A DNA stretch of 37,634 bases from Candidatus Zipacnadia bacterium (lineage in GTDB: Bacteria > Armatimonadota > Zipacnadia > Zipacnadales > UBA5352), in NCBI GenBank assembly GCA_029821265.1, contig JALGTR010000014.1, forward strand, positions 1-37,634, given 5' to 3'. Below the pieces are notes generated by a model that had not been told where the DNA came from, made no database searches, and worked only from the letters and a program-made list of their open reading frames with translations. Of the stretch, positions 1 through 37,634 are shown piece by piece (within the stretch, counting starts at the first letter, position 1; every line of letters starts with the position of its first letter). The translations under genes were made by a program, and so were the position numbers.

Positions 1-940
1 CTTCGTTCCCGGTCCAATGGTACGCGGCCGCGATCTCGCGCATCCACGTCGCCATTTCCGCAGGCGTCTGTGGGGGGTCGGGCACTCCCGCGCTCTCGTA
101 GAAGCCGGGGTTAGGCACCAGCGGCTTCCCGATCACACCCGCCTGCGTGCGCGTGACGCCGAACGCCTCGAACTCCCTGGCTCGTTCGGCCATGTAGTCG
201 GCGCTGTAGCTGTAGCCAGCTTCTGTCGGAGGATCTATCGCCGCGGCGATGCGCTCCATGGCCGTCAGCTCCGCCTCTGAGACCTCGTCGGGCCGGGCCA
301 CCGGTGTCTCCACCTCATCAGGATCGACCGGCTTCCACGCGAAGGCGTCTACGGGCCGGCAACCGAGGCGGTAGTCGATGATGCCGTTGTAGATCACCAG
401 GTCCACGAACAGCGTTCCGGAGTTCACATTTCGGGGGGCGGTGAGTCGGATGGTGTCCGTGTCCGCCGGGACGGTCCCTGTGAAGGCGTTGCCGTGGCGG
501 TAGTGCAGCGCCGCTCGCCGCCAGCCCTGGAACCCGAGCGGGAACTCGAAAGAGCCCCCGACGTCGCCATCGGCGATGAACTCGACCGTCGCCGTCCCCT
601 CGACAGGCTCGGGGCAGTAGAGCCAGATGCCGAACGCGGCCTTGTGGTAGCCGCCGTAGCCGCCGGTGCGGCTCACGTCGCCGACACCGTGGGCGATCTC
701 GATGCTTTCGCCGGCCCGCCAGTCCCAGCGCAGCGAGTGCGTCCCGTGCTTGTAGTGCGCATCGCTCAGGCTCAGCGAGTCCGGCCGTGTGGCCCTCCAC
801 CCGGCGGGCAGTTCCGCCTCGAACGATTCGTACATCGCCCCGGCGGGTGTGGCCTGCTCATCCCGGTTCTCCTGGGCGCAGCCGGTACAGACGACAGTGA
901 GGGCGACGAAAACGATCAGCGCAGCGCGCGTTCGGTGCAT
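1..940 (-). CDS. Putative exported lipoprotein, chondroitinase/polysaccharide-lyase N-terminal-like (3' end lies outside the window)
   Basis: Not in the ORF track because no stop occurs before the window edge. Reverse-strand translation from ATG at 940: MHRTRAALIVFVALTVVCTGCAQENRDEQATPAGAMYESFEAELPAGWRATRPDSLSLSDAHYKHGTHSLRWDWRAGESIEIAHG... The signal peptide ends in a Cys, and the FE..LPAGW...SLSLSDAHYKHGTHSLRWDW stretch resembles the N-terminal domain of chondroitinase ABC-type lyases. The frame is open to position 1. Confidence 0.72.
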   Translation of the reverse strand, partial: MHRTRAALIVFVALTVVCTGCAQENRDEQATPAGAMYESFEAELPAGWRATRPDSLSLSDAHYKHGTHSLRWDWRAGESIEIAHGVGDVSRTGGYGGYHKAAFGIWLYCPEPVEGTATVEFIADGDVGGSFEFPLGFQGWRRAALHYRHGNAFTGTVPADTDTIRLTAPRNVNSGTLFVDLVIYNGIIDYRLGCRPVDAFAWKPVDPDEVETPVARPDEVSEAELTAMERIAAAIDPPTEAGYSYSADYMAERAREFEAFGVTRTQAGVIGKPLVPNPGFYESAGVPDPPQTPAEMATWMREIAAAYHWTGNE

Positions 941-960
941 GGATGTGCTCTCCCTGGGTG

Positions 961-2049
961 TCAGGTGGGTCGGAAGTCGGGCACTTCGATCGGCGCGCCA
1001 CCGCTTTCGGCTGAGATGTGCGCGCAGATTCCGGGTGCCGTGTAGTCCAGCGCCCGATAGACGTCGATCGCCGGCGGGCTGTCGTCGATGATGCAGCGCG
1101 CGAAGTCGTTGCACATATAGTATTCCGAGGTTCCGTGGCCCCCTGCGGTCGCCTCCGGTGGCGCATTGGTGTGGGAGACGCCGAGTGGCAGTAGCGCCGG
1201 TCCCTGCAGGTTCGGGGTCCGCTCCGAGTAGAGCATATGAGCGTTATCGGTGCCGCCTCGCGGGCCCTCGAGGTAGCCCTCGGTTCCGTAGATGACCATC
1301 CAGTGCATCGCCGGGTGGCGTGCGATCGAGAAGCCGGTGAGGATCTTGATGACCGCTTCGGACTCAGTCCTGAAGATCCCGACCTCCATGTCAATGGTGC
1401 CCAGCTCCGGGCTCACGTTGCAGCCGGTATGCGCGCCCGTCGCCGATGTGCAGCGGGTCTGCATGATCTCGAGGATCGGCCCCAGATCGTGCGTGCTGTA
1501 GTGAATCGGCGGCAGCGATGCGCGCCAGGTGGGCCCCGTCCCCGAACCCTCGGTCATGCCGTCATAGCGAGCCTGCATGAGCGGCCGGCAGTCGTGGATG
1601 TACTCGCCCTCCGCGTAGATGGGCGTACCGATGTCGCCGCGCCTGACGATCTCCTCGTAGGTCTGGATGTAGGCGAAGTAGCACATGTTCTCGGCGAACA
1701 TGTACTTGAGGCCGCTGCTCTCGACCGCTCTCGCGAGCTGCTCCGCCTCGTCGAGGTTCCACGCTGCCGGGACCTCGCAGAGCACATGCTTCCCGCCATC
1801 GAGCGCCTCCAGCGTATGCCGCACGTGCAGGGGTGCTGGCGTGGCGACGACGATCGCATCGATCTCCGCACGGCACAGCTCGGAGTAGTCATCGAAGTGA
1901 AGCGGCGCGCCGACCTCCTCCGCGACCTGCGCAGCACGGCCCGGCTCCACGTCGCACACGGCCGTCAGCTCCCAGTCGCGGTTGCCTTCGAACGTTCGGA
2001 CGAAACCCATCCCCCGCCGCAGTCCCGCGACACCGATCCGCAGTGGCAT
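961..2049 (-). CDS. Gfo/Idh/MocA family oxidoreductase
   Basis: Start chosen at 2049 (MPLRIGVAGLRRGMGFVRTF..) with GGAGGAG upstream. GVAGLRRG nucleotide-binding loop, 'AIVVATPAPLHVRHTLEALDGGKHVLCEVPAAW' and 'YMFAENMCYF' are typical of the family. Confidence 0.9.
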   Translation of the reverse strand: MPLRIGVAGLRRGMGFVRTFEGNRDWELTAVCDVEPGRAAQVAEEVGAPLHFDDYSELCRAEIDAIVVATPAPLHVRHTLEALDGGKHVLCEVPAAWNLDEAEQLARAVESSGLKYMFAENMCYFAYIQTYEEIVRRGDIGTPIYAEGEYIHDCRPLMQARYDGMTEGSGTGPTWRASLPPIHYSTHDLGPILEIMQTRCTSATGAHTGCNVSPELGTIDMEVGIFRTESEAVIKILTGFSIARHPAMHWMVIYGTEGYLEGPRGGTDNAHMLYSERTPNLQGPALLPLGVSHTNAPPEATAGGHGTSEYYMCNDFARCIIDDSPPAIDVYRALDYTAPGICAHISAESGGAPIEVPDFRPT

Positions 2050-2153
2050 GGCGTCTCCTCCTACAGACCTGATCTTCGGAGGCCTACACTTGACCAGGCG
2101 CACGTCTGAATCCTCCGCACACAGGGCATCGGTCTTCGTGCGGCGTACATGGC

Positions 2154-2187
2154 GGAGCCCGCCTCATCGTGTGATCAGGCGGGCTCC
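2154..2187. terminator. Strong inverted repeat, terminator-like or leader hairpin
   Basis: GGAGCCCGCCT-catcgtgtgatc-AGGCGGGCTCC: perfect 11-bp arms, and the inner CATC/GATC extends the stem with one mismatch. No adjacent U-tract. Confidence 0.6.
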
Positions 2188-2293
2188 CGTGCGTCTCGCG
2201 TTTTGGCGCGGTCTCGTCCGGGTGACTTGGTTCGCTCTGGCGATCGCCGGGTTCACGCCCTACCCATTGGCGTCGGCCGGGCGTCAGGCCACT

Positions 2294-2310
2294 TACTACT
2301 TATGGTAGTA
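2294..2310. promoter_or_regulatory. Palindromic candidate operator TACTA-N7-TAGTA, copy 1
   Basis: TACTACTTATGGTAGTA read directly. Same 17-bp architecture as the copies at 2876-2892 and 4790-4806. Confidence 0.6.
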
Positions 2311-2320
2311 GCTTCGGGCG

Positions 2321-2347
2321 AAAAAAAGCCCCGAGCGTCACGGGGCT
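2321..2347 (-). terminator. Rho-independent terminator of the GYD-repeat protein gene
   Basis: On the minus strand: AGCCCCG-TGACGCT-CGGGGCT followed by TTTTTT, just after the stop of the 2356-2829 CDS. Confidence 0.9.
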
Positions 2348-2355
2348 GATGCAGC

Positions 2356-2829
2356 CTACCAGCACCAGCGCCGGTCGCGGTAGCGCTCGTAGTCCCCTCG
2401 GTCGTCCCAGCCGTCGTCGTACCCGTAGTCGTAGCCGCGGTCGAAGCCACGATCGTAGCCGTGGTCATAGCCAACGTCGTAGCCGTTGTTCCAGCCGCGG
2501 TTGTAGGTGCGCCTGAGCACGTTTGACCGACTGTACGAGCGGTCGCGATACGTCGGGCCGTGGTCTCTGCGATCGTGGTCCCGCCGGTCATACTTTCGCT
2601 CCCACGCGCGGCTGTTGCCGTTGTAGAAGCCCCGGCGATCCCGATCGTAGCGATCGTAGTCGTCGTCATCGCCGATCATCCCGTAGATCGCCGCACCGGC
2701 TGCGATCCCCCACAGCGCACGCTCAAGATCGTTGTCGGCGACTGCCGGCTTCGGTGCGATGACACCGGTGCCCAGCAACGCGAAGCTCACGACGACCGTC
2801 AGTCCCCAGATCATGCCCCTGCCGAACAT
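2356..2829 (-). CDS. Exported Asp/Arg/Tyr-rich protein with C-terminal xG[YF]D tetrapeptide repeats
   Basis: Signal-peptide-like N-terminus (MFGRGMIWGLTVVVSFALLGTGVIAPKPAVA), AGGAGCGAG upstream of the start, terminator downstream. Tail NNGYDVGYDHGYDRGFDRGYDYGYDDGWD. Confidence 0.75.
   Translation of the reverse strand: MFGRGMIWGLTVVVSFALLGTGVIAPKPAVADNDLERALWGIAAGAAIYGMIGDDDDYDRYDRDRRGFYNGNSRAWERKYDRRDHDRRDHGPTYRDRSYSRSNVLRRTYNRGWNNGYDVGYDHGYDRGFDRGYDYGYDDGWDDRGDYERYRDRRWCW
2404..2487 (-). repeat. Protein-level tandem tetrapeptide repeat (xG[YFW]D)7
   Basis: NGYD VGYD HGYD RGFD RGYD YGYD DGWD; 12-nt period in the DNA. Confidence 0.8.
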
Positions 2830-2875
2830 TTCACTCGCTCCTTTCTGCAGCGCTCTGGCGTAAGGTCCTCGTCAC

Positions 2876-2892
2876 TACTACAGAATATAGTA
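2876..2892. promoter_or_regulatory. Palindromic candidate operator TACTA-N7-TAGTA, copy 2
   Basis: TACTACAGAATATAGTA, about 47 bp upstream of the 2829 start codon. Confidence 0.65.
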
Positions 2893-2961
2893 TTTATTCT
2901 CAATGCTTATTTGTCGGTAGGGTCCCGTAACGTTACTGGCTTTGTGCAGAAGAAGGTTCGA

Positions 2962-2987
2962 GGCCCGCGACGTAGCCGCCGCGGGCC
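2962..2987 (-). terminator. Terminator-like hairpin after the secretin/STN-like gene
   Basis: GGCCCGCG-acgtagccgc-CGCGGGCC, 8-bp perfect arms directly downstream of the stop at 2999 on the minus strand, then a partly U-rich tract (CCTTCTTCT). Confidence 0.65.
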
Positions 2988-2998
2988 CTGAGGCGCAA

Positions 2999-3754
2999 TC
3001 AGAAGTTGTCGTCGATACCGCCGAAGTCGCCGCGGCTGCCATAGCCGCTGCTGCCGCGGCTTCCGAAGCTACTGCTCCCGTAGCCGCCGCGGCTGCCATA
3101 GCTGCTGCTGCCGTAGCCACCACGGCTGCTGTAGCTGCTGCTGCCGTAGCCGCCGCGACCGCCATAGCCGCCGCTCTGGCCGTACTGACTGCCGCCGTAG
3201 TATCCGCCGGCCTCGACGACTTCGCCGCCGAAGATTGCCGCCGCCATGTCAGCGCCCAGGTACTTCGGGAATATCAGCTCGAGCACTTCGACGCGCTCCT
3301 CATCCCCCTCGTCGTCCGCCGCCTGCGTTGCGCCCGGCACGTAGTTGCCAACCTGGCGCTCCGGTCGGGGAGCCTCGCGAGCCCCACCTGCCACCTGCGG
3401 CATGATCGCGGTGTCGCGGGCCTCACGCTGCGCCGGCTGCGGCCGCTCGCGGATCACGAAGCTGCCGTTCTGAGGTACAGCCATCAGGTCAAGCGGCTCC
3501 AGAACGCTCATCAAAGCCTGCTGTGGGGTGAGTTCAACCACGGATGCGTAGACCTGCGTATCCGGGTCCACCCCTTGTGCGAGCGTGTACTGGAGGCCGT
3601 AGCCCCTGCTCAGAAGCTGAAGCACCTGGCCCAGGGTCTCGCCCTGGAATGTCGCCGTGATGCGCGCTTCCTCATCCTGCGCCATCGCCGGTGCCGCTAC
3701 CAGACCCAGCACCAGCAGCGCTGCGACCATGAGCGCAACCGTTCTCGTACGCAT
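2999..3754 (-). CDS. Exported STN/secretin-N-domain-like protein with Gly/Ser/Tyr/Arg low-complexity C-terminus
   Basis: Signal peptide, then 'ITATFQGETLGQVLQLLSRGYGLQYTLAQGVD..VYASVVELTPQQALMSVLEPLDLMAVPQNGSFVI' (STN/secretin N0-like) and 'VEVLELIFPKYLGADMAAAIFGG' (secretin N-like). No secretin pore domain follows; the tail is (RGGYGSSSYGS)n. Confidence 0.75.
   Translation of the reverse strand: MRTRTVALMVAALLVLGLVAAPAMAQDEEARITATFQGETLGQVLQLLSRGYGLQYTLAQGVDPDTQVYASVVELTPQQALMSVLEPLDLMAVPQNGSFVIRERPQPAQREARDTAIMPQVAGGAREAPRPERQVGNYVPGATQAADDEGDEERVEVLELIFPKYLGADMAAAIFGGEVVEAGGYYGGSQYGQSGGYGGRGGYGSSSYSSRGGYGSSSYGSRGGYGSSSFGSRGSSGYGSRGDFGGIDDNF
3059..3157 (-). repeat. Three tandem 11-aa repeats RGGYGSSS[YF]xS
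   Basis: RGGYGSSSYSS-RGGYGSSSYGS-RGGYGSSSFGS, a 33-nt period in the coding sequence. Confidence 0.85.
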
Positions 3755-3816
3755 TCTCTATCTCTCCTCCCCCTCCGTCTTTCGGGCACGGTCCGTCCTG
3801 TAGCTTCTCGGTTCGT

Positions 3817-4245
3817 CTATCTGTACCAGCCGCGCCAGCCCCAGCCGACGCCCCACTTTCGCTGCTCGCGCCGCCACAGTCGATGGCAGCTCGCAGGGCT
3901 GTCGCAGTCGGGCCTGAGGTGGTAGCCCGGCGGGTGCACGAAGATCGTATCACGCGGCGGCGGCAGCCGGAAGCGCGGATCCTGCGGGCGAGGAACATTC
4001 CTGCCCGCCGGAACGTGACCCCACACCTCGTTGAGTTTCTCCTGCCAGCGCCGTGTGAAGCTGCTCTGATACGGCCTGTCGGTCGGTCGGAAATACGGCC
4101 CCTTCGCCCCGACCTCGCCGCGAAACTGCCTGTCAATGATCGTCTCCGACTGGGTCTGCTGCGCAGTTGCCTCCGTTGTCCCCACCAGCACAACCGCAGC
4201 GACCAGCGCCACAACCATCAGCGTTGCGTACGTCCGCAACCTCAT
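3817..4245 (-). CDS. Small exported protein of unknown function, related to its upstream neighbour
   Basis: Signal peptide MRLRTYATLMVVALVAAVVLVGTTEATAQ; shares 'F-GEV--K-GPYFRP' and the Gly/Trp/Tyr C-terminus with the 4290-4727 product. SD GGAGCGG upstream. Confidence 0.7.
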   Translation of the reverse strand: MRLRTYATLMVVALVAAVVLVGTTEATAQQTQSETIIDRQFRGEVGAKGPYFRPTDRPYQSSFTRRWQEKLNEVWGHVPAGRNVPRPQDPRFRLPPPRDTIFVHPPGYHLRPDCDSPASCHRLWRREQRKWGVGWGWRGWYR

Positions 4246-4289
4246 CTCAACCGCTCCTCCGCCTCAGTGATGCTGGTGACAGACGCCGT

Positions 4290-4727
4290 CTACCTGTATC
4301 GATATCCGAGGTACGGCCAGCCCATTCCGTGTTTCGGCCCGGTCACCGATCGCATCGGCTTCTCGTACCAGTACTGCCCGGTCAGCGGATACGGCGAGTA
4401 GACCGTGCCGCGCCGCGCCTGGGTCAACTCATACCGGGACGGCTCCAGGCCGCACCAGTCACACCTGTGGCCGAGATCCCGCCAGTGGTGGCATCGCGCG
4501 CAGCGAACCGGATGATCATACCGTTCCGCGAAGCTCGGCGTCTCGGTCGCCTCCGGACGGTAGTAGTAGCCGGGAGGGCCCGGGGTCTGGCCATCCTTGA
4601 CGGTGACCTCGCCCTCGAATCCACCGATGTACCACATGTCCTGAGTGCCCTGTGCGAAGGCCGCCGCGACACAGACCACGGCAAGAGCTGCGAATCCGAT
4701 TCTGACCAGCCTGCCCATCGGTCTCAT
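4290..4727 (-). CDS. Small exported protein of unknown function with CARCH...CDWC motif
   Basis: Signal peptide, then VRCARCHHWRDLGHRCDWCG, C-terminal GMGWPYLGYRYR. Upstream promoter-like and palindromic sequence. Confidence 0.72.
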   Translation of the reverse strand: MRPMGRLVRIGFAALAVVCVAAAFAQGTQDMWYIGGFEGEVTVKDGQTPGPPGYYYRPEATETPSFAERYDHPVRCARCHHWRDLGHRCDWCGLEPSRYELTQARRGTVYSPYPLTGQYWYEKPMRSVTGPKHGMGWPYLGYRYR

Positions 4728-4772
4728 CTCCGTTGCCCCATTCTGGCAGGTTGCGTTGCCAGCCGTACGGGA

Positions 4773-4801
4773 ATGGTAGCCCTTCTATCTACTAATGTCA
4801 A
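4773..4801 (-). promoter_or_regulatory. Sigma70-like promoter TTGACA-N17-TACCAT
   Basis: Minus strand reads TTGACA (4801-4796), 17-nt spacer, TACCAT (4778-4773), upstream of the 4727 start codon. Confidence 0.6.
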
Positions 4802-4806
4802 TAGTA
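4790..4806. promoter_or_regulatory. Palindromic candidate operator TACTA-N7-TAGTA, copy 3, overlapping the -35 element
   Basis: TACTAATGTCAATAGTA; the minus-strand TTGACA lies within it. Confidence 0.7.
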
Positions 4807-4899
4807 GACGACGATTAGTGACCTCGTCCGTGTGAATCGACGCTGGACCCCGTCCCTGTGTTCCCCCTTTTTTCGCGCGCAACCGTCCGTGGTCGGGAT

Positions 4900-5259
4900 T
4901 CAGTGTAGATACGCGGTCACAAAGGCATATGCGGCGCGCATGGAGACCTCGATCTCGTCGTCATTCTCGCCGAGGGCCCGCTCCAGCGTGTGCGGCCCCT
5001 CGTAGCCCAGTTCCTGCAGCCGTGGCAGCAACTGCGCATAGCCGACGTCACCGTCGCCGAGCCGCTCGTGCGGATCGGCCCCCGCGTAGTAGCCCAGCGC
5101 GACGTTCTCAAAGCCGGCGGCAGCCGCGGCAGGGAGGAACGAGTCGAAGCGTCGATTGCAGAAGTTGTATGCGGCGATTATGGCCGTCTGAGCCCGATGC
5201 CTCCGGAGGAATGGTTTCGTGATCGGGCCGTACCTCGGGGATTCGCGGCGCCCCACCAT
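4900..5259 (-). pseudogene. Sugar phosphate isomerase/epimerase (AP_endonuc_2 TIM barrel) remnant with apparent internal deletion
   Basis: The 119-aa ORF joins an N-terminal-like segment (AAYNFCNRRFDSFLPAAAAAGFENVALGYYAG) directly to a C-terminal-like segment (DPHERLGDGDVGYAQLLPRLQELGYEGPHTLERALGENDDEIEVSMRAAYAFV). The central barrel is absent. Confidence 0.6.
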
Positions 5260-5350
5260 CTCCTGCGCCGGCGGAGGGACACGCCGCTTCGGTGCGGAAT
5301 ATCATCACGAACGTTGCCAGCTCCACCGTTACGATGGGAGACCCGAGCCG

Positions 5351-6304
5351 ATGTCGCTTCAGGACGTGCGAGTGGGCTTTGTGGGGTGCGGGCGTCACGC
5401 GACCGAAGTACTGCTGCCCGCGGTTCACGCCGCCGGAATGGACCTCGCCAGCGTCTGCGATCTCGACAGGCGTCGCGCTCAGCGCACCAATCGCCGCTTC
5501 GGCGCCTTTCGGCCCTACCAGGACCTGCGCAAAATGATCGACGAGATGGACCTCGATGCGGTGCTCGTCTGCGGGCCGCCTGAGATGCACTCTGAGGCGG
5601 CGACCGTCGCCCTCGAGCGCGGCTGTCACGTCTGGGTCGAGATGCCGGCCGCCCCCACAGCGGATGAGGCCGACAGCATCGCGCAGCTTGCCGCCACGCG
5701 CGGTCTCATCGCTCAGCCAGGCCTGATGATGCGCTTCGCTCCCGCCTACCGGCGCCTGCGCGATATCGTGACAGGCGAGGGCTTCGGTCGGGCGCTGGCC
5801 ATGAGCATCACCTGGTGGCCGCCCCTGCGGGATGGTCACGATGATCCTCTGCTCTTCGACGCGCCACACGTGCTCGATCTCGCCCGATTCATGCTCGGCG
5901 AGATCGAGGGCGTCTGTGCGCTTTGTGCCGCCCCACAACGCGCATCGCTCGCCCTCAGCTTCGCCTCAGGAGCGACGGGCACGATCAGCTTCGTCGCCGG
6001 AGCCGCCCGGTCGCATGAGAGCGTCTTCATCGCAGGCACCGACTCTCTGGCCAGCGCCGAGGACCGTCGAGACCTTGCAGTGCGCCGCCGCGATACCGAC
6101 GAGATCACGCTCTGGCGGGTCGATTCGGCCACCGCTGAAGGCCACGGGAGCACCGACCAGCTCGGCTACCTTCTGGAGATCGAGAGCTTCGGAAGGTCCG
6201 TGCTCGGGGAGGAAGAGCCTCGCGCGACCATGGAGGATGCCGCCGCGGCCATGCGCCTCGCCGAACGTGTCGCAGCGTCTGAGGAGGTGCCATCATCGCC
6301 ATGA
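5351..6304 (+). CDS. Gfo/Idh/MocA family oxidoreductase (second copy)
   Basis: Start at 5351 MSLQDVRVGFVGCGRHATEVLLPAV..; 'DAVLVCGPPEMHSEAATVALERGCHVWVEMPAAPTADEAD'. Confidence 0.9.
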   Translation: MSLQDVRVGFVGCGRHATEVLLPAVHAAGMDLASVCDLDRRRAQRTNRRFGAFRPYQDLRKMIDEMDLDAVLVCGPPEMHSEAATVALERGCHVWVEMPAAPTADEADSIAQLAATRGLIAQPGLMMRFAPAYRRLRDIVTGEGFGRALAMSITWWPPLRDGHDDPLLFDAPHVLDLARFMLGEIEGVCALCAAPQRASLALSFASGATGTISFVAGAARSHESVFIAGTDSLASAEDRRDLAVRRRDTDEITLWRVDSATAEGHGSTDQLGYLLEIESFGRSVLGEEEPRATMEDAAAAMRLAERVAASEEVPSSP

Positions 6305-6729
6305 CCGAACGGGATCAGACCGCAAGCGAAACACAGGATCGCCTCATCTGGCGCGTGCGTCGGGCGGGGGAGAACCCCGGCCTCTGCCTGTTGCTGATCG
6401 TCTTCGAAGCGGCACTCGGCTACGCGGTGAACATGTACTACACGGAGGCCCACGCCGCTTTTGCGGTGGTCTTCATCACCCTTGCGCTGCTCCCGTTCTA
6501 CGGCAGCTACCGCTACGAGCTCTGCCCGGAGAAGATCGAGGTTTTCGGGCCCCTCTACCACGCGGAGCACGACTGGAATGAGTTCGAGAGCTGGCGGACG
6601 TTCGAGGATGACCTGCGGCTGACGTGCAAGGACAAAGACTCCGTCCTCGTGCTCTTCGCTCCGCGCCGCCTCAATGATGTAGTGCAGTACGTCCAGCGGT
6701 ACCTGCCGCGTACGATCGAGGACTACTGA
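6301..6729 (+). CDS. Small membrane protein, two hydrophobic segments plus PH-like (bPH2-like) domain
   Basis: ATGA overlap with the preceding stop; 'YRYELCPEKIEVFGPLYHAEHDWNEFESWRTFEDDLRLTC..VLVLFAPRRLNDVVQYVQRYLP' resembles bacterial PH domains. Confidence 0.75.
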   Translation: MTERDQTASETQDRLIWRVRRAGENPGLCLLLIVFEAALGYAVNMYYTEAHAAFAVVFITLALLPFYGSYRYELCPEKIEVFGPLYHAEHDWNEFESWRTFEDDLRLTCKDKDSVLVLFAPRRLNDVVQYVQRYLPRTIEDY

Positions 6730-7034
6730 TGGACGAGGCCCAACGCGCTCGCGAGCGCGAGGTGCTTGAGCGGGTAGCGCGCGCCATCTGCAGGCGTGGG
6801 ATGTGTGTCCCGGCGATCTTCTTCTTCGAGTCGATCCTGCCCCTGAGCTTTCTCGCCGGGCAGGCTCTCGTATTCCTGCAGCCGATGATCAGCGTCCTCG
6901 TCAATGCCCCCGACTACGACGTCTTCGCCGAGGCGATCGAGGATCGCGACAATCTCCGGTGGTTCGTCGATCGCCTCGAGGAGCTCAACGACGATGCGCA
7001 GGACGACGAGGAACCGCCGGCGGACCGTGGATGA
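6729..7034 (+). CDS. Small hypothetical protein with one hydrophobic region
   Basis: TGATG overlap with the preceding stop; MDEAQRAREREVLERVARAICRRGMCVPAIFFFESILPLSFLAGQALVFLQPMISVL.. ends 5 bp before the next start. Confidence 0.7.
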   Translation: MDEAQRAREREVLERVARAICRRGMCVPAIFFFESILPLSFLAGQALVFLQPMISVLVNAPDYDVFAEAIEDRDNLRWFVDRLEELNDDAQDDEEPPADRG

Positions 7035-7038
7035 AGGA

Positions 7039-8922
7039 ATGCCGCGGCCCGGGCGCGAACAGAACCGCGATTGCATGGATACCCGGGGAGGCTTGCGTCC
7101 GCAGGTGTCGGAACAACACCAGCTTCGTTCGATTCTCGCAACAGACTGCGGCTCCACCACCACCAAGGCGATCCTGATCGAGCTGGTGGATGGGGAGTAC
7201 CGGCTGCGCGTACGCGGCGAGGCTCCCACCACCGTGGAGGCTCCCTACGAGGACGTCACCGTCGGCGTGCTCAACGCCGTTCGCGAGGTTGAGGAGCTTT
7301 CCGGCCGGCGTCTCGTCGAGGACGGGGAGATCATCCGCCCGCAGACCGGTGACGTGGGCGTGGACGCCTACGTCTCCACGAGCTCGGCCGGCGGTGGCCT
7401 GCAGGTGATGGTCGTTGGACTTGTGCGGTCGATGACCGCCGAGAGTGCGCAGCGCGCGGCGCTCGGTGCGGGCGCGATCGTCATGGACGTGCTGGCGCTC
7501 GATGACGGTCGGCGCAACTACGAGCGGATCGAGCGGATGCGCGAGCTGCGTCCGGACATGATCCTGATCTCCGGGGGGGTGGATGGTGGCGAGGTCCGCA
7601 AGGTCGTCGAGATGGCCGAGCTCGTCGCCGCCGCCAACCCACAGGCCCGGCTCGGCGCCGGATACGAGCTGCCGGTGATCTTCGCCGGCAACGAGGACGC
7701 GCGCGAGCCTGTGCGAGAGGCACTCGAGCGAGCCGCCCAGCTCACGGTCGTCGATAACCTGCGTCCGCGCATGGAGCGCGAGAACCTCGGCCCCGCGCGG
7801 GCTGAGATCCAGGAGCTTTTCCTCCAGCACGTGATGGCCCAGGCCCCCGGCTACCCGAAGCTTATGGGCTGGGCCGACGCGGACATCATGCCCACCCCGG
7901 CCGCCGTCGGCATGCTCATCGAAGCGGTCGCAGAGCGCGATGGCGTCAACGTCGTGGGAGTCGACATCGGCGGGGCCACAACCGACGTCTTCAGCGTCTT
8001 CGAGGGCACCTTCAACCGCACCGTCAGCGCGAATCTCGGCATGAGCTACTCGATCTCCAACGCCCTCGCCGAGGCCGGGCTCGGCAACATTCTGCGCTGG
8101 GTCTCGGAGCATCCGGATCCTCGACGGCTGGGCAATGATATCCGCAACAAGATGATTCGCCCCACCACCATCCCCCAGCAGCTCACCGGACTGAAGGTCG
8201 AGCATGGCGTTGCCCGCGAGGCCCTGCGGCTGGCCTTCGAGCAACACAAGCTGCTCGCGACCGAACTCAAGGGCGTCCAGCGGCAGCGCGACATCGCCGA
8301 CGCCTTCGGCGCGGCAGGCGCGGAGACGCTCGTGGACATGATGGCGCTGGACCTGATCATCGGCTCCGGTGGCGTGCTCTCTCACGCGCCGCGCCGCAGT
8401 CAGGCGCTGCTCATGCTGATCGACGCCTTCGAGCCCGAGGGCGTCACGCGGCTGGCAGTGGACAGCATCTTCATGATGCCGCAACTCGGCGTGCTGTCGA
8501 CGATATCCGAGGACGCGGCCACACAGGTATTCTACCGCGACTGCCTGATACCGCTCGGTACATGCATCGCGCCATCGGGCACCGGTCGGAACGGTCGGCC
8601 CTGCTGTCGGGTGACAGTCGAACGTCCCTCCGGCACCGAGGAGGTCGAGATGGCCGTCGGCGAGATGCGGCTTCTGCCGCTCGACGAGGGGCAGAAGGTG
8701 CGCGTGACCGTCGATCCGGTGCGCGGCTTCGATATGGGCGCCGGGAGCGGTCGTGCGATCAATGCCGAGGTCTCCGGCGGCGTTGTGGGGCTCGTTATCG
8801 ACTGCCGGGGCCGCCCGCTGCAGCTGCCTGAAGACGACGCGGAGCGCGCGGAGGCGATCAACCGCTGGAACGCCGCGCTGGACGTCTACCCCGCGGCCAC
8901 CGAGGCGGTGACCGCGTCATGA
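7039..8922 (+). CDS. GlmL/MutL-family ASKHA ATPase-like protein
   Basis: ATDCGSTTTKAILIEL, VDAYVSTSSAGGGLQVMVVGLVRSMTAESAQRAALGAGAIV, LISGGVDGG, FAGNEDA, VGVDIGGATTDVFSV, LIIGSGGVLSH are hallmarks of the GlmL/MutL family. The track start at 6904 reads through the upstream gene; ATG 7039 or 7075 is more likely. Confidence 0.9.
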   Translation: MPRPGREQNRDCMDTRGGLRPQVSEQHQLRSILATDCGSTTTKAILIELVDGEYRLRVRGEAPTTVEAPYEDVTVGVLNAVREVEELSGRRLVEDGEIIRPQTGDVGVDAYVSTSSAGGGLQVMVVGLVRSMTAESAQRAALGAGAIVMDVLALDDGRRNYERIERMRELRPDMILISGGVDGGEVRKVVEMAELVAAANPQARLGAGYELPVIFAGNEDAREPVREALERAAQLTVVDNLRPRMERENLGPARAEIQELFLQHVMAQAPGYPKLMGWADADIMPTPAAVGMLIEAVAERDGVNVVGVDIGGATTDVFSVFEGTFNRTVSANLGMSYSISNALAEAGLGNILRWVSEHPDPRRLGNDIRNKMIRPTTIPQQLTGLKVEHGVAREALRLAFEQHKLLATELKGVQRQRDIADAFGAAGAETLVDMMALDLIIGSGGVLSHAPRRSQALLMLIDAFEPEGVTRLAVDSIFMMPQLGVLSTISEDAATQVFYRDCLIPLGTCIAPSGTGRNGRPCCRVTVERPSGTEEVEMAVGEMRLLPLDEGQKVRVTVDPVRGFDMGAGSGRAINAEVSGGVVGLVIDCRGRPLQLPEDDAERAEAINRWNAALDVYPAATEAVTAS

Positions 8923-10058
8923 CGATGGCCGCGCAGACCCACGGATACACCCCTGGACTGCGCATCACCGAGCGCGCCGTCATCCGCCGCCTGCGCCGCC
9001 TGCCGCTGCCCGGCCGCGTGCACGTCGAGGAGGGACAGGACGTCGCGGCCGATGATCTGGTGGCCTCAACCGAACTGCCGGGGAACGTCGTGAACGTGAA
9101 TATTGCGCACGAACTCTCGATAAGCCCCGAGGACGTCAAGGACTTTCTGCTTGTCGAGGAGGGCGACGAGGTCGAGGCCCGGCAGATCATCGCCGAGAGT
9201 CGCGCGTTCTGGGGCCTCTTTCACTCCATCGCCCGCGCCCCGATCCATGGCACCATCGAGACGATCAGCGAGATCACCGGACAGGTGTTGATCCGCGGAG
9301 AGCCCATCGAGGTGGAGGTTGACGCCTACATAGACGGGACCGTGCGCGAGGTGCACGGCAACGAGGCAGTCCTTATCGAGACCCGCGGCGCTCTCATCCA
9401 GGGCATCCTTGGCGTCGGCGGCGAGGCCCACGGTCGCATAAAGATCCTCTGCGATGAGCCTGGCGAGGTCTGCACCGCCGATCTCGTGGTTGATGATTGC
9501 GAGGGGTGCATTCTCGTTGGCGGAGGGCGGGTGACCCTCGAAGCGTTGCATGCCGCACGTGAGGCGGGCGCCGTCGCGGTTGTTTCCGGCGCGATCGATG
9601 ACATCGAACTCGACGAGTTCCTCGGAGAGCCTCTCGGCGTCGCGATCACCGGCCAGGAGAGGCTCGGACTGTCTCTTATCCTCACCGAGGGCTTCGGGGA
9701 CACGCCCATGCGGCGCCGAACCTTCGAGCTGCTGGCAGACCGCGAAGGCGAGCGCGCCTCCGTCAACGGCGCCACCCAGATCCGCGCCGGAGTTATCCGC
9801 CCCGAGGTGATCGTGCCCGAGCCTGGCGCAACATGGGACGCCGAGACCGAACAGCCCGCCCTCGGCCTTTCGGTGGGCAGCCAGGTGCGCCTGATCCGTC
9901 CCCCCTTCTTCGGCCTGCTCGCCGAGGTCGTGGAGCTGCCCGAACAGCTTGAGCAGATCCCCACCGAGGCCCTTGTTCGTGTCGCGCGCGTGCGCCTCGA
10001 AGACACCGGCGAGGTCGTCACCGTCCCACGCGCGAACATGGAGATCATCGAGGAATGA
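8919..10058 (+). CDS. Conserved protein with RnfC/biotinyl-like barrel-sandwich segments (function unknown)
   Basis: ATGA overlap with the GlmL-like stop; 'PGRVHVEEGQDVAADDLVASTELPG', 'VEEGDEVEARQIIAES', 'APIHGTIETISEITGQVLI', and a C-terminal KOW-like 'VGSQVRLIRPPFFGLLAEVVEL'. Confidence 0.75.
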   Translation: MTMAAQTHGYTPGLRITERAVIRRLRRLPLPGRVHVEEGQDVAADDLVASTELPGNVVNVNIAHELSISPEDVKDFLLVEEGDEVEARQIIAESRAFWGLFHSIARAPIHGTIETISEITGQVLIRGEPIEVEVDAYIDGTVREVHGNEAVLIETRGALIQGILGVGGEAHGRIKILCDEPGEVCTADLVVDDCEGCILVGGGRVTLEALHAAREAGAVAVVSGAIDDIELDEFLGEPLGVAITGQERLGLSLILTEGFGDTPMRRRTFELLADREGERASVNGATQIRAGVIRPEVIVPEPGATWDAETEQPALGLSVGSQVRLIRPPFFGLLAEVVELPEQLEQIPTEALVRVARVRLEDTGEVVTVPRANMEIIEE

Positions 10059-11287
10059 ATCACCACCGCGTCGTGGCAAGTGCCCTCGCCCTGCTTTTGG
10101 CCGCCGGCCTGTGCGCGCAGCCGGTGGCGCCGTCGGACGTGCAGGCGAGCGACAACCCCGACGATGAGCGTGGCACCGTTCTTGACGTCAGCTGGACGCC
10201 GCCGCGCGAGCTGCCGGATGTTCCCGGCATGGTGCCGATCGGCCAGCAGGTTCTCTACCGCAAGGTCGGCGGCGAGATTCAGGCTGGCCCGCTCGTGCCG
10301 CTTGACGCCTCGTCGGCATCGCTGCCGGGGCTCAAACCCTGGCCGTGGCCAGCGTGGGAGGTCGCCGTGGCGATCGTTTGGGAGCCGGCCGAGCCGCTAC
10401 GGGCCGCTCTCGATGCCAGTCGCTGGACACTGCCCGCCCGCGGGGCGGTGCGCTCGCAGTTCACCGCGCCCGTGCGCCCGGTCGGCCGATGGTACGATCC
10501 GACCCTCACGAACATCCTGATCTCGGCACTGCTGATCTGCGCCATCGTCCTCGGCACGCTTTACGCGGTGCGCGGGCGCGCCGAGGAGATCTACATCCGC
10601 CCGATCGCCGGCCTCGAGGCCGTTAACGACGCCATCGGGCGCGCGACGGAGATGGGCCGGCCGATGCTCTACGTCTCCGGCCTCGGCGGCGTCAGCAACA
10701 TCGCGACGATCGCGGCCATGCTCATCCTCGGCCACCTCGCGCGTCGCGCGGCCGCGTATGAGACAGAGATCATCGTTCCGTGCAATGACCCGCTGGTCAT
10801 GGCGACCGAGCGCGAGATCGTGCGCCAGGCCTACACCGAGGCCGGCAAGCCGGACGCCTACCGGCCCGAGAACATCTTCTTCCTCACCGACAGTCAGTTC
10901 GGTTACGTCGCCGCGGTCGATGGCATCATGCTGCGCGAAAAGCCGGGGGCGAACCTGTACATGGGCTACTTCGCCGCCGAGGCGCTGATCCTCGCGGAGA
11001 CCGGTAACGAGACCGGCGCCATCCAGATCGCCGGCACCGACGCCGACACGCAGCTACCGTTCTTCATCACCGCCTGCGACTACACGCTCATGGGCGAGGA
11101 GCTTTACGCCGCCAGCGCCTACCTCTCACGCCACCCGCTGCTCGTCGCCCAGCTTCGCGGTCAGGACATGGCAAAGACGATCATCGTCGCCATCCTGATC
11201 CTCGGCGTCATCGCCGCGACAGCCGCCCTGTTCGGCGGCACCGTGGCCGAGTATGCGCAGCGTTTCGTGGGGTGGTTCGCAGCATGA
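10055..11287 (+). CDS. DUF6754-like membrane protein with N-terminal Fn3-like domain
   Basis: ATGA overlap; signal peptide, Fn3-like N-terminus (APSDVQASDNPDDERGTVLDVSWTPP), TM (ILISALLICAIVLGTLYAV), conserved 'YIRPIAGLEAVNDAIGRATEMGRPMLYVSGLGG', C-terminal TM. Family name from memory. Confidence 0.8.
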   Translation: MNHHRVVASALALLLAAGLCAQPVAPSDVQASDNPDDERGTVLDVSWTPPRELPDVPGMVPIGQQVLYRKVGGEIQAGPLVPLDASSASLPGLKPWPWPAWEVAVAIVWEPAEPLRAALDASRWTLPARGAVRSQFTAPVRPVGRWYDPTLTNILISALLICAIVLGTLYAVRGRAEEIYIRPIAGLEAVNDAIGRATEMGRPMLYVSGLGGVSNIATIAAMLILGHLARRAAAYETEIIVPCNDPLVMATEREIVRQAYTEAGKPDAYRPENIFFLTDSQFGYVAAVDGIMLREKPGANLYMGYFAAEALILAETGNETGAIQIAGTDADTQLPFFITACDYTLMGEELYAASAYLSRHPLLVAQLRGQDMAKTIIVAILILGVIAATAALFGGTVAEYAQRFVGWFAA

Positions 11288-11375
11288 GATGCCCGGCCCG
11301 CGTCCGCCTTACATCGCCTCGCGCTGGTGAAGCGATCTTCAGGACGGCCTGCCGCCTCGGGGCGGTGGTCGGCTC

Positions 11376-12053
11376 GTGAGGCTCCACGTGCCGCTCGTCA
11401 TCACCTTCCTCGCCGGCCTGTTCATGGCCGTGCAGTTCTTCGTCCCGCACGAGATCGGCGTCACCGTCTACCGTGGGATGCTTGACTGGGCGATGATCGT
11501 CGCATCGTTCGCACTGGTGCTGGGCATCTCCAGCCTTCTACGCACGCACTGGGAGAAGATACGCCGCCGCCGGCGGGACTGGCCCTACAGTATCGTCGCG
11601 ATCGTCTCGTTCTTTCTGATGTGCATCGTCGGCATCGGCTACGGCCATCAGCCGGGGACCGTATTCTACTGGATATTCGATTACATCCAGGTGCCGCTCG
11701 ATGCGACGATGTTCTCGCTGCTGGCGTTCTTCATCGCCTCGGCCGCGGTCCGCACCTTCCGCGCCCGCAGCGTCGAGGCCACGCTGCTTCTGGTCGCTGC
11801 GATCTTCGTGATGCTCGGGCGCGTCCCCAGCGCCCTCCTCGTGATGCTCGGCGACACGGGCGTCGGTCAGTGGCTGTATGACTTCATGCCCGACGCCTCC
11901 GAGTGGGTCATGAACGTGCCGACCGTCGCAGGTAAGCGCGGGATCATCTTCGGGGTGTCACTCGGCGTCATCGCCACCGCGCTGCGCATCATCCTTGGCA
12001 TCGAGCGCTCGCACCTCGGCGGAGGCGGCGGCGGAGGGGCGGTCGGACCATGA
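11376..12053 (+). CDS. Polytopic membrane protein of unknown function (GTG start)
   Basis: Multiple hydrophobic segments; ends in a poly-Gly stretch; stop overlaps the next start (ATGA). Confidence 0.75.
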   Translation: MRLHVPLVITFLAGLFMAVQFFVPHEIGVTVYRGMLDWAMIVASFALVLGISSLLRTHWEKIRRRRRDWPYSIVAIVSFFLMCIVGIGYGHQPGTVFYWIFDYIQVPLDATMFSLLAFFIASAAVRTFRARSVEATLLLVAAIFVMLGRVPSALLVMLGDTGVGQWLYDFMPDASEWVMNVPTVAGKRGIIFGVSLGVIATALRIILGIERSHLGGGGGGGAVGP

Positions 12054-12892
12054 GGATCTGGGACTGGCTTCTCGAGCTTGACCGCCGCTGGGTGTTCCTG
12101 GGCATCGCGCTTACCGTCGCGATACCAATCATCACCGTCTACACGCTGCCTCTCGGCAAGCCCGCGCCGCCCACGGAGATGGTCTACGATTACATCGAGA
12201 ACCTTGAGCCGGGCTCGGTGGTTCTCGTCTCGTTCGATTACGGCCCGTCCAGCATGCCCGAGCTTCATCCCCAGGCGATGGCGGTCGTCCGCCACTGTCT
12301 GCTGAATGATCTGCGCGTGATCTCGATCGCCCTCAACCCCCAGGGGACGGCGCTGGGCCAGGAGGTCATGAACACGGTCGCCGAGGACCTTGGGGCGGAA
12401 GAGGGCGTTCAGTGGGTCCACCTCGGCTACCGTCCGGGCTTCGGCCAGGTGATCCTGCGCATGGGGGAGAGCATCCCGCAGCTTTACACCACCACGCCCG
12501 ACGGTCGGCTCACGGCGGAGCTGCCGGTGATGGAGGGCGTGCAGAATTACGATGATATCGCGCTCGTGGTGGACTTCGCCGCCAGCGCTGTGCCCGGCAC
12601 ATGGCTGGCCTTCGCGCATGAGCGCTACGGCCAGCAGCTCGCGATCGGTATCACGGCCGTGATGGCCACAGATTTCTACCCGTATCTGCAGTCCGACCAG
12701 CTCGTCGGCCTGATCAACGGACTGAAGGGCGCTGCGGAGTACGAGGACCTGCTGGGCCTTGAGGGTGAGAAGGCCCAGGGCAAACTCGGCATGGCCGCGC
12801 AGTCGTTCGCCCACCTGCTGATCATCGTGCTGGTCGTACTGGGCAACATCGCGTATTTCGCGTCCGGCCGCCATCGCCGCCGTCGGCGGTAG
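12050..12892 (+). CDS. Membrane-anchored protein of unknown function, N- and C-terminal TM segments
   Basis: MRIWDWLLELDRRWVFLGIALTVAIPIITVYTL.. 'VVLVSFDYGPSSMPELHPQAMAVVRHCL' .. C-terminal TM 'LLIIVLVVLGNIAYFAS'. Confidence 0.8.
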   Translation: MRIWDWLLELDRRWVFLGIALTVAIPIITVYTLPLGKPAPPTEMVYDYIENLEPGSVVLVSFDYGPSSMPELHPQAMAVVRHCLLNDLRVISIALNPQGTALGQEVMNTVAEDLGAEEGVQWVHLGYRPGFGQVILRMGESIPQLYTTTPDGRLTAELPVMEGVQNYDDIALVVDFAASAVPGTWLAFAHERYGQQLAIGITAVMATDFYPYLQSDQLVGLINGLKGAAEYEDLLGLEGEKAQGKLGMAAQSFAHLLIIVLVVLGNIAYFASGRHRRRRR

Positions 12893-12923
12893 AGGCACAC
12901 CAACACTCGAAACGAGCATCATC

Positions 12924-13625
12924 ATGCCTGACGCAGCACCGCAGATCTTCGGACTCTCGACCGAGGTCATCGGCGTCTGGATCGCCACATTCCTGACGCT
13001 GGCGATCTTCAGCTTCCTGTACCGCGACAACCCCGTGTACAAGCTTGCCGAGCACATCTTTGTCGGCGTCTCGGCAGGCTACGGCGTGGTCATCGTCTAC
13101 CACGAGGCAGTCATCCCGCTGCTGATCAACCCGCTCTTCCGACCCGAACTGGCCGACCTCGAGAGCCCCAACTACATCGTCATCATCCCGGGCCTTCTCG
13201 GCCTGATGATGTTTAGCCGCTTCTTTCCGCGCTACGACTGGCTCTCGCGCTGGCCGATCGCCTTCGTCATGGGCCTCTCGTCGGGCCTGGCGATCCCCGC
13301 GACGGTGCAGACGAACCTGCTGCCCCAGCTTTACGCCACGCTCAATCCCATCCTGCCGCTGGGTGACATCGATCCGTGGACGGCCACCAGCAACTTCCTG
13401 CTTGTCGTCGGGGTCATCTGCACACTGGCGTACTTCTACTTCTCGCGGGAGCATGCCGGGGCGCTGGGTGTCGCGTCGAGGATCGGCATCTTCTTCCTGA
13501 TGGTGGCATTCGGCGCCAGCTTCGGTAACACCGTCATGGCCCGCGTCTCACTGCTGATCGGTCGCTTTCAGTTCCTCTACTACGACTGGTGGCAGGGCCA
13601 GGTCATGCGGCTATTCGGCGGCTGA
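12924..13625 (+). CDS. Polytopic membrane protein of unknown function
   Basis: 'SFLYRDNPVYKLAEHIFVGVSAGYGVVIVYHEAV' and several TM segments; last gene of the co-directional run. Confidence 0.8.
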   Translation: MPDAAPQIFGLSTEVIGVWIATFLTLAIFSFLYRDNPVYKLAEHIFVGVSAGYGVVIVYHEAVIPLLINPLFRPELADLESPNYIVIIPGLLGLMMFSRFFPRYDWLSRWPIAFVMGLSSGLAIPATVQTNLLPQLYATLNPILPLGDIDPWTATSNFLLVVGVICTLAYFYFSREHAGALGVASRIGIFFLMVAFGASFGNTVMARVSLLIGRFQFLYYDWWQGQVMRLFGG

Positions 13626-13639
13626 CCGCTCGCCCGGTC

Positions 13640-16597
13640 CTACCAGCCCCACCGCACGATGAACGGAACCTTCGGGAAAAGCGTCTTCAGCAGCGCCATC
13701 ACCGACGGACTGACCTGCGGCGAGATCTCTGTGCGCCGCTGCAGATAGCCCTCCAGCGGCGTCTCGCGGCCCGTGACGAAGCGCGTGATCGTCTCGTCAT
13801 CTGTGTGCAGGCTGACGTCGGTCGGACGCGGGTCTGCGTCCATCACCCGCACCACGCCCGCCTCGATCGCCAGCCCCGCCCTCAGGCGCCTGCCGAGCAC
13901 CATGATCCGCCCGCGCCACTCGGCGAACGGCGTGTCGGTGAGCCGGCGCTCGTACAGCGGTCGGATCTCGCTGAGCAGCGCCGTCAGGTCGCGGATGCCG
14001 AACATGTTGACGTCGCCGGTGCTGGTGATGGAGTACCCCGCGCGCGAGAGCACGTCGCGCAGCAGATGGGCGTCGGTTGACAGGTCGCAGCGGGCGCTTT
14101 GTGCGCCCGAATCCGCAAGCAACTGATGCAGCCGGGCAACCAGCGCCAGGCCGATCTCGGGTCTGTTGTCGGCCTGGCGATCCACCGCCACGTCGATGAT
14201 CCGGGCGTGCTCATCTGGCCCGGTCGTCGCCAGCGCCACGCCGATCAGGTTCCCCTCGCGCTCCGCCAGCGACGCCCGACTGCCCTCCCCGAGCTCGGGA
14301 ACCGGCAGTGGGGAGATGGTGAACGCGCCCTCGTGATAGTCGATCAGCAGCCGGCGCACCGCGTCGCGATCCCCGTCCGCCATCGGTCGAATCGTCACTG
14401 TGTCGGGAGGGCTGCAGGGCGTGCCGATGCTCAGCCGCTTGCTCGCCCTCTCCCGCTGGTCCATGTCCACGTATCCGAACTCCGCGTAGAGTGCGTGCGC
14501 GTTGTTACGTGTGCCGGTGTTGAGCGCGAAACACGAGCAGCGCATGGCTTCGTCGTGCTGCATCGCGGTCTCAAACGCGAGACGCGACAGCCCGCTGCGC
14601 CGCCACTGCGGGGAGGTATGCACCCAGTCCACGTAAAGCCGCCTCGCGAAGTTGCCGTGCGGAAACCCCGCCAGCCCACTCTCGCAGATCACGTTCGCGA
14701 CCTTGTAGCCCTCAACTACAGGATGGACCTCCAGCGTGTCCGTAATCTTCACATCAAGCTCACCGATCCGCTCGCCGTCCCTGTTCACGCCCGGCAGAGA
14801 GAGATCCGGCGCATCGACACCGTGCTTTGAGAGGAGGTGTCCGGCCATCAGCCGGAAACGCACGTCCTGTCGCGGCGCGAGCTCCACCAGCCGATCAGCA
14901 GCGTCCTCAATGCCCGCCGAGAGTGCCTGGAGCGCTGCCCAGGCCGCCTCCGCGTCATCCTCCCCGGCCATCAGCGTCTGGAGACGCTCCGTCGCTCCGG
15001 CATCCGATGCGCTCGACCGGCGGAATGCCTCAACCCGCTCTCGCGCATCCTCCGGCAGCGACGCGCGCTCCTCATCCGGGAGCCGCGCAAGGTCCGTCAG
15101 CGCCTCCATCCGCCGCGACGCCTCGCCATTCATCGCGCCCGCGACCAGCCGGGCCCGCAGCGCATCCGCAAGGCACTCGTCGTCGGGATCGATCAGCGGG
15201 AAGTCGTGGACAGTTGTGCCGATCCCGCGCAGCATCGGCGTCAGGTCCTCGCCTGCCGCGCGCGAGAGATACCACGCTGCGCGGTCGCTTTCCCAGGCGT
15301 AGGATCGCGGCAGCTCGTAGTCCTCGCGCCGGGGCGGCATGATCTCAAACAGCCGGCGCAGCAGGTCCTCGCCGTAGGCGCGCTCCAGCTCCTCGAGCAG
15401 CCACATGCCCTTCGGGTGCCATTGCAGCGTGGCCCAGTACATGCGTGCGAGGTCACAGGCGGTCCGATCCGGATCGGCCTCGGCCAGCAGTTCGCGGATC
15501 ATCGTCCGGCGCCGCCGGGCCTCATCCTCGTAGCCGAGGTGTTCGATGAAACGAAGCGCGAGGTGGCGCAGCAGGGTATACTCCGGCAGCAGCGTCACAA
15601 GGGTGCGCGCGGTGTCCATGTCGCGCATCTTCCATAGCATCAGTGAGAACGCGACGTTATATCCCAGCGCTGCATCCGCGCCGGCCGCGCCGATGACTGG
15701 ATCAGACTCCCACACGTCAGGGAAGACCGCCGACTGGAGCACCTCGATCTGCATCGGCGTCTCCCACCGGTCTCCGATGATCCCCCGCATGAAGTCGTCC
15801 GCCGCCCACACGAGGTCTGCGACGTCGCTGGCTCGCTCCGCCACCGGCCGATCGCACAGCAGTCGCAGGCGCCGCTGCTGGCAGACTACCGCGGGCTCGC
15901 CGACCTCCCCCTCGATTGCGCCCCCGTCACGTTCGCCGGCGCCTGCCGCCAGCCAGCGGAGCAGCGGCTCGGTATGCGCCAGCAGGTTCAGGTGGTCGCA
16001 CAACGACCCGAAGACGCATACCCGTCCGTCGCCGTATGTCGCCAGCGCAGCCAGCGGTTCACCGCTGTCTCGATGGGCCAGCAGCGGTCGTGCGCCATCG
16101 GGTGTGGCAAGAGGCGCCCACGTGCATATGCCGGGCCGCTGCGGCCCGAAGCCCTCCAGTACATCGTCAAGCAGCGTCGCGTCCTCGGGTCGGTACCCGC
16201 GTCGGAACTCGCGGTCGGGGCAGGTTGCGGCCGCACACTCCTCGGGCGCGAGGAAGCGGAAGCCCAGCCGCGTCGCGATCGCGTTCGCCGGAAGCTCAGA
16301 GGCGGGCGCATCTGCGATCAGCTCGAACCACGGGGCCGAGGAGGCCAGCAGCAGTCCGCCGCCGCCGGCAACGAACCGCTCGATCGCGTCAAGCTCGGCC
16401 GGGTCGAACTGCGTCGGGGCAAATCCGTCCACGATCGCCACGTGGTACCGTTCCAGCAGCTCGCTCGTCAGCCGCTGGCGGCAGATCGTGGCGCGGAAGG
16501 GGCCGCCGGCGAGCTTGCGTCTGGCCTCCCGCCAGCCCGAGTCGTGGAAGTGGTCAACGAGGACGCGCAGTGGCGCGTCCCGCGGTGGAAGCGTCAC
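13640..16597 (-). CDS. 985-aa multidomain protein: N-terminal ThuA/glutaminase-like region, degenerate M60-like middle, C-terminal tandem GNAT plus SCP2-like (Eis-like) region
   Basis: N-terminus 'LDAIERFVAGGGGLLLASSAPW'; GNAT-like 'ARRLYVDWVHTSPQWRRSGLSRLAFETAM..NAHALYAEFGYVDM'; second GNAT-like 'VTIRPMADGDRDAVRRLLIDYHEGAF'; C-terminal 'WRGRIMVLGRRLRAGLAIEAGVVRVMDADPRPTDVSLHTDDETITRFVTGRETPLEGYLQRR' (SCP2-like). Confidence 0.65.
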   Translation of the reverse strand: MTLPPRDAPLRVLVDHFHDSGWREARRKLAGGPFRATICRQRLTSELLERYHVAIVDGFAPTQFDPAELDAIERFVAGGGGLLLASSAPWFELIADAPASELPANAIATRLGFRFLAPEECAAATCPDREFRRGYRPEDATLLDDVLEGFGPQRPGICTWAPLATPDGARPLLAHRDSGEPLAALATYGDGRVCVFGSLCDHLNLLAHTEPLLRWLAAGAGERDGGAIEGEVGEPAVVCQQRRLRLLCDRPVAERASDVADLVWAADDFMRGIIGDRWETPMQIEVLQSAVFPDVWESDPVIGAAGADAALGYNVAFSLMLWKMRDMDTARTLVTLLPEYTLLRHLALRFIEHLGYEDEARRRRTMIRELLAEADPDRTACDLARMYWATLQWHPKGMWLLEELERAYGEDLLRRLFEIMPPRREDYELPRSYAWESDRAAWYLSRAAGEDLTPMLRGIGTTVHDFPLIDPDDECLADALRARLVAGAMNGEASRRMEALTDLARLPDEERASLPEDARERVEAFRRSSASDAGATERLQTLMAGEDDAEAAWAALQALSAGIEDAADRLVELAPRQDVRFRLMAGHLLSKHGVDAPDLSLPGVNRDGERIGELDVKITDTLEVHPVVEGYKVANVICESGLAGFPHGNFARRLYVDWVHTSPQWRRSGLSRLAFETAMQHDEAMRCSCFALNTGTRNNAHALYAEFGYVDMDQRERASKRLSIGTPCSPPDTVTIRPMADGDRDAVRRLLIDYHEGAFTISPLPVPELGEGSRASLAEREGNLIGVALATTGPDEHARIIDVAVDRQADNRPEIGLALVARLHQLLADSGAQSARCDLSTDAHLLRDVLSRAGYSITSTGDVNMFGIRDLTALLSEIRPLYERRLTDTPFAEWRGRIMVLGRRLRAGLAIEAGVVRVMDADPRPTDVSLHTDDETITRFVTGRETPLEGYLQRRTEISPQVSPSVMALLKTLFPKVPFIVRWGW

Positions 16598-16631
16598 CCT
16601 CAGTCACCTCCCGGGCACGGGTCGCCCGGAG

Positions 16632-17087
16632 CTACCCGCCCTCGGTGTGCCAATCGAAGGGGATCTCGGGATCGAACGGGTCGCGCCGAAGCTCGTCGGG
16701 ATCCTCGCGGTTGTAATGCTCGGTCGGAGCGTTCAGCATCACCGCGGTCCGGCCCTCAAGCGCCATGAACCCATGCCACACCAGCGGCGGGATCTGCACC
16801 ACGATCGGGTTCAGCTCACCGATGACCAGCGACATTGTCTGGCCACACGTCGGAGAGCCCTCCCGGTCGTCATACAGCCCCACCTTGGCATTCCCGAAGA
16901 GCACGCAGAAGCTGTCCGTCTGGATCTCGTGGCAGTGCCACGCCTTCACGATGCCCGGAAAGCACGCCGATACGTAGACCTGCCCGAAGTCGATGAATAT
17001 CTCGTCATCATCGCGCAGGATCTCCATCAGCCAGCCGCGGTCATCCACATGCCGCGTGAGCCTCTTAATCCGCACTCCGTCGATCAT
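16632..17087 (-). CDS. RmlC-like cupin (dTDP-4-dehydrorhamnose 3,5-epimerase family)
   Basis: 'DDRGWLMEILRDDDEIFIDFGQVYVSACFPGIVKAWHCHEIQTDSFCVLFGNAKVGLYDDREGS...VVQIPPLVWHGFMALEGRTAVMLNAPTEHYNREDPDE'. Confidence 0.88.
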   Translation of the reverse strand: MIDGVRIKRLTRHVDDRGWLMEILRDDDEIFIDFGQVYVSACFPGIVKAWHCHEIQTDSFCVLFGNAKVGLYDDREGSPTCGQTMSLVIGELNPIVVQIPPLVWHGFMALEGRTAVMLNAPTEHYNREDPDELRRDPFDPEIPFDWHTEGG

Positions 17088-18445
17088 GAGCCGTTCTCTC
17101 CCGCGATTCGCACGGCCGGCATCTGCACTCCCACGGCATCTCGTCCGAAGTACTGATTCGCCACGGCCGTAATGTCCTCGCGCGTCACCGATTCAGCTGC
17201 GGCGATCGCCTCGTCGGCACCGCCAACGCCAAACATCGCGCGCCGCGCGAGATACACCGCCTGTTGCGCCGGCCGCTGCGTGGCGAGCCGGTGCTTGTTG
17301 ATGACCCGTCTGCGCGCGCGCTGCAGCTCCTCGTCAGTCACCGACTGCGTCCGCAGCGCCCACAGGTGTCTGACCAGGCCCGCGCGCGTGCGCTCTACGG
17401 ACATCGGCGCGCACAGCGCATGCATCGCGATGTAGGAGTTATCAGCCTCGGGCACCGAGAGCGTGCCAACCGGGTAGTGCTCCTGCAACAGCCGCGAGGG
17501 AACCGCCAGACCCAGCGCCTGCAGCAGCCCCACGTCGCGTCGCAACCGCCCGCCGACGCCGCCCAGCAGCTCCGCGATCAGCTCGCCTGCCGCCCGCAGC
17601 TTGTCCCCGTAGCCCGGCAGCGGCGCGCCCACAACGAGCGAAGCCTGCACCAGTCCCGCGCTGTCGTCCACCTCCACCCGCGAGTCGCTGGGGAGGGCAG
17701 GCCACTGCGCGGGCTCAGGCGCCGGGGAGGTGGGCACCTGGCCGAAGACCTGCGTCACCGCACTCGTGATCGCCTCCGGCGTCATCGGCGCGACCACGCA
17801 CAGGAACGCGTTCGCCGGCACGTACTGCTCGTCCCGGAACTGCTGCAGCGCCTCCAGGGGGATCTCCGAGAGATGGGCGGGATCGCCCTGCAGCGGGCGG
17901 CCCATGGGGTGATCCCCGTACAGCGCCCTGCGGAACAGCTCGAACGTGGCCTGCACGGGAGCGGCGTGGGACATGTCCCAGCCGCGCTGCACCATCCGTA
18001 CCGCCTCAGCGAGCTCCTCCTCCGTGAGCTCAACGCCAAACGCCTGCCCCGCCAGCAGCTCCAGCGCCTCGCCAAGCTCATCGGTCTCTACCGCGACGGC
18101 GACCTCGACGAAGTCCCAGTCGGTGTTCACGTCAAAGCCCAGGGATCGCGGGTGGACAAACGCTGACAGCGGCCGTTGCGTCCCCTCGATGGCATCATGG
18201 GCCCGATTCACCATCGCCTGCTGCAGGACCGTTCGCGCGCCCTCAAGCCCTTCCGGCTCATCGGCGACCGACGACTCGATTACCAGCGCGATTCCCGAGA
18301 GGGTCGCCTGATCGCTCTGGGTCGCCAGCACCGTCAGGCCGTTGGGCAGCACCGTCTCGGCCGTCGGTCCCGCCCACGCTGCCGTCGTAAGCACGACACT
18401 CAGCATGACCATGGCCGCGAAGTGGAGGCTCTTCATCTCGCTCAC
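17084..18445 (-). CDS. M16 family peptidase-like protein lacking the HXXEH motif (non-catalytic subunit)
   Basis: Exported; 'TVLPNGLTVLATQS...' M16 fold pattern, but the position of HLLEH reads GARTVLQQAMV. Confidence 0.85.
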   Translation of the reverse strand: MSEMKSLHFAAMVMLSVVLTTAAWAGPTAETVLPNGLTVLATQSDQATLSGIALVIESSVADEPEGLEGARTVLQQAMVNRAHDAIEGTQRPLSAFVHPRSLGFDVNTDWDFVEVAVAVETDELGEALELLAGQAFGVELTEEELAEAVRMVQRGWDMSHAAPVQATFELFRRALYGDHPMGRPLQGDPAHLSEIPLEALQQFRDEQYVPANAFLCVVAPMTPEAITSAVTQVFGQVPTSPAPEPAQWPALPSDSRVEVDDSAGLVQASLVVGAPLPGYGDKLRAAGELIAELLGGVGGRLRRDVGLLQALGLAVPSRLLQEHYPVGTLSVPEADNSYIAMHALCAPMSVERTRAGLVRHLWALRTQSVTDEELQRARRRVINKHRLATQRPAQQAVYLARRAMFGVGGADEAIAAAESVTREDITAVANQYFGRDAVGVQMPAVRIAGENGS

Positions 18446-19785
18446 GCCTCCCCCGCCGCGCCCGGACGTGTCTCGGGCCGGATGATCGCCAGCGTGTATG
18501 CGTCGGGGTCCAGATACTCCTGCGCGACCTGCTGCAGCTTCTCAGGCGTGATCGCCCGGACGCGATCGATGTACTCCACGGCCAGCGTGTAGTCCGCTAT
18601 CGCCTCGTAAAAGCCGAGCGATCCTGCCTGATCGGCGTAGGATTCATTCGTGAACGCATACCCGATCTCCAGCACGCGCTTGGCCTCGGCAAGCTGCTCC
18701 TCGGTGAGCCGCTCGTTACGCAGGCGGTTGATCTGCTCGATGATCGCCGTGCGGGCCTCCAGCTCCTTGTCCGGAGGGGTCAGCGCGGTCACGATGATCA
18801 GGCCCGGATCGCGCTGGGTCAGGAAGTCGCAACTGGTCATTAGCGCCAGCCCCTGCTCGTTGAGCGCCTCGTGCAGCCGTCCGAGCTGCCCCTCCCCGAG
18901 GATGCTGTAGATGAGATCCATCGCACAGACGTCGTCGAAGTCTTCGACCTCCGGGGCGTGCCACGCGAATGACACGATCGTCGCGTCGCTCGGACGCGTC
19001 TCGACCGTCACGCGCACGTCCTCGAGCGGCGGCTCGGAGGGAAGCTCCGGCAGCGTCATCGGCTCGCCGGCCTTCTGCCCGAACAGCTCCTCGACTGTCG
19101 CTGTGAGGCCCTCCGGATCGACGTCCCCCACGACCACCAGCGCCATGTTCCCGGGCACGTACATCCGCCCGTAATAGTCCAGGAGATCTTCAGCGGTCAG
19201 CTCTGCGACCTGCTCCGGCGTGCCGCCGATCGGTCGTCCGTAGGGGTGCTCGGTGAAGGCGGTCTCCCACAGCAGGTCCTCCAGCGCACCGCCGGCCGTG
19301 TCCGCGACATCGATCAGCTCGCGAGCAACGATCTCGCGCTCGCGATTGACCGCGGCTGCTGGCAACTGTGGCTCCCAGACCGCCTCGGCCAGCAGCTCCA
19401 GCGATTCGGCGAGATACTGGCTGGCGACCGTCACCGTGATGCGCGTGAAGTCGCGGGTCGTGTTGGCGTTGATGTAGCCGCCCATCGACTCGATCGCCGG
19501 TCCGATCCGTTCGTTATCGCGCAGATCGATCGCCTCGAAGAGCATATGCTCGAGAAGATGTGCGGCGCCGACCTGTTCATCGGTCTCGTACGCCGAGCCT
19601 CCCCGAATGTAGAGCGCCGCCGACGCCACTCCCCACTCATCGTTGTCCTTGATGATCAGCCTGAAGCCGTTGTCCAGCGTCCGGTCGCTGATTCTGGACG
19701 GGTCGAGGATCGGGGCGGCGCCGGCGGTCGCGCTCAGGGCTGCCAGCAGCAGCGCGAGACCGAGCAGGCGCTTTATTCTGCGCAC
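18442..19785 (-). CDS. M16 family zinc metallopeptidase (HXXEH present)
   Basis: GTG start at 19785 preceded by GGAAGGAG; 'EQVGAAHLLEHMLFEAIDLR' plus downstream 'NREREIVARELID', 'YYGRMYVPGNMALVVVGDVDPE'. Confidence 0.92.
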   Translation of the reverse strand: MRRIKRLLGLALLLAALSATAGAAPILDPSRISDRTLDNGFRLIIKDNDEWGVASAALYIRGGSAYETDEQVGAAHLLEHMLFEAIDLRDNERIGPAIESMGGYINANTTRDFTRITVTVASQYLAESLELLAEAVWEPQLPAAAVNREREIVARELIDVADTAGGALEDLLWETAFTEHPYGRPIGGTPEQVAELTAEDLLDYYGRMYVPGNMALVVVGDVDPEGLTATVEELFGQKAGEPMTLPELPSEPPLEDVRVTVETRPSDATIVSFAWHAPEVEDFDDVCAMDLIYSILGEGQLGRLHEALNEQGLALMTSCDFLTQRDPGLIIVTALTPPDKELEARTAIIEQINRLRNERLTEEQLAEAKRVLEIGYAFTNESYADQAGSLGFYEAIADYTLAVEYIDRVRAITPEKLQQVAQEYLDPDAYTLAIIRPETRPGAAGEA

Positions 19786-19892
19786 GTGGAATCTCCTTCC
19801 TTCGCCGTCAGACCCCAGAGGATCAGGGGAAGTGCCTCGCCGAAGTCCGCCTGACGGAAGTGCCTCATGCGAGCTGTCTCTGGTACGAGAGC

Positions 19893-19934
19893 GGGCCCCT
19901 CCATGATGGGCCATCGCGTGGCCCAATGGGGCCC
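19893..19934. other. Long imperfect inverted repeat in a divergent intergenic region
   Basis: GGGCCCC-tCCAT-ga-TGGGCCA-tcgcg-TGGCCCA-ATGG-GGCCC; nested arms with small bulges. Confidence 0.6.
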
Positions 19935-20114
19935 TCCGGCAGGATACAAGGGCCTCTTCGCCGCGTCAAGTTGACCTCCCTCCGTGCTCTGACCCCGCTA
20001 CACGGCGCGGTCTGCCTGCCCTGTTGCGCCTCACCGAAGGCCTTCGCCCCACGCCCATCGAACTTTCCGCACGCGCACCTGCGCTCGCATGCCGTCGTTC
20101 CCGGAGGTCTCGCA

Positions 20115-22598
20115 ATGATCGGACGTCTGCCGCTGCTCGTAGCGTTGCTGCTCCTGACCGCCGCATCCGCCCAGCCCACACTCTTTGACAGCTTTCAGTC
20201 CGCCGACCTCGAGGAGCACTGGACGATCGATGCCAGCGCAGAATCCGAGGTCACAATCGATCCGGAGCGCGAGGTGGTTCGTCTCCGCACCCTCGACAAC
20301 CGCTACAATCACATCGAGACGGACCTGCCGGCTGACATCTCCCGCGTGCAGGTGGACGTGCGCAACATCAACGACACCTCCGCATCATGGTCGCCGGGCG
20401 TGATCCTCTACTGGGATGAGGACGCGTGGATCCAGGTGATGCTCAGCCTGACCTATTCGCTGCGCCTCAACGCCCGCGGTGGCCCCGAGGAGCTTGCGGT
20501 CGGCAATCTCGCGCGGATCACACCGGGCACCTGGTACCGCGTTGTGTTCGAGCTCTCCGCCGACCAGGTCCGCGTGCTCTTCGGGGAGGCCGATGGTGAG
20601 CTTCGGCTGGTCCGCAACCTGCCACGCTCCGACGCCTGGACCGGCGCTCCCCGCCTAATCCTCGGCAAGGGCTACATGCCGAAGACTGATGGAAATCCAG
20701 ACTTCGACAACAACTACTACCAGTCAGCGCGCGTCACCGCGGTCGAGTACGACAACGTGATCGTCGGGGACCCGGCACCGGTGGCCGAGCGCATCGCGGC
20801 CAGCGTGGCGGCCCGCAAGACCGGCGGCGAGCACGACCCGACGCTGCTGCGCGTCGCCTTCTGGCCGAACATCACCAACCCGCAGGCCGAGAGCACCATC
20901 TGGTTCGCTGACGGCGCGTGGCAACGGCTTGCGCTGATCTACGCAAATCTTGACCCTGAGGACACCGCGTTTGATCTGCGCTTCGAGGTGGAGCTTCCCG
21001 ACGGCCTCACGCTTGAGAGCGCGACATTTGGCCCCATGGCCGTTGAGATCGAGCGCGAGAGCACCGACGAGGGGGTGCTCTATGGACTGACGCCCGAGGG
21101 TTTCGCGCTCCCGCCCGCCTTCAGCGGCGTGGATAACGAATCAGGGGAGCCGCCCGGCTGGTTCGCGTGGCCGCGCAGTGCGCTCACGCCCGCGCTGCAT
21201 CTGCACTGCGTCGCCACCGCGGAGGCCGATGGCCGCGCTATTCGCGCCCGCGCGCTCGCCGAATCCGGCGCAGGCCCGTGGCGGGAGATGTCCGTCCGGG
21301 TCCTCGATCCGCTGCCGGCGCTGCGCCCCGGCCCGCCGCAGCATCTTGGCATCAGCCTGTGGGGCGGCCGTGAGGCGCACCCGGGACCTGAGCGCGACGA
21401 GGTCCTCGCCCGACTCATGCCGCAGTGTGCGCGTCTGGGCGTCCGCACGATCCACACGGACGGCGGTTCCGCTGTCGTCTCCGCCGTCCGCGACGCGGGG
21501 ATCCGACCGTTCCTGCACTCGTGGTGGCATTACTCAACCCAGTGCCCGCCGAGCTTCCAGCCCACAGAGGCCGAGCGGTGCACAGACCCGGGGCGCATGT
21601 CGAACTTCTGCCCGCAGGTCATCGCGCGACAGGACGGGACGTACGCGGAGTTCCTCGCGTCGGTTACCGACAGGATGCGCGAGACCGAATGCGTGGGCTT
21701 CATGCTCGACTACGAATGCGCGATGCCGCTGTGCTTCGACGAACGCTGCCGCCTTGCATTCATCGCCAACACCGGCCTCGAGGACGTGAACTGGCCGGAG
21801 GATGTCCAGCCCGACGGCCGCTACCGCGACGCATGGATCGGGTTCCGCTGCTGGCAGGGCGCGATGTACGTCAAGGCCATACGCGACGCGGTCTGGGAGG
21901 CCCTTCCCGGCGCGCCGATGCAGGCATGGGTGGCAGGTTACGACTACGACAATACCATCGCCCGCGCCACCATCGATGTCTCGAAGGCGGCGCGATTTCT
22001 GACGGAGGTCGAGACGCCGCATTACACACTCCCGGCCGACTACTCCGACATGTGGTTCGAGGATGCGGGGATCGGCAGCGTTGAGGCGGGGATCGACACG
22101 GTGCAGGACACGCTCGAGGTCATCGAGATCCCCCAGATCTTCTGCTCATCGATCATCTACCCACTCGGCTCAACAACCCCGTGGAGCGATCCGGCGATCC
22201 TCGATGCGCAGATCCAGACGATCATCGCCCAGGGCGCACGTGGCGTGTCATTCTGGGGCGGCCACTTCGACGGCGCCCTCGACGGCCGCTACATGCACCA
22301 CCTCGTAAAATGGCACAACCTGCTCGCGGCGGCGGGTGATTTCCTGTGGCAGGGCGAGCGTGACGATTCGCTGGTGCAGACCGATCCGGCCGCCTCGCGT
22401 GATCTGCGAGCGCATGCGTGGTCGCTCGACGATCGCATTCTGATCGCGGTCATCAACCTCTCGCAGCAGCCGCGAGAGGTGCGCATCACCGCCGCCGGCT
22501 CGGCGCCGCGCGATCTTCTGTCGGCCGACGCTGTGCCGCTGGAGGCTCCCGTCACCGTCCCGCCGCTCGACGGCCGCTGGCTGGTGCTCGACCGGTAG
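20115..22598 (+). CDS. Exported putative glycoside hydrolase-like protein (N-terminal concanavalin-like module, TIM-barrel-like domain)
   Basis: Start MIGRLPLLVALLLLTAASAQPTLFDSFQSADLEEHWTIDASAESEVTIDPEREVVRL; later 'LGVRTIHTDGGSAVVSAVRDAGIRPFLHSWWHY...CVGFMLDYECAMPLCFD', C-terminal beta-domain. Confidence 0.65.
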   Translation: MIGRLPLLVALLLLTAASAQPTLFDSFQSADLEEHWTIDASAESEVTIDPEREVVRLRTLDNRYNHIETDLPADISRVQVDVRNINDTSASWSPGVILYWDEDAWIQVMLSLTYSLRLNARGGPEELAVGNLARITPGTWYRVVFELSADQVRVLFGEADGELRLVRNLPRSDAWTGAPRLILGKGYMPKTDGNPDFDNNYYQSARVTAVEYDNVIVGDPAPVAERIAASVAARKTGGEHDPTLLRVAFWPNITNPQAESTIWFADGAWQRLALIYANLDPEDTAFDLRFEVELPDGLTLESATFGPMAVEIERESTDEGVLYGLTPEGFALPPAFSGVDNESGEPPGWFAWPRSALTPALHLHCVATAEADGRAIRARALAESGAGPWREMSVRVLDPLPALRPGPPQHLGISLWGGREAHPGPERDEVLARLMPQCARLGVRTIHTDGGSAVVSAVRDAGIRPFLHSWWHYSTQCPPSFQPTEAERCTDPGRMSNFCPQVIARQDGTYAEFLASVTDRMRETECVGFMLDYECAMPLCFDERCRLAFIANTGLEDVNWPEDVQPDGRYRDAWIGFRCWQGAMYVKAIRDAVWEALPGAPMQAWVAGYDYDNTIARATIDVSKAARFLTEVETPHYTLPADYSDMWFEDAGIGSVEAGIDTVQDTLEVIEIPQIFCSSIIYPLGSTTPWSDPAILDAQIQTIIAQGARGVSFWGGHFDGALDGRYMHHLVKWHNLLAAAGDFLWQGERDDSLVQTDPAASRDLRAHAWSLDDRILIAVINLSQQPREVRITAAGSAPRDLLSADAVPLEAPVTVPPLDGRWLVLDR

Positions 22599-22750
22599 AG
22601 CGCGTGATCGGGCGGAGGGCTCAGGCCCGCTCGAGTGGAACCACCCGACAGTGCCGGGACCGCGAAGCGCCCGGACCGTGGGCGGCGCGTGTCCTGCTCC
22701 GCCCACTGCTGCGAGCTGCGCCACAAGTCGTCGCGCTGACAGGAGGCCAT

Positions 22751-24181
22751 ATGTATCGACCACGCGACTTCGGCATGGGCGATTTCTGGTTCCTCGAGGG
22801 CCCCGACGCCCTGCACATCTATTACCTCGAGTTTGCTGACGAGCCGGTCGGCGAGTTCCGCGAGGTCGGCATCGGCCACGCCACATCCACCGATGGCGTG
22901 CACTGGACCGAGCAGGGCCGCATTCTCTCCCGCGGCCAGCCCGGTGCGTTCGATGACGCCGCGCTGTTCACCGGCTCGGCAATCACCGTCGGCGGGCGCC
23001 ACTACATGCTCTACACCGGCCTGACCTCCAACGATCGCGTGCAGCGCACCGGCCTGCTGATCTCCGAAGACATGTACACCTGGCGGCGCCACGAGGCCAA
23101 CCCCGTTCTCGAGCCTGATCCACGCTGGTATGAGACCGCCGCCGACGTCGGTCCCGACACCTGGGTGGCGTGGCGCGATCCGTATCTGTGGCGGAGTGAG
23201 GCCGAGGGTGTCTGCTACGCGCTGATCACCGCCACGGAACGGGGCGACGCGCCGCGCCACGAGCGCGGCTGCATCGGCCTCGCCCGCTCGGAGGATATGC
23301 TGCACTGGGAGGCCTGCCCGCCCGTGGCCACGCCGGGTCTCTACCACGACCACGAGGTGCCCGACCTCGCGCATATCAACGACCGCTGGTACCTGCTCCA
23401 CTCCACTCGCCTGTGGCGGTACTCGGAGGAGGCGCGCGCCCGCAAGCCGGCCCGCTGGTGCCGCAACGGGACCCACTACCTCATCTCCGACGATCCGCTG
23501 GGAAACTGGGAGGTACCGCCGGTCGATGTCGTCGCTGGCTCAATGACCGACTCACACTACGCCGCGCGAGCGCAGCGGATCGGCGATGACCTGTTGCTCT
23601 ACTCGTGGGGGCCCGTCCGCCGGGAACTGGCGCTCCCTATGAAGCTTGAGGCCGCCCACGACGGCTCCCTCTGCGCGCTCTACTGGTCGGGCCTCGACGC
23701 ATTCCGCGGCGATTCGCTGTGCGAGCCTGAGTTCCACGGGCTCGCGGGGGCCTGGCAGCAGGCCGGCGGGGTGCTGATCGGGGCTGTGGACGGTGAAGAG
23801 GCCATCGCCGGCTGTGAGCGCGTCGCGCGCGACCTGTGTTTCACCGCCACCGTCGTGCCCGACTCGGAGGCCCGCGCTGGTATCGGCGTCGAGCACGACC
23901 TCGAGACAATCGCGGGCATGGTCGATCTGCAGACGCAGGAGGCGCTCATCGGCGCCCTGCCATCCGGCGAGATCCTCGCGTCGGTGCCGTGGGACGTCTC
24001 CCCGGTGATCCCCATCAGCATCCGGATCGTCGCGGATGGGGAGGTCATCTCTCTGTATATTGATGAGCAGTTCGCGGTCTCCGCCTGGGTCGAGGAACGG
24101 AAGCCGGGCGCCATCCGGCTGGCCGTCGCCGAGGGCAGCGCGGAGTTCTCCGGGATGGAAGCGTACGAACTGAACCTGTAG
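22751..24181 (+). CDS. GH32/GH43-like five-bladed beta-propeller glycosidase-related protein
   Basis: AGGAGG SD at ATG 22751; 'GIGHATSTDGVHWTEQGRIL', 'AWRDPYLWR', 'CIGLARSEDMLHWE', 'HDHEVPDLAHINDRWYLLHST'. Confidence 0.8.
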   Translation: MYRPRDFGMGDFWFLEGPDALHIYYLEFADEPVGEFREVGIGHATSTDGVHWTEQGRILSRGQPGAFDDAALFTGSAITVGGRHYMLYTGLTSNDRVQRTGLLISEDMYTWRRHEANPVLEPDPRWYETAADVGPDTWVAWRDPYLWRSEAEGVCYALITATERGDAPRHERGCIGLARSEDMLHWEACPPVATPGLYHDHEVPDLAHINDRWYLLHSTRLWRYSEEARARKPARWCRNGTHYLISDDPLGNWEVPPVDVVAGSMTDSHYAARAQRIGDDLLLYSWGPVRRELALPMKLEAAHDGSLCALYWSGLDAFRGDSLCEPEFHGLAGAWQQAGGVLIGAVDGEEAIAGCERVARDLCFTATVVPDSEARAGIGVEHDLETIAGMVDLQTQEALIGALPSGEILASVPWDVSPVIPISIRIVADGEVISLYIDEQFAVSAWVEERKPGAIRLAVAEGSAEFSGMEAYELNL

Positions 24182-24206
24182 CACCACGGTGGGGAGGACG
24201 CGAACC

Positions 24207-27200
24207 ATGCGAGTAGCGACCATCTGCGCACTGTCCGTGCTCATCGCGACGACATGCGGGGCTCAGAACATCCTGCCAAACCCGTCGTTTGAGGACGGAA
24301 CCGACAGCCCTGCCGGCTGGTCGGCCGAAGGCGATGACGCCCGTTGGACCGAGGCCGCTCACAGCGGACAACGCGGCGTCTCCGTGACCGGCAACGGCGC
24401 CGACACATCACACTGGCGCACAGACGATCCCGGCTTCCGGCCCGGACAGACATGGGAGTTCTCCGTCTGGACACGCCGTGAGACGGGGTCGCTCGGCGGG
24501 CTCGCCGTCACCGGTCCGAACTGGGCCAACTACGATCTGCGCCCGACCGAGCAATGGCAGCGCACCAGCCATATCTTCGTTGTGCCGGAGGACGCCGACG
24601 AGGGCTACGTTCGCGTCGGCCAGTGGCATGCCGAGGGAACGATCTTCTTCGACGACGTCGCAGTTGTCCCCGTCAGAGCGCTGCCGGTTCGCAGGGGCGA
24701 CCTTGAGCTGGGCGAGGGCGAGGTCCTCGATGGCCGCGAGTACACATTCCGCGCGGCCCTCGGCGGCTATCACGGGAACTACTCCCGGCCACTGCACCGG
24801 CACACCGCGCACTTCAACTCCAGCCGCTGGGTGTTCTTTCCCGGCGCGGAGGTTGTCTACCGCCACGAGCTTGCGGGCCTACGATTCGAATCGCTGACGG
24901 TGGAGGCGAGCATCGGCTGGTATGCCGCCGGCGTGTGCATCATTGAGGCCAGCGTGGATGGGACACAGTGGACCGAGATCGGTCGCATCGAAGGCCTCGG
25001 CCAGCAGAGCGCACAGATCCCGGCCGAGATGCTGCCCGCCGATGAGGTTTACGTTCGCCTCCGCTCACCCGGCGAGGGCGAGCGCGGCGAATCGGAGCCG
25101 GGCTCGTTTCAGATCTACGAGTACGGTGTGCGCGCCACGCTCGATGAGGCCGTCGAACCGATGCGTGGAGCCACGACTTTCCTGGTCCCCGAGCTGACCG
25201 ACGACCGTCTCGCGGTCGATGTCAGCACGCTCGGCGGACTGCTGCCGGGCCTCGAGAACGTTGCGCGCCTGACACTCAGCAATCCCGGTAACACGGCCAT
25301 CAATGCGACTGCAACGCTCACGTTCATGCCCGAGGACGGCCCGCAGCGCAGCTTTGACGCGGAGGTCACCGTGCCCGCAGGAGGGCGGAGCTCCGTCGCC
25401 ATCCCCTACGCGGCGAGCCCTGTCGGCCGCTGTGATGCCACCCTGACGGTCGTCGATGCCGACGGCAACGAGCTTCACCGCGGACGCTTCAGCTTCTCCG
25501 TTCCCGAGCTATATCGCAGCAACTTCGGCTATCCGATCGCCAGCGACGATGCCGCCGACCTGTGGTGGGCCGAGGGCACCTACAAGATCAACCGCGATCG
25601 CCCCGCGCCCACCGGCGATCGCCGCTCCGTGATGCTCGAGGCCGCGCGCGGAGAGTATGAGCCGGTACAGATCGTCGTCCGCCCGAAGCGCCCGCTCAGC
25701 GGCCTGACAGCGAGCATGAGCGACCTGCGCCGGAACGACGGTGCGGCCATTCCCGCGGAGCAGATCGACATCCTCGAGGTGGCCTACGTGTACGTGCACA
25801 CACCTACCGACCAGCAGGGTGCCGTCGGCTGGTGGCCCGACCCGTTGCCCCCGCTTGATGCTCCGATCGACGTGGCTGCGAACAGAAACCAGCCGCTGTG
25901 GGTTCGCGTGCACGTGCCTGAGGATGCTGCGCCCGGACGGTATTTCGGCACGCTGAGCCTCGAGGCGGACGGTGGCTGGCGCGCGGAGGTCCCAGTGCGC
26001 CTGCGGGTGTTCGACTTCGTGATGCCGTCGGAGCGCTCGATCGTCGCCACCATGGGCTTCTCCTCGAGCACCATGCGGCACTACCACCATCTCAAGACCG
26101 ACGAGCAGACCGCCGAGGTCTTCGACGCCTACATGCGCAACTTCCGCGAGCATCGCATCGACCCCTACGGGCCGTACCTGAACGGGCCCCAGACGCGCAT
26201 CGAGGGCGTCGAGTGGACCGGCGGGGAGATGGTCGAGGCCGATGACGCCCCCGAGGGCGAGATGGTCATGTTCATCCGCGACGAGGAGGGGGCCGGCAAC
26301 CCCTCCGCGCCGACCGCCGACCTCATCCCCGTGGATCGCTCACGCGACTACGTGCTTCGCTTCATGGCGCGAGCCGCGGAGGGCCACGGCTTCCAGACCA
26401 CGCTCGGCTGCTATGACGCCGCGGGGAGGTGGATGTCCGGCAATAACGTGGACACACACTACGTCGGCACCGGCCAGTGGGAGCGGTACGAGACCCGTAT
26501 TCCCGCCGGGCGCTTCGCCGAGGGCTGTGAGTCCGTCCAGCTGAGCCTGCGCGCCACAGAGTGGGTCGAGGACGGCTCCACCACTGGCCAGGCGTGGTTC
26601 GACGACGTCTTCTTCGGCCTCGCCGCCGAGGACGCGCCGAACCTCCTGCAGGACCCCGGATTCGAGGGCGGCGCGAGGAACGTCCGCATCGTCGTCGACT
26701 TCTCTAACTGGGACCCGTGGCTCGAACTGTACATCGACCAGCTCGGCCTGCAGAGCTTCCGCATCCCGATCGCCTACATGCCCCGCCGGGACGCCCCGGG
26801 CCGCGTCGGACCCTACTGGCAGGGCAGCGAGGCCTACGACCGGATCGTCGGCGAGTATCTGCACACGCTGCAGGAGCACCTCAGGGAACGCGGCTGGCTC
26901 GACGAGGGCTACGCCTACTGGGTCGATGAGCCTGCGCCCGAGCACTACGAGAACGTGCGCTACGGCATGCGTCTGCTCGACGAGTACGCGCCCGATATCG
27001 CCCGGATGCTCACCGAGCAGCCTGAGGACGAACTCGTCGGCTACGTGGACATCTGGTGCCCGGTGCTGCACAACTATGATCCCGAGGCCGCACACGAACG
27101 TCAGCGCGCCGGCGACAGCATCTGGTGGTACGTCTGCACCGGTCCGAAAGCGCCCTACGCCGGCCTGTTCACGGATCACAACGCGATCGACCTGCGCATC

Positions 27201-27656
27201 TGGCAGTGGATGGGGTGGAAGTACGACGTGGAGGGCTGCCTGATCTGGGCGACCAACTACTACACCTCCGGAGCGCGCCGCGCCGAGACCGGCGAGTGGC
27301 AGAATCCGTGGGAGGATCCGATGTCGTACCGCGCCTCGGGCGGTGGCTGGTGGGGCAACGGCGACGGCCGCTTCATCTACCCGCCCAACGTTGATCCCAA
27401 TGCCGATCACGAGCCGATCATCAGCGGCCCCATCGACTCGATCCGCTGGGAGATGCTGCGCGAGGGCCTCGAGGACCGCGAGTACTTCGAACTGCTGCGA
27501 GATCGCGTCGCGGCGAGCCCCGGCGACCCGGCGGCAGAACTGCTCGAGATTCCCGAGAGCATCGTCACCAGCCCGAAGGAGTTCACGCGCGATCCGCTCC
27601 CGCTGTACAAGCATCGCCGCGCGCTGATGGAGGCGATCGAGCGCCTCGGGCAGTGA
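24207..27656 (+). CDS. Exported DUF4091 (GH123-like) protein with N-terminal carbohydrate-binding-like module
   Basis: Start MRVATICALSVLIATTCGAQNILPNPSFEDG..; C-terminal 'YAYWVDEPAPEHYENVRYGMRLLDEYAPDI' and 'SIRWEMLREGLEDREYFELLRDR' typical of DUF4091. Confidence 0.85.
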   Translation: MRVATICALSVLIATTCGAQNILPNPSFEDGTDSPAGWSAEGDDARWTEAAHSGQRGVSVTGNGADTSHWRTDDPGFRPGQTWEFSVWTRRETGSLGGLAVTGPNWANYDLRPTEQWQRTSHIFVVPEDADEGYVRVGQWHAEGTIFFDDVAVVPVRALPVRRGDLELGEGEVLDGREYTFRAALGGYHGNYSRPLHRHTAHFNSSRWVFFPGAEVVYRHELAGLRFESLTVEASIGWYAAGVCIIEASVDGTQWTEIGRIEGLGQQSAQIPAEMLPADEVYVRLRSPGEGERGESEPGSFQIYEYGVRATLDEAVEPMRGATTFLVPELTDDRLAVDVSTLGGLLPGLENVARLTLSNPGNTAINATATLTFMPEDGPQRSFDAEVTVPAGGRSSVAIPYAASPVGRCDATLTVVDADGNELHRGRFSFSVPELYRSNFGYPIASDDAADLWWAEGTYKINRDRPAPTGDRRSVMLEAARGEYEPVQIVVRPKRPLSGLTASMSDLRRNDGAAIPAEQIDILEVAYVYVHTPTDQQGAVGWWPDPLPPLDAPIDVAANRNQPLWVRVHVPEDAAPGRYFGTLSLEADGGWRAEVPVRLRVFDFVMPSERSIVATMGFSSSTMRHYHHLKTDEQTAEVFDAYMRNFREHRIDPYGPYLNGPQTRIEGVEWTGGEMVEADDAPEGEMVMFIRDEEGAGNPSAPTADLIPVDRSRDYVLRFMARAAEGHGFQTTLGCYDAAGRWMSGNNVDTHYVGTGQWERYETRIPAGRFAEGCESVQLSLRATEWVEDGSTTGQAWFDDVFFGLAAEDAPNLLQDPGFEGGARNVRIVVDFSNWDPWLELYIDQLGLQSFRIPIAYMPRRDAPGRVGPYWQGSEAYDRIVGEYLHTLQEHLRERGWLDEGYAYWVDEPAPEHYENVRYGMRLLDEYAPDIARMLTEQPEDELVGYVDIWCPVLHNYDPEAAHERQRAGDSIWWYVCTGPKAPYAGLFTDHNAIDLRIWQWMGWKYDVEGCLIWATNYYTSGARRAETGEWQNPWEDPMSYRASGGGWWGNGDGRFIYPPNVDPNADHEPIISGPIDSIRWEMLREGLEDREYFELLRDRVAASPGDPAAELLEIPESIVTSPKEFTRDPLPLYKHRRALMEAIERLGQ

Positions 27657-27670
27657 GCGCAGACCTATCC

Positions 27671-27701
27671 GGATGCGGCCACCGGTGCTCCCGCCGCATC
27701 C
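27671..27701. terminator. Terminator-like hairpin
   Basis: GGATGCGG-N15-CCGCATCC just after the DUF4091 gene. Confidence 0.55.
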
Positions 27702-27707
27702 GCAGAT

Positions 27708-27735
27708 GCGCCCCACCCCGGCCGGGGTAGGGCGC
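27708..27735. terminator. GC-rich near-perfect 28-bp palindrome
   Basis: GCGCCCCACCCCGGCCGGGGTAGGGCGC, one mismatched pair. Confidence 0.5.
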
Positions 27736-27835
27736 ACGTCGCTCGTGTCGGCCCATGCCCCCGGCACGAAGGGATTCGCGGATCGCGCGGATAACATACT
27801 CGCATACCCGAAACTGACGCGTTAGGAGCATCCCC

Positions 27836-29398
27836 ATGTCGCTGACAAAGCAGCAGATCATCGACGACCTCCGGGCGATTGGCGTCGGCCCGGGGATGAC
27901 ACTAATGGTGCACTCCAGCCTCTCGGCGCTCGGACACGTTGAGGGCGGCGCACAGACCGTCATCGATGCGCTCCTCGAATGTATCGGGCCTGAGGGGACG
28001 CTGGCCATGCCCGCCATCTCCGGGGGCGGCGTCTTCGAGATCGATCGGTCACCCTCGACGGTCGGGGCGATCACGGAGGCCTTTCGCCTCCGACCCGGGG
28101 TCAAACGCAGCTTTCACCCGACACACTCAGCCTGTGCGATCGGTCCGAAGGCCGATTTCCTGCTGGAGGACACGCTCGATCAGCCCACCGCCATCGGCAC
28201 TGAGAGCCCGTGGGGACGCCTCGCGAGGCTTCCGGAAGGCCATGTGCTGCTGCTGGGCGTGGATCAGGACCGCAACACGCTGCTCCACTACCCCGAGGAG
28301 ATCGTGCGCGCGCCCTATCTGAACACCATCGAGCGGCAGTACCGCGACGAGGACGGTCAGGTGCGCACAAAGACCATCGAGCTGTTCCCCGGCCCGCACC
28401 GCGACTTCATCGGCCTGGAACCGCTGCTGCGCGAGGGGAAAGCCATGCGCGTCGGCCGCGTCGGCGACGCCATGGCCCGACTCATGCACGCCGGCACCAC
28501 CGTCGAGATCGTGACTGAGGCCCTGAGGGCAGACCCTGCGGCGGTGCTGTGCGACAACCCGCTGTGCGACGATTGCGTCATGCAGCGAGCGCGCATCAAG
28601 GAGCATGACCTCGAGCAGTACGAGTTCACCGCCTCGGCGCTGCTCGACGAGCTGACCGATGACCTCGAGCAGTCGCGTGGCGCGCTGATGACCGTGCGCA
28701 ACGAGGGCATACGCACGGTGGAGCTTGGGCCGTCGCTCGGGGCACAGTTGGCGGCGGGCAGTGCCGGGCGCGAGGCGCTGCTGGCGGCGCTCGAGGAACT
28801 TGCGATGGACGTCAGCGCGATCCACTGCGGCCTCGCGCCCGGTGAGATCGCCGACCGCGAGGTCGCCCGGCAGCGAGTCTCCCACGCGTCGCAGCTGGCC
28901 CGCGACCTCGGCTGCGAACTGGTGCTGATCCCCTCACCGCCTGCAGACAGCGCCTCGCCGGCGGAGATACTACGCAGTGCGTGTGCAGACGTGGGCGACG
29001 GCGTCACCGTGGTCTTCGAGAACGTCCCCGGCTCCGTCTGGACCACCGGCGATCAGTGCGACGAGACGCTGCTTGAGGTCGGTGAGCAGTGCCCGGTTGG
29101 TTTCGCGTTCAACCCCGCGCACTTCGCGAACGCCGGTGAGCGCCCGTTCCTGCAGACCTGGCGCTCGACGAAACTCAAGCGCTTCACCCGCATCATCTAC
29201 ATCACCGACGGCGGTTTCCCGGGACGCCCGCGATACACCCTGCCTCTCGAGGGCAACGGCGAGGTCAAAGAGATCGTCTCGATCTTCCGCGCGCGCACCT
29301 TCGACGGCTTCGTCACTCTGAAGATGGGCGATCGCCGCGGCGCGGAGCAGTTCCGCTGCCAGGCGGCGGCGTTCCGCCGACTGCTGGCGGAGAGCTGA
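27836..29398 (+). CDS. Fusion: AAC(3)-family N-acetyltransferase-like domain plus sugar phosphate isomerase/epimerase (AP_endonuc_2) TIM barrel
   Basis: N-terminal half 'GMTLMVHSSLSALGHVEGGAQTVIDALLECIGPEGTLAMPAISG...FHPTHSACAIGP...IGTESPWGRLARLPEGHVLLLGVDQDRNTLLHYPEE'; C-terminal half 'TVRNEGIRTVELGPSL...MDVSAIHCGL...LGCELVLIPSP...VTVVFENVPGSVWTT...VGFAFNPAHFANAGE'. Confidence 0.88.
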   Translation: MSLTKQQIIDDLRAIGVGPGMTLMVHSSLSALGHVEGGAQTVIDALLECIGPEGTLAMPAISGGGVFEIDRSPSTVGAITEAFRLRPGVKRSFHPTHSACAIGPKADFLLEDTLDQPTAIGTESPWGRLARLPEGHVLLLGVDQDRNTLLHYPEEIVRAPYLNTIERQYRDEDGQVRTKTIELFPGPHRDFIGLEPLLREGKAMRVGRVGDAMARLMHAGTTVEIVTEALRADPAAVLCDNPLCDDCVMQRARIKEHDLEQYEFTASALLDELTDDLEQSRGALMTVRNEGIRTVELGPSLGAQLAAGSAGREALLAALEELAMDVSAIHCGLAPGEIADREVARQRVSHASQLARDLGCELVLIPSPPADSASPAEILRSACADVGDGVTVVFENVPGSVWTTGDQCDETLLEVGEQCPVGFAFNPAHFANAGERPFLQTWRSTKLKRFTRIIYITDGGFPGRPRYTLPLEGNGEVKEIVSIFRARTFDGFVTLKMGDRRGAEQFRCQAAAFRRLLAES

Positions 29399-29629
29399 GC
29401 GTGTCGCTCAGTCCGTTCAGACCGCGGCGTCCCGACGCTCCGGCATGGCCGGGGCGCTGGCATGTCTGTGACACCACCGACCTTAACGGACCGCGATTGG
29501 TATCAGTCTTCTGTGACGTATCCGAAAACCGATGGAGGATAGTTCGAACATAGCCGGAATGGTGTCTGCACGCACCCGGTGAGGGAGTTGCATTCGGGCG
29601 ATCGTTGCTCCAACCACCTGGAGGGAACG

Positions 29630-31057
29630 ATGCGTGCGCGACTGCCGGTCTCAGTGCTCTTCTTCGCGCTGATCTGCGCCGGGGCTCAGGGGGACCTGAG
29701 GTTCTTCCTCGACGAGGGCCTCGATTTCACCGGGAGCACCTTCGGGGTGCAGAGCGGATGGATCCCGCCCGACACGATGGGCGCCGTTGGCCGCGATCAC
29801 ATTGTGGAGCTGATCAACGGCACCTATCGCGTCTACGACAAGAACACGGGCTCGGCGCTGGCGCAGAGCTCCCTGAACGTGTTCTGGTCGAACGCCGGGG
29901 CCTCGAGGATCAACAACGCCTTCGATCCACGCGTGGTCTACGATCCATTCAGCGAACGCTGGTTTGCGTCATCGGTGGACAATGGGGCTGCCGCGAACAA
30001 CATTCTGCTGGCGGTCTCGAACAGCGACAACCCACTCGACGGATGGACCGGCTTTGCGATCGACAGCGACAGCGACGACTCCCACTGGGCGGACTTCGAG
30101 ACCCTCGGGTTCAACCTGGACGGGGTCTTCGTCGCCGCCAACATGTTCGACCTGCGGGACGGCTCAAACGAGACGCGCGCGGCGATTCTTGCGGTCCCGA
30201 AGAGCGATCTTATCGGCGCGACGCCCACGGTGGCAAACGCCACGCTCTTTCAGGATATCGCGCTGAGCGGGACCGGCTTTGCGATCCAGCCGATCGTGGA
30301 CCTCGACAACTCCGGGATGCCCCAGGGGCTGCTGGCGGCGTACAACACCGGCTCGGGGGTGCTCAAGTACTCCAGTCTGACCGGGAGCGTGAGCTCGCCG
30401 ACACTCAGCACGGGCGGTGGCTTCATCGCGGTGGACCCCTACGCCGAGCCTCCCTCGGCCGAACAGCCGGGACCGAAGCAGGATATCGACGTCGCAGATA
30501 GCCGGCTGAGCAGCAACGTGGTGCGGGTCGGCGGCAGCCTGTGGGGCGTGCAGACGGTAGAAAGCGGCGGGCGGGCCGCGTTGCGCTGGTTCGAGATCGA
30601 CGAAGCCACCGGCACAGCGGTCCAGGAGGGCCTGATCTCAGACACGGAGCTGGACTTCTACTACGGGTCGATCGCGGTCAGCCACGACGGATTTGTGGCG
30701 GTGGGCTTCTCGGGCTCGAGCGAGAACGAGTTCGTCGGCAGCTACGTTGCGTTCGGCGAGACGCAGGGCGGCACGACGCTGTTCCGCGATCCCCAGCTTC
30801 TACACGCAGGTGTGGCGAGCTACGAGCGGACTGACTCGAAGGGGCGCAACCGCTGGGGCGACTACAGCGCCACGGTGCTCGACCCCTACAATCCGCGCAC
30901 ATTCTGGACATTCCAGGAGTTCGCGTCGGCGGAGGATATCTGGTCCACGCGGATCACGAGGCTCGACATTACGCGCACTCCTGAGCCGACGACGCTGGCG
31001 CTGATGGTCCTGGGACTCGGCGGACTGTGGTTGCAGAGGCGGCGCCGAAAGACGTAG
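29630..31057 (+). CDS. Exported PEP-CTERM anchored protein of unknown function
   Basis: GGAGGGAACG before ATG 29630; signal peptide; C-terminus TPEPTTLALMVLGLGGLWLQRRRRKT (PEP motif, TM helix, Arg-rich tail). Confidence 0.9.
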   Translation: MRARLPVSVLFFALICAGAQGDLRFFLDEGLDFTGSTFGVQSGWIPPDTMGAVGRDHIVELINGTYRVYDKNTGSALAQSSLNVFWSNAGASRINNAFDPRVVYDPFSERWFASSVDNGAAANNILLAVSNSDNPLDGWTGFAIDSDSDDSHWADFETLGFNLDGVFVAANMFDLRDGSNETRAAILAVPKSDLIGATPTVANATLFQDIALSGTGFAIQPIVDLDNSGMPQGLLAAYNTGSGVLKYSSLTGSVSSPTLSTGGGFIAVDPYAEPPSAEQPGPKQDIDVADSRLSSNVVRVGGSLWGVQTVESGGRAALRWFEIDEATGTAVQEGLISDTELDFYYGSIAVSHDGFVAVGFSGSSENEFVGSYVAFGETQGGTTLFRDPQLLHAGVASYERTDSKGRNRWGDYSATVLDPYNPRTFWTFQEFASAEDIWSTRITRLDITRTPEPTTLALMVLGLGGLWLQRRRRKT

Positions 31058-31081
31058 AATTGCCCCGGATCGCGCAGGGTT

Positions 31082-31108
31082 GGAGTCCCCCGCTCGTGCG
31101 GGGGCTCC
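31082..31108. terminator. Terminator-like hairpin after the PEP-CTERM gene
   Basis: GGAG-t-CCCCCGC-tcgt-GCGGGGG-CTCC with a one-base bulge. Confidence 0.6.
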
Positions 31109-31176
31109 TGCGGTTAAGCATATGACGGCGGTGCCACATCCGACCAACTCCTGAACCCGAAAGCGGCGAAAAGGCA

Positions 31177-32772
31177 GTGAGTGCAGAGCGTGACTTCGAT
31201 CTAATCATCTCCGGAGCGAATATCATCGACGGCAGTGGTCGGCCCGGCTTTGCCGGCGACATCGGCATCAGCGGCGGCAAGATCTCTGCCGTCGGAAACC
31301 TCGACCGCGCCGAGGCGGGGGAGTTCATCGACGCGAACGGCCTGACCGCCATCCCCGGAATCATCGACTGCCACGCGCACTCGGACCTGACGCTGCTGGC
31401 CGATCCGCGCGGGCAGTCGAAGATTCAGCAGGGCGTCACGACCGAACTGAACGGGCAGTGCGGACTGGGCGTCTTCCCCGTTCGCGCGGAGGATCGCGAG
31501 GAGTTGCGGGCCTCCGTGGCGTTCCTCGCGGCGGACGTCGAGTGGTCGTGGGAGACGGCGGCGGACTATCTCGAGACGCTCGATCGGGCCCGGCCGGCCT
31601 ACTCGGCGGGCGTGATGACCGGCCACGGGGCCCTGCGCAGCTATGTGATGGGCTTCGACGACCGCGAGCCGACGGACGAGGAGCTCAGCCGCATGTGCGA
31701 CGAGCTGCGGCGCTGTCTGGACGCGGGGGCCTTCGGACTCTCCCTGGGCTTCGAGTACGCGCCGGGGTTCTACGCGAAGGAGCGCGAGATCGTCGCGCTG
31801 CTGACGGTGGTGGCTGAACGCGAGGCTCTGGTGTCGGTCCACACGCGCACCCAGCGTGACGAGTTCGCCGACGCGGTCGCGGAGATGGCGCAGTGGTGCC
31901 GGGCGGCCGAAGACGCCTCAGGCCAGGGGGCGGTCCGCCTGCAGATCGATCACGTCAAGCGCTCCGGCGAGCGCTGCTGGGGCACGATGGGCGAACTGCT
32001 GGGACTGATCGAGTCGCTGCGCAACGATGGCCTCGATGTTGCATTCGATGTGTACCCGTACATCGCGGGCAGCAAGCACCTGGCGGGATCGCTGCCGGCC
32101 TGGGTGCATGCGGGCGGAACATCCGCGATGCTCGAGCGCATCGCACGCGATGACACCCGGGAGCGGCTGCGCGAGGAGCTGCGTCAGTTCGAGGCGGGGA
32201 AGCGGGAGCAGAACCCGTTCGAGATATCCTTCGATCGCGTGATGATCACGGACGTGCGCAGTGACGCCAACGCCCCCGTCATCGGGCGCACTCTGCAGGA
32301 GATCGCCGACGAGCGCAACGTCAACGCGGTGTTCTTCTCAATGTGCGAGGAGGATATGCAGCAGGCCCTCGCCCATCCCCTCGCCTGCGTGGCGACCGAC
32401 GGACTGGCCTTCGCGCCGGAGGGCCCGGCGCACCTCGGCAATCCGCATCCGCGATCGTATGGGACCTACCCGCGGCTTTTTGGGAAGTACGTGCGCCAGG
32501 AGGGCCTGATGCCACTTGAAGAGGCGGTGCGTAAGTGCACTGCCTGGCCGGCGGCGCGGATGGGGCTGAGTGACCGCGGGAGAATCGCCCGGGGGATGCG
32601 CGCGGATCTCGTGCTCTTCGACCACCGCAGGATCATCGACACCGCGACGTGGGAGGAGCCGCATCGGTTCCCGCGCGGCATCGAGTTCGTGCTTGTGGGC
32701 GGGAAGATTGCCGTCGAGCAGGGAAGGCAGGAGACGGAGCGCTACGGTCAGGCGCTCCTGGCGGGCGTCTGA
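31177..32772 (+). CDS. N-acyl-D-amino-acid deacylase (D-aminoacylase family amidohydrolase)
   Basis: GTG start; 'DLIISGANIIDGSGRPGFAGDIGISGGKISAVG', 'IPGIIDCHAHSDLTLLADPRGQSKIQQGVTTELNGQCGLGVFPV', 'QIDHVK', 'GRIARGMRADLVLFD'. Confidence 0.92.
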   Translation: MSAERDFDLIISGANIIDGSGRPGFAGDIGISGGKISAVGNLDRAEAGEFIDANGLTAIPGIIDCHAHSDLTLLADPRGQSKIQQGVTTELNGQCGLGVFPVRAEDREELRASVAFLAADVEWSWETAADYLETLDRARPAYSAGVMTGHGALRSYVMGFDDREPTDEELSRMCDELRRCLDAGAFGLSLGFEYAPGFYAKEREIVALLTVVAEREALVSVHTRTQRDEFADAVAEMAQWCRAAEDASGQGAVRLQIDHVKRSGERCWGTMGELLGLIESLRNDGLDVAFDVYPYIAGSKHLAGSLPAWVHAGGTSAMLERIARDDTRERLREELRQFEAGKREQNPFEISFDRVMITDVRSDANAPVIGRTLQEIADERNVNAVFFSMCEEDMQQALAHPLACVATDGLAFAPEGPAHLGNPHPRSYGTYPRLFGKYVRQEGLMPLEEAVRKCTAWPAARMGLSDRGRIARGMRADLVLFDHRRIIDTATWEEPHRFPRGIEFVLVGGKIAVEQGRQETERYGQALLAGV

Positions 32773-32787
32773 GGGTGGTCCCGTGGC

Positions 32788-34047
32788 GTGGAAAAGTGCG
32801 ACCCGCGGGCGGTCCTCGAGGGTGATATCGGCGAAAGGGAGGGCGGCGTGGAGGAAGCGGCGGAGAACCGGCAGGGATGCCTCAGGCGCTACGAGGCGCT
32901 GCTGGCAGGCAGCTTCGTCCTGCCCGCCGTGGCATGGCTCGTGTTCGCCGGTGCGGCCGTCTCCTCTGTGGGATCTCCAGGGCAACATGAGGGCACACGG
33001 CTCGCGCTGGGATTCGCCAGTGCTGCCCTTCTCGGCGTGGTGCTGTGGCTGAGCGCCCTGGCGCGGCATACTCTCACGCGCATCCTCCTCGGCGCGATTG
33101 CCGCGTGCCTGATGGGCGTGGGACTGCTCGCGACGTGGGGGCATCTCGTCGAGATGCACGTGGTGATCTGGCCCCTCCTGGCAGCGATAGTGGCGCTGGC
33201 CATCGTCGGAGGCTGGCTCGGGCATCAGCGCTGGCTGACGGCCGTCACGGCGATTGGGATTGCGCTCGGGATTGCGGCGGCCATGGAGCCACCGCGCCTG
33301 ACCCCTCCCGTCACTGAAAGCGCCGGTGGCATGACGCTGACGCTGAGCGGTCTGGAGCGAGGTGGATCCGAGGTTTGGATCGACCTCAAACGCGATCCGG
33401 CATTCGGAAGCAGGATGCGTCCGACCAGCGCCACGGGCAGCTTCCTCGGCGGCCTGCCTGTGCGAGTGATACTGCTGCCGGGCATCCCCCGTGGAGATGA
33501 GGACACGTGGAGCATTCTGTCCTATCCGCCGCCGTGGGTGCGCAGCTTCGATCTCCAGGTGGCTGTCGAGCGGATGCCGGCGCAGCCCGCTGTCTCGCTC
33601 GAACTGCCACTGCCTGAGGTCGGCGCGCAGACGATGCAGCGGGTGCGCGCCAGCTCCGGGGACATCACGGTGGCCGTGGGGCCGCTGGCGGTGCACCCCG
33701 GCGCTGCTCAGGGCGAGGTCTACGTCGATCTGCGCCTCTGGGCGGCCGGCGCCTACCTCGGTGATTCAGGTGCGATCTGGCTCACCGACGCGGAGGGCGA
33801 TCCGCTGGAGTGGGAGACGGCCTTTGAAAGCGTCACGGGGCGCACGGAGTTCAGCACGATGGTCGCGCGCATTGTGCTGCCCGAGGCCCCCGAGACGATG
33901 GTCGTGCACGTGCTCGCACCACGGCAGCTTCTGCACAGCCAGTGGACATTCCGGTTCGAGGGTGTGCCAAATCCGCCACGTGAGACGAAGGTGGGGAAGC
34001 CCGCCAGGTGGCGGACGGAGAGCGGAGCAGGGAGTGGTGGCGGATGA
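32788..34047 (+). CDS. Membrane protein of unknown function (several TM segments then a soluble domain; start uncertain)
   Basis: Hydrophobic segments in the first third; stop overlaps the next ATG (ATGA). The start could be 32788 or a later GTG. Confidence 0.65.
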   Translation: MEKCDPRAVLEGDIGEREGGVEEAAENRQGCLRRYEALLAGSFVLPAVAWLVFAGAAVSSVGSPGQHEGTRLALGFASAALLGVVLWLSALARHTLTRILLGAIAACLMGVGLLATWGHLVEMHVVIWPLLAAIVALAIVGGWLGHQRWLTAVTAIGIALGIAAAMEPPRLTPPVTESAGGMTLTLSGLERGGSEVWIDLKRDPAFGSRMRPTSATGSFLGGLPVRVILLPGIPRGDEDTWSILSYPPPWVRSFDLQVAVERMPAQPAVSLELPLPEVGAQTMQRVRASSGDITVAVGPLAVHPGAAQGEVYVDLRLWAAGAYLGDSGAIWLTDAEGDPLEWETAFESVTGRTEFSTMVARIVLPEAPETMVVHVLAPRQLLHSQWTFRFEGVPNPPRETKVGKPARWRTESGAGSGGG

Positions 34048-34826
34048 TCCACATTGGCACCAGCGGATACTCTTTCGACGACTGGGTGGGATACTTCTAC
34101 CCGGAGGGCACCGACAGGCGCGAGTTCCTCAGCTACTACGCCCGGCACTTCGACTGCGTTGAGGTCAACTACACGTTCTACCGGATGCCCAACGCCCGGA
34201 CGCTCAGCGCGATGTCTGATAAAACCGGGCCGCAGTTTCAGTTCGTCGTCAAGGCCAACAGCGAGATGACGCACGAGCGAACCGGTGACCCTGACACCTT
34301 CGAGCAGTTCATCGCCGCACTCGACCCGCTGCGCGAGCAGAGGAAGTTCGGCTGTATGCTTGCGCAGTTCCCGAACTCCTTCCGGCTGAACCAGGAGAAT
34401 GTGGACTATCTAAAGCTCTTCCGCCGGCTCACGCGCGGTGTGCCGGTGGTCATCGAGTTCCGTAACCGCGAGTGGATCGTCGACGAGATGTTCGAGTTTC
34501 TCCGAGAGGTCGATTTCGGCTTCTGCTGCGTCGATCAGCCCCGGTTCTCGAGCCTCGTGCCGCCGATCGCTCAGGTCACAAGCAGCATCGCCTACGTGCG
34601 CTTCCACGGACGCAACTACGACAAGTGGTGGGAGCACGATGAGGCGTGGGAGCGATACGATTACCTGTACTCGGAGGAGGAGCTGAGCGAGTGGGTTCCG
34701 AAGGTGAACTCTCTGGCTCAACAGGCGCAGGACACATACCTGTTCTTCAACAACCACTATCACGCGCAGGCGGTGCAGAACGCCATGCAGTTCGCGGAGA
34801 TGCTCGAGGACGCCGGCGTGCTCTGA
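34044..34826 (+). CDS. DUF72 family (YecE-like) protein
   Basis: MIHIGTSGYSFDDWVGYFYPEGTDRREFLSYYARHFDCVEVNYTFYRMP...VVIEFRNREW...AYVRFHGRNYDKWW...YLFFNNHYHAQAVQNA. Confidence 0.93.
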   Translation: MIHIGTSGYSFDDWVGYFYPEGTDRREFLSYYARHFDCVEVNYTFYRMPNARTLSAMSDKTGPQFQFVVKANSEMTHERTGDPDTFEQFIAALDPLREQRKFGCMLAQFPNSFRLNQENVDYLKLFRRLTRGVPVVIEFRNREWIVDEMFEFLREVDFGFCCVDQPRFSSLVPPIAQVTSSIAYVRFHGRNYDKWWEHDEAWERYDYLYSEEELSEWVPKVNSLAQQAQDTYLFFNNHYHAQAVQNAMQFAEMLEDAGVL

Positions 34827-34899
34827 TCGAAACAGAGCCGCGTCTCCGCCGCTTGTGGCTGCGCAATCGCCCGCTGGAGACGAACTACGGGAGGCAGCA

Positions 34900-35829
34900 A
34901 TGAAGGTGCTCGTAACCGGTGGAGCGGGGTTCATCGGCTCCAATATTGTCGATCGCCTCATCGCAGACGGCCATGAGGTCGCAGTCGTGGATAACCTGGC
35001 CACCGGGCGCAGGAGCAACATCAACCCGGAGGCGAGCTTCCACGAGATCTCGATCACTGACGCGGAGGCACTTCAGAACGCATTTGAGGCGGAGCGGCCG
35101 GACGTGGTGAATCACCACGCGGCACAGATGGATGTTCGGCGGTCGGTTCGCGAGCCGCAGTTCGATGCCGAGACGAACATCATCGGCACGATCAACGTGA
35201 TCGAGGCCGCGCGGGCGGTCGGGGCGCGCAAGCTGATCTTCGCGTCGTCGGGAGGCGCGATCTACGGTGAGGCGGACGTTATCCCGACGCCGGAGGATGC
35301 CGAGCGCAACCCGATCTCGCACTACGGCGCCTCGAAGCTGGCGGGCGAGGTCTACTTCGAGCTGTATCATCGGCTCTACGAACTGCCGTACACGATCCTG
35401 CGCTACGCGAACGTCTACGGCCCGCGGCAGAATCCGCACGGCGAGGCGGGCGTGAACGCGATCTTCGCGAACATGATGCTGCGCGGCGAGCGCCCGACGA
35501 TCTTCGGCACCGGGGAGAAGACACGGGATTACGTCTACGTCGGCGACGTGGTCGAGGCGAATGTGCTGGCGCTGGAGGCCGGCTCCGGCGAGGTCTTCAA
35601 CATCGGGACGGGCGTTCAGACGACCGATCGGGAGGTCTACGACGCCGTCGCCGCTGCGGTGGGCTTCGACGAGGAGCCGATCTTCGGCGAGGAGCGCCCT
35701 GGCGATGTGCGACACTCCTGCGTGGATCCGTCGAAGGCGAAGCGGTTGCTGGGCTGGGAGCCGAATGTCGAGTTCCGCGACGGCGTCGGCCGCACGGTCG
35801 AGTACCAACGCGAGCACGAACTGGGATAG
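34900..35829 (+). CDS. NAD-dependent epimerase/dehydratase (UDP-glucose 4-epimerase-like, extended SDR)
   Basis: MKVLVTGGAGFIGSNIVDRLIADGHEVAVVDNL; HYGASKLAGE (YxxxK); RYANVYGPRQNPHGEAGV. Confidence 0.93.
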   Translation: MKVLVTGGAGFIGSNIVDRLIADGHEVAVVDNLATGRRSNINPEASFHEISITDAEALQNAFEAERPDVVNHHAAQMDVRRSVREPQFDAETNIIGTINVIEAARAVGARKLIFASSGGAIYGEADVIPTPEDAERNPISHYGASKLAGEVYFELYHRLYELPYTILRYANVYGPRQNPHGEAGVNAIFANMMLRGERPTIFGTGEKTRDYVYVGDVVEANVLALEAGSGEVFNIGTGVQTTDREVYDAVAAAVGFDEEPIFGEERPGDVRHSCVDPSKAKRLLGWEPNVEFRDGVGRTVEYQREHELG

Positions 35830-35858
35830 ACGCACTGGGCTCCCGACAGCATTGCGAA

Positions 35859-35887
35859 GCGCCCCCGGCCGGGATGGTCGGGGGCGC
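35859..35887. terminator. Bidirectional terminator-like hairpin between convergent genes
   Basis: GCGCCCCCG-gccgggatggt-CGGGGGCGC, 9-bp perfect arms, no U-tract. Confidence 0.65.
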
Positions 35888-35915
35888 CTGGGTGTTCCGC
35901 GGTGATGTCGGGCGG

Positions 35916-37031
35916 CTACAAGCCAGTGACGGGGCCGATGCGCTGGAAGACGAGGGTAACGTCATCGCCTTCATTGTCCGCGTGCATTGTGGCGGTGCTG
36001 CCGCTGATGGCGTAGTCCATGACCATCGGGCCATCCATGTTGACGGTCAGTTGGGCGTTGTCGGTGTTCCAGGTTCCGAGGCCAGCCCAGGTGACGACGT
36101 CGGCGGCATTGCGCTCAACGTTCACGAAGGTGCCGTCGGCGAAGAAGTACACTCTCATGCTCGTCGACTGCGGGTCCCACTCGTAGAAGTCAGCGAGAGA
36201 CACCGGGGAGCCGTTGACGCTCACCGACTGGGCCTGCCACTCGGCGACCAGCGCGCTGTCATGGTCACCGGCCGGTGCCCACGGCTGAAGCTGCAGAGTG
36301 GCGCTCACGCCGCCGGGGTCGATGATAGACAAGGACGTGTTGCCCGTCTGGTAGGCACCCCGGATGGTTTCGCCATCGATTACAATCTGTATGGCGCCGC
36401 CTCCGGTCGCCCACGTTCCAAGCTCTCTGTGAACGACTTCCTCGCCGTCGAGTCCCCAGACAACCAGTTGGCCATTGTCAAGCAGCTGCACCACAAAGGT
36501 GGTGGCCGGCTCGTCGGGGTCAAAGAAGTCCACAAGGTCCACAGCAGCGCCGTCGGCCGTCACGGAGGTTACCAGCCACGACCGGCAGAGTGCGGCGTCA
36601 TGTCCAGCGAGGTTCACGACCTTCACCCAGCGCACAAGGATCTGGTCGCCCTCCTCCTCAAACTGCGTGGTGAGGATGTTGCCCGAGAGCTGGTAGGTCA
36701 TCTCGACGGTGTCATCCGGCATCGTTATGGTGGCGTTGCCCCCGGAGGCCGTCCACGTGCCGGTCTCGCTGCCCAGATTCGTGCCGCCTTCGCCAAGATC
36801 TGTGACGGTCACGGTTCCGCTGGCCGCGAGGGCGAGAGTCATGCCCGTCATTTCCTCACCCCACTCGAAGGTTTGAGCGGGCCCGACCTCGGTGCCGTTC
36901 ACCGTCGCGAAGTACGGCTGCCAGGTTCCGACGACTGATGTATCGATAAGCGTACCGCCGTCACCGCCCCCTCCGCAACCGACAAAGCCCATAAGGGCGA
37001 GGACAGCCAAAAGTGCGAATATGTTACGCAT
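35916..37031 (-). CDS. Lipoprotein with three internal lipocalin-like repeats
   Basis: Signal MRNIFALLAVLALMGFVGCGGGG (lipobox Cys). Three units each with a W-x-(14-20) N-terminus, a central GTW(N/T/A) motif and a closing beta pattern. Confidence 0.8.
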   Translation of the reverse strand: MRNIFALLAVLALMGFVGCGGGGDGGTLIDTSVVGTWQPYFATVNGTEVGPAQTFEWGEEMTGMTLALAASGTVTVTDLGEGGTNLGSETGTWTASGGNATITMPDDTVEMTYQLSGNILTTQFEEEGDQILVRWVKVVNLAGHDAALCRSWLVTSVTADGAAVDLVDFFDPDEPATTFVVQLLDNGQLVVWGLDGEEVVHRELGTWATGGGAIQIVIDGETIRGAYQTGNTSLSIIDPGGVSATLQLQPWAPAGDHDSALVAEWQAQSVSVNGSPVSLADFYEWDPQSTSMRVYFFADGTFVNVERNAADVVTWAGLGTWNTDNAQLTVNMDGPMVMDYAISGSTATMHADNEGDDVTLVFQRIGPVTGL

Positions 37032-37209
37032 CGTTGCACCCCTCTCATAGTTCGGGAACTACTCGCCTTGCGGCGTGTCTGGTGGGTAGAGTGTACCCCC
37101 CCTGTAGTTTTGTCAAGGGAACAACGAAACCTACTGGACTTGGGCGCGGCATCTGTCCTGAATACTGAGACCTGCACTCGCAGCCACCATCGCACCAGAA
37201 ATCGCAGCC

Positions 37210-37407
37210 ATGTCTCGTATGACCCGCGAGCAGCTTCAGCAGGATCGCATCGAAAATCTTGAAGCGCGCATTGCCCAGTTGGAGGCGCAGATTGAGCGCT
37301 TCACCGGGCTGCAGACGGCCCGCGAACATGGGCACGACGCCCTCGGAACACTCACCGACGCCCTCGGCCCCTCTACTGACGAGAAACTCCTCCCAGGACG
37401 AACCTGA
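37210..37407 (+). CDS. Possible small coiled-coil protein
   Basis: MSRMTREQLQQDRIENLEARIAQLEAQIERFTG; heptad-like pattern in a 65-aa ORF, no clear SD. Confidence 0.35.
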   Translation: MSRMTREQLQQDRIENLEARIAQLEAQIERFTGLQTAREHGHDALGTLTDALGPSTDEKLLPGRT

Positions 37408-37634
37408 CACCTCAACGTGCGTAGTTACGTAGTCTGGTCTGCGACGCGCGCGGCCATCGCGATGTGGTTCGTGGCCTTTGTCTCGCGCTCTCGAACGCCT
37501 GCGGGAGCGAGCAGGCGAAGTCGGACGCCTGTTCTCCGGGCCATCACCTCCAGCGCTGGCAACGACAGATCTTGAGCATTGCCTCAATGCCGGTCGATGC
37601 AATTCCCCTGCCACGTGTTCCTCGCGGGTATTGG

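Follow-up and report, generated by a model that had tools for sequence, protein, structure and literature searches.

The closest described relatives of the ATPase considered here are proteins of the MutL superfamily of ASKHA ATPases. One of these, Or-4, is linked to ornithine degradation. Classical GlmL genes are placed between glmS and glmE, and GlmL/MutL has been described as a chaperone that reactivates glutamate mutase (PMC4682846). The window that we analyzed, a stretch of 37,634 nucleotides from a genome of Candidatus Zipacnadia (Armatimonadota; GenBank assembly GCA_029821265.1, contig JALGTR010000014.1), carries a gene of this superfamily in a run of eight plus-strand open reading frames (ORFs) at 6301 to 13625, all of which were confirmed:

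g1, 6301 to 6729, plus strand: small predicted hairpin protein with two transmembrane (TM) segments and a cytoplasmic C-terminal part; no Pfam family
g2, 6729 to 7034, plus strand: small protein with no clear TM segment; no Pfam family
g3, 7039 to 8922, plus strand: ASKHA ATPase of the MutL/GlmL superfamily (PF13941, E = 2e-124)
g4, 8919 to 10058, plus strand: soluble barrel protein with an RnfC_N/NqrA_N-like barrel-sandwich, a small alpha/beta part, and a C-terminal KOW domain
g5, 10055 to 11287, plus strand: predicted signal peptide, Fn3 domain outside, TM segment, cytoplasmic alpha/beta DUF6754 domain (PF20539), and C-terminal TM segment
g6, 11376 to 12053, plus strand: predicted 6-TM membrane protein; no Pfam family
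g7, 12050 to 12892, plus strand: two predicted TM segments flanking a domain of ~220 residues predicted to lie outside; no Pfam family
g8, 12924 to 13625, plus strand: predicted 6-TM membrane protein; no Pfam family

The eight consecutive genes with start/stop overlaps described in the first-pass annotation were confirmed from the DNA, the ORF coordinates, and the order in relatives. An ATGA overlap at 6301 to 6304 and a TGATG overlap at 6727 to 6731 were read in the DNA itself, and further overlaps at 8919 to 8922, 10055 to 10058, and 12050 to 12053 were taken from ORF coordinates. The order g2 to g8 is kept in related Armatimonadota, which indicates that these ORFs are genes and not chance reading frames. 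Only two products matched curated families above cut-off, namely, MutL/GlmL (PF13941) and DUF6754 (PF20539), and a search for viral relatives found none. At least five products had been expected to be membrane embedded, and family-averaged hydropathy bore this out for g1 (two TM segments), g5 (signal peptide plus two), g6 (six), g7 (two), and g8 (six), with topology assigned from hydropathy and the positive-inside rule. Of the two small membrane proteins proposed earlier, g1 stands, whereas g2 has only a borderline hydrophobic stretch and no convincing TM segment.

The g3 product matched PF13941 at 416 bits (cut-off, 27), with the ASKHA motifs DCGSTTTK and DIGGATTD conserved and intact and with ~120 extra residues at its C terminus; these residues showed no relation to g4 in profile-profile comparison. 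A GlmL-like gene had been placed at 7039; the ORF holds, but its true start is probably downstream, at ATG 7075 or GTG 7105, because conservation in the family begins at ILATDCG. The reading of g5 as a DUF6754-like protein with an Fn3 domain was upheld by a strong match to PF20539 (366.7 bits; cut-off, 27; E = 6e-110) and by agreement among profile search, an AF2 model (pLDDT, 82), and Foldseek on the N-terminal Fn3 domain. The Foldseek matches listed for this model were nearly all Fn3, and none named a fold for the DUF6754 alpha/beta domain. Identity in the DUF6754 core domain is roughly 50 to 57% between phyla. Profile-profile comparison gave no signal of paralogy between g5 and g7 or between g6 and g8, and searching the PDB with the g3 and g7 sequences returned nothing useful.

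Recurrent synteny across several phyla in mutase-lacking genomes, anticipated in the first-pass annotation, was found, together with g3-g4 fusions and co-occurrence of genes that are unlinked. Far from lacking synteny elsewhere, which had been raised as possible counterevidence, g5-g6-g7-g8 follow one another without a break in 67 of 80 loci, with about a dozen phyla represented and tandem copies frequent; individually, g6 is present in 75/80, g7 in 73/80, and g8 in 69/80. The dozen or so phyla that carry the system are mostly uncultured bacteria. In many genomes g3/g4 lie apart from g5 to g8. In Cloacimonadota and Fermentibacterota, relatives of g3 and g4 are fused into a single protein of ~950 amino acids (aa). 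The position of g2 varies by phylum, adjoining g3 in some and g5 in others, and other Armatimonadota and Eisenbacteria-type loci likewise keep g1 upstream of g2. DUF6754 occurs in 129 of the 151 Armatimonadota genomes sampled and, in the phylum to which genome G183 belongs (locus label Zixiibacteriota), in each of the 98 genomes searched, with up to six copies per genome. A GlmL match was present in 28 of 30 DUF6754-bearing genomes from other phyla or orders, and both G183 and G197 have five DUF6754 copies and a single GlmL. Across the 151 Armatimonadota, where the three genes are mostly unlinked, g3, g4, and g5 occur together and are missing together: joint absence was observed in 15 genomes for g3/g4 (1.7 expected) and in 14 for g3/g5 (2.3 expected), and all three were missing in 14, counts in which absences are imperfect since most genomes are MAGs.

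The association of g3-g4 with g5 to g8 is well supported. We consider it probable (roughly 0.6) that the operon encodes one undescribed two-module system, in which a cytosolic ATPase/barrel pair docks on a membrane complex and cycles to act on it. Module A would be cytosolic and would consist of the ASKHA ATPase g3 with its barrel/KOW partner g4. Module B is a predicted inner-membrane complex of g5, with Fn3 outside and the alpha/beta domain inside, the 6-TM proteins g6 and g8, and g7, whose large domain would lie outside; the small proteins g1 and g2 appear to go along with both modules. The g3-g4 pair probably docks at the cytoplasmic face, on the DUF6754 domain, and its ATP-dependent conformational cycling could assemble, remodel, or gate the complex, while the outer domains would engage an envelope component or cargo. 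A single ATPase pair could serve several membrane cassettes. Assembly of all these parts into one physical complex, the docking side, ATPase cycling, and a transport or envelope function are what we infer.

It is also conceivable that g3-g4 serves g5 to g8 as a chaperone for assembly or repair and stands outside their working cycle, a reading that we find unlikely but give real weight. The chaperone role described for GlmL/MutL on glutamate mutase, the service of several cassettes by one GlmL, and the frequent separation of g3-g4 from g5 to g8 all agree with it; strict co-occurrence and the frequent shared operon suit a stoichiometric partner equally well.

A redox-driven ion pump akin to Rnf or Na+-NQR is far less probable. 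Several polytopic membrane subunits and weak RnfC_N and NQRA_N matches in the g4 family are in its favor: 8 of 12 family members matched RnfC_N (best, 7e-6), and the window's own g4 did so below cut-off (E = 0.0013; 19.2 bits against 25.6). The likeness of g4 to RnfC drawn at first holds for the N-terminal barrel-sandwich fold and not beyond it, the match to full-length RnfC (TIGR01945) being 11.1 bits against a cut-off of 245.95. Unlike RnfC and NqrA, whose N-terminal domains it weakly resembles, g4 carries a KOW domain at its C terminus and gave no sign of a flavin/NADH or SLBB domain, and the Fe-S motif CxxCxxC was found in none of 52 family members. No other Rnf/Nqr subunit was matched among the operon products, and the partner of g4 is an ATPase. 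We reject the pump, as the resemblance amounts to weak fold-domain similarity. A role for g4 as a lipoyl or biotin carrier found no support: the family lacks a conserved attachment lysine (no alignment column with ≥75% lysine).

We also give very little credence to a part in glycine metabolism through glycine decarboxylase. In WOR-3/Stahlbacteria, Eisenbacteria-type, and Fermentibacterota loci, the gene gcvPB directly precedes g2-g3 or g1-g2-g3; in an Edwardsbacteria locus, gcvPB and g2 are separated by about 4.5 kb. However, gcvPB, the independent control for the co-absence counts, was distributed independently of g3 and g5 in the 151 Armatimonadota (Fisher P = 1.0), and no gcv genes were detected near window-type loci. 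With adjacency seen and co-occurrence absent, the link was rejected.

Scarcely credible is a locus accessory to an adenosylcobalamin-dependent mutase that GlmL, acting as a chaperone, would reactivate, as membership of g3 in the MutL family and the glmS-glmE setting of classical GlmL might suggest. The mutase-lacking context noted at first was borne out: glutamate mutase subunit E was found in 0/41 relatives (the window's own genome included) and as one weak match in 151 Armatimonadota genomes, and methylmalonyl-CoA (MM-CoA)-type mutase was found in 0/41, with working controls. A Lys-AminoMut_A search, run without a positive control, gave no match. The neighboring cobalamin mutase that might have been expected in most genomes was looked for and did not appear, and the DxHxxG B12 motif is conserved in none of the eight operon families. 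In addition, g3 falls below the cut-offs of NCBIfam GlmL (NF040745; 224.9 bits against 475) and Or-4, and its clade is deeply separated from mutase-linked GlmL (support, 100/99) in a tree that does not give a direction and hence does not bear out recruitment from a mutase system. A second MutL match in the window's own genome was weak and below cut-off (21 bits), in an ORF resembling a hydantoinase-type protein. Mutase absence and the separate clade led us to reject this reading. Chance adjacency of unrelated genes, to which the splitting of modules in some genomes might point, is strongly disfavored and hardly plausible given cross-phylum synteny, the natural g3-g4 fusion, the company that g2 keeps with either module, and co-absence of g3, g4, and g5 despite being unlinked.

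No paper on DUF6754 and no account of such a system was found in the open literature searched. A conserved system of this reach would imply a basic process that the model bacteria searched do not have. Tentatively, and with less than even confidence, we propose that many little-studied phyla possess an envelope machine of a new class: a modular inner-membrane complex of DUF6754 and three membrane families without names, which a dedicated MutL-type ASKHA ATPase and its barrel partner would drive or gate, several cassettes sharing one ATPase. The results also suggest that GlmL-like proteins of the g3 clade are misnamed if annotated "glutamate mutase L," and such misnaming would skew metagenome predictions of B12-dependent glutamate fermentation.

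In comparison with GlmL/MutL and Or-4, g3 shares the MutL superfamily ASKHA core with its phosphate and adenosine motifs but is longer (~600 versus ~460 aa); unlike GlmL/MutL, it belongs to a separate clade, occurs in a genome without the mutase, and has as its partners a barrel protein, g4, and the membrane cassette. PilM/FtsA-type actin-fold proteins act on membrane complexes, and g3 may work in a like manner, as an ASKHA protein in the cytosol at the service of a membrane complex; the analogy is one of operation, since g3 is of another ASKHA family and none of the operon products matched a pilus or division gene. As for g5, it is a clear member of DUF6754, a family without known function that is here set in a multigene system with a topology model.

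An ORF listing of the window recovered all eight of the consecutive plus-strand genes that the first-pass annotation had placed at 6301-13625 (here g1 to g8). The start/stop overlaps claimed at 6301 and 6729 were seen in the DNA itself (ATGA and TGATG), and the ORF coordinates imply the other three (8919, 10055, and 12050). Transmembrane (TM) segments are from family-averaged hydropathy, and families are from Pfam.

6301-6729, plus strand: g1, two TM segments, no credible family
6729-7034, plus strand: g2, zero to one TM segment, no credible family
7039-8922, plus strand: g3, GlmL/MutL-like ATPase, no TM segment, MutL (E = 2e-124)
8919-10058, plus strand: g4, barrel protein, no TM segment, RnfC_N below threshold
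10055-11287, plus strand: g5, signal plus two TM segments, DUF6754 (PF20539; E = 6e-110)
11376-12053, plus strand: g6, six TM segments, no credible family
12050-12892, plus strand: g7, two TM segments, no credible family
12924-13625, plus strand: g8, six TM segments, no credible family
2999-3754, minus strand: predicted secreted protein, GGYGSSSYGSRG-type repeats abundant in the C-terminal tail
13640-16597, minus strand: protein of 985 aa carrying GNAT acetyltransferase domains, convergent to the operon and also adjoining it in some family relatives (L023, L025, L029)
17084-19926, minus strand: adjacent pair of M16-family peptidase genes with a start-to-stop overlap
22418-29398: glycoside hydrolase genes (GH32 N-terminal-like/GH43-like; GH123 with a CBM_4_9 domain), then an aminoglycoside 3-N-acetyltransferase-like domain fused to a xylose-isomerase-like TIM barrel

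These matches bear out the earlier GlmL/MutL-like and DUF6754-like labels, and g3 falls under the NCBIfam cutoffs of GlmL, Or-4, and glmL_fam. The g3 alignment begins at ILATDCG, which makes 7075 (ATG) or 7105 (GTG) a more probable start than 7039. The "RnfC-like" label for g4 holds as a resemblance to RnfC_N, at a sub-threshold score. In the AF2 model of g4 (pLDDT 86, pTM 0.78), the N-terminal region is rich in beta structure and is followed by a small alpha/beta part; the C-terminal domain is again beta and matches KOW domains of SPT5 and NusG. Neither Fe-S motifs nor a conserved lysine was found in the g4 family, which argues against roles as an RnfC-type electron carrier and as a lipoyl or biotin carrier, respectively. 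The g5 model (AF2; pLDDT 82, pTM 0.60) runs from an N-terminal helix through a beta domain, a TM helix, and an alternating alpha/beta domain to C-terminal helices; sequence and Foldseek support the beta domain as Fn3. Many DUF6754 residues are ≥97% conserved (e.g., GRATEMG, QxAGT, QxPFF, and GEE). The positive-inside pattern suggests that the Fn3 domain of g5 and the domain of g7 lie outside and the DUF6754 domain inside.

Of 41 genomes searched among close relatives, with that of the window counted in, 36 matched g3, and the g2-to-g8 order is kept in most of the 20 relatives' contigs where the contig reaches far enough, a few stopping early. In two genomes (G014, G022), g4 to g8 occupy a separate contig, and conservation of g1 and the upstream oxidoreductase is best within the window's own family. 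An alignment scan of named genomes gave at least 479 DUF6754 relatives, and the best 80 loci were surveyed. They belong to records of Armatimonadota, WOR-3/Stahlbacteria, TA06, Coatesbacteria, Eisenbacteria, Fermentibacterota, Latescibacterota, Poribacteria, Nitrospirota, Zixiibacteriota, Cloacimonadota, Edwardsbacteria, Planctomycetota, and Methylomirabilota. Of these 80 loci, 75 have a profile match to g6, 73 to g7, and 69 to g8; g5 to g8 are uninterrupted in 67, and g2-g3-g4 lie directly upstream of this cassette in loci of Armatimonadota, Eisenbacteria, Nitrospirota, Methylomirabilota, and Planctomycetota; the synteny across phyla named in the first-pass annotation as support was thus found. 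More than one g5 ORF occurred in 22/80 loci; in most of these the entire cassette is repeated in tandem, and in some only g5 or g7 is present in an extra copy. At least one of the 22 (L052) may be a split ORF. DUF6754 was found in none of 14 well-known control genomes. It was present in 98/98 genomes of the phylum of G183 (locus labeled Zixiibacteriota), often in five copies. G183 and G197 have one GlmL match apiece, and the sharing of a single ATPase among several cassettes would be consistent with a chaperone or a common engine. Some Cloacimonadota DUF6754 proteins (L087:7823-10780 and 13012-16119; L094, L108, L122) reach ~1,000 aa, with a long N-terminal region preceding DUF6754 and extra copies adjoining a g5-to-g8 cassette.

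In other Armatimonadota classes, the usual cluster is g1-g2-g5-g6-g7-g8, and g3 and g4 are located elsewhere, at times adjoining each other. Among 151 Armatimonadota genomes, g3 was absent from 16, g4 from 16, and g5 from 22 (two g5 entries, G164 and G172, being filled in by inference), and all three were missing in 14. Shared absences exceeded expectation for g3/g4 (15 versus 1.7) and g3/g5 (14 versus 2.3). They span several families (f6, f11, f14, f28, f19, and others) and so probably do not reflect a single event; Fisher P values take no account of kinship and are indicative only. The negative control gcvPB (glycine decarboxylase P-protein subunit 2) was independent of g3 and g5 (Fisher P = 1.0) and did not co-occur with the system in Armatimonadota. 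In several phyla, gcvPB lies directly upstream of g2-g3 or g1-g2-g3 (L165:6701-8170; likewise L155, L157, L160-L163, L166-L169, L060, L064, L074, L084, L086, L101, L174), at a greater distance in L171. GlmL was matched in 28 of 30 genomes chosen via DUF6754 loci; on the contigs retrieved, nearly all of these loci had no type-1 g3 beside them. Proteins of ~950 aa in Cloacimonadota and Fermentibacterota fuse a GlmL domain to g4-like barrels (Pfam; g4 profile, E = 2e-45 and 8e-40), and two genomes encode an unfused pair of this second type side by side. Finally, g2 adjoins g3 in WOR-3 and g5 in other Armatimonadota. Co-absence, GlmL in DUF6754 genomes, the fusion, and g2 placement together indicate that the cytosolic g3/g4 and membrane g5-to-g8 modules belong together. 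The second GlmL type (~920 to 990 aa; L184:9138-12017, L066:17762-20551, L185, L187-L191) is fused to, or adjoins, two g4-like barrels; most genomes with it also encode the 600-aa type, and no mutase was recognized in its neighborhoods.

GlmL/MutL has been described as a chaperone that reactivates glutamate mutase (PMC4682846), and the operon could accordingly be read as a mutase locus. Glutamate mutase E was found in 0/41 genomes first searched and, as a weak match, in 1/151 Armatimonadota; methylmalonyl-CoA-type mutase was found in 0/41, with working controls, and a Lys-AminoMut_A search, run without a positive control, was empty. The DxHxxG B12 motif is conserved in none of the eight families, in line with the earlier claim that the operon encodes no mutase or B12-binding subunit. 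Classical GlmL genes, in plasmid records, adjoin glmS and glmE. A GlmL tree separated classical sequences (6), with support of 100/99, from the fused (9) and window-type (32) groups, the last spanning many phyla on short branches; long branches in classical and some fused sequences restrict finer claims. The lack of glutamate mutase E and methylmalonyl-CoA-type mutase in the 41 genomes, the missing B12 motif, and the separate GlmL clade argue strongly against a mutase locus.

We favor one ATPase-barrel-linked inner-membrane system, at a probability of roughly 0.6; that it is a true transport or envelope machine is somewhat less likely than not. In the most economical reading, g5 to g8 would form an inner-membrane complex on whose cytoplasmic DUF6754 face the g3-g4 pair docks, nucleotide-driven conformational change in the pair would assemble, remodel, or gate that complex, and its outer domains may touch an envelope partner. 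In the open literature searched, DUF6754 is nowhere mentioned, and the papers retrieved around GlmL concern mutases or are irrelevant; an earlier description may exist in subscription papers or preprints. Docking of an actin-fold protein on a membrane complex is seen with PilM and FtsA, and likening g3-g4 on g5-g8 to them is no more than an analogy. Two protein families of the system already bear database names, but no known system has the same composition.
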